Below, in pieces: positions 1 to 64,000 of a DNA stretch of 64,000 bases. Positions within the stretch are counted from its first letter, which is position 1. The number at the start of each line of letters is the position of its first letter. The stretch is taken from assembly GCF_001590835.1 (NCBI RefSeq), contig NZ_LTAQ01000056.1:1-64000 (forward strand), in the 5' to 3' direction. The notes beneath the pieces were generated by a model. The model was not told the origin of the DNA and made no database searches. It was given only the letters and a program-made list of their open reading frames with translations. The position numbers and the translations under genes are program-made. The stretch is from Bacillus gaemokensis. GTDB lineage: Bacteria; Bacillota; Bacilli; Bacillales; Bacillaceae_G.

Positions 1-1
1 C

Positions 2-2080
2 TGGGAATGTGATTCAAATGATATTGTTCCTGAAAGAATTCCAATCGGAAAACCGATTCTAAATACAAAAGTATATATACTGAATAATAAGAAATTATGT
101 GGGATTGGTGTGCCTGGGGAATTATGTATAGCTGGAGATGGTGTAGCTAGAGGATATCTCAATAGACCAGAACTGACAGCGGAGAAATTTATCGATAATC
201 CATTTGGAGAAGGGAAACTGTACCGAAGTGGAGATTTGGTAAGATGGCTTCCTGATGGGAATATTGAGTATCTGGGAAGAATCGATGAACAAGTAAAAAT
301 CAGAGGTTTCCGAATTGAGCTTGGCGAAATTGAGAGTGTAATTCGAAGAGTAGAAGGTGTAACTGATGTGGCGGTAATTGTAAGAGAAGACAAAAATGGT
401 GAAAAAGCAGTCCGTGCATATGTTACAGGTGTAACTGATGTGGCGGTAATTGTAAGAGAAGACAAAAATGGTGAAAAAGCAGTCCGTGCATATGTTACAG
501 CGGAAAATGAATTAAGTATCAGTGATATCAAAGAGGGAATCCGTAAGGAATTACCAGAATACATGATACCCGCCTATATGATGCAGATTGAGAAGATACC
601 AGTAACAAGAAATGGAAAGCTGGATAAAAGAGCTCTGCCTGAGATTGAAATGAAGAGCGAAAAGGAATATATCCCACCGAGAAATGAAACAGAGGAAAAA
701 CTATGTGAGATAATTGGGGAAAGCTTAAATGTAAAACAGATTGGAATTGAAGATAATATTTTTGAACTCGGTGCCAACAGTATTAGTATTATTAATATTG
801 TAGGAAGGGTAATTAGAGCAGGGATTAATATAACGATTCAAAATATTTACGAAAATCAAACAGTGAAAAGTCTATACGAATATTTAAATGGCAAAAGTGA
901 ATATTTTGAAAAATATGATGAAATGCATTTTGAAAAGTACAATAAATTACTAACTACAAACCAGTTTGATAATGAGGCTAAGATTATAACCAATAACCTA
1001 GGAAATGTACTTGTGACAGGGGCTACAGGTTTCTTAGGGGCTCATATAGTAGCTAATTTAATTGATAATGAAGAAGGAAAAGTATATTGTTTAATACGCT
1101 GTGAAAATGAAAATCATGGATATAATCGTTTAAGGAATATACTGAATCATTATTTTGGAAAAAAATATGATAGCATTTTAGGAGAGAGAATCATTATTGT
1201 TTCTGGTGACGTTTCAATGACTAATTTAGAAAACATATTACCATTAGACATAAAAACAATCATACATTCAGCTGCGAATACGAAACATTATGGTCTGTAT
1301 ATGGATTTCCATAAAATCAACGTTGACGGCACAAAGAATATTGTGGAGTATGCAAAAGAAGTCAATGCTACATTAATTCACATTTCAACCATAAGTGTAT
1401 GTTCTGTATTACCAGTAGATGCTGAAAACCACATTTTCACAGAAAGAGATTACTTTAAGAATCAGATTATAGACGTACCATATGTAAGAAGTAAATTTTT
1501 TGCGGAAAAGGTAGTTTTGGATGCTATTGAGTCGGGGCTTGATGCAGTTGTTATTCGAATTGGTAATCAGACTAATAGATCTAGAGATTTAAAGACAATG
1601 ATTGATTATCAGCAAAACAGATTCAACTATAGTATAAAAAATATAGTTAAAATAGGATATATTAAGGAAAGTATGTTGAATGAAAAGTTGGAATTATCAC
1701 CGATAAATGAAACAGCATTAGGGGTAATTGCATTGTCAAAAAAACGTGTTAAACAATATAATATGTTCCATCTGTCCAATGATAATCTTGTTTCATTCAA
1801 TAAAATCTGCAAAGCATTTGAACATATAGGAATTTGTTTAAATGTTGTGGATGATAATGGTTATGCAAATATAATTAAAAACATCGAAAGTAATAAAAAG
1901 GATAGTATCAATAATTTGGTGGCGCTGGGGGCAACAGGAAGAGAAACTAAAGCTGTGGCTTTGGATAATAGTTTTACAGCAAACTTCTTGAAAAAGATAG
2001 GATTTACATGGAGTAAAATAGACCAAGATTATCTTAATAAATGGGCTATGCATTATGCTGCAATGGGATACTGGGAATAA
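2..2080 (+). CDS. Non-ribosomal peptide synthetase, C-terminal part (A-PCP-reductase), 5' truncated by window
   Basis: The frame is already open at base 2, so the gene begins upstream; 692 residues are visible. In order: the C-terminal half of an adenylation domain (IPIGKPI; YRSGDL; GRIDEQVKIRGFRIELGEIE; NGKLDKRALP), a peptidyl carrier domain with its phosphopantetheine serine (ELGANSIS, about nt 760-790), and a terminal reductase domain from about nt 1005 with a TGATGFLG nucleotide-binding loop and a YVRSK (YxxxK) catalytic motif. Terminal reductase domains release the peptide as an aldehyde or alcohol using NAD(P)H instead of a thioesterase; that is family knowledge. The aldehyde may then cyclise as an imine, but the product cannot be told from here. 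A perfect 24-residue tandem duplication lies in the adenylation subdomain. A terminator follows, so this is the last gene of its transcript. The GTG at 110 is only an internal codon. Confidence 0.93.
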   Translation, partial: WECDSNDIVPERIPIGKPILNTKVYILNNKKLCGIGVPGELCIAGDGVARGYLNRPELTAEKFIDNPFGEGKLYRSGDLVRWLPDGNIEYLGRIDEQVKIRGFRIELGEIESVIRRVEGVTDVAVIVREDKNGEKAVRAYVTGVTDVAVIVREDKNGEKAVRAYVTAENELSISDIKEGIRKELPEYMIPAYMMQIEKIPVTRNGKLDKRALPEIEMKSEKEYIPPRNETEEKLCEIIGESLNVKQIGIEDNIFELGANSISIINIVGRVIRAGINITIQNIYENQTVKSLYEYLNGKSEYFEKYDEMHFEKYNKLLTTNQFDNEAKIITNNLGNVLVTGATGFLGAHIVANLIDNEEGKVYCLIRCENENHGYNRLRNILNHYFGKKYDSILGERIIIVSGDVSMTNLENILPLDIKTIIHSAANTKHYGLYMDFHKINVDGTKNIVEYAKEVNATLIHISTISVCSVLPVDAENHIFTERDYFKNQIIDVPYVRSKFFAEKVVLDAIESGLDAVVIRIGNQTNRSRDLKTMIDYQQNRFNYSIKNIVKIGYIKESMLNEKLELSPINETALGVIALSKKRVKQYNMFHLSNDNLVSFNKICKAFEHIGICLNVVDDNGYANIIKNIESNKKDSINNLVALGATGRETKAVALDNSFTANFLKKIGFTWSKIDQDYLNKWAMHYAAMGYWE
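356..499 (+). repeat. Perfect 72-bp in-frame tandem duplication inside the NRPS adenylation domain
   Basis: Bases 356-427 and 428-499 are identical. Each unit encodes 24 residues starting GVTDVAVIVRED and ending VRAYVT. It lies between the conserved GRIDEQVKIRG motif and the NGKLDKRALP motif, in the mobile C-terminal subdomain. Related synthetases have this strand-helix-strand unit once. Both copies keep the frame. The lack of any divergence points to a very recent event or an assembly artefact. Confidence 0.97.
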
Positions 2081-2144
2081 TTAATATATTGAATGATTAA
2101 TCGATACGACATATCAATGTAAGTGAACAAGAGCTATAATATTC

Positions 2145-2177
2145 GGTGTTAGCAAAAATTGCTAGCACCGTTTTTTA
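2145..2177 (+). terminator. Rho-independent terminator after the NRPS gene
   Basis: An 11-bp stem (GGTGTTAGCAA with TTGCTAGCACC) is followed by a T-rich tail, 64 bases after the stop codon. Confidence 0.85.
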
Positions 2178-2400
2178 TTTAAAATCATGATTGGGAGGTC
2201 ATAAATAGCTTTTTAGTTGTGATTAGTATTTTACTTTTTTAGATGCTTTCTTTAGTACTCTTTTTAAGCTGACAGCTCCGGTTTTAAAGAAAAAGAAGAT
2301 TTTTGAGCGTACTAATACCTGTTACGGATATATATAATATCTGCCTCTTAATATCGATTGAATGTTTTCTGTTCCTATAATTATTTGGTGAACACCTTCT
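2178..2400. other. Gene-free AT-rich stretch
   Basis: I see no coding frame with a ribosome site. The stretch leads into the decayed transposon end at 2404-2640. A further gene-free stretch (2641-2870) precedes the exonuclease gene. Confidence 0.5.
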
Positions 2401-2403
2401 GTG

Positions 2404-2640
2404 ACCTACTCAACACCTACGCTACCGCTTAGAAGTGGGAGCTTCTCAGTTCCACGACGAAAGTACTCTTTCGTCTCTCTGAGCGTTATTTTGAACAGTC
2501 CCTGCCCTAGATGTCGGGCGAATGGTGATTCCTTCGGGTACCTTGATTATTTTACGAGTGGAAGGATTCGCTTGGTTTTCGCATTTTATTTGTCCACTCA
2601 ACCTTATAGAATCACTTGTCAAAGAACACTTCATAACTAG
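2404..2640 (-). mobile_element. Decayed IS200/IS605-type (TnpB) 3' end and right-end hairpin
   Basis: On the minus strand a short frame ends with GITIRPTSRAGTVQ and then SSWN and a stop. This resembles the tail of TnpB proteins, where a TIRP or RAGT-like string follows the last RuvC segment. It runs directly into an imperfect GC-richer hairpin (GAAGCTCCCACTTCT, then AGCGGTAGCGTAGGTG, then TTGAGTAGGTCAC), the layout of an IS1341-type right end and the matching omega-RNA region. No transposase catalytic part remains within the window, so this is a relic. The call rests on remembered motifs and needs a database search. The 79-residue plus-strand frame here is not credible. Confidence 0.45.
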
Positions 2641-2886
2641 ATTGTAACAAGGGAACGTATATTGTTTGCACGAAAAGATAATTCATCTCCTACCTATTTG
2701 TTGGTGTTGGGAACTTTCACACAAATTGAGGAAGGAGACTTCTTACCTCCAGTTAGTTAAATCTGAAGCGCTTTGTACAGTCTAGATAATATTATTACAA
2801 CTGCTGTTTTATTTTTTCATCCAACAGCTTGTTCATGATATGATAAAAGAAATTTTAAAGAAAATAATGATTGAGGAGCGTTAAAT

Positions 2887-3834
2887 GTGGAACATTTACA
2901 ATTGACAGGAGACTATGTTGTTATTGATTTTGAGACAACAGGGTTTAATCCTTATAATGATCGGATTATTCAAGTAGCGGCGGTTCGATATCGAAATCAT
3001 GAGTTAGTAGATCAATTTGTTTCTTTTGTAAATCCAGAGAGGCCTATTCCTAGTCGAATTACAAGTTTAACAGGGATTACAAATTATCGTGTTTCAGATG
3101 CACCAATGATTCAAGAAGTGTTACCACTGTTTTTAGCATTTTTAGGTGAAGATACAATCGTTGCGCATAATGCTTCTTTTGATATGCGGTTTTTAAAGAG
3201 CAATGCGAATATGCTTAGATTATCGGAACCTAAAAATAAAGTAATAGATACTGTGTTTTTAGCAAAAAAATATATAAAGCATGCTCCAAATCATAAGCTA
3301 GAAACTTTAAAAAGAATGCTCGGAATTCGTTTGAGTTCTCATAACGCGCTTGACGATTGTATTACATGCGCAGCTGTGTATCGAAAATGTGCGGTCATTC
3401 AAGAAGAGGGACAAAAGAAAACGAAAAAAGAAACAATTGAAGAAGATGCAGTATGTACAGTGATAAAAGAAATGTTAAGGAAGCATAATCGGGATATAGA
3501 TTGGATTCGTAGCGTGAGTGTTGGAAGTTATTTAGATATAAAAGTTTTTTATCCAATCGTCAGACTGAAGGTAAAAGGGCGAAAGAAATACGTGTTAACT
3601 GAAAAGACTGAAAAAGAAATAACGGATATATATTCTAATTTAAAATGTGAGCCAGCTTTAAAAAGCGAAATAGGGAACACGAGAATTATGATTGAAAGTC
3701 TCGAGGATGTTAAAAAGCTAGAAAATTACATCTTGGAAGAATATGATTCAGTCATGCAAGCGCTGAACGAATATAAAGAGACTAAGGTTAATGCGGAGGA
3801 AGAAATTGAGAAGTACTTAAGTATAATGAAATAG
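2887..3834 (+). CDS. DnaQ-like (DEDDh) 3'-5' exonuclease domain protein
   Basis: 315 residues, starting at GTG 8 bases after GAGGAG. The N-terminal half is a DEDDh exonuclease: motif I VIDFETTG (Asp14, Glu16), motif II HNASFD (Asp99) and motif III HNALDD (His152, Asp156). The fold is shared with the DNA polymerase III epsilon subunit and PolC proofreading domains, which hydrolyse single-stranded DNA or RNA from the 3' end with two metal ions. Residues from about 170 to the end are charged and I do not recognise a domain. It stands alone between a transposon relic and small spore genes, with a terminator downstream. A repair or RNA-processing role is an inference; the exonuclease fold is clear. 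Confidence 0.85.
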   Translation: MEHLQLTGDYVVIDFETTGFNPYNDRIIQVAAVRYRNHELVDQFVSFVNPERPIPSRITSLTGITNYRVSDAPMIQEVLPLFLAFLGEDTIVAHNASFDMRFLKSNANMLRLSEPKNKVIDTVFLAKKYIKHAPNHKLETLKRMLGIRLSSHNALDDCITCAAVYRKCAVIQEEGQKKTKKETIEEDAVCTVIKEMLRKHNRDIDWIRSVSVGSYLDIKVFYPIVRLKVKGRKKYVLTEKTEKEITDIYSNLKCEPALKSEIGNTRIMIESLEDVKKLENYILEEYDSVMQALNEYKETKVNAEEEIEKYLSIMK

Positions 3835-3837
3835 TCT

Positions 3838-3878
3838 AATGCTATTCGTAATCGAAGGACTTGCGAATGGCATTTTTT
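3838..3878 (+). terminator. Terminator after exonuclease gene
   Basis: The stem AATGCTATTCGTA pairs with TGCGAATGGCATT with one wobble, followed by a T run. Confidence 0.7.
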
Positions 3879-3984
3879 ATTAATAATAGATTTTTCTTTA
3901 GCAAAACATAAAATTTTCTTGCAAATCTGATTAAAGAGTTTTTCATTTGTTCATACTAATGAGTAAGAAAGCGAAGGAGAAAGG

Positions 3985-4137
3985 ATGGACAGCATGAGAA
4001 GAAGTCGTAGGAAATCATTTGAAGAACTTGTGAATGAAAATAAAAGGCAACTATTAAGTGATCGTGATGCAATTGAACGGATTGAAGAACGAATTGAAAA
4101 GCGTTATGAAATGCAACTTTTTAAGCAGGCTGAATAA
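3985..4137 (+). CDS. Small basic protein, FbpB family (50 aa)
   Basis: 50 residues with an Arg/Lys-rich start (MRRSRRKSFEELV) and a charged helical remainder, matching the Fur-regulated basic protein B family as I know it. In B. subtilis, Fbp proteins help the small RNA FsrA during iron sparing. ATG 3985 has AAGGAG five bases upstream; an in-frame ATG at 3994 is the alternative. I see no Fur box upstream, so iron control is not supported here. The stop codon region doubles as the -35 of the sspN promoter. Confidence 0.7.
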   Translation: MDSMRRSRRKSFEELVNENKRQLLSDRDAIERIEERIEKRYEMQLFKQAE

Positions 4138-4160
4138 TTCTTATCGCTAGTATGATACTA
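4131..4160 (+). promoter_or_regulatory. Sigma-G type promoter for sspN
   Basis: TGAATA (4131-4136) and GATACTA (4154-4160) are separated by 17 bp, close to the forespore sigma-G consensus (TGAATA, 17-18 bp, CATACTA). The -35 overlaps the stop codon of the FbpB-like gene. The gene driven, sspN, is a forespore gene in Bacillus, which fits. Confidence 0.65.
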
Positions 4161-4180
4161 GTGATAAGGAGGCGATAGTA

Positions 4181-4315
4181 ATGGGTAATCCGAAAAAGAA
4201 TTCAAAAGATTTTGCACCAAATCAAATTGGAACGCAGTCAAAAAAAGCTGGTGGAAACAAAGGGAAACAAATGCAAGATCAGACTGGAAAACAACCGATT
4301 GTTGATAACGGTTAA
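4181..4315 (+). CDS. sspN: Small acid-soluble spore protein N
   Basis: 44 residues, starting [19 protein letters not shown], with a Lys/Gly/Gln-rich remainder. This matches the minor small acid-soluble spore protein SspN, made in the forespore. It has a good ribosome site (AAGGAGG) 7 bases ahead of ATG. A sigma-G type promoter lies upstream and a terminator directly downstream. In B. subtilis sspN and tlp are adjacent, as here. The exact role of SspN in the spore core is not known. Confidence 0.92.
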
Positions 4316-4320
4316 AGAAA

Positions 4321-4348
4321 AGGAGAATGGTTCATTCTCCTTTTTTTA
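4321..4348 (+). terminator. Terminator after sspN
   Basis: AGGAGAAT pairs with ATTCTCCT around a five-base loop, followed by seven T. It lies between sspN and tlp, so tlp would depend on read-through or its own promoter. Confidence 0.8.
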
Positions 4349-4418
4349 TATGCATACATAATTCAGTGGAATTTTGAGAAACTAATATAGTATGTATATT
4401 TTTGTAGGAGGGAATAAT

Positions 4419-4631
4419 ATGCCAGAAGAATATAAAGCAAATCCAGATGATCGAAGCGATAATGCAGAAAAACTGCAGGAAATGGTGCAAAATACAATTG
4501 ATAATTTTAATGAGGCAAAAGAAACGGCGGAACTTTCTAATGAGAAAGATCGTGCTGCAATTGAAGCGAAAAATCAACGGCGTTTAGAAAGCATTGATTC
4601 GTTGAAAAGTGAAATAAAAGATGAATCTTAA
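4419..4631 (+). CDS. tlp: Small acid-soluble spore protein Tlp
   Basis: 70 residues beginning [15 protein letters not shown] and ending in a charged helix ([11 protein letters not shown]). This is the Tlp family of minor forespore proteins; the name means thioredoxin-like, but there is no CxxC motif. I chose ATG 4419 because GGAGGG lies just upstream; a longer frame from 4392 has no ribosome site. It sits after sspN as in B. subtilis and is followed by a shared terminator. Forespore expression is inferred from the family. Confidence 0.9.
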
Positions 4632-4644
4632 TAGAATTTTAAAA

Positions 4645-4672
4645 AAGGCTGACTATTGTCAGCCTTTTTTTG
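4645..4672. terminator. Bidirectional terminator between tlp and sleL
   Basis: AAGGCTGAC pairs with GTCAGCCTT, with T runs on both strands. The sleL stop codon (4659-4661) lies inside the hairpin. Confidence 0.85.
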
Positions 4673-5951
4673 TAATTGTAAAATTCTCAACGAGCAAGCG
4701 CCAATTTTGTGGGAATGGTAGGCCGATTTTCCAATAGCTAATCCCCCGCACGCCTTGTTCTTTAATTAAATTAAATTTACTTTGAATAGACCTCGCATCT
4801 TCAAACCATACTTCATGCTGCACACCATTTTCATCAAAGTAATTAAAGTGTGGTGCTTGCGCTGTGAAATCATAACGAATGGGAACGTTATATTTACGAG
4901 CAAGTGCAACAGCAGCAACTGAACTAATTGCTTTTGCAGGAGGATTGCCTTCTTTAAATGGAAGTGTCCAGTCGAAACCATATAAATTTTGGCCCATCAT
5001 AATTTTATGTGGCGGCATTTGCGATTTGGCATACTGGAGCACCTGTTTTACAGGGCCGATAGGGGAGATTGCCATCGGTGGTCCGCCTTGCCATCCCCAG
5101 TCATAAGTCATTATAACGACAAAATCCACGATTTGCCCTTGCACTTTGTAATCATGGGCTTCAAAAAATTTTCCTGTTTGCTTCGAACTTGTTTTTGGAA
5201 CAAGTGTTGTACTTAATGTATACCCTTCTGGTAATCTTGTTTTAACATTTCGTAAAAATCGATTGTATGCTTCGCGATCTTCAGGAGCAACATTTTCAAA
5301 ATCAAAATGGATATCACGCATGTTATATTTCTCAGCTGTTTGTAGAATATTAGTAATAAATTTATTTTGAATGGTAGCACTTCTTAAAAAAATAGAGGCT
5401 AATTCAGCACTGAAGTTACCATTTTCGATATTGGTAATAACGAGCATTGGGATTGTTTGCCCCTGCGTAGCAAGTGATGAAATTTTAGCGGTTTCAGTTG
5501 GTTCTTTTAAGGTACCATCTCTCTGAGGTTCAAAGCTAAAGTAAGCCAAATATGTTAAATATGGATTAATAGCTCGTGTAGCGTTTACTAAGCTTTCTTT
5601 AATGGGAATTGTTGAAGGTTGTAAATAAGCGATAGATTCTATAGTTTGTTTCGAGCCTTTTGGTATATATAATTGTTGACCGACGTGAAGGATGGATTTT
5701 AATGATAGGTTATTTACTTTTGCTAAGCTGGCGAGAGGGACATTGTATGTTAGAGAAATTCGATAGAGACTGTCACCTGGTTGTACGTAATAATTATTTC
5801 CTCTTGTATTTACAATTAACGCTTGACCAACGACGAGTGTCTCAGCTGGATTTAGCCCGTTATCTTTTACAATTGTTTCAGGTGTCGTGCCATATTTTGA
5901 TGCTAAACTGTATACGCTATCGCCGCTACGAACGGTTACGATTTGAATCAT
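4659..5951 (-). CDS. sleL: Spore cortex-lytic N-acetylglucosaminidase SleL (YaaH)
   Basis: 430 residues from ATG 5951, which has AAAGGAG 7 bases upstream; the longer frame to 5981 is not needed. Two N-terminal LysM domains (about residues 2-47 and 50-96, each with a GDSxYxxA/S type motif) bind peptidoglycan. A glycoside hydrolase 18 domain follows with the catalytic string DIHFDFE, ending in the acid Glu. SleL hydrolyses cortex muropeptides carrying muramic-delta-lactam during germination, downstream of CwlJ and SleB. Length and sequence match the B. cereus group enzyme. It is inserted between tlp and the yneP-like gene relative to the B. subtilis order. Confidence 0.95.
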   Translation of the reverse strand: MIQIVTVRSGDSVYSLASKYGTTPETIVKDNGLNPAETLVVGQALIVNTRGNNYYVQPGDSLYRISLTYNVPLASLAKVNNLSLKSILHVGQQLYIPKGSKQTIESIAYLQPSTIPIKESLVNATRAINPYLTYLAYFSFEPQRDGTLKEPTETAKISSLATQGQTIPMLVITNIENGNFSAELASIFLRSATIQNKFITNILQTAEKYNMRDIHFDFENVAPEDREAYNRFLRNVKTRLPEGYTLSTTLVPKTSSKQTGKFFEAHDYKVQGQIVDFVVIMTYDWGWQGGPPMAISPIGPVKQVLQYAKSQMPPHKIMMGQNLYGFDWTLPFKEGNPPAKAISSVAAVALARKYNVPIRYDFTAQAPHFNYFDENGVQHEVWFEDARSIQSKFNLIKEQGVRGISYWKIGLPFPQNWRLLVENFTITKKG

Positions 5952-6060
5952 ATACTTGCTCCTTTCAATAAAAAGATCCACCGTTTCTATTTTATTTTTG
6001 ATTTCTCTGTATTATGATTAAATATGTGCGAGGAAACAGAAGTAAGAAGGAGATTATGAT

Positions 6061-6480
6061 ATGTTTGTAGCAGAACAAGAGATTGAGATCCGCTATGCGG
6101 AAACAGATCAAATGGGCGTTGTTTATCACGCGAACTATTTAGTATGGCTTGAATTAGGGCGTACTAAATTTATTCAAGAATTAGGGTTTTCGTATATTGA
6201 AATGGAGAAAGATGGAATTGTTTCTCCGGTTTTAGATTTGCAAATCTCATATCGTAAAGCGATGCGCTATGGGGAAAAAGCAATCGTAAAAACATGGGTG
6301 GACTCTGTTAGTCCACTTCGTGTTATATATGGATATGAAATTTATAATGGTGATGGTGAGCTTTGTATTACAGCTAAGACAACAAATATTTGTGCAAAAA
6401 GGGAAGGGTTTCGTCCTGTATCATTAAAAAAATTATATCCAGAGTGGTATGCGAAATATGAGGAAATTAAGAAGAAATAA
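6061..6480 (+). CDS. yneP: Hot-dog fold acyl-CoA thioesterase, YbgC/YneP type
   Basis: 139 residues. The motif YAETDQMGVVYHANYLVW near residue 13 is the 4-hydroxybenzoyl-CoA thioesterase signature; the Asp of TDQMG is the usual catalytic residue. The family cleaves short or medium acyl-CoA thioesters in the cytosol. The position next to tlp matches B. subtilis yneP, which supports orthology. The substrate is unknown. A ribosome site (AAGAAGGAG) precedes ATG and a strong terminator follows. Confidence 0.88.
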   Translation: MFVAEQEIEIRYAETDQMGVVYHANYLVWLELGRTKFIQELGFSYIEMEKDGIVSPVLDLQISYRKAMRYGEKAIVKTWVDSVSPLRVIYGYEIYNGDGELCITAKTTNICAKREGFRPVSLKKLYPEWYAKYEEIKKK

Positions 6481-6482
6481 AA

Positions 6483-6512
6483 AAAGTGTGGCAAGGAGCC
6501 ACACTTTTTTTA
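6483..6512. terminator. Terminator between yneP-like and yneR-like genes
   Basis: AAAGTGTGGC pairs with GCCACACTTT around AAGGA, with A/T runs on both sides, so it can serve both converging genes. Confidence 0.88.
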
Positions 6513-6800
6513 TTTCTCATAATTAAATTGCGGGAAGTCATCACCATCGTTAAATGTAACGGATAAGTCATGTCCATCGAAAAACCACTCGTCATCGCCT
6601 TCAACAAAGAAGTTAATCCCTTCTTCTTGAATTTGGACAGCAGGATGTGCTGGGTCATCTTTACGGATTCCTAAAGAAAGTCCTTTTTGTACAGTGCTGC
6701 AACCACCATATTGTACGAAAAAGCGAAGGGTATCGCCAGATTGTAAGTTTAATTCATCTTTATACCAATTTACAGCTTCTTTTGTTACGGAAAGATTCAT
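6510..6800 (-). CDS. yneR: HesB/IscA-like protein, YneR type
   Basis: 96 residues from ATG 6800, with GGAGG 8 bases upstream. The fold family is HesB/IscA (A-type iron-sulphur carriers), judged from the MNLSVTKEAVNWYK start and the FFVQYGGCS segment. Only one cysteine is present (YGGCS); the C-terminal CxC pair that A-type carriers use to hold a cluster is absent. It is therefore probably not a canonical Fe-S carrier. The B. subtilis counterpart yneR lies in the same order beside plsY. Function unknown. Confidence 0.8.
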   Translation of the reverse strand: MNLSVTKEAVNWYKDELNLQSGDTLRFFVQYGGCSTVQKGLSLGIRKDDPAHPAVQIQEEGINFFVEGDDEWFFDGHDLSVTFNDGDDFPQFNYEK

Positions 6801-6837
6801 GTATAGTTCCTCCAAAGTATATTGCTTTTTCTTAAGT

Positions 6838-6952
6838 TTGAACGACTCACTACTTACTTGCTAACGCTCATTGAAGTAAGGGATTCCTACGTCACTCCTA
6901 TTGAAGGAAGAATTAGCAGGCTAACCTCGTAGTCCCTACAGTTTAGATACAA
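6838..6952 (-). mobile_element. Second IS200/IS605-type (TnpB) right-end relic
   Basis: Reading the minus strand, a degenerate TVGTTRLAC peptide (typical of a TnpB tail) precedes GAATCCCTTACTTCAATGAG, then CGTTAGC, then AAGTAAG and a GTGAGTCGTTCA end. CTTACTT pairs with AAGTAAG as an imperfect right-end hairpin. The remaining gene-free DNA to 7205 shows no intact frame, so only a relic is left. It lies between yneR and plsY. Recognition is from memory of IS1341-like ends. Confidence 0.45.
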
Positions 6953-7205
6953 AAAGATTCGTTTCTATGTACAGTCTGTTTTTAACACTTGGTTTTCGAG
7001 TCATAGGGTTTTAAGTTTTTTATTGATAGGTGCGAACGATAGCAATTCAATAAATATTATTTACGCAACTACTATTGCCAGTAGACACGTCCAGCTTAAT
7101 TTTACTATACGACATTATGTCTTGCTGTGCAAAAAATCTGATTTGTTCCCATCCTACTTACTAGATGACGTCATTCTTGTTTTTTGGATGAGGGCCTGCC
7201 TTTTT
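6953..7205. other. Gene-free stretch between the transposon relic and plsY
   Basis: No frame here has a ribosome site and a family I recognise. It may be decayed remainder of the same insertion, but I see no clear left end. Confidence 0.4.
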
Positions 7206-7268
7206 TTGATAAAAAATAACGCAAAAAGACGCTGTTCATATGCTTTGCGTTTTCTTTTTGCGTTATGT
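7206..7268 (-). terminator. Long-stem terminator for plsY
   Basis: ATAACGCAAAAAGA (7216-7229) pairs perfectly with TCTTTTTGCGTTAT (7253-7266). Read on the minus strand, a T run follows (7206-7215). Confidence 0.85.
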
Positions 7269-7279
7269 GGGTCATAATC

Positions 7280-7876
7280 TTACTTTTGTTTCTTTGTTAA
7301 ATTTGCTTTCGGTTCAGTCTTATTTATAATTCGTCCAATATTTGCACGATGTCTATAAATAACCATACCAGCTAGTAAACACATCGCAACAATGAAGATT
7401 TTATCTCCAGTAACAATGGATGCGATAACAGCAACGACAGCTGTTACCATAGAAGAAAGTGATACGTATCTCGTTGTAAATAGAAGGGTGAAAAAGATAA
7501 CGGCTAATATTGCGAAAATAATCGGTGCATAGCATAAGAGTACGCCAGCAGAAGTTGCAACCGCTTTTCCACCGCGGAATTTTGCAAAGATTGGGTATAC
7601 ATGACCAAGAACTGCAGCTAATCCGAACCAAAGAGGGTGGATATTTAAATCGAAAATAAATGGCAGCCCCGTTGCTAATGTTCCCTTTAAAATGTCAGCA
7701 ATTGTAACGATAAAACCAGCTTTTTTCCCTAGTGTACGAAATGTATTCGTTCCTCCTAAATTACCGCTACCATGCTCGCGAATGTCAATTCCATAACCAA
7801 TTTTCCCGACAACAAGTGCGAATGGAATCGATCCAAGTAGATAGGCAACGATAAATAAAAGATATGTAATAAGCAT
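7280..7876 (-). CDS. plsY: Acyl-phosphate:glycerol-3-phosphate acyltransferase PlsY
   Basis: 198 residues, about five membrane segments. Conserved motifs: [11 protein letters not shown], then [18 protein letters not shown] near residue 35, and the [19 protein letters not shown] segment near residue 95, which match the PlsY active-site loops. PlsY transfers an acyl group from acyl-phosphate to glycerol-3-phosphate, the first step of phospholipid synthesis, with PlsX supplying the acyl-phosphate. The ATG has AGGAGACTG upstream. In B. subtilis plsY (yneS) sits near parE, as here. Confidence 0.96.
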
Positions 7877-8104
7877 AAGTTCAGTCTCCTTTATTCAAAT
7901 GTGTTGATAAAGGGTAAAAAGAGTTTTTCCTCTTTATTGTACCATAGATTTGTAAAGAGAACATTTCTTTTTTGTAAATGAAAAATTCAATATTTCTTAA
8001 AAAAACTTTCACAAGAATGTTACAATTTTCACATAACCATTCGAACTATATGTTGTATCATTTCGTTAGATGAGTAACAATATGTTGTTGGAGGGGTAGA
8101 GATT

Positions 8105-9958
8105 ATGAAACGAAGTGCACGCGAAGAAGAGTTAATGAATATTTTTGAAACAATTGTCCATGGAAATGAACAAGACTTAATACAAGAAAATGCAAATGTG
8201 GATGGAAGGTCTCCGATGGGAATGATGGGAACTTTTGCATCGGAGAGTGCCAAATATTATGCGGTAGAACATTTGCTTTCTGAACAAGTAAAAAAAGCAA
8301 TAGATCAAAATATATTATATCCACATGATTTAGATTTTTATGCGACAGGTACAACAACTTGTTCGCAAATTCCTTTAGCACAAATGTTAGAAAAAGGTTT
8401 TCATACAGGACACGGACATATGAGACAACCGCAAGATATTAAAAGTGCGTTGGCACTTTCTTCTATTATTTTTCAAGCGAATCAAAATATGCAACATGGC
8501 GGTCAATCATTTGCGTTATTTGATATTGATTTAGCTCCGTATGTGAGAAAAACATTTGAGAGAAATAAGAAACGTTTAGCGTCGTATCCGTTAACAAAAG
8601 AGCAAGTAGAAGAGTTTGCATGGAAAGAAACAGAAAATGACACGTATCAAGCATGTGAAGCTTTTATTCATAATTCCAATAGCATGCATAGCCGAGGTGG
8701 TGGGCAAGTTCCGTTTATTTCTATTAACTATGGAACAGATACCTCTAAAGAAGGTAGATTGTTAATTAGACAATTATTACGAGCAACGCAAGCCGGCTTA
8801 GGAAAAGGAGAAACACCCATTTTTCCTATTCAAATTTTCAAAATAAAAAAGGGTGTGAATTTTGAAGAGAATGATTCGAACTATGATTTATTTGAATTAG
8901 CATTAGAAACGACAGCAGAGCGATTGTTCCCGAATTTTTCATTTTTAGATGCACCGTTTAATGCTATGCACTATGATGGTCGTCCAGAAAGTGAAGTATG
9001 TTATATGGGATGCAGAACTCGTGTTATGTCTAATATTCATGGTGAAGAAACTGCAATTGGAAGAGGGAATTTATCGTTTACTTCTATTAATCTAGTGAAA
9101 TTAGCATTAATTAGCGGTTCAAAAGAAGCGTTTTTTGAAGCATTGAATTATTATATGGATCTTGGTATTCATCAATTACTAGAAAGATTTGCGTACCAAT
9201 GTACGAAAAAGGCAAGAGATTTTCAGTTTTTATATTCACAAGGAGTATGGCGAGGTGGAGAGAAACTGCAGCCTGAAGATTCTGTTGCTGAAATTTTGAA
9301 ACAAGGAACATTAAGTATTGGCTTTATTGGTCTCGCAGAATGTTTAGTTGCTTTAACAGGGAAACATCATGGAGAGGATAAAGAGTCGTGGAGGCTTGGG
9401 GAGGGAATCGTTACCTTTATGAGAGGGAAAATGGATGTGGCGACGGAAGAACATCAGTTGAATTTCTCATTAATTGCAACACCCGCGGAAGGGTTATCGG
9501 GGAAATTTGTAAAAAAAGATCGAGATGAATTTGGAATGATTCGCGGTGTAACAAACCATAATTACTATACAAATTCATTTCATATTCCAGTTTACTATGC
9601 CATTCAAGCGATTGATAAAATACGTTTAGAAGGACCGTTTCATGCACTTTGTAATGGTGGACACATTACGTATATTGAGTTAGATGGGGCTGCAGTTCAT
9701 AATCGAAAGGCGTTAAAGCAAATTGTACAGGCCATGGCACAATCCGGAATGGGGTACGGATCAATAAACCATCCTGTGGACCGTTGTAAATGCTGTGGTT
9801 ATCATGGTGTCATTGGAAATGAATGTCCAAGCTGCAAAAATGAGGATGAACATGAAATAGAAAGAATTCGCCGTATTACTGGATATCTTGTCGGTGATAT
9901 GTCCAAATGGAATAGTGCGAAGCGTAGTGAAGAAGCGGATCGGGTGAAACATAAATGA
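8105..9958 (+). CDS. nrdD: Anaerobic ribonucleoside-triphosphate reductase, class III
   Basis: 617 residues from ATG 8105 (GGAGG upstream). It reduces ribonucleotides to deoxyribonucleotides without oxygen. Visible: the active-site region with MGCRTRV, a CxCC...CxxC zinc site near residue 560 (CKCCGYH, CPSC), and the glycyl-radical motif RRITGYL with Gly593. The protein starts almost directly with the catalytic barrel; the N-terminal ATP-cone (about 90 residues in E. coli NrdD) is missing, so dATP activity control through that domain would be absent. nrdG overlaps its stop by 4 bases (ATGA). Upstream, CTTTCACAA and TTTTCACAT half-sites (about 8008-8034) resemble ResD or Fnr-type signals, but weakly. 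Confidence 0.95.
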   Translation: MKRSAREEELMNIFETIVHGNEQDLIQENANVDGRSPMGMMGTFASESAKYYAVEHLLSEQVKKAIDQNILYPHDLDFYATGTTTCSQIPLAQMLEKGFHTGHGHMRQPQDIKSALALSSIIFQANQNMQHGGQSFALFDIDLAPYVRKTFERNKKRLASYPLTKEQVEEFAWKETENDTYQACEAFIHNSNSMHSRGGGQVPFISINYGTDTSKEGRLLIRQLLRATQAGLGKGETPIFPIQIFKIKKGVNFEENDSNYDLFELALETTAERLFPNFSFLDAPFNAMHYDGRPESEVCYMGCRTRVMSNIHGEETAIGRGNLSFTSINLVKLALISGSKEAFFEALNYYMDLGIHQLLERFAYQCTKKARDFQFLYSQGVWRGGEKLQPEDSVAEILKQGTLSIGFIGLAECLVALTGKHHGEDKESWRLGEGIVTFMRGKMDVATEEHQLNFSLIATPAEGLSGKFVKKDRDEFGMIRGVTNHNYYTNSFHIPVYYAIQAIDKIRLEGPFHALCNGGHITYIELDGAAVHNRKALKQIVQAMAQSGMGYGSINHPVDRCKCCGYHGVIGNECPSCKNEDEHEIERIRRITGYLVGDMSKWNSAKRSEEADRVKHK

Positions 9959-10407
9959 GGGTAATGAATATTATTCATGATAGTGTGGTAGATGGAGAAG
10001 GATTGCGGACAGTCGTGTTTTTTGCGGGCTGTCCGCATCGTTGTTTAGGATGTCATAATCCTAAGTCATGGAATATTTGTAATGGAACTGAAATGACCGT
10101 AGAAGAACTTGAGAAAGAGATTGCCAAAAATCCGCTTACTGATGTAACATTTTCAGGTGGAGATCCATTTTTTCAAGCTTCTGAAGTGAAAGAATTAGCA
10201 AAAGCAGTGAAGGATTTGAAAAAAAACTTATGGATTTACACTGGTTATACGTTAGAAGAGATACAGAGTTCTCAAAATAATGATATGATAGAGTTGTTAC
10301 AGTATGGGGATGTTTTGGTCGATGGAAGGTTTGAAATCGAAAAAAGAGATTTGACACTTCCATTTCGCGGAAGCTCCAATCAATGTATTATTCGATTGAA
10401 AGAGTAA
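9955..10407 (+). CDS. nrdG: Anaerobic ribonucleotide reductase activating protein (radical SAM)
   Basis: 150 residues; translation is coupled to nrdD by an ATGA overlap. The radical SAM cluster motif is CPHRCLGC (CxxxCxxC) near residue 26, and FSGGDPFF near residue 62 is the SAM-binding GGE-like motif. It uses a [4Fe-4S] cluster and S-adenosylmethionine to make the glycyl radical on NrdD. The last codons overlap the leader of the response regulator gene, suggesting one transcript. Confidence 0.95.
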   Translation: MRVMNIIHDSVVDGEGLRTVVFFAGCPHRCLGCHNPKSWNICNGTEMTVEELEKEIAKNPLTDVTFSGGDPFFQASEVKELAKAVKDLKKNLWIYTGYTLEEIQSSQNNDMIELLQYGDVLVDGRFEIEKRDLTLPFRGSSNQCIIRLKE

Positions 10408-10424
10408 AAAGGCGGGATAGGTCA

Positions 10425-11102
10425 ATGAATAAAACAGTATTACTTGTTGAAGACGAAAGAAGATTACGCGAAATTGTTAGCGATTATTTTCGGAATGAAG
10501 GCTTTGAAGTTATAGAAGCAGAAGATGGAAAACAAGCGTTAGAATTATTTGCTGAACATACAATTGATTTAATTATGTTAGACATTATGTTGCCGGAAAT
10601 AGATGGTTGGTCTGTTTGTCGTCGCATTCGTAAAGAATCGGCAGTACCAATTATTATGCTAACAGCGCGTTCTGATGAAGATGATACGTTACTAGGTTTT
10701 GAACTAGGCGCTGATGAATATGTAACAAAGCCTTTCAGTCCAAAAGTATTAGTAGCTCGTGCAAAAACTTTATTAAAGCGTGCTGATGGTGTAGTTGGAG
10801 TTGCGGAAGAAAATGTACTTTCTATGGCTGGAATCGATGTGAATCGACTTTCACGTACAGTATCGGTAAATGGAGAAGAAATTATATTAACACATAAAGA
10901 ATTTGAACTTCTTGTTTATTTAATGGAGAACAAAGGAATCGTGCTATCTCGTCAACATTTATTGGATCAGCTATGGGGATATGATTATTATGGTGATGAT
11001 CGTACGGTAGATACACATATAAAAAAATTGCGTAATAAATTAGGTGACAAAGCGAAACATATTGGAACTGTTATTCGAGTTGGTTATAAGTTTGAAGAAT
11101 AA
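10425..11102 (+). CDS. OmpR-family response regulator, no adjacent kinase
   Basis: 225 residues from ATG 10425; the longer frame from 10383 lies inside nrdG. The receiver domain (residues 1-118) has acidic VEDE, phosphoacceptor Asp in LIMLDIMLPE and Lys in VTKPF. A winged-helix DNA-binding domain follows (about 130-225, with LTHKEFELL and DDRTVDTHIKKLRNKLG). No histidine kinase gene follows; the next gene is htrA-like, 202 bases downstream. B. subtilis CssR controls htrA-type protease genes, but this protein is not closely CssR-like by my reading. Target genes are unknown; control of the neighbouring protease is only a guess. Confidence 0.88.
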   Translation: MNKTVLLVEDERRLREIVSDYFRNEGFEVIEAEDGKQALELFAEHTIDLIMLDIMLPEIDGWSVCRRIRKESAVPIIMLTARSDEDDTLLGFELGADEYVTKPFSPKVLVARAKTLLKRADGVVGVAEENVLSMAGIDVNRLSRTVSVNGEEIILTHKEFELLVYLMENKGIVLSRQHLLDQLWGYDYYGDDRTVDTHIKKLRNKLGDKAKHIGTVIRVGYKFEE

Positions 11103-11304
11103 TCTTTAAATATCATGTGATTTTGCTTGGAAATATAGCAAATTTACACTCTCTTTTGCAGATAGAATGTACAAATTATAATTTTTTTGTCTACAATAGT
11201 GAATAAGAGTATTTTTTTAATTAGATTTCACGATGAGTTCACAAGAAGGACACAAAATGTGACTATACTGAAAATACGAGTTCAGCAGAGAGGGGAAATA
11301 AAAT

Positions 11305-12546
11305 ATGGGATATTATGACGGACCAAATACGAATGAAGAGCATAGTGAAACAAGAGAAATTAGAAAAACTGGTAGTAAGAAAGGTTATTTCTTTACTGGT
11401 TTAGTTGGAGCTGTGGTCGGAGCAGTTTCCATCAGTTTTGCAGCACCTTATATGCCATGGGTACAGGATAATGGAGTTGCTGTTTCATCACCGTTATCTT
11501 CTAATTCTAAGGTAGAGGGAACTGTAGTTCCTGTTGTGAATAAAGCAAAAAATGAAACAGATTTACCTGGCATGATTGAAGGGGCAAAAGATGTTGTTGT
11601 AGGTGTGTTCAATATGCAAAAGAGTGTAGATCCATTTGCGCTAGAGCAAGTAGGGAAAGAACAACAAGCTGGATCAGGATCGGGTGTAATTTATAAAAAA
11701 GCTGGGAATAAAGCGTATATTGTAACAAATAACCACGTAGTAGATGGTGCTAATAAATTAACAGTGAAATTGAGTAACGATAAAACAGTTGATGCAAAAT
11801 TAGTTGGGAAAGACCCTTGGTTAGATTTAGCAGTTGTAGAGATTGATGGATCTAATATTAATAAGGTCGCAACGCTAGGTGATTCAAGTAAAATTCGTGC
11901 TGGTGAATCAGCAATTGCAATTGGGAATCCACTAGGTTTTGATGGTAGTGTAACTGAAGGAATCATTAGTAGTAAAGAACGTGAAATCCCAGTGGATATT
12001 AATGGTGATCAACGTCCTGATTGGCAAGCGCAAGTTATTCAAACAGATGCAGCAATTAACCCTGGAAACAGTGGTGGAGCTCTATTTAACCAAAACGGCG
12101 AAGTGATTGGTATAAATTCTAGTAAGATTGCACAACAATCGGTAGAAGGAATTGGATTTGCTATTCCAATTAATGTAGCAAAACCGGTAATTGAATCTCT
12201 TGAAAAAGATGGAACGGTAAAACGTCCAGCAATGGGTGTAGGAGTCGCATCTCTTGAAGAGGTACAAAGCTATGCATTAGGCCAATTAAAGTTGCCAAAA
12301 GATGTAACGAGTGGTGTTATCTTAAGTAAGATTTACTCAGTCTCACCAGCTGAAAAAGCGGGACTTGAGCAATATGATGTTGTTGTTGCGCTAGACGGAC
12401 AAAAGGTTGAAAATGCGCTTCAATTCCGTAAATATTTATATGAAAAGAAAAAAGTAGGCGACAAAATTGAGCTTACATTCTATCGGAATGGTGAAAAAAT
12501 GACGAAAACAGCTACACTAGCAGATAACTCTGCCGCTACGAATTAA
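11305..12546 (+). CDS. htrA: HtrA/DegP-type membrane-anchored serine protease
   Basis: 413 residues. An N-terminal cytoplasmic tail is followed by one membrane anchor (about residues 28-48, GYFFTGLVGAVVGAV), then a trypsin-like domain with catalytic His144 (TNNHVV), Asp174 (LDLAVVE) and Ser256 (GNSGGAL), then a PDZ domain (about 310-405). It degrades misfolded proteins on the outer face of the membrane. GAGAGGGG precedes ATG. Upstream DNA has several TTCAC/GTGA elements (11227-11265) that could bind a regulator, but no clean consensus. Which of the several Bacillus HtrA paralogues it is cannot be decided here. Confidence 0.94.
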   Translation: MGYYDGPNTNEEHSETREIRKTGSKKGYFFTGLVGAVVGAVSISFAAPYMPWVQDNGVAVSSPLSSNSKVEGTVVPVVNKAKNETDLPGMIEGAKDVVVGVFNMQKSVDPFALEQVGKEQQAGSGSGVIYKKAGNKAYIVTNNHVVDGANKLTVKLSNDKTVDAKLVGKDPWLDLAVVEIDGSNINKVATLGDSSKIRAGESAIAIGNPLGFDGSVTEGIISSKEREIPVDINGDQRPDWQAQVIQTDAAINPGNSGGALFNQNGEVIGINSSKIAQQSVEGIGFAIPINVAKPVIESLEKDGTVKRPAMGVGVASLEEVQSYALGQLKLPKDVTSGVILSKIYSVSPAEKAGLEQYDVVVALDGQKVENALQFRKYLYEKKKVGDKIELTFYRNGEKMTKTATLADNSAATN

Positions 12547-12547
12547 T

Positions 12548-12586
12548 AAAGAAAGTCTCTTTCGTATTGAAAGAGACTTTCTTTAT
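12548..12586 (+). terminator. Hairpin terminator after htrA
   Basis: A perfect 16-bp stem (AAAGAAAGTCTCTTTC with its complement) lies 1 base after the stop. There is little T tail, so it may also protect the 3' end. Confidence 0.7.
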
Positions 12587-12618
12587 CGGCTATACTAAAA
12601 GAATAGGAGGGATTTAAT

Positions 12619-13032
12619 ATGGTAATTGAAAACCCAACTCGTACGGAAATTGGTGAAGTATTGAAGAATAGTAAAACAATCGCGGTTGTTGGATTATCCG
12701 ACAAACCAGAACGTACATCATATATGGTTTCGAAAGCGATGCAGGACGCTGGGTATCGTATTATCCCAGTTAACCCGACCGTTGACGAGGTGCTTGGAGA
12801 AAAAGCATTCTCTTCACTAAAAGAGATTAAGGAACATGTTGATATTGTAAACGTATTTCGTCGTTCTGAATTTTTAATGGACGTAGCAAAAGACTTTGCA
12901 GGGATTGATGCTGACGTTTTTTGGGCACAATTAGGAGTACAAGATGAAGATACATATAAATTATTAAAAGAAAAAGGTTATACTGTTATAATGGATCGTT
13001 GTATTAAAGTAGAGCACGCGATGACGAGGTAG
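12619..13032 (+). CDS. yneT: CoA-binding domain protein, YneT type
   Basis: 137 residues forming a single Rossmann-like CoA-binding domain, with AVVGLSDKPERTSY near residue 22 and IIPVNPTVDEVLG near residue 50. Similar proteins bind CoA or a nucleotide without a catalytic partner; the function is unknown. B. subtilis yneT lies directly upstream of parE, the same context. AGGAGGG precedes ATG. Confidence 0.88.
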   Translation: MVIENPTRTEIGEVLKNSKTIAVVGLSDKPERTSYMVSKAMQDAGYRIIPVNPTVDEVLGEKAFSSLKEIKEHVDIVNVFRRSEFLMDVAKDFAGIDADVFWAQLGVQDEDTYKLLKEKGYTVIMDRCIKVEHAMTR

Positions 13033-13109
13033 TATAGACTTTGGAAATGAAAGGTCAATTTAGCTCTAGTTAGTATGAGTAACTCGAGCAGATGAACGAG
13101 GTGTTCATC

Positions 13110-13205
13110 ATGAGATTTTTTAAAGGCTGTTTGTGGGGATTGCTACTCGTTATCCCATTTTGGATGATTGTCATTTGGTTAATTGTAAAATGGTGGGGAA
13201 TGTAA
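13110..13205 (+). CDS. 31-residue single-pass membrane peptide
   Basis: ATG 13110 has GAGGTG six bases upstream. The product starts MRFFKGCLWGLLLVIPFW and ends KWWGM: a basic N terminus, one hydrophobic segment (about residues 7-26) and Trp/Lys at the membrane edge. I do not recognise a family. It lies between yneT and the terminator before parE. The good ribosome site and clean membrane design argue it is real, though it is short. Confidence 0.6.
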   Translation: MRFFKGCLWGLLLVIPFWMIVIWLIVKWWGM

Positions 13206-13267
13206 TTATGGAATACATATCCATTTCTCGTTGACAAACGATTATTTTTCTGAAATAGTAGCCTAGA

Positions 13268-13301
13268 GGAATCCTTGTACAAAAACAAGGATTTTTCTTT
13301 T
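13268..13301 (+). terminator. Terminator upstream of parE
   Basis: AATCCTTG pairs with CAAGGATT around an A-rich loop, followed by a T run. Confidence 0.75.
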
Positions 13302-13408
13302 GAAAATGGTATATAAAAGACATAACCCAACTTGCCAAAAGCATGGTGAAGGAGTTATTCTATAATAGAAACATATGTTCTGATTTGATTAGGAAAGGGG
13401 CAAGGAGT

Positions 13409-15373
13409 TTGGCAAAGCATCAATTTCAATATAACGAAGATGCAATTCAAGTGCTTGAAGGTCTTGAAGCCGTTCGAAAACGCCCGGGTATGTATATCGG
13501 GAGCACGGACAGCCGTGGATTGCATCATTTAGTATACGAAATAGTAGATAACTCCGTTGATGAAGCATTAGCGGGATTTGGCGACGAAATTACTGTCGTA
13601 ATACATAAAGATAATAGTATTAGTGTTACTGATAAAGGGCGCGGAATGCCTACGGGAATGCATAAGCTTGGAAAACCAACACCTGAAGTTATTTTAACTG
13701 TACTTCATGCTGGAGGGAAATTTGGTCAAGGTGGTTATAAGACAAGTGGTGGTTTACACGGTGTGGGTGCATCTGTTGTAAATGCATTATCAGAATGGCT
13801 TGTTGTAACAATTAAGCGTGATGGAAACATATATGAACAACGTTTTGAAAATGGTGGTAATCCTGCAACGACATTAGAGAGAGTTGGGAAAACAAAGGAA
13901 TCTGGTACGAAGATGCATTTTAAACCAGATCCGTCTATTTTCAGTACAACAAATTATAACTATGAAACGTTATGTGAAAGATTACGTGAATCTGCATTTC
14001 TGTTAAAAGGAATGAAAATCACTTTAAAAGATGAACGAAATGATTTAGAAGATGTGTTCCATTATGAAACAGGAATTGAAGCATTTGTTACTTACTTAAA
14101 TGAGGAAAAAGACTCTATTCATCCAGTTGTATACTTCTCAGGGGAGCAAAATGGAATTGAGGCAGAACTTGCATTTCAGTTTAATGATGGCTATTCAGAA
14201 AACATTCTTTCGTTTGTAAATAATGTGCGTACAAAAGATGGTGGAACACATGAGGCTGGATTTAAAACAGCCATGACGCGCGTTTTCAATGAATATGCTC
14301 GTAAAGTTTCTTTATTAAAAGAGAAAGATAAAAATTTAGAAGGTACAGATATTCGTGAAGGATTAGCATCGATTGTTTCTGTACGCGTACCGGAGGATTT
14401 ATTACAATTCGAAGGACAAACGAAAGGGAAGCTAGGGACAAGTGAAGGACGCTCTTCCGTAGATGCAATTGTCTCGGAGCATTTAGCATACTTTTTAGAA
14501 GAAAATCCAGACGTAGCAACACTTCTTGTGAGGAAAGCGATTAAGGCAGCGCAAGCACGCGAAGCAGCACGTAAAGCTAGAGAAGAAGCTCGTACTGGTA
14601 AGAAGAAAAAACGTTCAGAAGGAACATTGAGCGGGAAATTAACACCTGCGCAATCACGTAATCCACAGAAGAACGAATTGTATTTAGTAGAGGGTGACTC
14701 TGCCGGTGGTTCTGCAAAACAAGGACGTGATCGTCGTTTTCAAGCAGTCTTGCCACTTCGTGGTAAAGTAATTAATACGGAAAAAGCAAAGCTTGCTGAT
14801 ATTTTCAAAAATGAAGAGATCAATACGATTATTTATGCAATTGGTGGCGGTGTTGGAACAGAGTTTACTGTTGAGGACATTAATTATGATAAAGTTGTAA
14901 TTATGACAGATGCTGATACAGATGGAGCGCATATTCAGGTGTTATTACTTACGTTCTTCTACCGTTATATGAAGCCATTAATTGAAGCAGGTAAAGTATT
15001 TATTGCGCTTCCACCTTTATATAAAGTAAGTAAAGGAAAAGGGAAAAGTGAAGTGATTGAATACGCATGGTCAGATGAAGAATTAGACGGTGTGACGAAA
15101 AAGGTCGGTAAAGGATATATGTTGCAGCGCTATAAAGGTCTTGGTGAAATGAATGCTGACCAATTATGGGAAACGACGATGAATCCCGAAACGCGTACGT
15201 TAATTCGCGTGAAAATCGATGATGCCGCAAGAGCAGAACGCCGCGTAACAACGTTGATGGGAGATAAAGTAGAACCCCGTCGTAAATGGATCGAGCGTAA
15301 TGTACAGTTCGGTATGCAAGAAGAAGGTAATATTTTAGAGAATGAAATGATTATGGAGACGGAGGTGGAATAA
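13409..15373 (+). CDS. parE: DNA topoisomerase IV subunit B
   Basis: 654 residues from TTG 13409 (start [20 protein letters not shown]). AAAGGGG lies 8 bases ahead; a longer frame from 13343 is not conserved in the family. The GHKL ATPase comes first ([35 protein letters not shown]), then the transducer, then the TOPRIM domain with [10 protein letters not shown] and DADTDGAHI. ParE hydrolyses ATP to drive strand passage, and with ParC it unlinks sister chromosomes. parC follows after one base, so the two are co-translated. ParE rather than GyrB is chosen because of the parC neighbour and the yneT-parE order. Confidence 0.97.
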
Positions 15374-15374
15374 C

Positions 15375-17798
15375 ATGCAAGCAGAGAAGTTTCATGACCT
15401 CCCGCTTGAAGACGTGTTAGGTGACCGCTTTGCACGTTATAGTAAATACATTATTCAAGATCGCGCGCTACCAGATGCGCGTGATGGTTTAAAGCCAGTA
15501 CAACGTCGTATCTTATACTCGATGTATGTCGAGGGAAATGTACATGACAAAACATTTCGTAAATCAGCTAAAACAGTTGGGAACGTAATTGGTAACTACC
15601 ATCCACACGGTGATTCTTCCGTATATGAAGCGATGGTGCGTTTAAGTCAAGATTGGAAAGTACGTAACGTATTGGTTGAAATGCACGGGAATAATGGTAG
15701 CGTTGACGGTGATCCAGCCGCAGCAATGCGTTATACAGAGGCTCGTTTATCACCAATTGCATCTGAGTTATTGCGTGATATTGATAAGGAAACGGTGGAA
15801 TTTGTATCAAACTTTGATGATACAAGTGAAGAACCAGTTGTTTTACCAGCTATGTTTCCGAATCTCTTAGTAAACGGTTCAACAGGGATTTCAGCTGGTT
15901 ATGCAACGGAAATCCCACCGCATCATCTTGGTGAAGTAATCGATGCTACAATGATGCGCATTGATAAGCCAAATAGTTCTGTAGATGATTTATTAACAGT
16001 TATAAAAGGTCCTGACTTCCCAACAGGTGGTATTATTCAAGGCCTTGATGGAATTAAAAAAGCGTATGAGACAGGAAAAGGAAAAATTATCATTCGTGGA
16101 AAAGCAGAAGTTGAAACGATTCGCGGAGGTAAACAGCAAATCGTCATAACGGAAATTCCATACGAAGTAAATAAAGCAAACCTTGTCAAGAAAATGGATG
16201 AACTACGTCTAGATAAAAAGCTAGATGGGATTGCAGAAGTGCGTGATGAGACGGATCGTACGGGGCTTCGGATTGTTGTAGAACTAAAAAAAGAAGCGAA
16301 TGCAGAAGGTATTTTGAATTATTTATACAAAAATACGGATTTGCAAATTCCTTATAACTTCAATATGGTAGCGATAAATAATCGCCGCCCAACACTTATG
16401 ACGCTGCCGAAAATTTTAGATGCGTACATTGGACATCAAAAGGAAGTTGTTACTCGTCGTTCAGAATATGAACTGAGAAAAGCTGAAAATCGTCAACATA
16501 TTGTAGCCGGTTTAATGAAAGCATTGTCGATTTTAGATAAAGTGATTGAAACAATTCGGGCATCTAAAGATAAACGTAATGCAAAAGATAATTTAAGTGC
16601 AAAGTTTGGATTTACAGAAGCGCAAGCGGAAGCAATTGTATCCTTGCAATTGTACCGTTTAACAAATACAGATATTACAGCGCTAGAAAAAGAAGAAGAA
16701 GAGCTACAAAAGAAAATTACAGAATTACAAGCGATTTTACAAAGTGAGAAAAGACTTCTTCAAGTAATAAAAACAGATTTGAAAAGAGTAAAGAAAACGT
16801 ATAGTGATAATCGTCGCGCTGTTATTGAGGAAGAAATTGAAGAAATTAAAATTGATGTGGAAGTAATGATTCCGCAAGAAGATGTCATCGTTACTGTAAC
16901 GAAAGAAGGTTATGTGAAGCGAACAGGCTGGCGCTCGCATAATGCATCAAGTGGAAAAGACTTCGGTATGAAAGAGGGCGACATCTTACTCGAACGTTTC
17001 GATACAAATACAACAGAAACAATCCTGTTATTCACAAGTAAAGGAAATTATATTTATCTTCCTGTTTATGAAATGCCAGATATTCGTTGGAAAGATTTAG
17101 GTCAGCACGTTGCGAATATTGTTTCACTTGAACGAGATGAGACGTTAATTTGGGCGACTGTTGTACCGAATTTTGAGGAAGAAAAGCGATTTGTTGTGTT
17201 TGTAACCCGAAATGGTATGATTAAGAAGACAGAGTTAAATCAGTATAAAGTGCAGCGTTATTCAAGGGCATTTGTTGCGGTAAACTTGAAAAAAGATGAT
17301 GAAGTTGTGGATATATTTGCAACAGATGGAACGAGTGATATTGTTCTTGCAACGCACGGTGCATATGCGCTTATTTTTAATGAAGAAGAAGTAAGTCCAG
17401 TTGGCGTAAGAGCAGCTGGTGTAAAGGGTATCAATTTAAAAGAGGAAGACTATGTTGCTTCTGGTAGGCCGTTAAATGGTGAAAAGGATCAGCTTATTCT
17501 CGTAACGCAGCGCGGTGCAGTTAAACGATTAAAAGCTTCCGAAATTGAGAGGTCAACAAGGGCAAAGCGAGGTCTTGTTATTTTTAAAGAGTTAAAACGT
17601 AATCCATATCGGATTGTCGGTATTGAAATTGTTCGAGATGATGAACTTGTTTATATGAAAACAGAGAAACAAATTGTAGAAGAAATTGATCCGAAAACGT
17701 TTCGTAATAAAGACCGCTATAGTAACGGTAGCTTAGTTTTAGATGTGAGTGATACTGGTGAAGTGGTTGAGACGTGGACGAAGAAACGGATAGACTGA
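15375..17798 (+). CDS. parC: DNA topoisomerase IV subunit A
   Basis: 807 residues. The catalytic tyrosine is Tyr120 (AMRYTEAR). The quinolone-determining region reads [11 protein letters not shown] with Ser81 and Glu85, the residues found in sensitive strains, so no classic resistance change is present. A coiled-coil region follows (about 440-490), and the C-terminal beta-pinwheel blades run from about 500. ParC breaks and rejoins DNA; with ParE it decatenates chromosomes at division. A terminator follows. Confidence 0.97.
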
Positions 17799-17849
17799 AT
17801 AAACAATAGTAAGAATTCTGATTAAATATATTCATCTTATTAGTGAAAG

Positions 17850-17878
17850 CCATGTTCTATATAGAGCATGGTTTTTTT
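17850..17878 (+). terminator. Terminator after parEC
   Basis: CCATGTTCTA pairs with TAGAGCATGG (one wobble), followed by seven T. Confidence 0.85.
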
Positions 17879-17918
17879 GAATTAGTGGAAGCTTTAAGTT
17901 TAAGACTACTCTAATTTC

Positions 17919-18343
17919 TTATTTGTTGTTTTCAAACCATGCTTGAAACGTTTGTAAAGATTGCTCTCCTAAAATTCGATTTATTTCCTTCCCATCTTTG
18001 TAAGAAATAATGGTAGGTGTCCTTTTATTTGAAACATACCCCAACCTTGTTTATACTCTTCTAGATTCAGAACTTGCATGTCAATATTCATATTTTTTGC
18101 TATAGGGACTACAATTGGTGAAATCTTTAAGCAGTGGGGACAGGTTGTTTTATAGAAATAAACTATTTTTTCTCTGTGATTTGATAGATCTTGTTGCAAT
18201 TGTTCGGGTGTAATTTGATTCTTATAATAATTTACCTGCTCTGTACTTATGGTTTTTTCACTTTTTTTCTCTTTATTGGTTAGAATAATAATAAGTGTAA
18301 ATATTGATAAAATAGTAATGATGAAAAAAAGCATTTTTTTCAT
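17919..18343 (-). pseudogene. bdbA: bdbA-like thioredoxin-fold protein, frameshifted
   Basis: The frame starts at ATG 18343 with a membrane anchor (MLFFIITILSIFTLIIIL) and a thioredoxin-like active site YFYKTTCPHCLKIS. It is intact to about 18022, where a missing base after IKG shifts it into a short false tail ending at 17981. In the next frame the expected ending continues: TPTIISYKDGKEI and then FQAWFENNK, stop at 17919. The intact form would be an extracytoplasmic disulphide oxidoreductase that works with BdbC. Its ATG overlaps the ruined bdbC stop (ATGA). Either a real 1-base deletion or a sequence error; the neighbouring gene is damaged too, which favours decay. Confidence 0.8.
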
Positions 18344-18781
18344 ATACTGTTTCTCTCCTTGCTTATTTTAATTAGAATAACGCCGCAAATAATAATTAAG
18401 AAGAAAGGCTATTAGAGCAAGAAATGGAATTGTAATAAATTAAAAGCCAATTTAAATAATCTCCTGTGCAAGGTATTCGTCCACACACTGTTCCGTTTTC
18501 AGATAAAAATGGATTTTTTTGAAGTGAATAATGATAAGTAGCTATACATGCACTAACGATAGCGAGAACTAAGCTGTAAATCCCAATTCTATAATCTTTT
18601 CGAATAATAGCCGTTCCTAACAAAAGAACTAGTGGATACATGAGAATGCGTTGATACCAGCATAATGTACAGGGTTCATATTTCATTATTTCAGAAAGAT
18701 ACAAACTCCCAAGGGTTGCGATAAGAGAAACACACCAGCTACTAAACAATATGTATTCTAATTTTTTTCTGTATTGTTCAT
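18340..18781 (-). pseudogene. bdbC: bdbC-like (DsbB family) membrane oxidoreductase, several frameshifts
   Basis: The original frame probably began at ATG 18781 (MNNTEK) and is broken in a run of seven A about 20 bases in. The middle, 18749 to about 18435, is intact: ATLGSLYLSEIM, the CTLCWYQRI quinone-linked CxxC, and the outer loop VCGRIPCTGDYLNW. After that an extra base gives a false end at 18396, while the true continuation FITIPFLALIAFLL and then IIICGVILIKIS appears in two successive other frames, closing at 18340. At least three indels are needed. DsbB/BdbC proteins reoxidise the thioredoxin-like partner using quinone. Confidence 0.8.
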
Positions 18782-18784
18782 GAC

Positions 18785-19215
18785 GTTAACCTTCCTTGTT
18801 TAAGAGATAGACATAATGTTATAAATACTCTTAGAAATAGAATATAAAAAATACAGTTTACAAAATGATTAGCTCGAGAGTTATTATAAAATGTGTTTTT
18901 ATTTTTTATATTGAGAAAATTCTAGCTTTATAAAATCTTATAGAAGAATAAAATAAATAAGCGCAGATAAGTTTAAAGTAGGAGGTATTCTTTAGAGGAA
19001 AAATGCTAATATATATCTATAATTCTCTTAATCTGTATAAAAGAATGTTTTTGTAGAATCTATCATAATTTGCGTGGATAGTATTGTAATCAACATAAAA
19101 ACGAAAAAATGTATCAAAGTTCCTTGTTTTTTCTTTACGATCTAAGTGTGAGCAAATGGTTATGTAAATAAAACAAAACTTGTTATAATAAAAATGAAAT
19201 CGTTCTCATAAATGG
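18785..19215. other. AT-rich gene-free stretch
   Basis: No convincing frame. The best ribosome-like site (GGAGG near 18981) leads only to a 16-codon frame. A TATAAT-like box at about 19184-19189 could be the -10 for the oxidoreductase gene. Confidence 0.4.
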
Positions 19216-19224
19216 AGGGAATAT

Positions 19225-20253
19225 ATGAAAAAAATAGGCGTAGGGATTGTAGGATTTGGATTTTCTAGTACAACATTTCACATCCCTTTATTACAAACGA
19301 TTAGTGAATATGATATTCGTGCTATCGTATCTTCAAAAGAAGAGATAGTGAAACAAGCATTACCAACTGTACAAGTTATTAGCACAATTGAAGAATTAGT
19401 AAAAAGAAATGATATAGATCTTGTTGTCATTACTTCACCAAATACAACACATTTTCCATTTGTGAAAGAGGCTATTGTACATGGGAAACATGTTGTGGTA
19501 GAAAAACCATTTGTCGTTTCAGTTGAAGAAGGAGAAGAGCTCATTGCATTGGCGAAAAAACATGATGTAGTCGTTAGTGTGTATCATAATCGTCGTTTTG
19601 ATAATGATTTTTTAACAATAAAGAAGGCAATTGAAGAAAAACAAATTGGAAATGTGTATACATATGAAGCGCATTTTGATCGGTTCCGTCCTCATGTGCG
19701 TGATCGTTGGCGAGAAAAGAATTTACCAGGGTCTGGTATCTTATATGATCTAGGATCTCATTTAATTGATCAAGCTCTTTATTTGTTTGGAAAGCCGGAT
19801 GTTGTCAGTGCAGATGTAGTAAAGCAACGACCAGGAGCAGAGACTGATGATTATTTCCACATTGTACTTCATTATGGGGTAAAACGTGTTATTTTACATA
19901 GCAGTAGTTATGTAAAGCATGCAGGACCGCATTTTAATGTCCACGGAGATAAAGGTTCGATTGTGAAATATGGTATGGATTCACAAGAAGAACAATTGAA
20001 AGCTGGTATGAAGCCAGGCGATACTGGATATGGAGAAGATAGTGAAAGTAATTTTGCTGTTTTAGAAGCAGAAGAAGAGATGCATCGTATTCCGACAGAA
20101 GTTGGATGCTATGACATGTATTATAAAGGAATTCGAGATAGTATTGTAAATGGGGTGCCAGTTCCTGTAACAGCGGAAGAAGGTTTACAAGTTATCCGTG
20201 TTATTCAAGCAGCTATTGAAAGTAATGAAACAGGTAGAGTCATTTCATTATAG
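19225..20253 (+). CDS. Gfo/Idh/MocA family NAD(P)-dependent oxidoreductase, IolW/YvaA-like
   Basis: 342 residues. The Rossmann nucleotide site is at the start (GVGIVGFGFSS), the EKP motif near residue 93 carries the catalytic lysine (VVVEKPF), and the C-terminal alpha/beta substrate domain contains YHNRRFDNDFLTIKK and LYDLGSHLIDQAL. These strings closely follow B. subtilis IolW (YvaA), which oxidises scyllo-inositol with NADP+. The substrate here is inferred and could be another polyol. TGGAGGG precedes ATG. It stands alone with its own terminator. Confidence 0.87.
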   Translation: MKKIGVGIVGFGFSSTTFHIPLLQTISEYDIRAIVSSKEEIVKQALPTVQVISTIEELVKRNDIDLVVITSPNTTHFPFVKEAIVHGKHVVVEKPFVVSVEEGEELIALAKKHDVVVSVYHNRRFDNDFLTIKKAIEEKQIGNVYTYEAHFDRFRPHVRDRWREKNLPGSGILYDLGSHLIDQALYLFGKPDVVSADVVKQRPGAETDDYFHIVLHYGVKRVILHSSSYVKHAGPHFNVHGDKGSIVKYGMDSQEEQLKAGMKPGDTGYGEDSESNFAVLEAEEEMHRIPTEVGCYDMYYKGIRDSIVNGVPVPVTAEEGLQVIRVIQAAIESNETGRVISL

Positions 20254-20256
20254 ACC

Positions 20257-20287
20257 ATAAAAAGACACGATTTCGTGTCTTTTTTAT
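20257..20287 (+). terminator. Terminator after oxidoreductase gene
   Basis: ATAAAAAGACACGA pairs with TCGTGTCTTTTTTAT around a two-base loop; the T run is within the 3' arm. Confidence 0.88.
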
Positions 20288-20342
20288 GATTTTCGGGATT
20301 GAAATATACGTTTAATTCGATTAGATATACAATAAAATTCTT

Positions 20343-20525
20343 TTAGTATTTATTAAAAAAATTTTTAATTGCTTCTAACCGTATATTATGGCTACATTGC
20401 TCACAATTGTATTTTCCATTTCTATTTTCTTTAAAGCGTTTGTATATTTGAGTTCCTTCGTATACCTTAAATATTTGTCTACAACTCATACAAATTACCT
20501 CATAAAAAAGCTTATTATGTGGCAT
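20343..20525 (-). CDS. Small zinc-ribbon-like protein (60 aa), DUF2197-like
   Basis: 60 residues with two CxxC pairs (CMSC near residue 12, CEQC near residue 41), spaced as in a zinc ribbon, and a basic middle (YKRFKENRNGKYN). It resembles the uncharacterised DUF2197 (YlaI-like) family by memory. AAAGGAG lies 8 bases ahead of ATG, so translation is credible. Function unknown; nucleic-acid binding is possible. Confidence 0.7.
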   Translation of the reverse strand: MPHNKLFYEVICMSCRQIFKVYEGTQIYKRFKENRNGKYNCEQCSHNIRLEAIKNFFNKY

Positions 20526-20556
20526 GTAATATTCTCCTTTGATATTAATAAGTTAT

Positions 20557-21165
20557 TTAATTTTTGTGATTCATATTTTCAGGGTTAGAAAGCCCATAGA
20601 AAAACATCGTAACAATATCTTGAATATGTTTTTCGCGATCTCCTTCCAACAATTGAAGCCCGTAGTCATCACCAAGTTTACTAAACATTTGAATGTATAG
20701 TAACATCATTTCTTTTGAAAGGTTGGGGTTAATTTCATTTTTACGCTGCGCATTTTCTAATATCTCTAAAAACCAAGGCAGAACCGTTTCGTTTTGATAA
20801 CCATATATAAACGCACGAAGCTCCGGATCTTTTTGGATTACTTGCAACAGCATGTCGGGGTGAAATATACCGCCTCTTTCCATCTTCCTAACAATCATTT
20901 TATGCATCATTTCATGAAAAGGCATGTTTTCGGATGCTAGCTCTTGATAGAATTGAAACTCAGTTGTCGCAAATTCTTGAATAAGCTCTCTAAAAAGAGC
21001 ATCTTTACTCCCAAAATGATTATAAATGGTAACTTGCGATACTTTTGCTTCTTTTGCAATATCCTCTATTTTTACTTCGTTAAATCCACGTTCGGAAAAT
21101 AATAATAATGCGGCATCTTTAATGGCACGTTTTTTCTTTTCTTTTACTTTTTCAAAACCGTTCAA
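20557..21165 (-). CDS. TetR-family repressor of the adjacent ABC exporter
   Basis: 202 residues from TTG 21165 with GAGGTG six bases upstream; the longer frame to 21267 runs through the operator and is unlikely. The N-terminal helix-turn-helix is typical (IEDIAKEAKVSQVTIYNHFGSKDALF, within residues 25-55). The C-terminal ligand domain is helical. It is divergent from an ABC transporter pair, and two matched inverted repeats lie in between, one overlapping its own probable promoter (TTGTTT, 17 bp, TATATT). It therefore likely represses both itself and the exporter until a ligand binds. The ligand is unknown. Confidence 0.9.
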   Translation of the reverse strand: MNGFEKVKEKKKRAIKDAALLLFSERGFNEVKIEDIAKEAKVSQVTIYNHFGSKDALFRELIQEFATTEFQFYQELASENMPFHEMMHKMIVRKMERGGIFHPDMLLQVIQKDPELRAFIYGYQNETVLPWFLEILENAQRKNEINPNLSKEMMLLYIQMFSKLGDDYGLQLLEGDREKHIQDIVTMFFYGLSNPENMNHKN

Positions 21166-21209
21166 TACAATCACCTCACTTAAAATATACAAGGAAATGA
21201 AGATGAAAA

Positions 21210-21253
21210 CAATATTTTTGAAATATGGACATATAAATATTTCAAAAATATTG
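21210..21253. promoter_or_regulatory. TetR operator 1
   Basis: A perfect inverted repeat: CAATATTTTTGAAATAT (21210-21226) and its complement (21237-21253), 10-base spacer. It abuts the -35 of the exporter promoter (TTGCGG at 21254) and covers the repressor's own -35 on the other strand. Confidence 0.8.
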
Positions 21254-21282
21254 TTGCGGATATACATGAAGAGGAGTACAAT
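21254..21282 (+). promoter_or_regulatory. Sigma-A promoter of the ABC exporter
   Basis: TTGCGG (21254-21259), 17 bp, TACAAT (21277-21282). It lies exactly between the two inverted repeats. Confidence 0.65.
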
Positions 21283-21284
21283 AA

Positions 21285-21316
21285 TTTTGAAATATAAACT
21301 ATAAAATATTTCAAAA
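21285..21316. promoter_or_regulatory. TetR operator 2
   Basis: The half-site TTTTGAAATAT (21285-21295) and its complement (21306-21316) again have a 10-base spacer. It starts 3 bases after the -10, over the transcription start, and shares its half-site with operator 1. Confidence 0.78.
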
Positions 21317-21330
21317 AATGAGGTGGAATA

Positions 21331-22224
21331 ATGATTTTAGTCCAAAATGTCACAAAACAGTTTTCGAATGGGAAAGGTTTATTTGATATTACCTTCCAAG
21401 TAAAAGAAGGTGAAGTCTTCGGTTACCTAGGACCAAACGGGGCTGGAAAATCAACAACAATCCGTAATTTGATGGGATTTATAAAGCCGACAGCTGGTCA
21501 TGCTGCAATCTTCGGATTAGATTGTTGGAATGAAGCTGCGAAAATTCAACGAGAAGTTGGGTATTTACCAGGAGAAATTTCTTTTATAGAAGGAATGAAC
21601 GGATTAGAATTTTTAAAACTTATGCAAGGTATGCGTGGATTAAAGCAGATAAAACGTCGCGATGAGCTCATTGAAAGATTACAATTCGATGTGAAAACAC
21701 CGATTCGAAAAATGTCTAAAGGGATGAAACAAAAAGTGGGGATTGTAGCTGCATTTATGCATGATCCAGAAGTCTTAATTTTAGATGAGCCGACATCAGG
21801 GTTAGATCCACTTATGCAGCAAATTTTTATTGATTTAATACTAGAAGAGAAACAAAAAGGAAAGACAATCTTGATGTCTTCACATATTTTTACAGAAATT
21901 GAGCGGACATGTGACCGGGTGGCTATTATTAAAGATGGTCGTCTTGTAACAGTGGAAAATATCCATGATTTACAAGGGATGAGAAGACAGGTAATGGATG
22001 TAACATTGTCTTCTTCAGAAGAGATACGCTCGTTACAAAAGACAAATTTACAATTTGAAACTACGAAGGGAAATACGGCATCAATTATTGTGCAGGGGAA
22101 TTATCAGGAAGTATTACAAACACTTGCACAATACAATGTAAAAGCACTTCAAACGAGGGCAATGGATTTAGAGTACTTATTTATGCATTATTATGATGCG
22201 AAAGAAGGTGCCAAGCATGAATAA
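21331..22224 (+). CDS. ABC transporter ATP-binding protein
   Basis: 297 residues. Walker A GPNGAGKST (residues 34-42), signature SKGMKQK, Walker B VLILDEPTSGLDPL, then a helical extension typical of drug or antibiotic exporter ATPases. GAGGTGG precedes ATG. Its last 8 bases overlap the permease gene, so the two are co-translated. Energises the ABC-2 permease that follows; the substrate is unknown but is probably the TetR inducer or a related compound. Confidence 0.93.
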   Translation: MILVQNVTKQFSNGKGLFDITFQVKEGEVFGYLGPNGAGKSTTIRNLMGFIKPTAGHAAIFGLDCWNEAAKIQREVGYLPGEISFIEGMNGLEFLKLMQGMRGLKQIKRRDELIERLQFDVKTPIRKMSKGMKQKVGIVAAFMHDPEVLILDEPTSGLDPLMQQIFIDLILEEKQKGKTILMSSHIFTEIERTCDRVAIIKDGRLVTVENIHDLQGMRRQVMDVTLSSSEEIRSLQKTNLQFETTKGNTASIIVQGNYQEVLQTLAQYNVKALQTRAMDLEYLFMHYYDAKEGAKHE

Positions 22225-23023
22225 ACAGTTATTCTTGGCTAGCATGAAGGAGAATCAAAAAAATATATGGAGTTACTCAATTGGCTCGGCTCTTTATTTG
22301 TGGTTATTAATTTGGGTATTTCCGTCACTCGTATCTGCAAAAGGATTAAACGAAATGATGGCTGCCATGCCTGATAGTTTAAAAAAGATTGCTGGTATGG
22401 AGAATCCAATCCAAAATGTAAATGATTTTTTAGCTGGTAAATATTACGGTATGTTGTTTATTATTATTTTAACGATTTTTAGTGTAACGGTTGCGACGCA
22501 TTTAATGGCTCGGTATGTAGATAAAGGAGCAATGGCTTATTTGTTAGCAACTCCTGTATCAAGAGTGAGAATTGCCATTACACAAGGGGCCGTTCTTGTT
22601 CTTGGATTGCTAATTATTGTACTTGTTACGTATGGGTCCGGTGTACTTGGAGCAGAGTGGTTCTTGAAAGACAATAATTTAAATCAAGAATTATTCTTTA
22701 AGATGAATCTAGTCGGAGGCCTCATATTTTTAGTAGTCAGTGCCTATTCATTTTTATTTTCTTGCTTGTTTAATGATGAACGAAAGGCGCTTAGTTATTC
22801 AGCTAGTGTAACAATCCTCTTTTACTTATTAGATATAGTAGGGAAATTAAGTGATAAGTTAGAATGGATGAGACATATATCACTATTTACGTTGTTCCGT
22901 CCAGAAGAAATTGTTGCAGGGACATATAACATATGGCCGGTAAGTATTGGGTTAGTATGCGGAGCAATTTGTATCTTTTTAGTAGCGATTATATTGTTTA
23001 AGAAGAGAGATTTGCCGTTATAG
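22217..23023 (+). CDS. ABC-2 type exporter permease
   Basis: 268 residues from ATG 22217, inside the end of the ATPase gene. Six membrane segments by eye, with a large outer loop after the first (residues about 40-85) and a conserved ending VAIILFKKRDLPL. This is the layout of ABC-2 permeases of the antibiotic-exporter type. It forms the pore with the preceding ATPase. A terminator follows. Confidence 0.88.
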   Translation: MNKQLFLASMKENQKNIWSYSIGSALYLWLLIWVFPSLVSAKGLNEMMAAMPDSLKKIAGMENPIQNVNDFLAGKYYGMLFIIILTIFSVTVATHLMARYVDKGAMAYLLATPVSRVRIAITQGAVLVLGLLIIVLVTYGSGVLGAEWFLKDNNLNQELFFKMNLVGGLIFLVVSAYSFLFSCLFNDERKALSYSASVTILFYLLDIVGKLSDKLEWMRHISLFTLFRPEEIVAGTYNIWPVSIGLVCGAICIFLVAIILFKKRDLPL

Positions 23024-23037
23024 ATGAATAGATTCGA

Positions 23038-23080
23038 GAAGATAGTTAGTTCGTAAAGAATTAACTATCTTTTTGTTTTT
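23038..23080 (+). terminator. Terminator after ABC exporter
   Basis: AAGATAGTTAGTTC pairs with GAATTAACTATCTT (one wobble), then a T-rich tail. Confidence 0.82.
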
Positions 23081-23101
23081 TTTACAAATTTTATAAAAAA
23101 A

Positions 23102-23156
23102 TGAACCTTTTATCCCACTAATCCATCTAATAAGTGTAAAGTTTTATTAGATGGAT
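23102..23156 (+). promoter_or_regulatory. ECF-type promoter overlapping a perfect 13-bp inverted repeat
   Basis: TGAACC (23102-23107), 16 bp, CATCTA (23124-23129) resembles ECF sigma promoters (TGAAAC-type -35, CGTCTA-type -10), so the sigma gene may drive itself. ATCCATCTAATAA (23121-23133) and its perfect complement (23144-23156) form a hairpin with a 10-base loop that includes the -10. It could be an operator or a leader structure just ahead of the ribosome site. Confidence 0.5.
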
Positions 23157-23176
23157 ATAAAGCGGGAGGGCCGACA

Positions 23177-23710
23177 GTGAAAGTAATACCTTTATATAAA
23201 ACGATAGTAAAAGAAGAGAGCGATGTTTCTTTAGCTAAAAAAGGTAATCATGAAGCATTTGTCTCACTCATACATACACATAAAGTTAAGCTTTACCGAA
23301 TTGCAAAAGCAATGTTATATGATGAAGCTGATATAGAAGATGCCATACAAACAACAATTTTGAAAGCTTATGAAAATATAAAAAAGCTTAAAAATGAAGA
23401 GTTTTTTCAAACATGGTTAATCCGAATTTTAATTAATTACTGTAATGAAATGATACGATCGCATAAAAAAGTAACCAGAATAGAAGAGAGTAACTATCAT
23501 ATGGTAGCATTTGATCATTATGAAGACATAGACCTTCATAATGCGATTCAGTCTTTAAATGAAGAATTAAGAGCTGTAACAGTGCTGTATTATTATGAGG
23601 ATATGAATCAAGAGAATATCGCAACGCTGTTAGAAATTCAAAAAGGAACGGTTAAATCAAGACTATCACGTGCGAGGGAACAACTACAGAAACTATTAAA
23701 AATGGAATAG
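23177..23710 (+). CDS. ECF-type RNA polymerase sigma factor
   Basis: 177 residues from GTG (GGGAGGG upstream). Sigma region 2 spans about residues 22-90 (ADIEDAIQTTILKAYENI), region 4 about 115-172 (NQENIATLLEIQKGTVKSRLSRAREQL, a helix-turn-helix). Such sigma factors direct envelope-stress genes and are held by a membrane anti-sigma factor, here probably the next gene, which starts 12 bases later. The upstream promoter looks ECF-like, suggesting autoregulation. Confidence 0.93.
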   Translation: MKVIPLYKTIVKEESDVSLAKKGNHEAFVSLIHTHKVKLYRIAKAMLYDEADIEDAIQTTILKAYENIKKLKNEEFFQTWLIRILINYCNEMIRSHKKVTRIEESNYHMVAFDHYEDIDLHNAIQSLNEELRAVTVLYYYEDMNQENIATLLEIQKGTVKSRLSRAREQLQKLLKME

Positions 23711-23722
23711 GGGGTGTATACG

Positions 23723-24721
23723 ATGGATAAGGAAAAGTTGTTTGATGAGAAGTTAAAAAAGCGAATAGAAAAGGAAAACGTATTGTTACCAGAGCAGTTG
23801 AATCAGAAAATTAATAATACATTACATAATATTCCGGTTAAAAAGAAGTCTTATAAAGTGCAAGCCATAATGGTTAGTGCGGCAATAATGATATTATCGA
23901 TTATTTCTATGTTTGAATTTTCCGTGCAGAGTTTTGCGCAAAAAGGGGGAGTTCTTGAATATATAACGAAAAAAGCATTTTCAGATTATGAGAATGAAGA
24001 AGAGACAAAGTCTAATGTGAGTTATCCTGAAAAAGAAAAGATTCATCAAAAAATGCTCGATTCGATCGATCATTTTAAAAGTGTAACAGGTCAATTTGAA
24101 GAATATTCTAGTTCATCGCGCCTTATTACTACGTATAAGTATGCAATAGATACGGAGAGTAAGAGGGGAATTTCTTCTAAAGAGGATCGTCAGTCAAAGA
24201 AAATAACAGCTTTATATACAGAAGGGAAAAAACAAGAATTTAATGATAAAGATGCTACTTATAAAGAAATAAATTGGAAGCCCGAACCGAAAAATAAAGA
24301 ATTAATAAAGTTAACTCCTACCGAAAGAGCTTTTAATAAAGTAGGAGAGAAAAAGCGGTATGACGGTGAGTATATAGGATTTGCTAAATACAGTATTCAA
24401 TCAGAGTTTGCTGATTTGTTAATTAGATATAAAGATTGGAGCTTTAAAGAAACAAAGTATCTTGGATTAGACTGTTACAGAATAGAGGGTGTGATAAACA
24501 TAGAGATGCCTGTAAGTACATCGGAAGATTTACGGGGGAACTTCGAAATGGTTGTAGATAAAAATACAGGGATTATGCTGAATTTTCTTAGTTTTCATAA
24601 TGGGAGAATTCAATATTCTATTACTACAGAAAAGATACAAATAAATAAGGGAATCGATGAAAGAGTATTTCAAAAAGATGTTTCGTCATACGAAAAGCTG
24701 AAAAATATATTGGATAAATAA
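23723..24721 (+). CDS. Probable membrane-bound anti-sigma factor with RseB-like outer domain
   Basis: 332 residues from ATG 23723 (GGGGGT upstream). A charged cytoplasmic N terminus (about 1-45) is followed by one membrane segment (about 46-65, AIMVSAAIMILSIISMFEF) and a large outer domain. That outer part has alternating beta-strand character and an FEMVVDKNTGIMLNF segment typical of lipoprotein-sorting or RseB-like folds. Position directly after an ECF sigma gene and this topology make it the likely anti-sigma factor. The N-terminal part lacks a HCC-type zinc motif. Confidence 0.72.
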   Translation: MDKEKLFDEKLKKRIEKENVLLPEQLNQKINNTLHNIPVKKKSYKVQAIMVSAAIMILSIISMFEFSVQSFAQKGGVLEYITKKAFSDYENEEETKSNVSYPEKEKIHQKMLDSIDHFKSVTGQFEEYSSSSRLITTYKYAIDTESKRGISSKEDRQSKKITALYTEGKKQEFNDKDATYKEINWKPEPKNKELIKLTPTERAFNKVGEKKRYDGEYIGFAKYSIQSEFADLLIRYKDWSFKETKYLGLDCYRIEGVINIEMPVSTSEDLRGNFEMVVDKNTGIMLNFLSFHNGRIQYSITTEKIQINKGIDERVFQKDVSSYEKLKNILDK

Positions 24722-24782
24722 AAGATTTGTGATGGTGCTAATTTTTAATTTACAGACAACAATAAATTTCGGGGGAAACAAT

Positions 24783-25835
24783 ATGGAGAATCATTTGAGT
24801 TCACGTGAAAAAAAGAATAAGAGAAAATTTAAAAAAAGAAAGGTGATAGGAGTATGTTTAGGAATTATGCTAGTATGCGGGATTGGATATGGTACGTATC
24901 TATATAATAAGGCTTCTAATGCGGCGAAAAAAGCTTCTCTCAGTCTAGCTCGTGGTGAGAAATCGGATTTACGCGAGGAAGCTGTAAAGCCAATAACAAA
25001 TAATGTCTCTCTTTTAATCATGGGAATTGATGAAAATCAAGAGCGTCAAAAGGAATATAATGGCGCTTTTCATACAGATGCCTTATTACTAGCTACTTTT
25101 AATAAAGATGATAAGACGGTTAAGTTAACAAGTATCCCTCGTGATACGTATACATATGTTCCAATTGAAAAGAAAAAAGATAAAATAACACATGCGTATG
25201 GAAGGGGATTTGTAAAGAACGGAAAGGATGGTGGACCACAAGCTTCTGTTGAGGCAGTAGAAAAATTATTGCATGTACCAGTGGATTATTTTGTGAAATT
25301 TAATTTCAATTCATTTATAAAAGTTGTGGATGGTTTAGGGGGGATTGAAATAGATGTTCCGGTTGAATTTACTGAACAAAACAGTAAAGATGAGCCTGAT
25401 GCTATTCATCTAAAAAAAGGGGTGCAATCCTTAACTGGGGAACAAGCGCTTGCTCTTGCTAGAACACGTCATATTGATAATGATGCTATGCGTGGGCAAC
25501 GCCAACAGCTTGTTATTGAGGCGATTTTGAATAAATTAAAAAGCGTTGGATCTATTACAAAAGTAGGAAAGATGATTGACGCCGTTGATGGTGATTTTAA
25601 GACAAATTTAAACTTAGATGATATCCTGTCATTTTATAAGTATGGATTAAATGCTTCAATTGATAAAATACAATTAGCTGGCGATGACTTATATTTACCA
25701 AATGGTCCGAAGGGAGAACGCGTATATTATTATAATCCAGATATAAAGAGTTTAAGAGAACTTAGTAGTACACTGCGAAAACATCTTGGCTTAAGTGAAC
25801 AACAAGTAGAAAAAGAGGACAATGAAGAAAATTAG
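24783..25835 (+). CDS. LytR-CpsA-Psr family cell-wall glycopolymer ligase
   Basis: 350 residues from ATG 24783, after GGGGG. A basic cytoplasmic start (KKNKRKFKKRK) is followed by one membrane segment (about 19-40) and the LCP domain: LLIMGIDENQ, HTDALLLATFN, LTSIPRDTYTYVP, DGLGGIEIDVPV, LTGEQALALARTRH with the conserved Arg and Asp residues. LCP enzymes transfer teichoic acid or other phosphate-linked polymers from lipid carrier to peptidoglycan. Lying 61 bases after the anti-sigma gene, it may belong to the same envelope-stress operon. Bacilli carry several paralogues; which one is unclear. Confidence 0.9.
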   Translation: MENHLSSREKKNKRKFKKRKVIGVCLGIMLVCGIGYGTYLYNKASNAAKKASLSLARGEKSDLREEAVKPITNNVSLLIMGIDENQERQKEYNGAFHTDALLLATFNKDDKTVKLTSIPRDTYTYVPIEKKKDKITHAYGRGFVKNGKDGGPQASVEAVEKLLHVPVDYFVKFNFNSFIKVVDGLGGIEIDVPVEFTEQNSKDEPDAIHLKKGVQSLTGEQALALARTRHIDNDAMRGQRQQLVIEAILNKLKSVGSITKVGKMIDAVDGDFKTNLNLDDILSFYKYGLNASIDKIQLAGDDLYLPNGPKGERVYYYNPDIKSLRELSSTLRKHLGLSEQQVEKEDNEEN

Positions 25836-26075
25836 TAATATCTTTTAAAGTAGACACATATCGTGATCTGCTTTTTTATTTTGTTAAGAAAAGATTTTTT
25901 AGATTTATACATTATTTATTAACAATAATTTACAAGGGTTTTATTTAAAATTGGAATAAATAGAAGAAAGACAGTACGTTCGTAGTAATAATAAAAAACT
26001 TTATATTAACGTAACAGAATGTTTATAAATATTACTGCAATAAAATAATTTTTTAAAAATTTTCAATAATAATAC

Positions 26076-26162
26076 TTTACAAAATGCGAAAAATTAGTAA
26101 AATAATAATTAATAGAAATCTTCTGATGAATATATAAAGAAAATTAGAATTATCAGAAAATT
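26076..26162 (+). promoter_or_regulatory. Promoter and CodY-like box of OppA-like gene 1
   Basis: TTTACA (26076-26081), 16 bp, TAAAAT (26098-26103). AATTATCAGAAAATT (26148-26162) differs from the CodY consensus AATTTTCWGAAAATT at one position. The box lies downstream of the start site, so CodY would act as a roadblock. Confidence 0.65.
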
Positions 26163-26204
26163 TACTAAACTAGGAACGTACAGGAATTAGGGAGGGTACA
26201 AAAA

Positions 26205-27914
26205 GTGAAAAAGAAAAAGATGAAAAAACTAACAGCAGTCGTAGCACCGGTATTAGCAATGAGTATGGCATTAACAGCATGTTCAGGATCAGGTGGGGAT
26301 AAAAAAACAAGTACGAATTCAAGTAGTGGTGATAGTAAATCCGATGTTAAGTATGCAGCAAAGCAAGTATTGAATCGTACAGAAAGAAACGAGATTCCAT
26401 CAATGGATTCTTCGAAATCTACAGATACATTATCATCACAAATTATAGGGAACACAATGGAAGGATTATATCGTCTTGATAAAAATAATAAGCCAATCCC
26501 AGCTGTAGCTGAATCAAGCACGAAAAGTGAGGATGGCAAAAAATATACATTTAAACTTCGTAAAGATGCAAAATGGTCAAATGGTGATCCGGTAACGGCG
26601 AAAGACTTTGTTTTCGCATGGCAACGTTTGTTAGATCCGAAAACAGCTGCTGAGTATGCGTTTATTGCATTTCCTTTGAAAAATGCAGAAGCAGTTAATA
26701 AAGGAACAGCAGAAGTATCTACGTTAGGTGTAAAAGCTGTGGATGATTATACATTAGAAGTTGAATTGGAAACGCCAGTTCCATACTTCTTGAATTTAAC
26801 AGCATTTGTAAACTATTATCCATTAAATGAAAAAGTTGTGAAGGAAAAAGGTGACAAGTACGGTTTAGAAGCTGATACATTAGTGTATAATGGGCCGTTT
26901 GTTATGTCAGAATGGAAGCATGAACAAGGTTGGAAGTTAAAGAAAAATGATACGTATTGGGATAAGAAAAATGTAAAACTCGAGGAAATTAACTTTAGCG
27001 TGGTAAAAGAGCCAGGAACAAATGTAAACTTATATGATAGTGGTGAAATTGACTTTACACTATTAACTGGAGAATTTGTTGATAAATATAGAGCTAAGAA
27101 AGATGAGTTTGGAACATATTTAGAAACAGGAACATTCTTCCTGCGTTTAAACCAAAAACGTGGTGGTCAAGATACACCGTTAAAGAACAAAAAATTGCGT
27201 GAAGCAATTGCAATGTCAATCGATAAAAAGGCTTTAGCAAATGTAATTTTAAATGATGGTTCAAAACCTGCAGACTTCCTAGTTCCAAAGGGATTAGCAA
27301 CAGGTCCTAGCGGTAAAGATTTCCAAGAAGAGTTTAAAAATGGCTTAAAATCAGATGCGAAAAAAGCTGCAAAAGCATGGGAAGAAGCGAAGAAAGAGCT
27401 TGGGAAAGATCAAGTAACAATTGAATTGTTAAATTACGACACTGGTAACTCGAAGAAAGTTGGAGAATATGTAAAAGATCAAATTGAGAAAAATTTAAAA
27501 GGTGTAACAGTAAATATTAAACTTCAGCCATTTAAGCAAAAATTAAAAGTTGAACAAGATCAAGATTATGACATCTCTTTTGGTGGCTGGAACCCAGACT
27601 ATGCGGATCCAATGACATTCTTAGATATGTTTGAATCTAAGCATTCGCACAACCAAATGAGTTACTCAAATCCAAAGTATGATGAGATTATCAAAAAAGG
27701 TTCAACTGAGTGGATGTCAGATGCGAAGAAACGTTGGGAAGAGTTAGGTAAAGCGGAAAAAATACTAATTGAAGAAGATGCAGCACTTGTACCGTTATAT
27801 CAATCTGGTAGAGCTTATGTAATGCAATCAAATGTAAAAGATGTTGTAAAACATAATATCAGCCCAGAATATAGCTTCAAGTGGGCATATGTAACAGAGA
27901 AAGACGGTAAGTAA
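26205..27914 (+). CDS. Oligopeptide ABC transporter substrate-binding lipoprotein (OppA-like), copy 1
   Basis: 569 residues from GTG (GGGAGGG upstream). Lipoprotein signal peptide with lipobox LTAC (Cys about residue 26), then a Ser/Gly/Lys linker and a family 5 solute-binding domain: QIIGNTMEGLYRLD, KYTFKLRKDAKWSNGDPVTAKDFVFAW, YNGPFVMSEW, LREAIAMSIDKKAL. It binds peptides outside the cell for an Opp permease. No permease or ATPase gene is adjacent, so it must share one encoded elsewhere. It is the first of three tandem paralogues with near-identical layout. In the B. cereus group, Opp systems also import signalling peptides. Confidence 0.93.
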   Translation: MKKKKMKKLTAVVAPVLAMSMALTACSGSGGDKKTSTNSSSGDSKSDVKYAAKQVLNRTERNEIPSMDSSKSTDTLSSQIIGNTMEGLYRLDKNNKPIPAVAESSTKSEDGKKYTFKLRKDAKWSNGDPVTAKDFVFAWQRLLDPKTAAEYAFIAFPLKNAEAVNKGTAEVSTLGVKAVDDYTLEVELETPVPYFLNLTAFVNYYPLNEKVVKEKGDKYGLEADTLVYNGPFVMSEWKHEQGWKLKKNDTYWDKKNVKLEEINFSVVKEPGTNVNLYDSGEIDFTLLTGEFVDKYRAKKDEFGTYLETGTFFLRLNQKRGGQDTPLKNKKLREAIAMSIDKKALANVILNDGSKPADFLVPKGLATGPSGKDFQEEFKNGLKSDAKKAAKAWEEAKKELGKDQVTIELLNYDTGNSKKVGEYVKDQIEKNLKGVTVNIKLQPFKQKLKVEQDQDYDISFGGWNPDYADPMTFLDMFESKHSHNQMSYSNPKYDEIIKKGSTEWMSDAKKRWEELGKAEKILIEEDAALVPLYQSGRAYVMQSNVKDVVKHNISPEYSFKWAYVTEKDGK

Positions 27915-27926
27915 TAAAAGATAAAG

Positions 27927-27970
27927 AGCATTTCTATAAGTAGGATATCTACTTTTAGGGATGCTTTTTT
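27927..27970 (+). terminator. Terminator after OppA-like gene 1
   Basis: AGCATTTCTATAAGTAG pairs imperfectly with CTACTTTTAGGGATGCT, followed by T. The hairpin is shared with copy 2. Confidence 0.75.
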
Positions 27971-28176
27971 CTATGAAGTCAATCTTTTTTAGATTGTGTC
28001 ATTAAGAAATAATATTTTGAAAATATAGTGGTAAAGAATCTTTTAAGTTGAGAGGAATGAAAGTAGTAATTAAAAAGTGAAAGAAGAATACGGGGCATGC
28101 AGTATTCTTATAGTAGATGGGGGAGATAGTAAAGAATCTAATTATGAAACTAAAAACAGAATATTATAAAAATAAC

Positions 28177-28252
28177 TTTACAAAAACGTGAAAATAAGTA
28201 GAATATTAATCAATAAGAATTTTCTAATAATTATATAAATTATCAGAAAATC
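28177..28252 (+). promoter_or_regulatory. Promoter and CodY-like box of OppA-like gene 2
   Basis: TTTACA (28177-28182), 16 bp, TAGAAT (28199-28204). AATTATCAGAAAATC (28238-28252) has two mismatches to the CodY consensus. TTTCTAATAATT upstream pairs partly with AATTATCAGAAA. Confidence 0.6.
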
Positions 28253-28296
28253 TCTCAAAATTAGCATCGTACATATAAATTAGGGAGGGTACACAA

Positions 28297-30009
28297 ATGA
28301 ATAAGAAAAAGCTAAAGAAACTAACAGCGGTTGTAGCGCCAGTATTAGCAATGAGTATGGCATTATCAGCATGCTCAGGGTCAGGTGGGGACAAAAAGAC
28401 AAGTACGACTTCAAGTAGCGGTGATAGTAAATCTTCTGATATTAAGTATGCAGCAAAACAAGTCTTGAATCGTACAGAGAATCAAGAAATTCCAACAATG
28501 GATACGTCGAAATCTACCGATACACTTGGAGCACAAATTTTAGGAAATACAATGGAAGGGTTATATCGTCTTGATAAAGAGAATAAACCAATCCCGGCTG
28601 CAGCTGAATCAAGCACGAAAAGTGAGGATGGTAAAAAATATACATTTAAGTTGCGTAAAGATGCAAAATGGTCAAATGGTGATCCAGTAACAGCGAAAGA
28701 TTTCGTCTTCGCGTGGAAACGCTTACTAGATAAAAATACGGCTGCTGAATATGCATTTATTGCTTACTATATTAAAAATGCGGAAGCAATTAACAAAGGT
28801 GAAGCAGATGCATCTACATTAGGGGCGAAAGCAGTGGATGATTATACACTGGAAGTAGAATTAGAAAAACCAGTGCCATATTTCTTGAATTTAATGGCAT
28901 TTGCATCATACTATCCATTAAATGAAAAATTTGTTAAAGAGAAAGGAGATAAATTTGGTTTAGAGGCAGATACCGTTTTATATAATGGGCCGTTCGTAAT
29001 GTCAGAGTGGAAACACGAACAAGGCTGGAAATTAAAGAAAAACGATAATTATTGGGATAAAAAGACTGTGAAACTAGAAGAAATTAACTATAGCGTTGTA
29101 AAAGAAGTAGCTACAAAAGTAAATCTATATGATACTGGAGAAATTGACTTTACACTATTATCAGGAGAATTTGTTGATAAATATAAGCCTAAGAAAGATG
29201 AATACGGTGAGTATGCAGAGTCAAGTACATTCTTCTTACGTTTAAACGAGAAACGTGGAGGTCAAGATACACCACTGAAAAGTAAAAAATTACGTGAAGC
29301 GATAGCATTATCAATTGATAAAAAAGGATTAGCGAATGTTATTTTAAACAACGGATCGAAACCAACAGATCAATTAGTGCCAAAAGGATTAGCAAAAGGC
29401 CCAGATGGTAAAGATTTCACAGAATCATTTAAAAATGGTTTGAAACAAGATAAGAAAAAAGCAGCAAAAGCTTGGGAAGAAGCGAAAAAAGAGCTTGGTA
29501 AAGATCAAGTGACAATTGAATTGCTGAGTTATGATGATGGAACAGCGAAAAAAGTTGCTGATTATATAAAAGATCAAATTGAGAAAAATTTAAAAGGGGT
29601 AACGATTAATACGAAAATCCAGCCATTTAAACAAAAGTTAAAACTAGAGACAGCACAAGATTATGAAATTTCTTTTGCAGGTTGGAGTCCAGACTATGCA
29701 GATCCAATGACATTTATCGATATGTTTGAAACAAAGAGTCCATATAACCAAATGAGCTATTCCAACTCAAAATATGATGGGATGGTTAAAAAAGCAGGAA
29801 ATGAATTAATGTCTGATGCGAAAAAACGTTGGGAAGAGTTAGGAAAGGCAGAGAAATTGTTACTTGAAGAAGACGCAGCAATGGTTCCTTTATATCAAAC
29901 TGGTAGAGCATATGTAATGAAACCAAATATAAAAGGAATTGTAAAACATAATATCAGCCCAGAATATAGCTTCAAATGGGCGTATGTAGAGGAGAAAGAC
30001 GGAAAATAA
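28297..30009 (+). CDS. OppA-like substrate-binding lipoprotein, copy 2
   Basis: 570 residues from ATG (GGGAGGG upstream). Lipobox LSAC, then the same family 5 domain as copies 1 and 3 (QILGNTMEGLYRLD, KYTFKLRKDAKWSNGDP, YNGPFVMSEW, LREAIALSIDKKGL). Differences cluster in the linker and in exposed loops, for example GSKPTDQLVPKGLAKGP where copy 1 has GSKPADFLVPKGLATGP. It has its own promoter and terminator, so the copies can be regulated apart. Peptide preference may differ. Confidence 0.93.
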   Translation: MNKKKLKKLTAVVAPVLAMSMALSACSGSGGDKKTSTTSSSGDSKSSDIKYAAKQVLNRTENQEIPTMDTSKSTDTLGAQILGNTMEGLYRLDKENKPIPAAAESSTKSEDGKKYTFKLRKDAKWSNGDPVTAKDFVFAWKRLLDKNTAAEYAFIAYYIKNAEAINKGEADASTLGAKAVDDYTLEVELEKPVPYFLNLMAFASYYPLNEKFVKEKGDKFGLEADTVLYNGPFVMSEWKHEQGWKLKKNDNYWDKKTVKLEEINYSVVKEVATKVNLYDTGEIDFTLLSGEFVDKYKPKKDEYGEYAESSTFFLRLNEKRGGQDTPLKSKKLREAIALSIDKKGLANVILNNGSKPTDQLVPKGLAKGPDGKDFTESFKNGLKQDKKKAAKAWEEAKKELGKDQVTIELLSYDDGTAKKVADYIKDQIEKNLKGVTINTKIQPFKQKLKLETAQDYEISFAGWSPDYADPMTFIDMFETKSPYNQMSYSNSKYDGMVKKAGNELMSDAKKRWEELGKAEKLLLEEDAAMVPLYQTGRAYVMKPNIKGIVKHNISPEYSFKWAYVEEKDGK

Positions 30010-30022
30010 TATAAAGCTAAAG

Positions 30023-30067
30023 GGCATTTCTATAAGTAGGATATTTACTTATAGAGAATGCTTTTTT
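30023..30067 (+). terminator. Terminator after OppA-like gene 2
   Basis: GGCATTTCTATAAGTA pairs with TACTTATAGAGAATGCT, followed by T. Similar to the hairpin after copy 1. Confidence 0.78.
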
Positions 30068-30262
30068 CTATGAAAATACATTGAATAAGTTTCTATAGCT
30101 ATAATAGTAATGAATTTTTTAATGACTATGAATGAAAATGAAGCATTAAAAAATTAGAGAAGAATACGACGTATGTTGTGTTCATATAGTAAATCGGGGG
30201 CTATTAAAAAATCTAATTATTGATATATTGAAAGAAATTTCAGAATTTTTTTGAAAAATAAC

Positions 30263-30338
30263 TTTACAAAAGTATGAAAATTGATAGAATATTAACTAAT
30301 AAGAATCTTCTGATAATAATGCGAGTTATCAGAAAATC
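30263..30338 (+). promoter_or_regulatory. Promoter and weakened CodY-like box of OppA-like gene 3
   Basis: TTTACA (30263-30268), 16 bp, TAGAAT (30285-30290). AGTTATCAGAAAATC (30324-30338) has three mismatches to the CodY consensus. CTTCTGATAA and TTATCAGAA form an inverted repeat around it. Confidence 0.55.
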
Positions 30339-30381
30339 TCTCGAAGTGGCATCGTACATATAAATTAGGGAGGGTACACAA

Positions 30382-32094
30382 ATGAAAAAAATGAAGAAAC
30401 TAACAGCGGTTGTAGCACCAGTATTAGCAGTGAGTATGGCATTATCAGCATGCTCGGGATCAGGTGAGGATAAGAAGGCAAATACATCGCCTAAAAATAG
30501 TAGCGGTGAGGACAGTAAAGCTGATATTAAGTATGCAGCAAAACAAGTACTGAATCGTACAGAAACAAATGAGATACCAACGATGGATACTTCCAAAAAC
30601 ACAGATACTCTGGGATCACAAATTTTAGGAAATACAATGGAAGGCTTATATCGCCTTGATAAAGATAATAAGCCGATTCCCGCTGTGGCAGAATCTAGCA
30701 CGAAAAGTGAGGATGGCAAGAAATATACATTTAAACTTCGCAAAGATGCAAAGTGGTCAAACGGTGATCCTGTAACAGCGAAAGATTTTGTGTTTGCATG
30801 GCAACGGTTAGTAGATCCAAAGACAGCTGCTGAATACGCATTTATTGCTTATTATGTTAAAAATGCAGAAGCAATTAACAGTGGAAAAGCAGAAGTGTCT
30901 ACTTTAGGTGTAAAAGCGGTAGATGATCACACACTTGAAGTTGAACTGGAAAGGGCAACTCCATATTTCTTAAACTTAACGGCATTTGTATCATATTATC
31001 CACTAAATGAGAAGTTTGTAAAAGAAAAAGGAGCTAAATACGGTTTAGAGTCAGATACGGTAGTGTATAATGGACCGTTTGTTTTAACGGATTGGAAGCA
31101 TGAGCAAGGTTGGAAGTTGAAGAAAAATGATAGCTATTGGGATAAAAAGAGTGTGAAGTTAGACGAAATCAACTATAGCGTTGTAAAAGAAGTAGCTACT
31201 CGTGTGAATCTATATGATAGTGGTCAAATTGATTTTGCATTATTATCAGGAGAGTTTGTTGACAAATATAAATCGAAGAAAGATGAATTTGGAACATATT
31301 TAGAAACAAGTACATTCTACTTACGTTTGAATCAAAAACGTGCTGGCCAAGATACACCATTAAAGAGCAAAAAATTACGTGAAGCAATTGCATTATCAAT
31401 TGATAAAAAGGCTTTAGCAAATGTAATCTTAAATGATGGATCAAAACCTGTAGATTTCTTAGTACCAAAAGGATTAGCAACTGGGCCGGATGGTAAAGAT
31501 TTCGCAGAGACATTTAAAAATGGCTTAAAACAAGATACGAAAAAAGCAGCAGCAGCTTGGGAAGAAGCGAAGAAAGAACTTGGTAAAGATCAAGTGACAA
31601 TTGAATTATTGAACTATGATACTGGTAATGCGAAAAAAGTGGGAGAGTATGTAAAAGACCAGATTGAGAAAAATTTAAAGGGTGTAACCGTAAATATTAA
31701 ACTTCAACCATTTAAACAAAAGTTAAAATTAGAATCTGATCAAGATTATGATTTTTCATATGGTGGCTGGAACCCAGACTATGCGGATCCAATGACATAC
31801 TTAGATATGTTTGAATCAACAAATTCTCAAAACCAAATGAGTTACTCAGATCCAAAATATGATGAAATGATTAAACAAGGTAAGACAGAGTTAATGGCGG
31901 ATTCGAAGAAACGTTGGGAAGAGTTAGGAAAGGCAGAAAAACAGTTACTTGAAAAAGATGTAGCGCTTATACCGTTACACCAATCAGGTAGATCTTATGT
32001 ATTACAGCCAAATGTGAAAGGAATTGTAAAACATAATATCAGTCCAGAATATAGCTTTAAGTGGGCGTATGTAACGGAGAAAGATAGTAAGTAA
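30382..32094 (+). CDS. OppA-like substrate-binding lipoprotein, copy 3
   Basis: 570 residues from ATG (GGGAGGG upstream). Lipobox LSAC, a slightly longer charged linker than its neighbours, then the family 5 peptide-binding domain (QILGNTMEGLYRLD, YNGPFVLTDW, LREAIALSIDKKAL). It is most like copy 1 in the second lobe (PVDFLVPKGLATGP, LLNYDTGN). Own promoter and terminator. No Opp permease genes in the window. The triplication suggests gene duplication with shifting peptide range. Confidence 0.93.
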   Translation: MKKMKKLTAVVAPVLAVSMALSACSGSGEDKKANTSPKNSSGEDSKADIKYAAKQVLNRTETNEIPTMDTSKNTDTLGSQILGNTMEGLYRLDKDNKPIPAVAESSTKSEDGKKYTFKLRKDAKWSNGDPVTAKDFVFAWQRLVDPKTAAEYAFIAYYVKNAEAINSGKAEVSTLGVKAVDDHTLEVELERATPYFLNLTAFVSYYPLNEKFVKEKGAKYGLESDTVVYNGPFVLTDWKHEQGWKLKKNDSYWDKKSVKLDEINYSVVKEVATRVNLYDSGQIDFALLSGEFVDKYKSKKDEFGTYLETSTFYLRLNQKRAGQDTPLKSKKLREAIALSIDKKALANVILNDGSKPVDFLVPKGLATGPDGKDFAETFKNGLKQDTKKAAAAWEEAKKELGKDQVTIELLNYDTGNAKKVGEYVKDQIEKNLKGVTVNIKLQPFKQKLKLESDQDYDFSYGGWNPDYADPMTYLDMFESTNSQNQMSYSDPKYDEMIKQGKTELMADSKKRWEELGKAEKQLLEKDVALIPLHQSGRSYVLQPNVKGIVKHNISPEYSFKWAYVTEKDSK

Positions 32095-32102
32095 TGAAAG
32101 TG

Positions 32103-32146
32103 AAAGCATTTCTAAAGTGAATCCTATTCCTTTAGAAATGCTTTTT
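32103..32146 (+). terminator. Terminator after OppA-like gene 3
   Basis: AAAGCATTTCTAAAG pairs with CTTTAGAAATGCTTT, with a T-rich tail. Confidence 0.85.
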
Positions 32147-32246
32147 ATTTTGATAAGGAGAAGTTTTTATAGAAACTACCGTTTCTTTTGCACCGTTTTT
32201 TTAGTGTATGAATATAGGTAATATAGAAAAAATGAAGGAGAATCCT

Positions 32247-32966
32247 ATGAAACGGAACGTATACCTTGATTTTTTAGCTTATTATGGAATTGGGAGTGCT
32301 CACCCTGGTGGATTTACGTTAACAAAACAGCTATTAGCTCAGCTGCCATTAAGAAATGGAGCAAATGTACTGGAGATAGGATGCGGAACAGGGCGGACAG
32401 CAGCTTATATGAAAAAGGAATTTGGTTGCAAAGTAACGGCAGTTGAAAATAATGAGATTATGATTCAAAAGGCAAAGGATAGGTGGCTATTTGAAAAATT
32501 AAACATCGAATTGATTCAAGGAAATGCAGAACAATTACCATTTTTAGATGAAGAATTTGAATTTGTACTTGGAGAATCTATACTTGCTTTTACAAATAAA
32601 GAACAGTCGATTCCAGAATGTTATCGTGTGTTACAAAAGAATGGAAAGCTTGTTGTAGTTGAAATGATAATTGAGAAACATATAACGAAGGAAGAAGAAG
32701 AGAAAATATTACAATTATATGGAATGCAGCAGTTATTAACAGAGGATGAATGGGTTCGCTTATTTCAAAAGGAAAGCTTCGAACGAATAACAATTGGCGG
32801 TGGTGGTACAATTGCCGAGACAATTACAGGACAAATGGAGCAGCCAGAATGGAATTTGTCACAGTATATTCCGCCCGAATTGTATGATGCATGGGTCCAA
32901 CATGAACAAGTGTTGCATATGTACCAACATGTATTAGGGCACCGTATATTTATTTGTGAAAAGTAA
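32247..32966 (+). CDS. Class I SAM-dependent methyltransferase
   Basis: 239 residues from ATG 32247, with AAGGAG six bases upstream; the longer frame from 32208 lacks a site. SAM-binding motif I VLEIGCGTGRTAAYM is near residue 46, motif II VTAVENNEIMI follows, then the QGNAEQLPFLDEEFEFVLGES segment typical of UbiE/arsenite-type methyltransferases. A C-terminal helical part may hold the substrate. The substrate is unknown. It is a single gene, between the OppA set and a convergent Cys-rich gene. Confidence 0.85.
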   Translation: MKRNVYLDFLAYYGIGSAHPGGFTLTKQLLAQLPLRNGANVLEIGCGTGRTAAYMKKEFGCKVTAVENNEIMIQKAKDRWLFEKLNIELIQGNAEQLPFLDEEFEFVLGESILAFTNKEQSIPECYRVLQKNGKLVVVEMIIEKHITKEEEEKILQLYGMQQLLTEDEWVRLFQKESFERITIGGGGTIAETITGQMEQPEWNLSQYIPPELYDAWVQHEQVLHMYQHVLGHRIFICEK

Positions 32967-33017
32967 AAGGGCAAATTTATGATTCGTTTGATTGGTGATA
33001 TGTGGGTGTGTTGGTGA

Positions 33018-33051
33018 AAAGGAGTTGACTAAAAACATAGTCAGCTCCTTC
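33018..33051. terminator. Hairpin between convergent genes
   Basis: AAGGAGTTGACTA pairs with TAGTCAGCTCCTT (one wobble). The T tail is short on the minus strand and absent on the plus strand. Confidence 0.55.
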
Positions 33052-33056
33052 ATATA

Positions 33057-33440
33057 TTAGATGAAGAATAATGCAGCTAAAGTAATTCCAAAGATAAAAC
33101 CAAAGGCTAATCCATAGCCTCCGCCACCATATCCATAACCTCCAAAACCGCATCCACTACAGTTTCCGCATCCACCGCATCCGCCGCGACCTCCACCAAA
33201 TCCAAATCCACAACGGTTACATTGACGTAGACCACCGCAAAAGTCACAGCCGCCATTTGCATATGCATCATAGTATCCAAAACCTGTATCAAAAGATGGA
33301 CGGTGAATTGGCTCAATCCAAACCGAATCTTTTGTAACATCAGTTATTTTGCCTAAATGAATATAACCATTACGATCTTCAATTCGTACAACTTTACCAA
33401 AATAACGTCGGCAAGTATTATAACATTTTTGTCGATGCAT
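33057..33440 (-). CDS. Cys/Gly-rich small protein with C-terminal membrane segment
   Basis: 127 residues from ATG 33440 (GGAGG upstream). The first 50 residues are a basic, beta-rich domain (YFGKVVRIEDRNGYIHLGKITDV). Residues about 60-108 are very rich in Gly and Cys (CDFCGG, CNRCGFGFGGGRGGCGGCGNC). A hydrophobic tail (AFGFIFGITLAALFFI) ends the protein. I do not recognise a named family. Cys-rich proteins with this look occur in Bacillus spore coats, and a sigma-K-like -10 (CATATCGTA) lies 28 bases before the start codon, so a coat or outer-spore role is possible but unproven. Confidence 0.75.
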   Translation of the reverse strand: MHRQKCYNTCRRYFGKVVRIEDRNGYIHLGKITDVTKDSVWIEPIHRPSFDTGFGYYDAYANGGCDFCGGLRQCNRCGFGFGGGRGGCGGCGNCSGCGFGGYGYGGGGYGLAFGFIFGITLAALFFI

Positions 33441-33467
33441 GTTTCTCCTCCTTCCGTGTTACAGTAA

Positions 33468-33476
33468 TACGATATG
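33468..33476 (-). promoter_or_regulatory. Sigma-K-like -10 element
   Basis: CATATCGTA on the minus strand fits CATANNNTA, the late mother-cell sigma-K -10. A matching -35 at the right distance is not clear. Confidence 0.3.
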
Positions 33477-33576
33477 TTAACAGGACAAGTGCGGCTTGTA
33501 CGATTGACCTTAGTTTCATAATTGTTAGGAGAAAGGGGAAATATATGTGGAAGATGAATAGCAAGGAGTGAACAAT

Positions 33577-33912
33577 ATGGAACCTACAGATCAATTTCAA
33601 ACGTATGAAGTTTCTTGGGATGACTTTGCAGGTGCAATTCGTAGTGAAATGGAGAGGCAAGTGGGTACGGATATTATTGATCGGATTGTTTGTGATTTGA
33701 AGGATGGATTCGAGGTGTATACATATGTACAAGGGGATTTGGATTTTGAATATAAAGAGGCGTTTGAACGAAAATTTGGGAGTGATGGAGAAATTCCGAA
33801 TTTGTTAACAGTCATTTTATTAGCAAGTATTTATCATACAAGTGAAGAGAATATTCGCTTGCATGCAAATAATAAGGACAATCCTATTGTTGAAGTGTAT
33901 GTGAAAAGATAA
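33577..33912 (+). CDS. Hypothetical acidic protein (111 aa)
   Basis: ATG 33577 has AAGGAG 8 bases upstream; the in-frame GTG at 33568 overlaps that site. The product is acidic (EPTDQFQTYEVSWDDFAG at the start), appears soluble, has no signal peptide, and includes a VILLASIYHTSEENIRLH helix near the end. I do not recognise a family. It is divergent from the Cys-rich gene and has its own terminator, so it is probably a real single gene. Confidence 0.7.
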   Translation: MEPTDQFQTYEVSWDDFAGAIRSEMERQVGTDIIDRIVCDLKDGFEVYTYVQGDLDFEYKEAFERKFGSDGEIPNLLTVILLASIYHTSEENIRLHANNKDNPIVEVYVKR

Positions 33913-33945
33913 GAACACGCTGTTATAGGCGTGTTTTTTATTTGT
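33912..33945 (+). terminator. Terminator after hypothetical gene
   Basis: AACACGC pairs with GCGTGTT, followed by T. Confidence 0.8.
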
Positions 33946-34022
33946 ATGATATAAATTGAAGTACTTTGCTAATTAGGAAATATCAATCTTGATTATTGAG
34001 TAGTAATATTTTTATCCCGCCA

Positions 34023-34098
34023 TTTGCGGACAGTAACACTCACACCTCAACATTCAGCGAAAGCAAAGAAGATAGATGAGAGATGAACTGTCCGTAAA
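34023..34098. repeat. Short interspersed repeat, bcr-like
   Basis: TTTGCGGACAGT (34023-34034) and ACTGTCCGTAAA (34087-34098) form end repeats with one mismatch, and GAAGATAGATG lies inside. Both the ACTGTCCGT end and the GAAGATAGATG string recur in the element at 53186-53283. The B. cereus group has families of such elements (bcr). The rest of this gene-free stretch, up to 34455, has no credible gene: the 70-codon frame at 34138 lacks a ribosome site. Confidence 0.5.
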
Positions 34099-34455
34099 AG
34101 TCTTCACTGTATATACAGACATTTCCTTTCATTTAAAATGCAAAAGTTGAACTGTTCAGTTAGAAGAGAAAATCAAACTTTTTCATGGGAATTTTCCGCA
34201 CGAAATGTAGGGAGAGTCTGTTTTGTAATTTCTTTTCAAAGCAGGCTCGTTTATTTGAAAAATAAACACGATAAAACGTACTTTCAATTACAATTTACAA
34301 GGAGGTATAACTGGAAAACGAGGTATTATTTCAGCATCTTATTTACATAATCATATTATGATAATCTATATGTCCCAAAATACAAGTCATATATCTTGTT
34401 TCTTTTCATAAATTTAAACATAGGAATTTGTCTACAAAGGTGGCGAAGTCTCATC

Positions 34456-36555
34456 ATGAAGATTCGAATCTGTGCCACATTCATTTTTTTTCTATTATTA
34501 TGTTTAAATCCTTTTTTAACTTTTGCAAAAGGAGAGGAGGCAAAGGAAAGGGTCGTTTCACTTGTATATGATGATTCTGGTAGCATGAGGAATAACGATC
34601 GCTGGAAGTATGCCAATTATGCTTTGCAAAGTTTAGTTGCATTATTAGATGAAAAAGATAGATTTTCATATGTTCCAATGAGTCGTCCCACTGAAGCAAA
34701 CAACGTCGCGTTAACAAATGAAAAAAGACAAACAGAAATTAATCAAATTGGGGCGTGGAAAAATTATTTGAACACTCCGTTTAGTGCTGTAGAAACGGCA
34801 ATGCAATCTATTAAAAAGGAAGCAGACATAAATGGAAAACGTGAATTTTGGCTTATTGTATTAACGGACGGGGCATTTAATGAATTAGAAAAAGAAGCGA
34901 ATGGTGGCAAAGAACAAATCACTCGAACGTTAGAGCAATTTAAAAAAGAAATGGAAGTAAAAAAAATTTCATTACATCCTGTATTGATAACAATGGAAGA
35001 AAATTTAGGACCGCAAGAAAAATTACAAATGAATATGTTTAAAGAAATTTGGAAGCAGGAAATAAATGGAGTAATCATGCCGTCGAGTGGGGAAGATGGA
35101 GTCATTCAAAGTGTCAATCAAGCGGCAGCATTAGTTGCGAATCGGGATCCATTTTCTGCTGTTGAACCTGTAGTGAAAACGAATATAACTGGTAACAAAT
35201 TAGAGGTTACAACACCATTTCCATTAAAACGAATGACGCTAGTACAACAATCTTCTGATTCGTTTCAATATAAGTTTGAACAATTATCTAAGCCATTAAT
35301 ATTACAATCTTCTTTCTCAATCCATGCGCCAGGAGAATCGAAATTATATGGCGGTATAGCACATATCAGTGCTACGAACAATGAGGTCATTCAACCGGGG
35401 ACATACAAAATAGAAATTGATAGAGATATTGAAAAGGAAGGCTTGAAAGTACTTGTTGAACCAGCACTTGATTATAGCGTTTCTATTTATGATAAAGCGG
35501 ATAGAACGAAAAAGAATGTTGAGAAAATGTATGAGGGAACAAAAGCGGTTATTGAAGCGAAACCGACAGATTTACCAATCCAACCTTCTTATTTTCAAGC
35601 AGAAATAGAATTAGATGGTAGATTATATCCAATGAAATGGGATGAAAAAAAGCATGTATTTTACTATGAATTACAGGTTGGAAAACAAATAGTACGTGGA
35701 AAAGTCCATATGAACATAAAAGGGTTTTACAGGCAGACGAGGGAATTCCGGATTGGGACATTGCCAAAACCGAAATTAACCCTACAGGCCATTACGAAAG
35801 AATATGAAGAAAAGGTGACCAATTTAGAAAAGAGTAAGCCTTTTATTTTACAGCCATTACTTAATGGTGAACCGATGAAAGAAGCGGAAGTGAAAAAATT
35901 ATTACAATCTACTGGTGTCACATCTCATCAATCAATCAACTATGAATTAGAGCAACATGACAATCAAATCTATGTGTATCCTCGTCCTTACTACTCCGAT
36001 ACATTCAATTTTACAGATACTGGCACCATAGAAGCTACCATCACTATAAAGGATTCAAAGTTGCAAGAAGTGAACAGAAAAATTTCATTTCATATTCAAA
36101 ATGCGCCATTTTGGGAACGGTATGCGATAATTTTTCAGTTCGTAATCCCAGTTACTTTACTACTTCTATTAGTTGCGATTCTTGTTTTAGGATGGATTGT
36201 TCGTCCGAGATTTCATCGTAAAGCACTTTTATATTACGAATGGGATCAAGAAGTAGCGAAAGATTGGCTGTATCAATCTGAACCAGAACTCTTAAGAAAC
36301 AAATGGTGGAAACATTATTTTGGTATTCCATTTCGAGCAGAACGAAAGACAGTACAATCTGTCACATTTATAGCGAAAAAAGGATCGAAATCTGTATTTG
36401 TAGCAAAGGAATCGCAAGTGATTGGTATGATTATTGATGGTATGTTTATTACAGAGGAAGAGGTTGGAAATGAGCATAAGACGTTATATCCGAATGAAAT
36501 TTTACTGATTGATCGTGGGTATGGAAAAGAAATCTATCGATATGAATGTGAATAA
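34456..36555 (+). CDS. Membrane-anchored von Willebrand factor A domain protein
   Basis: 699 residues from ATG 34456; AAAGGTGG lies 12 bases ahead, a long spacing. A signal peptide (about 1-24, ending TFA) exports the N terminus. The vWA domain has an intact metal site D39-x-S41-x-S43 (YDDSGSM) and a later LTDGAFNE segment. A long beta-rich stalk follows, then one membrane helix (about 557-583, FQFVIPVTLLLLLVAILVLGWIV) and a cytoplasmic tail of about 115 residues. vWA domains bind protein ligands through a metal ion. The next gene in the same direction encodes a giant tubulin-like protein, so I infer this is its partner across the membrane. Confidence 0.85.
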   Translation: MKIRICATFIFFLLLCLNPFLTFAKGEEAKERVVSLVYDDSGSMRNNDRWKYANYALQSLVALLDEKDRFSYVPMSRPTEANNVALTNEKRQTEINQIGAWKNYLNTPFSAVETAMQSIKKEADINGKREFWLIVLTDGAFNELEKEANGGKEQITRTLEQFKKEMEVKKISLHPVLITMEENLGPQEKLQMNMFKEIWKQEINGVIMPSSGEDGVIQSVNQAAALVANRDPFSAVEPVVKTNITGNKLEVTTPFPLKRMTLVQQSSDSFQYKFEQLSKPLILQSSFSIHAPGESKLYGGIAHISATNNEVIQPGTYKIEIDRDIEKEGLKVLVEPALDYSVSIYDKADRTKKNVEKMYEGTKAVIEAKPTDLPIQPSYFQAEIELDGRLYPMKWDEKKHVFYYELQVGKQIVRGKVHMNIKGFYRQTREFRIGTLPKPKLTLQAITKEYEEKVTNLEKSKPFILQPLLNGEPMKEAEVKKLLQSTGVTSHQSINYELEQHDNQIYVYPRPYYSDTFNFTDTGTIEATITIKDSKLQEVNRKISFHIQNAPFWERYAIIFQFVIPVTLLLLLVAILVLGWIVRPRFHRKALLYYEWDQEVAKDWLYQSEPELLRNKWWKHYFGIPFRAERKTVQSVTFIAKKGSKSVFVAKESQVIGMIIDGMFITEEEVGNEHKTLYPNEILLIDRGYGKEIYRYECE

Positions 36556-36563
36556 TAGAGGAG

Positions 36564-36716
36564 GTTCAAAAAGTCCGGTAAAGATAGCTGTCGCATTTCT
36601 ACGCCTGCGTTGCCAGTCCGGTACTCATGTAGTGTAAGCTACACTCCGTATCCTCCTGGCTTCCGTGCCTTGAACTGCTCGGCTCTCTGTATCCTTCTTT
36701 TTGAACACTCACTAAT
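36564..36716. repeat. 153-bp element with perfect 10-bp terminal inverted repeats, inside the vWA/tubulin-like operon
   Basis: GTTCAAAAAG (36564-36573) and CTTTTTGAAC (36707-36716) are perfect inverted ends. The interior is GC-richer than the flanks and has internal repeats (AGTCCGGTA near both 36572 and 36614; GTAGTGTAAGCTACAC hairpin at about 36629-36644). It has no coding frame with a ribosome site. Size and form suit a non-autonomous mobile repeat of the bcr kind (bcr1 is about 155 bp), but I cannot assign the class. Confidence 0.6.
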
Positions 36717-36731
36717 AGGAAGGTGGTTCAC

Positions 36732-39700
36732 ATGACATTACAAGTTCCAACGATTTTAATTGGTTTAGGTGGAATTGGGAGTACTGTTACCCATCAAATA
36801 TATGAGAAATTGCCGGAGGAACGGCGTAAAAAGGTGGCAATGCATGTCTTTGATACAGATGTGAATACGTTAAGTAAATTTGAGCATATTCGTAAGTTCA
36901 AGACACAAACTAGCTCTAGTAAAACGCCGCGAGAATATATTGCGGGGGATCCAACGATTCCAGAATGGTTTCCGATGGATCCTACTATTCTTGATAAACC
37001 GTTAACAGAAGGTGCTGGGCAATTACGTGTAATTTCACGTCTTGCTTTACGAGCGGCGATGAAAGAAGATAAATTAACTGCTTTTTGGCAAGAAATTGAA
37101 AAGATTTTTCCTGTCACAAGTGATCAAACCGAGTATGGTGTTCGTGTTATTATCGTTACATCGCTAGCTGGTGGTACTGGTTCGGGTATGTTCTTACAAA
37201 TTGCATTGTACTTACGTGAGATGCTTCGAAAAAAATTACAACATCATAACATTTTAATACGTGGAGCATTTTTAATGCCCGATGTACTTGTAAAGACACG
37301 TACAGTGAGCGCTAAAGAGTTTGAAACTGTGCAAGCGAATGGTTATGCTTCTTTAAAAGAACTTCATGCCATTACACTTGGTTCTACAGGGGAGTTATCA
37401 AAGCGAGGCGGTGTAACGATTGAACTAGAGTACCGTCCCGATCAAGTTGATGAAGATGGACGAACGAATCATACAATTAAGCAGCATCATTTACCGTATA
37501 ATTATTGCTTCTTATATGATTATGAAAATTTACATGGTCATCATTTGCACAATCTATCAGATTACATGGAACAAATGACAAACACGATTTATTTACAACT
37601 ATTTAGTCCGATGTCCACGAGTCATTTTGCACAAGAAGATAATCAAATTCAACAACTAGCCGAATCGAGCGGGAAAGCACGTTACTGCGGTGCTGGGACG
37701 GCAAAGCTCATCTATCCATATGAGCATGTTTTAAAATATTGTGCTTTAAAATGGGCCGTGCAAGGTTTAGACGAATCATGGCTTCATTTAGATCAATTAT
37801 TTCAAGAGAAAAAGCATCGCTATGAGCAAGATGTTCGCCGTGGGATGCAGCGTGAGAAACCAGAGCGTGGAAAAAGTTATTTAGAAGATTTAGAGCATCT
37901 TGCTACTCGTCCAGAGCAGGCCCATATTTTTTATAGACAAATGTATAATGAAACAAGAGAAGGTGCAGAGAGCGGGAAGGTTGGCGTTGCGAAATCAAAA
38001 CTGTTTTTAGAAGCAGTTGAAAGTTACGTGCAGCGTACGGTACAAAAAGACGAAGAATTAAACAGGTTGCAGCATGAATGTAAAATATCTGCTGCAAAGC
38101 TCAAAATCATGGAGCAAATGAAGGGTGAAGTGGCGAGAGTAGACCATGCTGTCAGGTTGTATGCATATGCGATACCGAGCCGTGTGCATGAGCACGTAAC
38201 GACACTTTTGTATGACATGATAGAATCAGACCGACATACACCTAGTGGGTCAGAGGGACAGTCATACCAATTAAATACATGGTTTTTAAAGAAAACAGAT
38301 CCGGTTCATCCAGTTGCTGCTCGTTTTATGTTGTATGAAATTCGGAAGCAATTGGTAGAGAAAATGAATCGATTACATGAGAATAATGAGCAAAAGCGTA
38401 ATTTAATTCAAAACTATGATAAGAAATTTAATGTAAGCAATATTGATGGTACAGTAACAGCGGTGCGACGCGTTGAGCTTGTGCAGCAACAAGGTTGGTT
38501 TGGCAAAATGTTTTACAATCAGCAGCGTATGTTCCGAAAAGAATTTGAAGATATCGTTACGCAATATGCACATAAGTTGAATGAATATCGTAAGGAAATG
38601 TTACTTGAACTCGTTTACCAATCATTATATCAAGCAGTAAATAAAATGATCCAACACTGGGAAAGGTTCTTTGATAATTTACAAGAGACACGTGAAAATT
38701 TACTGTTTGAAATTCAAAAGCGAAGCAAAGAATTTGAAGGAAAAACAAATCCGACAAATGTATATGTGTTAGCAGATGAACAGTTACAAGAAAAAATATG
38801 GCAAGATATGCAGCAGCATTTAAATCTAGGCATACTGCCAAAAGACATATCAGCAGAAATTTATATGAGTTTGTATGGAGAATATTGCCGGGACACACAA
38901 GCGGAAGAAAGTCAATCGAAAAAAGTAGAAGATTTTTATAGAGAACATATTTTGACGTATTGCTACGACGAACTTCAAGTCCGGTACCGTGATAAATTAG
39001 AACTCAATATTATTGAGGCGTTGCGAAAAGAAGCTGATTTTAAAAAGCGTGATCGTAATGAATATGTAAGAGAAAAAATTGAAGATTTGTTTCATTTAGC
39101 AAGCCCATTTATTCCAAAAGTGGCTCATCATCGTGAGTTGCAATACTGGGGTGTACATCCCTCATTGAAACAAGAATTACAAGAAGAACTCTTGCAAGAA
39201 ATGTTCCAAGAAAAGGATACAGTGAATCAAGCATTTTCACCATTTGAAGTGATATGTTACCGGGCTCATTATGGGTTATCACTACAAGACTTTCCTAAGC
39301 TTTCATCAGGACATATTGCAAATGGATTTATGAATGATAAAGGTGATTATTTTCAATCTTATTATCGCCGCGTGAATAAATTAAATATCAAAAAATCTAA
39401 TTTGACACCGCATTTAGATAAATATTGGCACTTACCAGCCTTTATGCCGGACTTAAATGCAACGCAAACGAAGTTAGATTATGATAAGTGTAATCGGGCC
39501 CTTTTATATGCATATATGTTCCGCTGGATAAGTCTTGTGGCGGTTGATGGCCAGTTTGTGTATCAATATAACGGTGTAGGTCGCAGCTTTTTAATTCAGT
39601 CAATGGGGAAAAATATTTCAAGTGAAAGCTATAAACTACACCGTGCCTTGCTTCATAATCCATTTATTTATGAAAATATTCTTTCTCGTTTTGAAGAAGA

Positions 39701-40094
39701 ACAAGAAAAAGCTCTGCTCCAAGGGGGACATTTGTATACACAGGCCTTTGTGTTAGGGGCTCAAGATGTAAGGTGGCTTAGAAAAGAACACGTCCATAAT
39801 ATTTTAGATATCATTTTAATGTACGATCGTGAGGCAAAGTATGATCCGACGCTAGAAGAAACATCGGATGAATTATTACGACTATTTCTTGATGAAATTT
39901 TAGTTTATTTCCAAGACTATTATGGAACCGGTGCTGAAATGGTTGCGAAGAAAGAAGCAGAGATGTTTGTAAAACAATTATGGGACCGCTCATATGCGAA
40001 AGGTTATGTTGATCCAAATAGTGCACCTTATAAAAAATGGCAACATGTATTACATGTTCAAGATGAGGAACATGAAACAAAAACGAATGTGTAG
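36732..40094 (+). CDS. Giant tubulin/FtsZ-like protein (Tubulin_2 type)
   Basis: 1120 residues from ATG 36732 (GGAAGGTGG upstream). The N terminus is a nucleotide-binding fold: ILIGLGGIGSTV (Gly11-Gly16) and the tubulin signature loop AGGTGSG at residues 146-152, the equivalent of the GGGTGS(T/G)G that grips GTP phosphates in tubulin and FtsZ. This matches the little-studied tubulin-like family I know as Tubulin_2. Residues from about 360 on are long, charged and helical (several coiled-coil stretches), with no membrane segment. A T7-like catalytic loop is not obvious. It is preceded by the vWA protein and followed by a 52-residue protein. Filament formation or membrane remodelling is inferred. 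Confidence 0.8.
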   Translation: MTLQVPTILIGLGGIGSTVTHQIYEKLPEERRKKVAMHVFDTDVNTLSKFEHIRKFKTQTSSSKTPREYIAGDPTIPEWFPMDPTILDKPLTEGAGQLRVISRLALRAAMKEDKLTAFWQEIEKIFPVTSDQTEYGVRVIIVTSLAGGTGSGMFLQIALYLREMLRKKLQHHNILIRGAFLMPDVLVKTRTVSAKEFETVQANGYASLKELHAITLGSTGELSKRGGVTIELEYRPDQVDEDGRTNHTIKQHHLPYNYCFLYDYENLHGHHLHNLSDYMEQMTNTIYLQLFSPMSTSHFAQEDNQIQQLAESSGKARYCGAGTAKLIYPYEHVLKYCALKWAVQGLDESWLHLDQLFQEKKHRYEQDVRRGMQREKPERGKSYLEDLEHLATRPEQAHIFYRQMYNETREGAESGKVGVAKSKLFLEAVESYVQRTVQKDEELNRLQHECKISAAKLKIMEQMKGEVARVDHAVRLYAYAIPSRVHEHVTTLLYDMIESDRHTPSGSEGQSYQLNTWFLKKTDPVHPVAARFMLYEIRKQLVEKMNRLHENNEQKRNLIQNYDKKFNVSNIDGTVTAVRRVELVQQQGWFGKMFYNQQRMFRKEFEDIVTQYAHKLNEYRKEMLLELVYQSLYQAVNKMIQHWERFFDNLQETRENLLFEIQKRSKEFEGKTNPTNVYVLADEQLQEKIWQDMQQHLNLGILPKDISAEIYMSLYGEYCRDTQAEESQSKKVEDFYREHILTYCYDELQVRYRDKLELNIIEALRKEADFKKRDRNEYVREKIEDLFHLASPFIPKVAHHRELQYWGVHPSLKQELQEELLQEMFQEKDTVNQAFSPFEVICYRAHYGLSLQDFPKLSSGHIANGFMNDKGDYFQSYYRRVNKLNIKKSNLTPHLDKYWHLPAFMPDLNATQTKLDYDKCNRALLYAYMFRWISLVAVDGQFVYQYNGVGRSFLIQSMGKNISSESYKLHRALLHNPFIYENILSRFEEEQEKALLQGGHLYTQAFVLGAQDVRWLRKEHVHNILDIILMYDREAKYDPTLEETSDELLRLFLDEILVYFQDYYGTGAEMVAKKEAEMFVKQLWDRSYAKGYVDPNSAPYKKWQHVLHVQDEEHETKTNV

Positions 40095-40152
40095 CTTAAA
40101 GGTAGGGAACCCTTAAGTATAGAAATACTATTTTTGAAAAGAGGGGTTTCAG

Positions 40153-40311
40153 GTGCCATTTTTAGGAAGCGTGTATCAAATATTTGGATTGTATCCAGAG
40201 ATTTACCATGCAATGATTTCAATGGAATTAAAGGAAGAAGAATTGCATAATGATTATTTGGAAAAGGGTAATAAAGAAATGGAACTGGAAGATAAAAAAC
40301 CATGCAGATGA
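40153..40311 (+). CDS. 52-residue protein ending the vWA/tubulin-like operon
   Basis: GTG 40153 has AGAGGGG upstream with good spacing. The product starts MPFLGSVYQIFGLYPEIYHAM, an aromatic, partly hydrophobic helix, and ends with an acidic and then lysine-rich tail. I recognise no family. It starts 58 bases after the tubulin-like gene, and its stop codon lies in the loop of the operon terminator, so it is probably the third member. Confidence 0.6.
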   Translation: MPFLGSVYQIFGLYPEIYHAMISMELKEEELHNDYLEKGNKEMELEDKKPCR

Positions 40312-40329
40312 AAATCTGCATGGTTTTTT
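40295..40329. terminator. Bidirectional terminator overlapping two coding ends
   Basis: AAAAACCATGCAGAT pairs with ATCTGCATGGTTTTT around GAAA. It contains the stop of the 52-residue gene and abuts the brnQ stop. Confidence 0.9.
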
Positions 40330-41674
40330 AATGATTCGTTTTCGGGGTACTAGTAATGAATTTCATTCGAAATACATAAATGAGATAACCGATACACCCT
40401 CCAACAATTGCAGGACAGACCCAACCTAAACCTGCATCATATAAAGGAAGGAGTTTTGAAAAAGTAGCATTGATTACTTGAATCGGCATATTTGCGGCAT
40501 TTAGTCCATCAAACAAACTAACGACAAAAGTTAGGAGTAAGCTCCATTGATATACCTCTGTTCTACCTTTAAAGAGAGGATGCAAAAATGTTAGAACAAT
40601 TAGCATAATTGCTAGTGGATATATCGCTGTAAGCACTGGTACAGAAATCGCAATTAATTCTGTTAGGCCAAGATTTGCGATAAACGCGCTAAAAATAGAT
40701 AGAACAATAGCGAATGTTTTGTAAGGAATTATAGGAAATATCTTGTGGAAATAGGAAGAGCATGATGTTACAAGTCCAACGCTTGTTGTTAAACATGCAA
40801 CAGTAATCATTAATCCTAACAATAAATTTCCTAAAGAACTAAAATAATAATTGGCTACTTTCGCTAAGACTTCTCCTCCATTTGTTAAATGCCCTAATTT
40901 AGATACGCTAGCGGCTCCCATATAAGAAAGTGAGGAATAGACAATCGTTAATACAATTGCTGCAATACCAGCAGCCTTCGCACAAACACTCACTATTTCT
41001 TTTTTATTATAAGTACCTTTCTCTTTTATAGCATTGATAATAATAATGCCGAATACAAAAGATGCTAGTGTATCCATTGTTAAATATCCTTCTTGAAAAC
41101 CTTTGACAAAAGAATTACTTATAAATTCTTTTGTAGGTGCTTGAATAGGACCGATTGGTTGGATAAAAGCTGCAACTACTAAAATTCCGACGAATGTAAG
41201 TTTGATGGGTGTTAAAAGTTTGCCAACAACATCTACAATTTTTGTTGGATTAAACGAAAACAAACATGTAATGCCGAAAAAAATGATTGTAAAGATAAGT
41301 AAAGCAATTGTTTCTGTTCCCTCTGATAAAAATGGTTTTACACCTATCTCAAATGAAATACTTCCAGCTCTAGGGAGTGCGAAAAGTGGTCCAATTGCTA
41401 AATAAAGAACAAATGTATAGACAGCACTAAACCAGGGGTGAACACGGTTTGCTAGTGATTGTAAATCATCGCTGTCAGAAATGCCAAATGCTAGAACACC
41501 TAACAACGGAAGGCCGACTCCTGTAATTAAAAAACCAACAGTAGCACTCCATACATTATATCCAGCTGCTTGTCCTAACATAGCTGGGAAAATTAAGTTT
41601 CCAGCTCCAAAGAAAAGTGCAAACAACATAAGTCCAATAACAAGAACACGAGAAAAGGGTACTTTATTTGCCAA
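40328..41674 (-). CDS. brnQ: Branched-chain amino acid:cation symporter
   Basis: 448 residues from TTG 41674, with GGAGG upstream; the longer frame to 41713 has no better site. About twelve membrane segments. The LMLFALFFGAGNLIFPAMLGQ start is the LIVCS (BrnQ) family signature. It imports leucine, isoleucine and valine with Na+ or H+. Upstream DNA carries GAAAATTCTGAATTTT (about 41725-41740), which resembles a CodY box but with four mismatches. Confidence 0.92.
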   Translation of the reverse strand: MANKVPFSRVLVIGLMLFALFFGAGNLIFPAMLGQAAGYNVWSATVGFLITGVGLPLLGVLAFGISDSDDLQSLANRVHPWFSAVYTFVLYLAIGPLFALPRAGSISFEIGVKPFLSEGTETIALLIFTIIFFGITCLFSFNPTKIVDVVGKLLTPIKLTFVGILVVAAFIQPIGPIQAPTKEFISNSFVKGFQEGYLTMDTLASFVFGIIIINAIKEKGTYNKKEIVSVCAKAAGIAAIVLTIVYSSLSYMGAASVSKLGHLTNGGEVLAKVANYYFSSLGNLLLGLMITVACLTTSVGLVTSCSSYFHKIFPIIPYKTFAIVLSIFSAFIANLGLTELIAISVPVLTAIYPLAIMLIVLTFLHPLFKGRTEVYQWSLLLTFVVSLFDGLNAANMPIQVINATFSKLLPLYDAGLGWVCPAIVGGCIGYLIYVFRMKFITSTPKTNH

Positions 41675-41740
41675 GTTTAAACCTCCAGTAGAAATAATTC
41701 TTAAAAATACCATAATGCCGAACGGAAAATTCTGAATTTT

Positions 41741-42362
41741 AAAATTGTTATACGCGCAACGTTTTTTATTATACTAATAGGGATTTTATATAGCAACAAA
41801 AAAATATTTTTTTTGAATAAATAAGAAAATTATGTTTTATGATTGGGAACTTGTATCAATACGAATAATATATTTAATATAAAATCAAACGGTTTTGGTA
41901 TGTATTCTACAAAAAGATTTAATTTATTGAATGGCTGAGCAGGTATGTATTTTATAGAAATATATGCATAAAAATTAATATTAAAAAAGTAAATCGGACA
42001 ATAATACTGATAACAACTGGTGTTTGATAATTTTTTGTTTGTGAAATAATCCTTTTTGTTACATGATTATCCATTGGTAGATAAGAGATTTTATTATTGA
42101 CAATAGAATTAATTATATGATAAATTCAATCGAGATTCTCATTGATGCATCATTTGGAATAGTATTCCATATGTAAGTTTTATTATAATTTTAGTGTTTT
42201 GATTTTTCTGTATATTCTCAAAAAATCCGAGTGATAAAGTGAAATTTATAGTTATTGTAAAATAATAAATATTGATGTTTTTATCATGTGGAATTATAGT
42301 GTCTTTGCTATAAGAAACAATCTCTCGAAAGTAATAGAGGTTGTATTTAGTGAGGGATTAAA
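41741..42362. other. AT-rich gene-free stretch with promoter region of the APC permease
   Basis: TTGACA (42097-42102), 18 bp, TAAATT (42121-42126) is a plausible promoter, giving a leader of about 250 bases before the permease gene. I looked for a T-box (AGGGTGG-type motif) and did not find one. No coding frame is credible. Confidence 0.45.
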
Positions 42363-42383
42363 TTGAAAATGAGGTTTCTGCTA

Positions 42384-43766
42384 ATGAGTCTACTAATTAA
42401 AAAAGCAATAAATCAAGAAAAGAAACGAGTATTAAATCAAACGTTAGGGGCGTTCGATTTAACTCTTTTAGGAATTGGAGCAATTATTGGGACTGGTATT
42501 TTTGTATTAACAGGTATTGTAGCAGCAAAACATGCTGGACCTGCAATTGTTTTATCTTTTATATTGGCTGCAATTGTTTGTGCATGTGTAGCATTTTGTT
42601 ATGCTGAATTTGCTTCTACTGTTCCGGTATCCGGTAGTGTATATTCTTATACTTATATTACATTGGGAGAAATTTTTGCTTTCATAGTTGGTTGGTGTGT
42701 AATGCTAGAGTATTTATTAGCAACCTCTGCAGTAGCAGCTGGATGGTCCGCTTATTTTCAATCATTACTTTTAGGATTTCATATTAAAGTTCCTACTCTT
42801 TTTGCCTCGGCACCAGGTATGGGGAAAGGTGGAATCATTGATTTACCTGCCGTTTTTATTATTTTAGTTGTGACATTCTTATTAAGTCGTGGTGCAAAAG
42901 AAAGTGCTCGTATCAACAATGTAATGGTAATTATTAAACTTGCTGTTATTATAGGGTTTATTATTGTAGGTGGACAGTATGTAAAACCAGAGAATTGGCA
43001 ACCGTTTCTTCCATTTGGATTTCATGGTGTTATTGGAGGAGCGGCTACAGTGTTTTTTGCCTTTTTAGGTTTTGATGCAGTTGCTACGGCAGCTGAAGAA
43101 GTTAAGCGCCCGCAACGAAATGTTCCTATTGGTCTCCTTGTATCTTTATGTATTTGTACAGTTCTTTATATTGGTGTTTCATTTGTTTTAACAGGAATGG
43201 TACCATTTACTGAATTGAATGTAGCTGATCCAGTTGCATATGCATTGCGTGTTGTAGGGGAGGATAAAATTGCTGGTTTGTTATCAGTAGGAGCTATTGC
43301 TGGTTTAACTACAGTTCTTTTAGTAGCAATGTTTGCTTTTATACGGGTATCTTATTCAATGAGTCGTGATGGATTACTTCCAAAAAAGCTTTCAAGTGTG
43401 CATAAACGTTTTCAAACGCCGTTCTTTAATACATGGATTACAGGAATTCTCGCAGCATTACTAGCAGGGCTTATAGACTTAAATTTATTAGCGAATTTAG
43501 TAAATATGGGAACGATAACAGCTTTTATATTTGTATCTATTGCGGTCATTGTATTGCGGAAAACAAAACCGAAAATTGCAAGACCGTTTCGTGCACCACT
43601 CGTCCCCTTTTTACCTATAGTGTCAATAATAAGTTGTATATATCTAGCTTGTAATCTTTCTCAAGTAACTTTAATCAGTTTTATGATTTGGGTTATAGTA
43701 GGGATTTTCGTGTATTTTGTATATTCTAAAAAACATAGTAATGTAAGAAAAGGAAATGGCGCATAG
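42384..43766 (+). CDS. APC-family amino acid permease (YfnA/cationic amino acid transporter type)
   Basis: 460 residues from ATG 42384, with GAGGT 8 bases upstream; the TTG at 42363 is less likely. Twelve or so membrane segments. LTLLGIGAIIGTGIFVLTG near residue 27 is the APC substrate-binding loop, and FFAFLGFDAVATAAEEVKRPQRNVP near residue 230 is the conserved family string. These proteins import amino acids by proton symport. The exact substrate is unknown. A long leader may regulate it. Confidence 0.9.
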   Translation: MSLLIKKAINQEKKRVLNQTLGAFDLTLLGIGAIIGTGIFVLTGIVAAKHAGPAIVLSFILAAIVCACVAFCYAEFASTVPVSGSVYSYTYITLGEIFAFIVGWCVMLEYLLATSAVAAGWSAYFQSLLLGFHIKVPTLFASAPGMGKGGIIDLPAVFIILVVTFLLSRGAKESARINNVMVIIKLAVIIGFIIVGGQYVKPENWQPFLPFGFHGVIGGAATVFFAFLGFDAVATAAEEVKRPQRNVPIGLLVSLCICTVLYIGVSFVLTGMVPFTELNVADPVAYALRVVGEDKIAGLLSVGAIAGLTTVLLVAMFAFIRVSYSMSRDGLLPKKLSSVHKRFQTPFFNTWITGILAALLAGLIDLNLLANLVNMGTITAFIFVSIAVIVLRKTKPKIARPFRAPLVPFLPIVSIISCIYLACNLSQVTLISFMIWVIVGIFVYFVYSKKHSNVRKGNGA

Positions 43767-43779
43767 ATAATTAAAATAC

Positions 43780-43845
43780 AGTTGTAGGCTGAAAAAGAGA
43801 GTTTGTTTACAAGCGATTTTTTCCAGCTTACAACTATTTTTATTT
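43780..43845 (+). terminator. Terminator after APC permease
   Basis: AGTTGTAGGCTG pairs with CAGCTTACAACT (one wobble) around a long loop, with T runs at both 3' edges. Confidence 0.65.
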
Positions 43846-43915
43846 GTACATGAATGAAAGTACGATTATTGTAGAAAGGATAAGAATGAAACAGAAAGGA
43901 ATGTGAGAATTAATA

Positions 43916-44170
43916 ATGTTGGTAAAATGTATGTATATATTGTGTATGAGTGTTATTGCTTTTTCAATGATGGGACTTGATAAACGTAAAGCGGTTAAAA
44001 AACAATGGCGTACTCCAGAACGTACATTGTTTTTAGTATCAGCGGCTGGAGGAGCGGTAGGGGCCTGGATTGGAATGTATGTTTTTCACCATAAAACACA
44101 TAAAAATAAATTTACAATTGGTATACCGCTCCTTGTTGCTGTAACTTCATATGTTTTATGGCTGATTTAG
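43916..44170 (+). CDS. DUF1294 small membrane protein
   Basis: 84 residues. The family pattern is clear: DKRKAVKKQWRTPERTL, then GGAVGAWIGMYVFHHKTHKNKF. Two to three membrane segments. The function of DUF1294 is unknown. The ribosome site is weak (GAAAGGAATGTGAG lies well upstream), so the exact start is uncertain. A single gene. Confidence 0.8.
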   Translation: MLVKCMYILCMSVIAFSMMGLDKRKAVKKQWRTPERTLFLVSAAGGAVGAWIGMYVFHHKTHKNKFTIGIPLLVAVTSYVLWLI

Positions 44171-44365
44171 TTTAATATAATTAGTTTTACAAATAAGCTT
44201 TCTACGAGGAATATTAAAAGAAATTTAGCTGTTTTCTGCAATGGTTTAAAGCAGGTATTATTGAAAATGGAATTATATTGTCGAAAAAGATAGGGAGGTA
44301 ACATTTGTAAATTTTTAAAGGTACATCTTATAATGAAGAAAAAAGAGAAGAGGAGAAAAGGGAAG

Positions 44366-45307
44366 ATGGAGAGTCAAAAAGCACTGCAAAAGAAAGGGAT
44401 TTTATATGCAACTGGTGCTTATATGATGTGGGGAGTTCTTCCGATTTATTGGAAATGGGTCGAAGAAGTGTCTGCAGAAGAAATATTAGCACACCGCATT
44501 GTTTGGGCTTTTGTTTTTATGCTACTGATTTTAGGAATATCAAAGAGATTGGGACAATTTTTTGGTGAGCTTGTGAGCCTTTTTAAACGTCCTAAATTAT
44601 TCATCTCATTAACAATCGCGTCTGTTTTAATTAGTGGCAATTGGTTTGTATACATATGGGCTGTGAACCATAACCATATCATTGAAGCGAGTCTTGGTTA
44701 TTATATTAATCCTCTTGTAAGTATTTTACTTGGTACAGTGGTTTTGAAGGAAAAACTTAACTTTTGGCAATATGTTGCGGTTGGTCTAGCTGGGATAGGA
44801 GTTATCATTTTAACATTTCGTTATGGTTCGATTCCTTGGATTGCACTTTCGCTCGCATTTACATTTGGAATATATGGCTTAACAAAAAAATTATTAAATT
44901 ATGATGCAATGATAGGACTTACGATGGAAACAATGATTGTTACTCCTCTTGCAGTTATTTACTTGTTTATGATTGGAGAACATGGTTTTGGATCATTCGG
45001 TTCTATTCCTGTTACTTCAACGTTACTTTTAATGGGCGCAGGTATTATTACTGCATTGCCGCTTTTCTACTTTGCGAAAGGGGCACAGCTTATTCCTCTG
45101 TATATGATTGGTTTCTTACAATATATTGCACCGACTATTAACCTTATTTTAGGTATATTTGTTTTCCATGAACATTTTACATCGGCTCATATGACAGCAT
45201 TTGTCTTTATTTGGATTGCGCTATTTGTATTTTCAATGGCGAAAACAAAGTTTTTACTAAAGAAGCAACCGAAATTTCTTAAAAATAAATCAGCAAAAGT
45301 ATCATAA
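44366..45307 (+). CDS. rarD: EamA-family transporter RarD
   Basis: 313 residues from ATG 44366, preceded by AGGAGAAAAGGG; an upstream in-frame ATG at 44333 has no site. Ten membrane segments. RarD markers: GAYMMWGVLPIYWKW, EILAHRIVWAF, SGNWFVYIWAVNH and SLGYYINPL. The family contains drug/metabolite exporters, and RarD-type proteins have been linked to chloramphenicol sensitivity, but the substrate is unknown. A terminator follows. Confidence 0.9.
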   Translation: MESQKALQKKGILYATGAYMMWGVLPIYWKWVEEVSAEEILAHRIVWAFVFMLLILGISKRLGQFFGELVSLFKRPKLFISLTIASVLISGNWFVYIWAVNHNHIIEASLGYYINPLVSILLGTVVLKEKLNFWQYVAVGLAGIGVIILTFRYGSIPWIALSLAFTFGIYGLTKKLLNYDAMIGLTMETMIVTPLAVIYLFMIGEHGFGSFGSIPVTSTLLLMGAGIITALPLFYFAKGAQLIPLYMIGFLQYIAPTINLILGIFVFHEHFTSAHMTAFVFIWIALFVFSMAKTKFLLKKQPKFLKNKSAKVS

Positions 45308-45335
45308 TGCGTAGTATTTTCTACGCATTTTTCTT
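45306..45335 (+). terminator. Terminator after rarD
   Basis: AATGCGTAG pairs with CTACGCATT, followed by T. Confidence 0.85.
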
Positions 45336-45385
45336 TATACTTATAGTATGGAATTTCCATTACAGTCAAGTAGGGAGCTGGAAAT

Positions 45386-45811
45386 ATGGAAACAATTTTA
45401 CATAATGATCCACTTATGGCGGCTGTGCTCGCTTGGTTTTTAGCACAATTAACAAAAGTTATTTTTAAATTAATAAAGACAAGAGAATTTGATTTTGCGC
45501 AGTTCTTTGCTTCCGGTGGAATGCCAAGTTCTCATTCTTCAACGGTTACTGCATTGGCCACAGGAGTTGGTATGGTGGAAGGGGTAACGAGTGCAGTATT
45601 TGCAGTAGCAGCTATCTTTGCCATTATTGTCATGTATGATGCTTCAGGGGTAAGACTTGCAGTAAGTAAACAAGCAAAAATTTTAAATGATTTTTTTCAT
45701 GGTAGGCAAACGGAATATAAGAAATTAAATGAACTTGTCGGACATACACCGTATCAAGTTGTTGTCGGAGCTATTTTAGGTATTGTCATTGGAATAGGTT
45801 ATTGTTTGTAA
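45386..45811 (+). CDS. YuiD-like divergent PAP2-family membrane protein
   Basis: 141 residues with three to four membrane segments. GGMPSSHSS (about residue 44) and YDASGVR are the DUF212/YuiD signature, related to acid-phosphatase/PAP2 membrane enzymes. The GHTPYQVVVGA ending is also conserved. The substrate is unknown; a lipid or isoprenoid phosphate is plausible given the squalene-hopene cyclase gene that follows, but this is a guess. GGAGCTGG precedes ATG. Confidence 0.87.
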   Translation: METILHNDPLMAAVLAWFLAQLTKVIFKLIKTREFDFAQFFASGGMPSSHSSTVTALATGVGMVEGVTSAVFAVAAIFAIIVMYDASGVRLAVSKQAKILNDFFHGRQTEYKKLNELVGHTPYQVVVGAILGIVIGIGYCL

Positions 45812-45846
45812 GCAGAATGTTTATTTTTACATGTTCTGCTTTTATT
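45810..45846 (+). terminator. Terminator after yuiD-like gene
   Basis: AAGCAGAA pairs with TTCTGCTT around a long loop that also pairs weakly, followed by T. Confidence 0.6.
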
Positions 45847-45913
45847 TGTTTCATACATAATTGGTTGCCAAACGGAATATCGTATACGGATTTAGAAAGG
45901 GTGGGTGAAGAAG

Positions 45914-47773
45914 GTGTTATTATATGAAAAAGTGCGTGAGGAAGTCGAACGGAAAATTACAGCACTTCGAACGATGCAACAGCAAGACGGAACATGGCGA
46001 TTTTGTTTTGAAGGTTCACCATTAACAGATTGCCATATGATTTTTTTACTCAGGTTATTAGGCCAAGATAAAGAGATAGAACCGTTTGTGGTAAGACTAG
46101 CATCTCTTCAAACAAACGAAGGAACCTGGAAGTTATACGAAGATGAACCTGTTGGTAACTTGTCAACGACAATTCATGCATACGCCGCTTTACTTGCTTC
46201 TAGAAAGTATACAAAAGAAGATATAAATATGAAGAGAACTGCAGCGTTTATTCGTGAGCGGGGAGGGATTGTACGGGCTCACTTTATGACGAAGTTTTTA
46301 TTAGCGCTTCATGGAGAATATGAATATCCCTCGTTGTTTCACTTTCCAACTCCAATTCTATTTTTACCTGAAGACTCTCCCCTCAGTATATTTGAGCTAA
46401 GTAGTTCTGCACGTATTCACTTGATTCCGATGATGATTTGTATGAATAAACGATTTACTGTATCAAAAAAAATACTTCCTAATTTAGATCATATTACAGG
46501 AGGAAGTAAGACGCAGTGGTTTCGTGAAGAACGTTCTCCAATATTTCAAACATTGATTGGGGATGTGAAAAAATTTTTAGCTTATCCGTTGTCCTTGCAT
46601 CATAAAGGATATAAAGAAGCAGAGCGTTTTATGGTCGAGCGAATTGATAAAAACGGCACATTATACAGTTATGCTAGTGCTACATTTTATATGATTTATG
46701 CATTACTCGCCTTAGGGCATACGGTTCAGTCTCCAGTTATCAATAGAGCAGTGGCAGGATTGAAATCTTATATATGGAATATGGAACTTGGAAGCCATTT
46801 GCAAAATTCACCATCTACCGTATGGGATACAGCTTTGCTGAGCTATTCACTACAAGAAGCGAATGTATCTCAAGATAATCATATAATTCAAAAAGCAACA
46901 GAATATTTGCTACAAAAGCAACAACATGAGAAAAAAGATTGGAGTGCACATGCCCCGTTACTTGATGCTGGAGGCTGGGGGTTTTCAGAGATTAATACGA
47001 CAATTCCTGATATTGATGATACAACAGCTGTACTTAGAGCACTAGCACGAAGTACGAAAGGAAATCAGAAAGTAGAAGAAGCTTGGAAAAAAGGTATTGA
47101 ATGGGTGAAAGGATTACAAAATATTGATGGAGGTTGGGCGGCTTTTGAAAGAGGCGTAACAAGCAAATTTTTAACTCATTTACCTCTTGATAACTCAGGG
47201 GACATGACTACTGATCCGTCTACATCAGACATTACGGGTAGAGTTTTAGAGTTTTTTGGAACGTATGCTCCAGATGAATTAACAAATGATCAAAAAAATC
47301 GAGCAATTAGATGGTTAGTACATGCACAGGAGAAGAATGGGGCGTGGTATGGAAAGTGGGGGGTGTGTTACATATATGGTACTTGGGCGGCACTCACAGG
47401 TTTACGTGCATTAGGAGTCCCTTCTACTGACATTGCTTTACAAAAGGCAGTTGCATGGTTAGAGAGTACGCAGCACCGTGATGGAGGTTGGGGTGAGTCT
47501 TGCCGAAGTAGTATAGAAAAAAGGTTTGTTTCGTTACCTTTTAGTACACCATCGCAAACAGCGTGGGCGCTTGATGCGTTAATTGCTTTTTATGATTCAG
47601 AAACACCAGCCATTCGAAAAGGAATTTCTTATTTACTTGCGCATTCTACTGAGCATCAAGAATATCCTACAGGTACAGGGTTACCAGATGGGTTTTATAT
47701 TCGTTATCATAGTTATCATCACTTATACCCGCTACTTACTTTTGCGCATTATATAAAGAAATATAGAAAATAA
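45914..47773 (+). CDS. sqhC: Squalene-hopene cyclase
   Basis: 619 residues from GTG 45914 (VLLYEKVREEVERK); GTG 45905 in the same frame is the alternative, and AAAGGGTGG lies upstream. The catalytic DIDDTTA motif sits near residue 370, and several QW repeats occur (QDGTWRF, NIDGGWAAFE, KNGAWYGKW, RDGGWGES). The enzyme protonates and cyclises squalene, or in sporulating bacilli related polyprenes, to pentacyclic or sporulene-like lipids at the membrane. Terpene substrate choice cannot be told here. A terminator follows. Confidence 0.93.
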   Translation: MLLYEKVREEVERKITALRTMQQQDGTWRFCFEGSPLTDCHMIFLLRLLGQDKEIEPFVVRLASLQTNEGTWKLYEDEPVGNLSTTIHAYAALLASRKYTKEDINMKRTAAFIRERGGIVRAHFMTKFLLALHGEYEYPSLFHFPTPILFLPEDSPLSIFELSSSARIHLIPMMICMNKRFTVSKKILPNLDHITGGSKTQWFREERSPIFQTLIGDVKKFLAYPLSLHHKGYKEAERFMVERIDKNGTLYSYASATFYMIYALLALGHTVQSPVINRAVAGLKSYIWNMELGSHLQNSPSTVWDTALLSYSLQEANVSQDNHIIQKATEYLLQKQQHEKKDWSAHAPLLDAGGWGFSEINTTIPDIDDTTAVLRALARSTKGNQKVEEAWKKGIEWVKGLQNIDGGWAAFERGVTSKFLTHLPLDNSGDMTTDPSTSDITGRVLEFFGTYAPDELTNDQKNRAIRWLVHAQEKNGAWYGKWGVCYIYGTWAALTGLRALGVPSTDIALQKAVAWLESTQHRDGGWGESCRSSIEKRFVSLPFSTPSQTAWALDALIAFYDSETPAIRKGISYLLAHSTEHQEYPTGTGLPDGFYIRYHSYHHLYPLLTFAHYIKKYRK

Positions 47774-47799
47774 ACCGAGAAAATTTCTCGGTTTATTTG
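47772..47799 (+). terminator. Terminator after sqhC
   Basis: AAACCGAGAAA pairs with TTTCTCGGTTT, then ATTT. The stem includes the stop codon. Confidence 0.8.
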
Positions 47800-47826
47800 T
47801 ATGGGTAGTAGGTAGGGCCCAATTGC

Positions 47827-47867
47827 AAAAGGAATAAGAGGCTAGGGAGTATCTTATTCCTTTTCTG
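47827..47867 (-). terminator. Terminator for yfhD-like gene
   Basis: AAAAGGAATAAGA pairs with TCTTATTCCTTTT around a 12-base loop. It contains the stop of the minus-strand gene. Confidence 0.75.
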
Positions 47868-48006
47868 TTGACTGACGTTTTTGACGTGCATCGGCGGCAT
47901 CTGCACGTGCGTTTGCTTCTAAGTCATTATGGTCAGCGAGTTCACGAGAGAACTCTACATCGATGCCATCAGAAGCTTGTTTTTTTCCTAATTGCTTTTT
48001 GTTCAT
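47854..48006 (-). CDS. YfhD family small protein (50 aa)
   Basis: 50 residues from ATG 48006, with AAGGAG 10 bases upstream. It holds the YfhD pattern GIDVEFSRELADHNDLEANARADAADARQKR. YfhD-type proteins are short, charged and probably disordered; they are found in Bacilli, and a spore link has been suggested but the function is unknown. A longer in-frame extension to 48072 is not needed. Confidence 0.8.
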   Translation of the reverse strand: MNKKQLGKKQASDGIDVEFSRELADHNDLEANARADAADARQKRQSTEKE

Positions 48007-48138
48007 TCGACACAATCTCCTTGTGCTTATGATGTGTTGCAACCTTAGTTTGACACAAATAGACTTTTTCATACAAAAAGGATTTGGAAAGGGAAAAGCC
48101 GAAATATACAGTATAAGCGATAGAAATGGGGGAGAGAA

Positions 48139-48879
48139 ATGGACTTTTTACATGGGAAAACAGCTGTTGTAACAGGAGCTGCACAAGGGATAGGAAAAGA
48201 AATTGCTTGTACGTTTGCAAAGCTCGGGGCAAAGGTGCTAATTAGTGATGTGAATGAAGAGAGGTTACGAGAAACAACAAATGAATTTTTAGAACAAGGA
48301 TATGAAGTGAGTTTATATGCTTGTGATGTAAGTAACCAAAACGAAGCGAAATCATTAATTGAATATGCTGTTCAAACATTTGGGGAATTACATATTTTAG
48401 TTAATAATGCTGGGATTACAAGGGATGCAATGTTACACAAAATGGAGAAAGCAGCCTGGGAACAAGTATTGCAGGTGAATTTAACGGGTGTATTTTATTG
48501 TATGCAACCAGCCCTTCTTTATATGAGGCAACAACAATTTGGACGTATCATTAATATTTCTTCAATTAGTAGGGAAGGGAATATTGGGCAAGCGAATTAT
48601 GCTGCAACGAAAGCTGGTGTCATTGGATTAACAAAAACGGCAGCAAAAGAAGTAGGAGGGTTTGGTATTACTTGTAATGCCATTTGTCCAGGTTTTATGG
48701 ATACAAATATGACGAAGTCAATACCAGATAAAGTGAAAGAGAAGATGATTGGTGCAATTCCAGCTGGCCGAATTGGAACGCCACAAGATATCGCAAATAC
48801 AGCAGCCTTTTTAGCTTCAGAGTATGCTTCATATATTACAGGCGAGGTATTAAATGTGAGTGGTGGATTACAAGTTTGA
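48139..48879 (+). CDS. Short-chain dehydrogenase, FabG-like
   Basis: 246 residues. NADP site TGAAQGIGKEI (about residue 12), NNAGIT, catalytic Ser in ISSIS, Tyr/Lys in YAATK, and the GGLQV end of FabG-type 3-oxoacyl-ACP reductases. It reduces a 3-oxoacyl thioester or a similar ketone. Bacilli have a separate essential fabG in the fatty-acid cluster, so this is probably a paralogue (the sequence also suits a PhaB-like acetoacetyl-CoA reductase). GGGGGAGA precedes ATG. Confidence 0.85.
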   Translation: MDFLHGKTAVVTGAAQGIGKEIACTFAKLGAKVLISDVNEERLRETTNEFLEQGYEVSLYACDVSNQNEAKSLIEYAVQTFGELHILVNNAGITRDAMLHKMEKAAWEQVLQVNLTGVFYCMQPALLYMRQQQFGRIINISSISREGNIGQANYAATKAGVIGLTKTAAKEVGGFGITCNAICPGFMDTNMTKSIPDKVKEKMIGAIPAGRIGTPQDIANTAAFLASEYASYITGEVLNVSGGLQV

Positions 48880-48914
48880 TGCAGGGAAAGTGCGAGTGCC
48901 ATTTTTAAAATGAG

Positions 48915-48946
48915 AAAAGAGCCTGACTTCATTAGTCAGGCTCTTT
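48915..48946. terminator. Bidirectional terminator between SDR and ALDH genes
   Basis: AAAAGAGCCTGACT pairs with AGTCAGGCTCTTT around a five-base loop. Confidence 0.82.
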
Positions 48947-48949
48947 CAG

Positions 48950-50434
48950 CTAGTTCAGGTTTACCCAAACACTCTTCACTTCAGTATAGTTGTTTAATGC
49001 ATAGGATCCCATTTCACGGCCAAGGCCAGATTGCTTAAAGCCCCCGAATGGAGATGCTGCATCAAATACGTTATAACAGTTTACCCAAACTGTACCTGCA
49101 CGAACTTTGCTTGCAATGTAGTGTGCGTTTTTGACATTTTCTGTCCATACACCCGCAGCTAAGCCAAATGAAGATTTATTTGCGCGTTCAATTACCTCAT
49201 CAATATCATTAAACGGTAGTGCAGAGATGACAGGACCAAAAATTTCTTCTTTCGCGATTGTCATTTCATCATTTACGTCTGCGAATACAGTTGGAGAAAC
49301 GAAATATCCTTGTTCGTATGGTTTGTTTCCACCAACAAGTACTTCTGCACCTTCTTCAATTCCTTTTTCGATGTATCCCATAACTCGTTTTTGTTGTTCT
49401 TCGGAAACAAGAGGCCCAATGGTAGTTTGAGGATCAAGTCCTGCACCTTGTGTTAATTTTTTGGAATATAGGACAAGGTCGGCCATAACATTATCATACA
49501 TTTTCTTAGGAATAAATAAGCGTGATCCTGCGCAGCATACTTGCCCCTGGTTAAACATAACACCAGAAAGGGCTGCTGGAATCGCTCGAGATAAATCAGC
49601 ATCTGGTAAGATAATGTTCGGTGATTTTCCACCAAGTTCTAATGTAACTCGTTTCAATGTTTCAGATGCTTGTCGCATAATTTGTTTACCGACAGGAGTG
49701 GAACCTGTGAATGCGATTTTATCAACGAGAGGATGATTAACAAGAGCTTGTCCAGCTGTTTCACCGAATCCTGGTACGATGTTGACAACGCCTTTTGGGA
49801 ATCCAGCTTCTTCAAATAATTCAGCTAAGTATAGAGCGGAAAGAGGTGTTTGCTCTGCTGGTTTCAGTACAATTGTACAGCCAGTTGCAAGTGCAGCTCC
49901 CATCTTCCACATAGCCATAAGAAGCGGGAAATTCCATGGAATAATTTGTCCAACAACACCAACTGCTTCATGGCGCGTATAGTTAAAATATTCACCGGAG
50001 ACTGGGATTGTTTGACCGACAATTTTTGTAGCCCAGCCAGCGTAATAACGCATATGCTCAATGGCAAGCGGAATATCTGCTGTCTGCGTTTCACGGATTG
50101 GCTTTCCGTTGTCTAATGTTTCAAGCTGTGCTAATTCTTCTTTATGTTCTTCCATTAAATCTGCAAGCTTGTACATGAGGCGGCTTCGTTCTGCGCCACT
50201 CATACGTGACCAAGGACCTTCGTCGAAAGCTTGTCTTGCTGCGACTACTGCTTTATGAATATCTTCGCGACCAGCTTCGGAAACGATAGCAAGTGTTTCA
50301 CCAGTTGCTGGGTTAGGAGTTTTAAATGTCTTACCGGAAGCGCTTTCGACGAAAGCTCCATTCACATATAATTTTTTTGTTCCTTGTAGAAATTTCTCTA
50401 CCTTTTCATGAAGATTTACAGCTAGTTGACTCAT
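48950..50434 (-). CDS. Aldehyde dehydrogenase (NAD-dependent, DhaS-like)
   Basis: 494 residues. NAD-binding IPWNFPLLM and TGSTPVGK; catalytic Glu in LELGGKSPN (about residue 265) and catalytic Cys in NQGQVCCAGSR (about 299); FGPVISALPF and GGFKQSGLGREMG complete the family set. It oxidises aldehydes to acids in the cytosol. By similarity it belongs to the DhaS/aldA branch; betaine aldehyde or a general aliphatic aldehyde is possible. A single gene with a good AAGGGGG site. Confidence 0.92.
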   Translation of the reverse strand: MSQLAVNLHEKVEKFLQGTKKLYVNGAFVESASGKTFKTPNPATGETLAIVSEAGREDIHKAVVAARQAFDEGPWSRMSGAERSRLMYKLADLMEEHKEELAQLETLDNGKPIRETQTADIPLAIEHMRYYAGWATKIVGQTIPVSGEYFNYTRHEAVGVVGQIIPWNFPLLMAMWKMGAALATGCTIVLKPAEQTPLSALYLAELFEEAGFPKGVVNIVPGFGETAGQALVNHPLVDKIAFTGSTPVGKQIMRQASETLKRVTLELGGKSPNIILPDADLSRAIPAALSGVMFNQGQVCCAGSRLFIPKKMYDNVMADLVLYSKKLTQGAGLDPQTTIGPLVSEEQQKRVMGYIEKGIEEGAEVLVGGNKPYEQGYFVSPTVFADVNDEMTIAKEEIFGPVISALPFNDIDEVIERANKSSFGLAAGVWTENVKNAHYIASKVRAGTVWVNCYNVFDAASPFGGFKQSGLGREMGSYALNNYTEVKSVWVNLN

Positions 50435-50708
50435 TGTATAACCCCCTTGAAAATATAATGTAAACGCAGTACGAGACGGCGTTTATTCCTGTAATAGGGT
50501 TGTAAAAGAAACTAGGTGAAAGGCCTCTAATTTAAATCATAAATAACATAGACTGAAAATTCAAATTTCATTTATGTTACAATTGTAAAAAATATGTAAT
50601 AAAGAATGGATTCCTCATGCTTGCAAAAATTCCTGCACACTTATCTTTTATAGTAGGAAAAACTAGAAAAACAATGGTACAATTATACATCGTGAGAGGA
50701 GGGATAAA

Positions 50709-50987
50709 ATGAAGGATCATCATAATGATTCGCGTTTTCGAATTGCCCATAGAGAAGCGTTAATAGGTCTGGGACTCGCTATTATTAATTTTATAATCTG
50801 GTATGGATTTGCTTATGGGCTAGGTAGTAAGAATCCGAATGAATATACATATGTATTAGGTTTTCCTGCGTGGTTTTTTTATAGTTGTATAGTCGGGTTT
50901 ATTGTAATGGTCATGCTTCTTATTTTAGTTGTACGTTTTGTATTTCAAGATATTTCACTCGATGAGGAAGAAAAAAGTGAGGAATGA
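50709..50987 (+). CDS. YhdT/DUF997 small membrane protein
   Basis: 92 residues, two membrane segments (about 20-40 and 52-78), with FRIAHREALIGLGLAIINF and GFPAWFFYSCIVGF as the DUF997 markers. It lies 3 bases before panF, the usual pairing (yhdT-panF in many bacteria). It may help the symporter's assembly or coupling; no biochemical role is established. GAGAGGAGGG precedes ATG. Confidence 0.88.
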   Translation: MKDHHNDSRFRIAHREALIGLGLAIINFIIWYGFAYGLGSKNPNEYTYVLGFPAWFFYSCIVGFIVMVMLLILVVRFVFQDISLDEEEKSEE

Positions 50988-50990
50988 TAG

Positions 50991-52424
50991 ATGAACTGGT
51001 ATGTACTAATTCCAATGGTAATTTCTTTTATCATTGTATTTTTAATCGGTGTATATGCATCAAGGCGTGTACAAAAAACGGCTCATAATAAGTTTTTACA
51101 AGAGTATTTTCTTGGGGGACGCGAGCTAGGTGGGTTACTTTTAGCTATGACGATGATTGCTACGTACGGTAGTGCAAGTAGCTTTATCGGAGGTCCTGGT
51201 ATTGCATATAATATGGGGCTTGGTTGGGTACTGCTGTCAGCGATTCAAGTTGTAACGGGTTATATCGTTTTGACAGTCCTTGGTAAAAAGTTTGCAATTA
51301 TTGCAAGAAAGATGGAGGCTATTACACTTATTGATTATTTAAAAGGAAGATATAATCATAAAGCGGTAGTCATTCTTTCAGCATTATGCATTATTATATT
51401 TTTATTTTCCGCAACAGTTGCACAGTGGGTTGGTGGCGGAAGGTTAATTGAATCGTTAACAGGGCTTTCGTATACAACGTCTTTATTTCTTTTTACATTT
51501 TCTGTACTCGTATACGTTTTAATTGGTGGATTCCGTGCGGTTGCTTTATCTGACACATTACTTGGTATGATTATGCTAGTGGGTACAACAATTATTCTAA
51601 TTGCTACGGTAATAGCAGGTGGCGGAATTGAAAAGATCATGCATGAACTTATCCAAATCAATCCAAATTTAATTACGCCGTTTGGAGCGGATGGTAGTTT
51701 AACGAAAACGTATGTCACGTCATTTTGGATTCTAATTGGTGTAGGGGTTGTTGGGTTACCACAAATTAGTGTGCGTGCGATGTCTTATAAAAATTCAAAG
51801 GCAATGCATCAAGCTCTAATCATTGGAACGATTGTTGTTGGTACAATTATGATTGGTATGCATTTAACAGGTGTATTTGCTCGCGTAGTACTTCCGGGTA
51901 TAACTGTACCTGATAAAGTCATGCCGCTTCTGGCGATGGAAGTATTACCACCTTGGCTTGCAGGAATCTTTTTGGCTGCACCAATGGCAGCAATTATGTC
52001 AACGGTAAACTCACTATTACTACTTGTAAGTTCTTCAATTATTAAAGACATATATGTGAACTACGTGAATGAAAATGCTACAGATACAGTTGTGAAAAAA
52101 GGAAGCTTATGGATTACTGGTATCGTTGGTTTAGTTGTATACGTAGCAGCTATTAACCCACCGGATTTCTTAATTTGGTTGAATTTATTTTCTTTTGGTG
52201 GCTTAGAAGCTGCTTTTATTTGGCCAATTGTTTTAGGGTTATATTGGAAAAGAGGGAATGCAGTTGGTGCACTTGCATCTATTCTTGTAGGAGTAGGTTC
52301 CTACATGACGTTCCATCTATGTTTCCCAAATCCATTTGGTATACATACGGTCGTCTTTCCGATTTGCTTCGCGTTTATTGCTTATATAATTGGTAGTGTA
52401 TTGACTGAGAAAAAAGAATTATAA
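50991..52424 (+). CDS. panF: Sodium/pantothenate symporter
   Basis: 477 residues, about thirteen membrane segments, sodium:solute symporter fold. EYFLGGRELGGLLLAMTMIATYGSASSFIGGPG is the family's Na+ site region, and GGFRAVALSDTLLG and RAMSYKNSKAMHQA are PanF-like. It imports pantothenate for CoA synthesis. Pairing with the DUF997 gene supports PanF over other symporters. A strong terminator follows. Confidence 0.92.
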   Translation: MNWYVLIPMVISFIIVFLIGVYASRRVQKTAHNKFLQEYFLGGRELGGLLLAMTMIATYGSASSFIGGPGIAYNMGLGWVLLSAIQVVTGYIVLTVLGKKFAIIARKMEAITLIDYLKGRYNHKAVVILSALCIIIFLFSATVAQWVGGGRLIESLTGLSYTTSLFLFTFSVLVYVLIGGFRAVALSDTLLGMIMLVGTTIILIATVIAGGGIEKIMHELIQINPNLITPFGADGSLTKTYVTSFWILIGVGVVGLPQISVRAMSYKNSKAMHQALIIGTIVVGTIMIGMHLTGVFARVVLPGITVPDKVMPLLAMEVLPPWLAGIFLAAPMAAIMSTVNSLLLLVSSSIIKDIYVNYVNENATDTVVKKGSLWITGIVGLVVYVAAINPPDFLIWLNLFSFGGLEAAFIWPIVLGLYWKRGNAVGALASILVGVGSYMTFHLCFPNPFGIHTVVFPICFAFIAYIIGSVLTEKKEL

Positions 52425-52434
52425 AAGGAAGTAT

Positions 52435-52480
52435 AAAAAAACGTAGCTCTTCGACAGGTGAGAAGAGCTACGTTTTTTAT
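52435..52480 (+). terminator. Terminator after panF
   Basis: AAAAAACGTAGCTCTTC pairs with GAAGAGCTACGTTTTTT, a 17-bp stem. Confidence 0.92.
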
Positions 52481-52504
52481 TGTTAGAATAAGGTTTATGT
52501 TATT

Positions 52505-53023
52505 TCATGAGACAAATTTCTTGGCAGAATAAGTTGGATAATGATTGTCGTGATTTCTGCGGGGGAATTTTTTGAAAACAATTCCGTCTAGACCAATGCG
52601 TCCGGCATTAGATCCAGCTACTAAAATAAGAATGGATAATAGCATCATATTTGGGTTTGTACTCACTGTCCCACTTAATAAAAAAGCAGTATTCATGATA
52701 ACACCGAAAAATGTAGCGGTTTTTGTAAGACCTCCTAGAAGGAGTCCGAGTCCAACTAAAATTTCTCCCCATTGTACGAGAAAGCTAAATAAATCGGCAT
52801 ATGGCAAAGCAAACCTTTGTAAGAAATCAGCCCACCAGCCTTGAACGGCAGGGTGATCACCGCTTGCTTTTACAATTGCGCCTTTTAAAAATCCACTTGC
52901 TTCAAATGATTGACCGAAAAGTTTCCCAAGGCCGGCAGATAACCATGTATATCCTAAATATAAGCGTAGAGGTAATAGAATAAATAATGCTTTTTTATCA
53001 TTACGTAAAAAATCAATAAACAT
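52505..53023 (-). CDS. DoxX-family membrane protein
   Basis: 172 residues from ATG 53023, GGAGGG seven bases ahead; the longer frame to 53092 is not supported. Four membrane segments. LPLRLYLGYTWLSAGLGKL and PYADLFSFLVQWGEILVGLGLLLGGLTK are the DoxX pattern. DoxX proteins have been linked to quinone or thiosulphate metabolism and to redox protection, but the role here is unknown. A single gene convergent with panF. Confidence 0.85.
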   Translation of the reverse strand: MFIDFLRNDKKALFILLPLRLYLGYTWLSAGLGKLFGQSFEASGFLKGAIVKASGDHPAVQGWWADFLQRFALPYADLFSFLVQWGEILVGLGLLLGGLTKTATFFGVIMNTAFLLSGTVSTNPNMMLLSILILVAGSNAGRIGLDGIVFKKFPRRNHDNHYPTYSAKKFVS

Positions 53024-53185
53024 AATAAATCCCTCCGTTACATAATAAAATGTATTTACAAGTTTATTATGTATTTTTGTGAATCGAATCACAATGGACG
53101 AAATTTGAACAAATAAATTAAATAGAAAATTCTTATTAATAATTCATCTTTTGTTCACAAAGGTTGATGTAATAAAATGGAATTT

Positions 53186-53283
53186 TTATTAATGAGGGCT
53201 ACAGCTCTCATTGACGGTTAGCCCTCACGAATCGAGTTTTGACGGGCGATTTTCCCCATCTATCTTCCTACTGTCCGTTAATG
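53186..53283. repeat. Short interspersed repeat, bcr-like (second copy type)
   Basis: TGAGGGCT...AGCTCTCA forms a hairpin, with TGACGGTTAGCCCTCA next to it. The right end CTGTCCGTTAATG and the string CATCTATCTTC match, in the opposite orientation for the latter, the element at 34023-34098. It lies between the DoxX gene and the nucleoside hydrolase gene and has no coding frame. Confidence 0.5.
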
Positions 53284-53365
53284 TGGGATGAATTTTGTGT
53301 TTTTTATGCTACATTTTTTGTCCATTCATAGAGTAATAACAATTGATGGGATGGAGTTGAGAATC

Positions 53366-54298
53366 ATGAAGAAAGTTCTGTTTTTAGGGGATCCGGGTAT
53401 TGATGATTCATTAGCTATTATGTATGGCTTGTTACATCCTGAAATTGAGATTGTCGGAGTTGTGACTGGATATGGGAATGTAACACAAGAAAAAGCGACA
53501 AGTAATGCAGCTTATTTATTAAAATTAGCAGGAAGAGAAGATATACCAGTTATTAATGGAGCGAAAATCCCTTTATCTGGAGAATTCACAACGTATTATC
53601 CAGAAATTCATGGGACAGAAGGACTAGGGCCAATTCGACCACCTAAAACAATTTCGCCAAATGTCAAACCTTTCTGTGAGTTTTTTCGTATTCTTGAAAG
53701 GTATAAAGGAGGGCTTATTATTGTGGATGCTGGTAGGTCAACTACTTTAGCGACAGCATTTATTTTAGAAAAACCACTTATGAAATATGTGAAAGAGTAT
53801 TATATAATGGGAGGAGCTTTTTTGATGCCAGGCAATGTTACGCCTGTGGCAGAAGCAAACTTTCATGGTGATCCATTAGCATCTCAATTAGTCATGCAAA
53901 ATGCAAAGAATATTACATTAATTCCTCTTAATGTAACTGCTGAAGCAATTATAACACCAGAGACAGTGAAGTATATTACAAAGCATTCAAAAACAAGTTT
54001 TAAAAAGTTAATTGAACCGATTTTTAGTTACTATTATAAGGCGTATAAAAAACTAAATCCTAAAATTTCTGGGAGTCCTGTGCATGATGTTGTGACGATG
54101 ATGGCAGTTGCAAATCCATCTCTTTTAGAATATGTTTATCGCCGCGTTGAAGTGGACACAGATGGGGTTGCTAAAGGCGAAAGTATTGCTGATTTTCGCC
54201 CGCAACCGGATGCAAAAGCGTTAAAAAATTGGGTGCGAATTGGTTGGTCGTTACATTATAAGAAGTTTCTTGAGGATTTCGTGCGAATTATGACATAG
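53366..54298 (+). CDS. Nucleoside hydrolase family protein, first catalytic Asp replaced
   Basis: 310 residues from ATG 53366 (GGAG upstream). The fold is that of inosine-uridine nucleoside hydrolases: DPGIDDSLAIMYGLLHPE, TGYGNVTQEKA, MGGAF, and PVHDVVTMMAVANP with the His-Asp pair. In active enzymes the start reads D(T/C)DPGIDD and the first Asp binds the catalytic calcium; here it is FLGDPGIDD, so that Asp is Leu7. The later Asp residues are kept. It may be weakened, have a changed metal site, or do another job. Some spores use such enzymes to handle the germinant inosine. A terminator follows. Confidence 0.85.
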   Translation: MKKVLFLGDPGIDDSLAIMYGLLHPEIEIVGVVTGYGNVTQEKATSNAAYLLKLAGREDIPVINGAKIPLSGEFTTYYPEIHGTEGLGPIRPPKTISPNVKPFCEFFRILERYKGGLIIVDAGRSTTLATAFILEKPLMKYVKEYYIMGGAFLMPGNVTPVAEANFHGDPLASQLVMQNAKNITLIPLNVTAEAIITPETVKYITKHSKTSFKKLIEPIFSYYYKAYKKLNPKISGSPVHDVVTMMAVANPSLLEYVYRRVEVDTDGVAKGESIADFRPQPDAKALKNWVRIGWSLHYKKFLEDFVRIMT

Positions 54299-54322
54299 AC
54301 ATAATAGGAGATTACAAGTTAA

Positions 54323-54366
54323 AATAATAGAGGTGATTATTTAGATAATCACCTCTATTATTTTGT
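54323..54366 (+). terminator. Terminator after nucleoside hydrolase gene
   Basis: AATAATAGAGGTGATTAT pairs with ATAATCACCTCTATTATT, then T-rich. Confidence 0.88.
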
Positions 54367-54418
54367 TTATAATGAGATAAAATAGATAAAAAGTTACACA
54401 ATAGGAGAGGAAATTCAC

Positions 54419-55528
54419 TTGAGAAAAGGTATAGTATGTGCAGGGATTTTAGGTATTTTTGTATTGCTAATATCGGGTAACTTTTTAGTGGGAAAAGTTT
54501 GGAGTTCGAATAATGATGATGCACAGTATATCGCTTCATATGTTGAAGAACATAAAGACGAAAAAAATAGTGCCCTATTAATAAAACGAAATGATAAAGT
54601 TGTTTATTCTGTGAATCCAGATATTGTATTGCCGGTTGCGAGTACGATGAAATTAATTGTTGCATTTGAATTTGCGAAACAAGTTACCGAAGGGAAAATT
54701 GATCCAGCTAGTTTTGTCTCCATTGATGATGTGAATCGTTATTATGTCCCGAATGCAGACGGTGGTGTGCAAGATCGATGGCAAAGATATTTACAACGAA
54801 AGGGAAAAATAGATGAAAATGCAGTTACCTTAGAAGAAGTTGCAAAAGGAATGATGAAGTTTAGTTCAAATACGAATACGGAATATTTAATGGAACGCCT
54901 TGGACTAGACAATATTAATCAAAATTTACAAAGTTTATCACTTCCTTTGCACCAACCCTTATTCCCGATCGTTTCATCTTTGTATATTCCAGGGTACTTG
55001 CATAAAGAATTACATGTCCCGAAAGATAAATTAGAGAAAAAGTTAAAAGAAATGTCGCCAGAACAATATCGTCGTTATGCCATGATCATTCATGATCGAT
55101 TAAAAGAAAAAGGCCCGTTATTACAGAAAGAAATTCCGCTATATTTTGATGGGAAATATGAAAAAATATGGTCTGATAGGTTGCCAGCTGCATCAGCAAA
55201 TGATTACATGGCTTTACTTCAAAAGGCAAATCATAAAAATGGCTTTACAAAGCTTGAAAAGAAAGAGTGGGCAAATCTCGTTGAAACGGATATGAGTGCA
55301 AAGAAATATCGTAAGACGTTTCGACATGCAGGCCAGAAAAATGGTTATACACCATGGACATTAGCGAAAGCAGTGTATGCTACAGATAAGCTTGGAAACT
55401 GTACAGAAATTGTATTTTTAGCAAATCATTTAGATGAGGATGATAGTGCTGAACTACGTAAGCATTTGTTGAATTTACATTTTCAGGTGTTACAAAGTGA
55501 TAAATATGATGCAACTGTTATTAAATAA
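54419..55528 (+). CDS. Serine beta-lactamase-fold protein, exported
   Basis: 369 residues from TTG 54419, with GGAGAGG eight bases ahead. An N-terminal signal or anchor (about 4-25, IVCAGILGIFVLLISGNFLVG) exports it. Class A beta-lactamase-like motifs: STMK (SxxK) near residue 76, FSSNTNTEYL (SxN) near 155; the usual KTG triad appears as QKNGY near 310, so the third motif is not canonical. Such proteins may be peptidases or esterases. The missing KTG argues against a true beta-lactamase. A terminator follows. Confidence 0.8.
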   Translation: MRKGIVCAGILGIFVLLISGNFLVGKVWSSNNDDAQYIASYVEEHKDEKNSALLIKRNDKVVYSVNPDIVLPVASTMKLIVAFEFAKQVTEGKIDPASFVSIDDVNRYYVPNADGGVQDRWQRYLQRKGKIDENAVTLEEVAKGMMKFSSNTNTEYLMERLGLDNINQNLQSLSLPLHQPLFPIVSSLYIPGYLHKELHVPKDKLEKKLKEMSPEQYRRYAMIIHDRLKEKGPLLQKEIPLYFDGKYEKIWSDRLPAASANDYMALLQKANHKNGFTKLEKKEWANLVETDMSAKKYRKTFRHAGQKNGYTPWTLAKAVYATDKLGNCTEIVFLANHLDEDDSAELRKHLLNLHFQVLQSDKYDATVIK

Positions 55529-55558
55529 ACCCGATGCCTAAAGCATCGGGTTTATTTT
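55523..55558 (+). terminator. Terminator after beta-lactamase-fold gene
   Basis: AAATAAACCCGATGC pairs with GCATCGGGTTTATTT around five bases. Confidence 0.9.
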
Positions 55559-55627
55559 CATACAAGCACCTTTTCAGAACTGATGGGTATGATGGTTAGT
55601 AATAACTAGGCGAAAGGGGACAGGGTG

Positions 55628-57136
55628 ATGAAAAGGAGTAAAGAAGAATTTATAAAAGGTGAAGGCGCTGATTTCCCTGGGAGAACCTATGTGAATTGTA
55701 TTTTACAGCATGTATTTGAATTTCAACGAGACTATTTGTTACAGGATATGTTCATGGTCCATCGAGCTCATGTTATTATGCTTACGGAGCAAAATTTAAT
55801 GAAAAAAGAAGAGGCGGAAGTGATTTTAACAGCGCTTGAGAAAGTTGCACAAATTCCAAAGAATCAACTGCTGTACGAAAAAAAGCATGAGGATCTCTTT
55901 TTTTTAATAGAACATTTAATTGCCCAAGAAGCAAATTATGATTTTGTAAGTAATATGCATATTGGCAGGAGTCGCAATGATATGGGAGTGACGATGTATC
56001 GTATGAGTTTACGACGCTACTTATTGCGTTTTATGGAGCAGTTCATTCTTTTGCAAGACAGTATATTAGAGTTTGCTGATGAACATATGGAAACGATTAT
56101 GCCTGCTTATACACATACTCAGCCTGCTCAGCCAACGACGTTTGGCCATTATATATTAGCAGTTTATGATACGATGCAAAGAGATTTAGAGCGAGTTTGG
56201 AAGACGTATCATCTTGTGAATTGTTCGCCAATGGGAGCAGCAGCGCTTTCTACGACAAGTTTTCCTATTAACAGACAGAGAGTTGCAGATTTGCTTGGTT
56301 TTTCAACTGTTATTGAAAACTCTTACGATGCAATTGCGGGTGCAGATTATTTATTAGAAATGAGTTCATCACTGATGGTGACAATGGCAAATACCAGTAG
56401 GTGGATTCAAAATTTCTTACTATTAGCAACAAAAGAATATAATGGGATTACTGTTGCAAAACCATATGTACAAATCAGTAGTATTATGCCGCAAAAGCGG
56501 AATCCAGTTTCTATTGAGCATGCTCGTGCACTTACTAGTGGAGCGCTTGGAGAAGCTTTCACTGTATTTCAAATGATTCATAATACACCGTTTGGAGACA
56601 TCGTGGATACAGAAGATGACTTGCAACCATACTTGTATGAAGGAATAGAAAAGGCAATTCGTGTCTTTAGTATTATGAATGCAGTGATTCGGACAATGAA
56701 AGTAGAAAAAACAATATTAAAAAATCGTTCGTTCAAACACGCGATTACAATAACAGATTTTGCAGATGTCTTAACAAAAGAATATAATATTCCATTTCGG
56801 CATGCTCATCATGCGGCAAGTGAAATAGCAACTATGTCTCATGAACAGAAAAAAGAGTTGTATGAACTAGATCTCATAGAATTAAACGAATATTTACATG
56901 AAAAGTTTAATATAGCGCTCACAGAAAAAGAATGGAAGAATATTATATCGCCAGAAGCATTTGTACAAAAAAGAACAGTTTATGGTGGAACAAGTAAACA
57001 AGAAATAGAACGAATGATTCAAAAAAGGAAAGAATGGCTTGTAACAGAAGAGACGGAATTTAAAAAGGAAAAACAACGGATTTTTCAAGTTGAAAAAGAA
57101 ATAATAACAATAGTTTTAAATATCATTGAATTGTAA
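55628..57136 (+). CDS. ArgH/fumarase-superfamily lyase
   Basis: 502 residues from ATG 55628 (AAAGGGG eight bases ahead). Superfamily motifs: NMHIGRSRNDMGVTMYR, YTHTQPAQPTTFGHY, and the signature SSIMPQKRNP near residue 284, whose serine is the catalytic base. It eliminates fumarate or a similar acid from an N-linked or C-linked substrate. It resembles argininosuccinate lyase, but no argG is nearby and the usual ArgH N-terminal RxWGGRF string is absent. Its partner may be the GNAT-like gene 12 bases later. The substrate is unknown; a specialised amino-acid pathway is possible. Confidence 0.82.
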   Translation: MKRSKEEFIKGEGADFPGRTYVNCILQHVFEFQRDYLLQDMFMVHRAHVIMLTEQNLMKKEEAEVILTALEKVAQIPKNQLLYEKKHEDLFFLIEHLIAQEANYDFVSNMHIGRSRNDMGVTMYRMSLRRYLLRFMEQFILLQDSILEFADEHMETIMPAYTHTQPAQPTTFGHYILAVYDTMQRDLERVWKTYHLVNCSPMGAAALSTTSFPINRQRVADLLGFSTVIENSYDAIAGADYLLEMSSSLMVTMANTSRWIQNFLLLATKEYNGITVAKPYVQISSIMPQKRNPVSIEHARALTSGALGEAFTVFQMIHNTPFGDIVDTEDDLQPYLYEGIEKAIRVFSIMNAVIRTMKVEKTILKNRSFKHAITITDFADVLTKEYNIPFRHAHHAASEIATMSHEQKKELYELDLIELNEYLHEKFNIALTEKEWKNIISPEAFVQKRTVYGGTSKQEIERMIQKRKEWLVTEETEFKKEKQRIFQVEKEIITIVLNIIEL

Positions 57137-57148
57137 AAGAAGGATTTA

Positions 57149-58039
57149 ATGAATGAATCGCCAATACCTTATTTAAATATAAATAGAAAGAAGAGATTGG
57201 CGATGATTGAATTACAGCTATATGAGAATGTTTCTACTTTTAAGCGGGATGTTGTTCCTATTTTAGAAATATATGAACAAGAAAATAATTTATTATTAGG
57301 GATATTACAGTCCACGCAAACGCTCATATTTATGGCTACGGCAAAACAAAATGGGAAAATTGAACTCATTTTACTGCAAACAAAGCAGGAGCAAGTAATT
57401 GTAGCAAAATCTCATGCTTCACAAGAAACGATAAAAGAGATAGCAAAACAATTAGCAAACGTGTATCCAGATATATCTGGATTTATTGGTGAAAAGCGAG
57501 TAGTTAAACAATTATCAGAAGAAATAGCAAAAATCGAAAAAAAGAAGATTTTTATTCGCATGAATCAAGGTGTTTATGAACTAAAAAAAGTAAAGAGGAA
57601 ATGGGAAGATTATGGTGTTTTTCGTCAGGTAAAGAGTGTGGAACAACCATTAATTGAAAAGTGGGTATATCAATTTTGTGAAGATGTTCACTTGCCTACG
57701 ACAGAAGATGAAGCAAAACAAACTGCAAATAAATTAGTAATAGAAAAGCGATTATTTGGGTGGGAAGTAGACGGTCGTTTAGTTTCAATAGCTGCCATCA
57801 CAAGACCAACTAAGACTAACATTACAGTGAATTTTGTATATACGCCAAAGGAAGAGCGTAAAAAAGGCCATGCTTCTAACTGTGTAGCTGCCTTAAGTCA
57901 ACTTATGTTAGATAGGGGCTATGATACAACTACTTTATATACTGATTTGGCCAATCCAACATCGAATAAAGTTTATCAAGAGGTAGGATACCAACAAATA
58001 ATGGAATCTGTATTAGTATTTTTAGAACCGATAACATAA
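57149..58039 (+). CDS. GNAT-family N-acetyltransferase-like protein
   Basis: 296 residues from ATG 57149 (AAGGAT close by); ATG 57203 is a possible shorter start. The C-terminal part (from about 210) has the acetyl-CoA loop of GNAT enzymes: VYTPKEERKKGHASNCVAALSQLML, followed by LYTDLANPTSNKVYQEVGY. The N-terminal half is an extra alpha/beta region, seen in two-domain GNAT proteins of Bacilli. It starts 12 bases after the lyase gene, so the two probably act in one pathway. The substrate is unknown. Confidence 0.83.
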   Translation: MNESPIPYLNINRKKRLAMIELQLYENVSTFKRDVVPILEIYEQENNLLLGILQSTQTLIFMATAKQNGKIELILLQTKQEQVIVAKSHASQETIKEIAKQLANVYPDISGFIGEKRVVKQLSEEIAKIEKKKIFIRMNQGVYELKKVKRKWEDYGVFRQVKSVEQPLIEKWVYQFCEDVHLPTTEDEAKQTANKLVIEKRLFGWEVDGRLVSIAAITRPTKTNITVNFVYTPKEERKKGHASNCVAALSQLMLDRGYDTTTLYTDLANPTSNKVYQEVGYQQIMESVLVFLEPIT

Positions 58040-58070
58040 AAGGCTCGCATACAAGCGAGCCTTTTGCTAT
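58038..58070. terminator. Bidirectional terminator between GNAT and SDR genes
   Basis: AAAAGGCTCGC pairs with GCGAGCCTTTT. Confidence 0.82.
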
Positions 58071-58074
58071 AAAA

Positions 58075-58827
58075 CTATTTTTCATCAATTCGAATGATGC
58101 CACCTTGGTCGAAATCCTCAGTTTCTAACAAATGAACAACAGCTTTAGCGACGTATTCAGGAGAAAGTAATTGTCCTTCTTCTTTTAAAGCGATAAAGCG
58201 ATCTAAATTTGTAAAGTCCTCTTTGTTTGTTTGACGAATTTGTTGCTGCATACTTGTATCAACAACGCCCGGTGCAAATGCAATTGTTTTTACTGGATAT
58301 TCTTTCTCCGCTTCTTCTGTAGCCACGCATTGTGTAAACATATTTACACCAGCTTTCGTTGTGCAATAAGCTCCCCATCCAAAGTATGGTTTTTGACCAG
58401 CACCTGAAGAAATGTTTATGATGCGTTTGTCTACTTTCCAATCTTTCGTATGTTTCATAAAAGAAGAGGTAAGAATCATTGGCGCAATTAAATTAATTTG
58501 CACATTTGCAATCAAAAGCTCACTCTCCGCTTTTTCAATCGGTTTCATTGGCGCGAGTGTGCCTGCGTTATTAATTAAATGAATAGATGAAACTTTTTCT
58601 GCTTGGATCGATGAAAAGATTGTTTCAGAATGAGTTTCTACGTTATGTACATCTTGTAAATCAATTGAGTGGAATGCGAAAGAGATATTTTTTTCTTTTG
58701 CTTTTTCAATGAGCTTTTCATTTTGCTTTCTAGAAATACAAATGAGTTGTGTGTTTTCCTCTAATAATTGTGTAGCGATTGCTTCTCCTAACCCTTGTGA
58801 AGTGCCTGTTACAATAACATAGCGCAT
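58075..58827 (-). CDS. Benzil reductase-type short-chain dehydrogenase (YueD)
   Basis: 250 residues. NADP loop TGTSQGLGEAIA, NNAGTLAP, catalytic Ser in NISSGAG, and Tyr/Lys in YCTTK. The sequence matches the B. cereus benzil reductase (YueD family), which reduces benzil to (S)-benzoin with NADPH; the natural substrate is not known. A single gene, divergent from the giant repeat protein gene. Confidence 0.88.
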   Translation of the reverse strand: MRYVIVTGTSQGLGEAIATQLLEENTQLICISRKQNEKLIEKAKEKNISFAFHSIDLQDVHNVETHSETIFSSIQAEKVSSIHLINNAGTLAPMKPIEKAESELLIANVQINLIAPMILTSSFMKHTKDWKVDKRIINISSGAGQKPYFGWGAYCTTKAGVNMFTQCVATEEAEKEYPVKTIAFAPGVVDTSMQQQIRQTNKEDFTNLDRFIALKEEGQLLSPEYVAKAVVHLLETEDFDQGGIIRIDEK

Positions 58828-58940
58828 AGTTTATTGAACTCCTCTCATATATATAATTTTTTGGACAACGTACCTTGTCTAGTTTGTCTACATCTTATAG
58901 TATAGAGCACTTTTTACTCTAAATGAAAGGAGATCATGCT

Positions 58941-61900
58941 GTGCCATTTATGAATCGTTTCACTACAACAGTTCCTGGTGCCGTCACATTTACTGGGAAT
59001 ACATTAGGGTTAAGTCCAACATCGCCAGCGCCCAATAATAACTTTGGTACCATTGATGTATTTACAACGATAAATACATCCCTTCAAGTTCCTGGATTTC
59101 CGGCAGGTACAACAAATAATTGGCCTCAAAATTCTTCAAGTGCAATTTTAAACATTCCAGCTGGAAGTAATATTTTATATGCAGAACTAGTTTGGGCGGG
59201 AACATTTAAAACTGATATCGAGGATGTTTCAGCATTTTTGAATGATGCTGTTACATTTATAACACCTGCAGGGACATTCTCTATTACACCAGATCCGGCT
59301 ACTGCTCAGCAAGGGTCGGTAGGAAATCAGTTTTATTATGTTCGTTCAGCAAATGTAACGAATCTTGTTAGTGGAGGAGGAACATATACAACCGGAAGTG
59401 TGCCGGCTGCGCGAACAGCTGCAAATCCGACGATTAGTCGTTCAGTAGGATGGACGCTTGAAGTTATTTATCAAAATGGGAATTTACCTCTTCGAAATTT
59501 ATCCGTTTATGCTGGTCAAGAAATTATTGATGCATCATCACCACCAGTTGATGCAGTGATTTCGGGATTTGCTACACCAGCAACAGGTCCGGTAACAGGA
59601 AGAGTACTTGTTACTGCGCAAGAAGGAGATTCTAATATTGTCGGAGACCAGCTCCGTTTTGGACCAACTGCAAATACTACAGTGGCTTTATCAGGACCAC
59701 AAAATCCAGCGAATAACTTCTTCCAATCTCAAATTTGTAACGATACTGGAAATTTAGATACAACCGGTACATTTGGGAATTTAAATCAACCGTTAGGAAC
59801 AGCTTTACCTGTTCGAAGACAGGGATGGGATATTACGAATGTAAATGCTTCGGCATCATTGGTAAATAATCAAACGTCAGCAACTGTTCGTTTTGTTACG
59901 AATGGAGATGGGTATGCTGGCGCTGGATTTGGTGTGCAAATTGATGCGACTGGACCGATTATTAATCCAGTTAAAGCTGTCGACAGAACAGTGGCTAGTG
60001 TAGGAGACACTCTCACATATACAATCACGGTGCCAAATACGGGAACGGCAAATGCTGAAAATGTTATATTACGGGACACGATTCCGAATGGCACAACTTT
60101 TATTTCTGGCAGTGTTACTGTGGGGGGAGTTGTACAACCGAGTGCAAATCCGGCAGTAGGAATTAATTTAGGAACAATACCTTTTAACAGCACGCCAAGA
60201 ATTGTTACGTTTCAAGTGCGAGTTACATCGTTTCCGACACCAAATCCGATTCCAAACGAAGCAATGGTAACGTATCAATTCCGTCCTTTTGTAGGAAGTC
60301 CGCTTACAACAAGTACAGCAGTATCTAATACAGTACAGACAACAGTCAATCGTGCGGTTTTAAGTTTGCAAAAAGTAGTCGATCTACAAATAGCAACGAT
60401 CAATGATGTGCTAACATACACAACTAGTATAACGAATACTGGAAATGTGACCGCGAATAATGTTGTGTTTGTAGATAGCATACCTGAAGGAACAACTTTT
60501 ATAGCAGGTAGCGTAACAGTGAATGGAATAGCGCAACCAGGGGCGAATCCAGCAAATAGCATTAATATTGGTAGTGTAGGAGCTTCGCAAACAATAGTTG
60601 TTCGTTTTCAAGTTCGCATAACTTCCAGTCCACTTACAAATCCAATTCCTAATCGATCGAGTGCAACTTTTAATTTTACAATAACACCTGGAGGTCAGCC
60701 GATTTCAGGTCAAGCAACAAGTAATACGGTATCCACGCAGGTTAATGTTGCAGATATTCGTGTAAGGAAAGCAGTAAACGCTGCAAATGCAACGGTTGGA
60801 GATATTCTCACTTATTCGATTGAAATTCAAAATATTAGTAATGTAAATGCTACAAACGTCTTTTTTCAAGATACTATTCCGTCTGGAGCCGTGCTTATTG
60901 CAAATAGTGTTACAGTAGATGGAGTATCACAGCCAGGAGCTGATCCTGGAGTAGGATTTTCTATTCCTGATATTTCGCCAAGTAGTACGAGAATAGTCAT
61001 GTTTCAAGTGCAGATTACATCAGTACCTTCAGGAGGGACGGTTGCAAATAGTGGTCGTGTGTCGGCTGATTTTATTATTAATCCCAATCAGCCACCTGTA
61101 ACAATTAATCGCCAGTCAAATACAGTTGTTACGCAGATTAATACAGGGGACTTAAATGTAATAAAAGAAGTAAATATAACTCAGGCAGGAATAGGAGAGA
61201 CGTTAACTTATACTGTAATGATTCAAAATACAGGAACGGTAACGGCAACAAATGTTCTTTTTCAAGATACGATACCACCTGGAACAACATTCGTTGCAAA
61301 CAGCGTGACAATTAATGGGGTGTCGCAGCCAGGAGCAAATCCAGCATTAGGATTTGCTCTTCCAGATATTCCGGTAGCCAGTACAGTAACAGTTCAGTTC
61401 CAAGTAACAGTTGTAAATGTACCGTCTGGAGGGAATGTGGTAAACCAAGCAACAGTAACAGCCAGCTTTATATTAAATCCCGGTCAGCCACCAGTTACAA
61501 CGACGACACCTAGTAATAATGTTTCTACTAGAATAAATACAGGGACACTTAATGTACAAAAAGTAGCAAATGTTTCTGAGGCGTTAATTGGTGACACTTT
61601 TACGTATACAGTTACAATTCGAAATACAGGAACAGTGGAAGCGACAAATGTTATTTTCATTGACCCAATTGCATCGGAAACTATATTTGTCGCAGATAGT
61701 GTGACAATAAATGGAGTGCTGCAACCTGGAGCAAATCCAAATCTAGGTTTTTCATTACCAAATATTCCACCGGCAGGTACTATTAATGTTCAGTTCAATG
61801 TAACAGTCATTGCCCCTTCATCAATCGGAATCGTAACAAATGAAGCGTCCGTGACAGGAACATTTCAATTAAATCCCGGTCAGCCACCAGTTACAACGAC

Positions 61901-64000
61901 AACCCCAAGTAATACAACGGTTGTTGGAATTCCAATGCCCTCTCCAGGGGATATAGTTGCAGAAAAGAGTGTAAGTGCGACTGAAGCTGGAGTGGGCGAT
62001 ATTTTAACTTATATGATTGTTATTTCGAATGTAGGAGGTAGTCCTGTTACTGATGTATTCTTTCAAGATACTATTCCAGTTGGAACAGCATTTGTTCCTG
62101 ATAGCGTCACAATTGGAGGATTTGTGCAACCAGGGCTTAATCCAGAAACAGAATTTCTCGTGACTCCGCTTTTAAATGATGGAACTAGTATTACAGTTAC
62201 ATTCCAAGTCGAAATTACATCAATTCCAGAAGAACTTGTCATTTTGAACGCTGGTAATGTAACGTTTACTTCAGGGGATGTTCAAACCGTTACAACAAAT
62301 GCAGTTGCTACATTCATTAATATTGCCTTTGTCTTACCCATTAAGGTGGTAGATCGAGAGATTGCTGCTGTCGGGGATGTTTTAACATATGGAATCGTAG
62401 TTTTCAATTTTGGAACAGTTCCAGCAACTGATGTGACATTTATAGATGTAATAACAGAAGGAACCACTTTTATTGAAAATAGTGTTGAAATTGATGGTGT
62501 TCCGCAAGGTGGATTGAATCCATTCGTAGGATTTTCCCTTCCAGATATACCAGCGTTTGATTTTACAATTGTCACCTTTCAAGTGCAAGTTACAAGTATT
62601 CCAGAGGGGGATGTAATTCTAAATATCGCTGGTATTACAGCAACATTTCAAGTGAGTGCGATAGGGCCACCGATAACAGAAACTAGTTTCAGTAACATTG
62701 AGATAACAAATATTAATCGCCCTGGATTAAATGTTGTGAAAGAAGTAGATCAAACTGTAGTTGGGGTGGGTGATACGTTAACCTATAGGGTGGCGATTCA
62801 AAATACGGGGACTACTTTGGCCACGAATGTACAATTTATAGATAGCTTATCAGCAAGTGTGGAATTTATAGAAAATAGTGTAACGATTAATGATATACAA
62901 CAAATTGGTTTGAATCCAGAAACAGGTTTTCAACTTCCAGATATTGATTCAGGTTCTGAAGTAATTGTTACTTTTCAAGTGCAAGTTGTAAGTGTACCGG
63001 ATGGTGGGACAATAAGTAATGTTGCAACTGTAAATGGAGAATTTACTTTAGTCCCGGGCGAACCACCGGTTATAGTAACGAGTACGAGTAATACAGTTGT
63101 CGTTACAGTAAATGAAGCAATTTTGTTTATTGCTAAGGGAGCAGATTTCGAGGTAGCGATGGTAGGAGATGTAATCACATATCGAATTGCTGTCATTAAT
63201 GATGGTACAGTGCTTGTAACGAATGTTGTATTAACCGATTTGATAGATCCAAATACAATATTTCTAAATGGCACAGTATCAGTTAACGATATACCAGTAC
63301 CTTTTGCAAATCCGAATTCAGGTATACCGCTTAATGACTTAGAGCCAAACGATGCCGCGATTATTGCGTTCCAAGTTCTTGTAGTAGGAGAAGCAGCCAA
63401 TTCTCCAATTCGAAACACAGCTGTTGTGAGCGGAATAGCAACAGTAAATCCAAACCGTCCACCAATAGAAATTGAAAGTGATAGTAATACAGTTGTTGTT
63501 CCATTTATTGAGCCAAACGTTATAATAACAGCACTCAAAACCGCTGATCGTCAAAAGGCGACCATTGGAGATGTCATTACGTATACGACTGTAATACGTA
63601 ATGAAGGAGATGTGGCAATACAAAATATTTTTTTCCAAGATTTATTGAACAGCAGCGTCAGGTTTATACCTGGAAGTGTAACAATTAATGGCGTACTGCG
63701 GTTACGAAACCCAGTAACCGGTTTTGTAATTGGAGATTTGGCTCCAAGTGAAGTAGTTACAGTCTCGTTCCAAGTAGTAGTTGAACGTGCCCCTGCTGGT
63801 GGAAGTAGTTATATAAATGAGGCGAGCATTCGTTTTGAGGTTCCAAGAGGGTCGGTATTACCACCTGTTATCCAAATGATCACAACGAATGAGGTAATCA
63901 TTCCGTTTGTACCAACATTGGAGCAAATTTGCTTGTCAAATCTGGGTTGCTTTGAACAAATTCCTTGTGTCTGCTTACCTTTTTTGCAGCAAAGATGTCG
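58941..64000 (+). CDS. Giant DUF11-repeat surface-type protein, 3' end cut by window
   Basis: The frame opens at GTG 58941 (AAGGAG eight bases upstream) and stays open to base 64000: at least 1686 residues. There is no classical signal peptide (start PFMNRFTTTVPGAVTFTG). An N-terminal domain of about 340 residues is followed by ten repeats of about 132 residues, each with GDxxTYT, NTG, DTIPxGTTF and SVTxxGVxQPGANP strings: the DUF11 type of beta domain. After the tenth repeat the tail is Cys-rich (CLSNLGCFEQIPCVC). DUF11 proteins are usually wall or surface proteins. The Cys-rich end and missing signal peptide would suit assembly on a spore surface after mother-cell lysis, but that is inference. 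Confidence 0.88.
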   Translation, partial: MPFMNRFTTTVPGAVTFTGNTLGLSPTSPAPNNNFGTIDVFTTINTSLQVPGFPAGTTNNWPQNSSSAILNIPAGSNILYAELVWAGTFKTDIEDVSAFLNDAVTFITPAGTFSITPDPATAQQGSVGNQFYYVRSANVTNLVSGGGTYTTGSVPAARTAANPTISRSVGWTLEVIYQNGNLPLRNLSVYAGQEIIDASSPPVDAVISGFATPATGPVTGRVLVTAQEGDSNIVGDQLRFGPTANTTVALSGPQNPANNFFQSQICNDTGNLDTTGTFGNLNQPLGTALPVRRQGWDITNVNASASLVNNQTSATVRFVTNGDGYAGAGFGVQIDATGPIINPVKAVDRTVASVGDTLTYTITVPNTGTANAENVILRDTIPNGTTFISGSVTVGGVVQPSANPAVGINLGTIPFNSTPRIVTFQVRVTSFPTPNPIPNEAMVTYQFRPFVGSPLTTSTAVSNTVQTTVNRAVLSLQKVVDLQIATINDVLTYTTSITNTGNVTANNVVFVDSIPEGTTFIAGSVTVNGIAQPGANPANSINIGSVGASQTIVVRFQVRITSSPLTNPIPNRSSATFNFTITPGGQPISGQATSNTVSTQVNVADIRVRKAVNAANATVGDILTYSIEIQNISNVNATNVFFQDTIPSGAVLIANSVTVDGVSQPGADPGVGFSIPDISPSSTRIVMFQVQITSVPSGGTVANSGRVSADFIINPNQPPVTINRQSNTVVTQINTGDLNVIKEVNITQAGIGETLTYTVMIQNTGTVTATNVLFQDTIPPGTTFVANSVTINGVSQPGANPALGFALPDIPVASTVTVQFQVTVVNVPSGGNVVNQATVTASFILNPGQPPVTTTTPSNNVSTRINTGTLNVQKVANVSEALIGDTFTYTVTIRNTGTVEATNVIFIDPIASETIFVADSVTINGVLQPGANPNLGFSLPNIPPAGTINVQFNVTVIAPSSIGIVTNEASVTGTFQLNPGQPPVTTTTPSNTTVVGIPMPSPGDIVAEKSVSATEAGVGDILTYMIVISNVGGSPVTDVFFQDTIPVGTAFVPDSVTIGGFVQPGLNPETEFLVTPLLNDGTSITVTFQVEITSIPEELVILNAGNVTFTSGDVQTVTTNAVATFINIAFVLPIKVVDREIAAVGDVLTYGIVVFNFGTVPATDVTFIDVITEGTTFIENSVEIDGVPQGGLNPFVGFSLPDIPAFDFTIVTFQVQVTSIPEGDVILNIAGITATFQVSAIGPPITETSFSNIEITNINRPGLNVVKEVDQTVVGVGDTLTYRVAIQNTGTTLATNVQFIDSLSASVEFIENSVTINDIQQIGLNPETGFQLPDIDSGSEVIVTFQVQVVSVPDGGTISNVATVNGEFTLVPGEPPVIVTSTSNTVVVTVNEAILFIAKGADFEVAMVGDVITYRIAVINDGTVLVTNVVLTDLIDPNTIFLNGTVSVNDIPVPFANPNSGIPLNDLEPNDAAIIAFQVLVVGEAANSPIRNTAVVSGIATVNPNRPPIEIESDSNTVVVPFIEPNVIITALKTADRQKATIGDVITYTTVIRNEGDVAIQNIFFQDLLNSSVRFIPGSVTINGVLRLRNPVTGFVIGDLAPSEVVTVSFQVVVERAPAGGSSYINEASIRFEVPRGSVLPPVIQMITTNEVIIPFVPTLEQICLSNLGCFEQIPCVCLPFLQQRC
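59964..63911 (+). repeat. Ten tandem DUF11 repeats in the giant protein
   Basis: Unit starts: 59964, 60351, 60747, 61143, 61539, 61935, 62322, 62718, 63114 and 63510; the last ends at 63911. Spacing is 396 bp in seven intervals and 387 bp in two, so the period is 132 residues. Units 3 to 5 are the most alike; units 6, 7, 9 and 10 have drifted further. Six antisense frames inside are by-products of this regular sequence. Confidence 0.9.

Follow-up and report, generated by a model that had tools for sequence, protein, structure and literature searches.

In the window, that is, the 64,000-nucleotide stretch of Bacillus gaemokensis DNA analysed here, a gene for a vWA membrane protein is followed by a gene for a tubulin-like protein. 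These two genes, a hairpin-forming insert between them and a short ORF that runs into a downstream terminator are listed with their motifs in Table 1.

Table 1. Features of the vWA/tubulin-like locus in the window
Feature	Coordinates	Strand	Remarks
vWA membrane protein, 699 aa	34456..36555	+	intact ORF; ATG 34456, stop 36555
DxSxS metal-site motif DDSGS (D39-D-S41-G-S43), residues 39-43	34570..34584	+	invariant in 13/13 aligned sequences
Predicted membrane helix, residues ~563-581	36142..36198	+	hydropathy script only
vWA inner tail, ~118 residues	36199..36552	+	C-terminal to membrane helix
Hairpin-forming insert between vWA and tubulin-like genes	36557..36722	+	RNA folding versus shuffles
Tubulin_2 / FtsZ-like 1 (FtsZl1) protein, 1120 aa	36732..40094	+	ATG 36732, stop 40094; Pfam PF13809
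T1 loop GLGGIGS, residues 11-17	36762..36782	+	aligned with FtsZ T1; G11, G13, G14 and G16 invariant, 20/20
GAG, residues 94-96	37011..37019	+	pairs with FtsZ GAG in local profile comparison; G94 and A95 invariant, 20/20
Phosphate loop T4 AGGTGSG, residues 146-152	37167..37187	+	G147, G148, T149, G150 and G152 invariant, 20/20
52-aa ORF	40153..40311	+	GTG start after AGAGGGG; TGA 40309-40311
Terminator	40296..40329		hairpin 40300-40323, 10-bp stem, GAAA loop, then six T; read from sequence

The HMM search matched the tubulin-like protein to Tubulin_2 far past chance (E 1.8e-79, 268 bits versus a cut-off of 27). The match spans only residues 8-345, and the residues beyond, approximately two-thirds of the protein, gave no Pfam match. 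The two motifs on which a preliminary description of this locus had placed this cytosolic protein in the tubulin/FtsZ superfamily, GLGGIGS and AGGTGSG, are both present where it had located them, and the GAG residues lie in what we take to be loop T3; GTP binding is predicted from these loops. The protein is 64-79% identical to five other members of its clade and 41-45% identical to the homologues at L047-L054 of other Bacillaceae. The longest frames in 23 of the 24 other loci are 936-1192 aa (L061, with 843 aa, was left out), and those in 22 loci, with L063 also set aside, are 1116-1192 aa. Therefore, 1120 aa is the normal size for the Tubulin_2 family, and the 'giant' size that had been called unusual is ordinary.

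A local profile alignment between 30 Tubulin_2 sequences and 32 FtsZ sequences (kept by motif, 32 of 34 loci) gave a probability of 83.8 and E 7.8e-6, covering T1, NTD, GAG and T4; it runs to about residue 210 and ends before T6 and T7. The same comparison in the global setting gave nothing (E 0.3), and a smaller one with three FtsZ sequences aligned T1 only (E 0.023). Tubulin-like proteins of the DO-GTPase type, compared with three FtsZ sequences, aligned at T4 only (E 1.7e-4). Because T6 and T7 are not placed in the alignment, hydrolysis and FtsZ-like polymerization may be missing. Residues 255-290 resembled FtsZ S6-T6-H7 on visual inspection, a match that was unconfirmed and was set aside. 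Thus, T1, GAG and T4 of the window protein can be aligned with FtsZ, whereas its match to the Pfam Tubulin/FtsZ family falls below the cut-off of that model, and the FtsZ C-terminal domain gave no Pfam match at E 1. A sequence search of the PDB found no solved relative, the best FtsZ match being weak (E 0.059).

The VWA_2 match of the upstream protein (E 2.5e-4, 22.1 bits) is below the curated cut-off of 27. ORF, motif and hydropathy agree with the earlier account of a signal-peptide vWA protein with an intact D-x-S-x-S site and one membrane helix; an N-terminal hydrophobic segment is present. D39, S41, S43, T107 (34774-34776) and D138 (34867-34869) are invariant in all 13 aligned sequences, the last two being residues that we assume complete the MIDAS site. 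The signal peptide and the helix suggest that the vWA domain lies outside and the tail inside the cell. Within its own clade, the whole protein is 43-55% identical to five relatives, and it is 27-29% identical to seven other sequences; a PDB sequence search with the vWA profile gave no match at E 0.1. The tail is 113-119 residues long in 20 of the 23 vWA proteins of the compared loci (the L048 piece and L061 were left out of this count) and 98-121 residues long in three Thermales. Within the clade, tail identity to the window protein is 54-72% versus 34-50% for the stalk, exceeding the stalk in all five comparisons and the vWA domain in four of the five. Between the two-gene and four-gene groups described below, tail identity drops to 21-29%. 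The window-type and DO-GTPase-type tails have the same length and no significant homology (E 0.02, probability 2.3), and homology of the tails across vWA groups was not accepted at these values. The tail also looked like an FHA domain by eye, a likeness that nothing else confirmed and that was discarded.

An intact vWA gene lies directly 5' of the tubulin-like gene in 23 of the 25 loci surveyed, which include near-identical species; L048 has only a piece of it and L061 none, and in L056 a 66-aa frame on the opposite strand was called between both genes. The linkage is not universal, because two Azospirillum plasmid copies have no adjoining vWA gene by annotation or Pfam. The vWA gene and a full-length Tubulin_2 gene occur together in 5 of the 19 genomes of the host's family, and the vWA protein was found in none of the other 14, one of which (G019) contains a 355-aa frame with a short, partial match to Tubulin_2. 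The nearest relatives by tree among the genomes compared are Ectobacillus. EamA and DUF212 genes lie downstream of the pair in all four of L001-L004, as in the window, and a squalene-hopene cyclase gene in three of them; some upstream genes are common to the window and L002 and, further off, L003. The squalene-hopene cyclase of the window shows at most 55% identity to any of the 19 family genomes, and megablast of two stretches of the window (20000-44000 and 44000-64000) gave no match in plasmids. In three close pairs, dN/dS ranged from 0.021 to 0.038 in the tubulin-like gene and from 0.108 to 0.148 in the vWA gene (the window clade supplied one of the pairs and the four-gene group the other two, which have a genome in common; the window-L001 comparison is saturated). 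In such pairs of related species, both genes thus evolve under purifying selection. A search for relatives in viral contigs gave 35 pattern matches, none confirmed, and scanning the window for tRNAs and with Rfam at gathering thresholds detected nothing.

The predicted fold of the insert has an energy of -56.9 kcal/mol (z -4.85), a value equalled by none of 200 shuffles. Among the five closest relatives, the longest frames of the two genes are separated by -62 to +23 nt. A Bacillus cereus-group repeat (bcr1) was suspected here, which the searches did not bear out: the insert gave no plasmid match, and a 20-base piece has no exact match in viral contigs. A 28-base piece occurs once within the window.

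The preliminary description had also counted the 52-residue product of the last ORF as a working partner in a three-gene system. The ORF has a start codon after AGAGGGG, is in the same orientation as the pair and lies ahead of the terminator, whose hairpin loop is entered by its TGA, as had been noted; the pattern scan did not list this hairpin. It aligns with a 100-aa ORF of L003 (38% identity, E 0.004), and a homologue of this size stands just 3' of the pair in three relatives. The alignment of the window ORF, however, covers only 37 columns, and the ~100-aa family is inconstant: it occurs in three of the five pair-bearing genomes, also in 4 of the 14 genomes of the host's family without the pair, and neither beside the pair nor elsewhere in the genomes of L001 and L002. 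Moreover, the L004 homologue begins past a hairpin and T-run that lie 3' of the tubulin-like gene (by eye). The 52-aa ORF is thus a short relative of a separate ~100-aa family and no constant part of the system, and we consider a three-gene system with this protein as a partner very improbable. Of the proposed co-occurrence, only that of the first two genes holds.

The paper by Makarova and Koonin cited in the preliminary description exists (PMC2875224, 2010), and its available part has the content attributed to it: it describes the FtsZ-like 1 (FtsZl1) family, links it to vWA genes and ranks its members with the structurally most divergent proteins of the tubulin superfamily; in a review published alongside it, a vWA protein of Bacillus thuringiensis is mentioned by name. 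According to the same text, FtsZl1 proteins have an N-terminal tubulin-like domain and a long C-terminal part, as here, with a length near 1100 aa (Huta_2051, 1051 aa) that the window protein fits; the majority of members have in their operon a vWA gene with an intact DxSxS motif, in some cases also with a signal peptide, again like the window, which differs in having two genes only. The T1 loop and the GGxTG(S/T)G-type T4 loop of the family are likewise present here. In FtsZl1 proteins an extended coiled coil leads to a helical C-terminal domain, an arrangement with which the length of the window protein is compatible. The window pair is a two-gene form of the FtsZl1-vWA systems.

A larger form is found at L047-L054 in other Bacillaceae, where the same vWA and tubulin families are followed by two further genes, c4 and c5, which are missing from the window. 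The c4 product is ~720 aa long with one or two central membrane helices, and that of c5 is ~1280 aa long with a metallopeptidase-like end. No c5 was found in any of the five genomes of the window's relatives. For c4, no homology was detected to the third genes of the Thermales, Azospirillum or DO-GTPase operons, a comparison with a gene of the clostridial locus L062 gave E 0.0041 with a probability of only 8.3, and Pfam gave nothing consistent on its members. The sole PDB match of c5, a designed TIM barrel, was disregarded. Both genes may already figure in the supplementary gene lists of PMC2875224, including its families B1-B9.

The DO-GTPase/GAP1-N2 tubulin systems, predicted to be conflict systems in the available part of Kaur et al. 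2020 (PMC7159879), resemble the window pair in having a related tubulin-like domain (profile match to the window type, E 2.2e-20) and a membrane-bound vWA protein whose tail is equally long. They were recognized here by PF19993 in L045 and by a BLAST cluster in seven more loci. In contrast, the DO-GTPase, the second tubulin-like protein and the second vWA protein described there are not among the scanned window genes, and Pfam revealed no DO-GTPase gene among the three genes upstream and eight downstream of the pair (from 32208 onwards).

On these sequence data, we propose, with a probability of about one half, that the vWA protein acts as a receptor or anchor and controls assembly of the GTP-bound tubulin-like protein under the membrane, and that a role in the cell envelope is likelier than one in division. 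The vWA protein would span the cell membrane, its metal-dependent domain lying outside and its conserved tail inside; the tubulin-like protein would bind GTP in the cytosol and assemble beneath the membrane as a polymer or oligomer, and the tail would recruit it there or switch it. Contact between tail and tubulin-like protein is inferred, as is the assembly itself. Because the tails of the two vWA types are dissimilar and those of the two- and four-gene groups share only 21-29% identity, a universal contact of this kind is unsupported. The preference for the envelope stems from the ordinary FtsZ encoded in the same genomes, as seen in the pair-bearing relatives checked (G001, G003 and G069). 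A bolder version, which we think unlikely, is that the pair is a minimal two-protein machine that arose when a four-gene operon lost its membrane partner and its membrane-bound zinc peptidase, and in which the outside metal-dependent receptor would directly drive assembly of the tubulin-like GTPase through the membrane, with a logic like that of integrins and the cytoskeleton.

The pair could instead be a defence or conflict module, in which invasion or damage to the envelope is sensed by the vWA protein and the tubulin-like protein assembles into a response complex, as Kaur et al. 2020 suggested for DO-GTPase/tubulin systems. The related protein in operons like the predicted conflict systems of PMC7159879 points in this direction. 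So do three Thermales plasmids (all those inspected; a fourth Thermus record, H11, has a partial match), in which brxL comes after the vWA gene, the tubulin-like gene and a third gene, with a transposase before it in one case; one of these loci adjoins Hma defence genes, and one of the Azospirillum plasmid copies adjoins caspase-family genes. The window pair itself, however, matches no PADLOC model at E 0.1, and no effector or defence family name was found among the Pfam-scanned neighbours. The downstream neighbourhood common throughout the clade and the very strong purifying selection on the tubulin-like gene of relatives are also unlike rapidly exchanged defence genes, and we consider this explanation unlikely. 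A further alternative is a tubulin-like protein that does not polymerize and acts as a large GTP switch or scaffold in envelope signalling or transport. This would agree with the unplaced loops past about residue 210 (in the available text of PMC2875224, T6-H7 of FtsZl1 is likewise not placed) and with the large portion beyond residue 345 that lacks a Pfam match, and a transport or signalling role was put forward by the reviewer Jekely in the same publication. Its authors state, however, that all characterized members of the superfamily form filaments, and we regard such a switch as quite unlikely.

The FtsZl1 family and its vWA link were already known from PMC2875224, as far as its available part goes; added here are the vWA-first linkage in most loci, the distinction between two- and four-gene forms, the purifying selection and the conservation of the tail. 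No experimental study of any FtsZl1 protein was among the matches listed for open-licence papers, and the available parts of PMC9871819, PMC10067837, PMC12839542 and PMC6952346 contain no data on FtsZl1 function. The two-protein form would be the easiest to reconstitute and thus could offer a direct test of the role of the tubulin-like protein. Should assembly prove to be under the control of the vWA protein, this protein would represent a receptor that acts through the membrane on a bacterial relative of tubulin.

The preliminary description had assigned the 1120-residue protein encoded in the window to the tubulin superfamily, and the Pfam search bears this out: residues 8-345 match Tubulin_2 (PF13809) with an E-value of 1.8e-79, and the general Tubulin/FtsZ family is matched below the cut-off over residues 134-170 only. 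The vWA domain of the upstream membrane protein is also below the Pfam cut-off (E = 2.5e-4), but DxSxS, T107 and D138 are invariant in all 13 aligned sequences. The two genes nearly abut or overlap in the five closest relatives, whereas in the window they are separated by an insert with inverted ends that is possibly a mobile repeat.

Features of the vWA/tubulin-like gene pair and its upstream region in the window
Feature	Position	Length	Remarks
ORF	28297-30009	570 aa	First of two tandem ORFs upstream of the pair
ORF	30382-32094	570 aa	Second tandem ORF; resembles oligopeptide-binding protein (by eye)
vWA membrane protein gene	34456-36555	699 aa	Intact
Insert between the two genes	36557-36722		Strong fold (z -4.85); inverted ends
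Tubulin-like gene	36732-40094	1120 aa	Starts 176 bases after vWA gene

A genome-contig scan identified four close relatives, three Ectobacillus and Bacillus sp. 165, with best-segment identities of 65-79%. In Bacillota the family is rare and patchily distributed: Tubulin_2 exceeds the cut-off in 16 genomes out of 397 sampled from the order and in 11 out of 398 sampled from the phylum. Of these, 14 and 10 genomes, respectively, have a match across almost the entire domain, and the rest contain partial matches in frames of 355-556 aa; three of 14 named control genomes were also positive. The Tubulin/FtsZ family exceeded the cut-off in all 41 genomes of a phylum sample, matches that we read as FtsZ. 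Genome G019 encodes a 354-aa FtsZ/TubZ-like protein (L010:976-2040, minus strand) adjoining an AAA ATPase-like gene, as judged by eye.

We compared 25 loci (the window, L001-L004 and L044-L063), which are not independent because they include near-copies (L050-L052; L056, L058 and L059; L003 and L044). An intact vWA gene lies immediately upstream of the tubulin-like gene in 23 of them, which upholds the linkage proposed earlier; these genes were identified by BLAST cluster and DxSxS, except that of L062, which was identified by motif and membrane segments only. The exceptions are L048, with only a 174-aa piece called, and L061, with none. Three operon kinds were distinguished: vWA and tubulin-like genes only (the window, L001-L004 and L044); a four-gene operon with two extra genes, c4 and c5 (L047-L054); and DO-GTPase-type operons (eight loci, the DO-GTPase family itself being tested in L045 only). 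L061 and L063 fall outside all three, and the clostridial-type L062 contains vWA, tubulin-like and 653-aa genes and, further down, a c5 homologue. The product of the gene following the tubulin-like one in L063 (6913-8709, minus strand) starts with LLIGLGGAG and has a central hydrophobic segment; its start resembles the T1 loop of a second tubulin relative (39 columns aligned in the profile match, E = 0.0028, probability 11). A partial, sub-threshold Tubulin_2 match (E = 2.7e-4) was obtained for the gene that follows the tubulin-like one in a DO-GTPase-type operon of G183 (L028:826-3273), in agreement with the two tubulin genes per DO-GTPase system described by Kaur et al. (PMC7159879). Outside Bacillota, a vWA gene, the tubulin-like gene and a third gene occur together on three Thermales plasmids, two Azospirillum plasmids contain no recognised vWA neighbour beside the tubulin-like gene, and a Paraburkholderia record is unannotated.

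By hydropathy, the c4 product (~720 aa) has a central region with one or two membrane helices in the five proteins examined, and the c5 product (~1280 aa) carries between four and six hydrophobic segments near its N terminus. In c5, two CxxC pairs and the C-terminal HExxH residues are invariant in all seven aligned sequences, and the Pfam matches are weak and metallopeptidase-like (DUF6782 in 7/7 members with E-values up to 1, the best being 7.5e-5). Matches spanning most of c4 and most of c5 come from one shared set of 8 genomes among 397, each of them a Tubulin_2 carrier; this count leaves out short matches in genomes without full Tubulin_2 (four for c4 and three for c5, the strongest with E = 8.6e-19 across 78 residues in G265). 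In one of the eight, G261 (L048, contig C57), c4 is split, c5 is interrupted by an internal stop and the vWA gene also seems broken, with the tubulin-like gene still open, reflecting either a decaying operon or sequencing errors. Neither c4 nor c5 was found in the window or at L001-L004 and L044, and c5 was not found in any of the five genomes of the window's relatives (G001-G005; positive control, G069). The tree groups the six two-gene rows in a single clade (support 100/100) whose neighbours are the unresolved c4/c5 rows, and L062, a long branch, lies outside. Because L062 has a c5 homologue, the more economical explanation would be that the window clade lost genes, subject to the long branch of L062 and the open fork in the tree.

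Downstream of the pair, the window shares EamA and DUF212 genes with all of L001-L004 and a squalene-hopene cyclase gene with three of these four loci; two amino-acid transporter genes intervene in the window. Some upstream genes are common to the window, L002 and, at greater distance, L003. With these common neighbours, the pair appears to be stably established on the chromosome in this clade. In three close pairs of loci (L003/L044 from the window clade plus two that share L050), the tubulin-like gene has a dN/dS of 0.021-0.038 and the vWA gene one of 0.108-0.148; synonymous sites are saturated between the window and L001. The 52-residue partner proposed in the preliminary description is not a constant companion. 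Its similarity is to residues 1-34 of a 100-aa ORF located 3' of the L003 tubulin-like gene (38%, E = 0.004); that ORF also occurs in L044 and L004 and was not found in L001 or L002. Among 19 genomes of the bacterial family it is present in 7, three of the five with the pair and four of the 14 without.

When 30 Tubulin_2 sequences were compared with 32 FtsZ sequences, the T1, NTD, GAG and T4 motifs aligned up to about residue 210 in the local profile setting (probability 83.8, E = 7.8e-6), and no match was obtained in the global setting. GTP binding by the tubulin-like protein is likely because these four motifs align. The T6 and T7 loops were not placed in this comparison, nor was T6-H7 by Makarova and Koonin (PMC2875224). 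We consider it about an even chance (roughly 0.5) that the vWA protein would act as a receptor or anchor controlling assembly of the tubulin-like protein, and rank this above its rivals. The inner C-terminal tail of the vWA protein is 54-72% identical to that of the window within the clade, versus 34-50% for the stalk and 56-60% for the vWA domain; its higher conservation would be compatible with a constant inner partner, because it exceeds the stalk in 5/5 comparisons and the vWA domain in 4/5. Tail identity falls to 21-29% between the window clade and the four-gene group, and its length is 113-119 residues in 20 of 23 vWA proteins and 98-121 in three from Thermales.

That the pair is a defence system seems rather unlikely, its support coming from other branches, such as the DO-GTPase operons (PMC7159879). 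In the three Thermales plasmids inspected (L107, L108 and L109), the vWA gene, the tubulin-like gene and a third, ~680-aa gene are followed by brxL in one run, with a transposase placed before brxL in L107; in L109, the run is preceded by genes with hits to HmaA, HmaB and HmaC, the models for Hma defence. A tubulin-like protein that works as a non-polymerising switch is slightly less probable still.

As stated in the preliminary description, Makarova and Koonin describe this family with its vWA neighbours and hypothesize membrane remodelling; one of the vWA proteins mentioned by a reviewer is B. thuringiensis BT9727_3336 (PMC2875224). Among the papers listed by searches of an open-access collection with few subscription papers, none reported experimental work on the family. 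The pair is a member of a known, uncharacterised family, correctly recognised at the outset, and its two-gene form provides a handy test case for the family.
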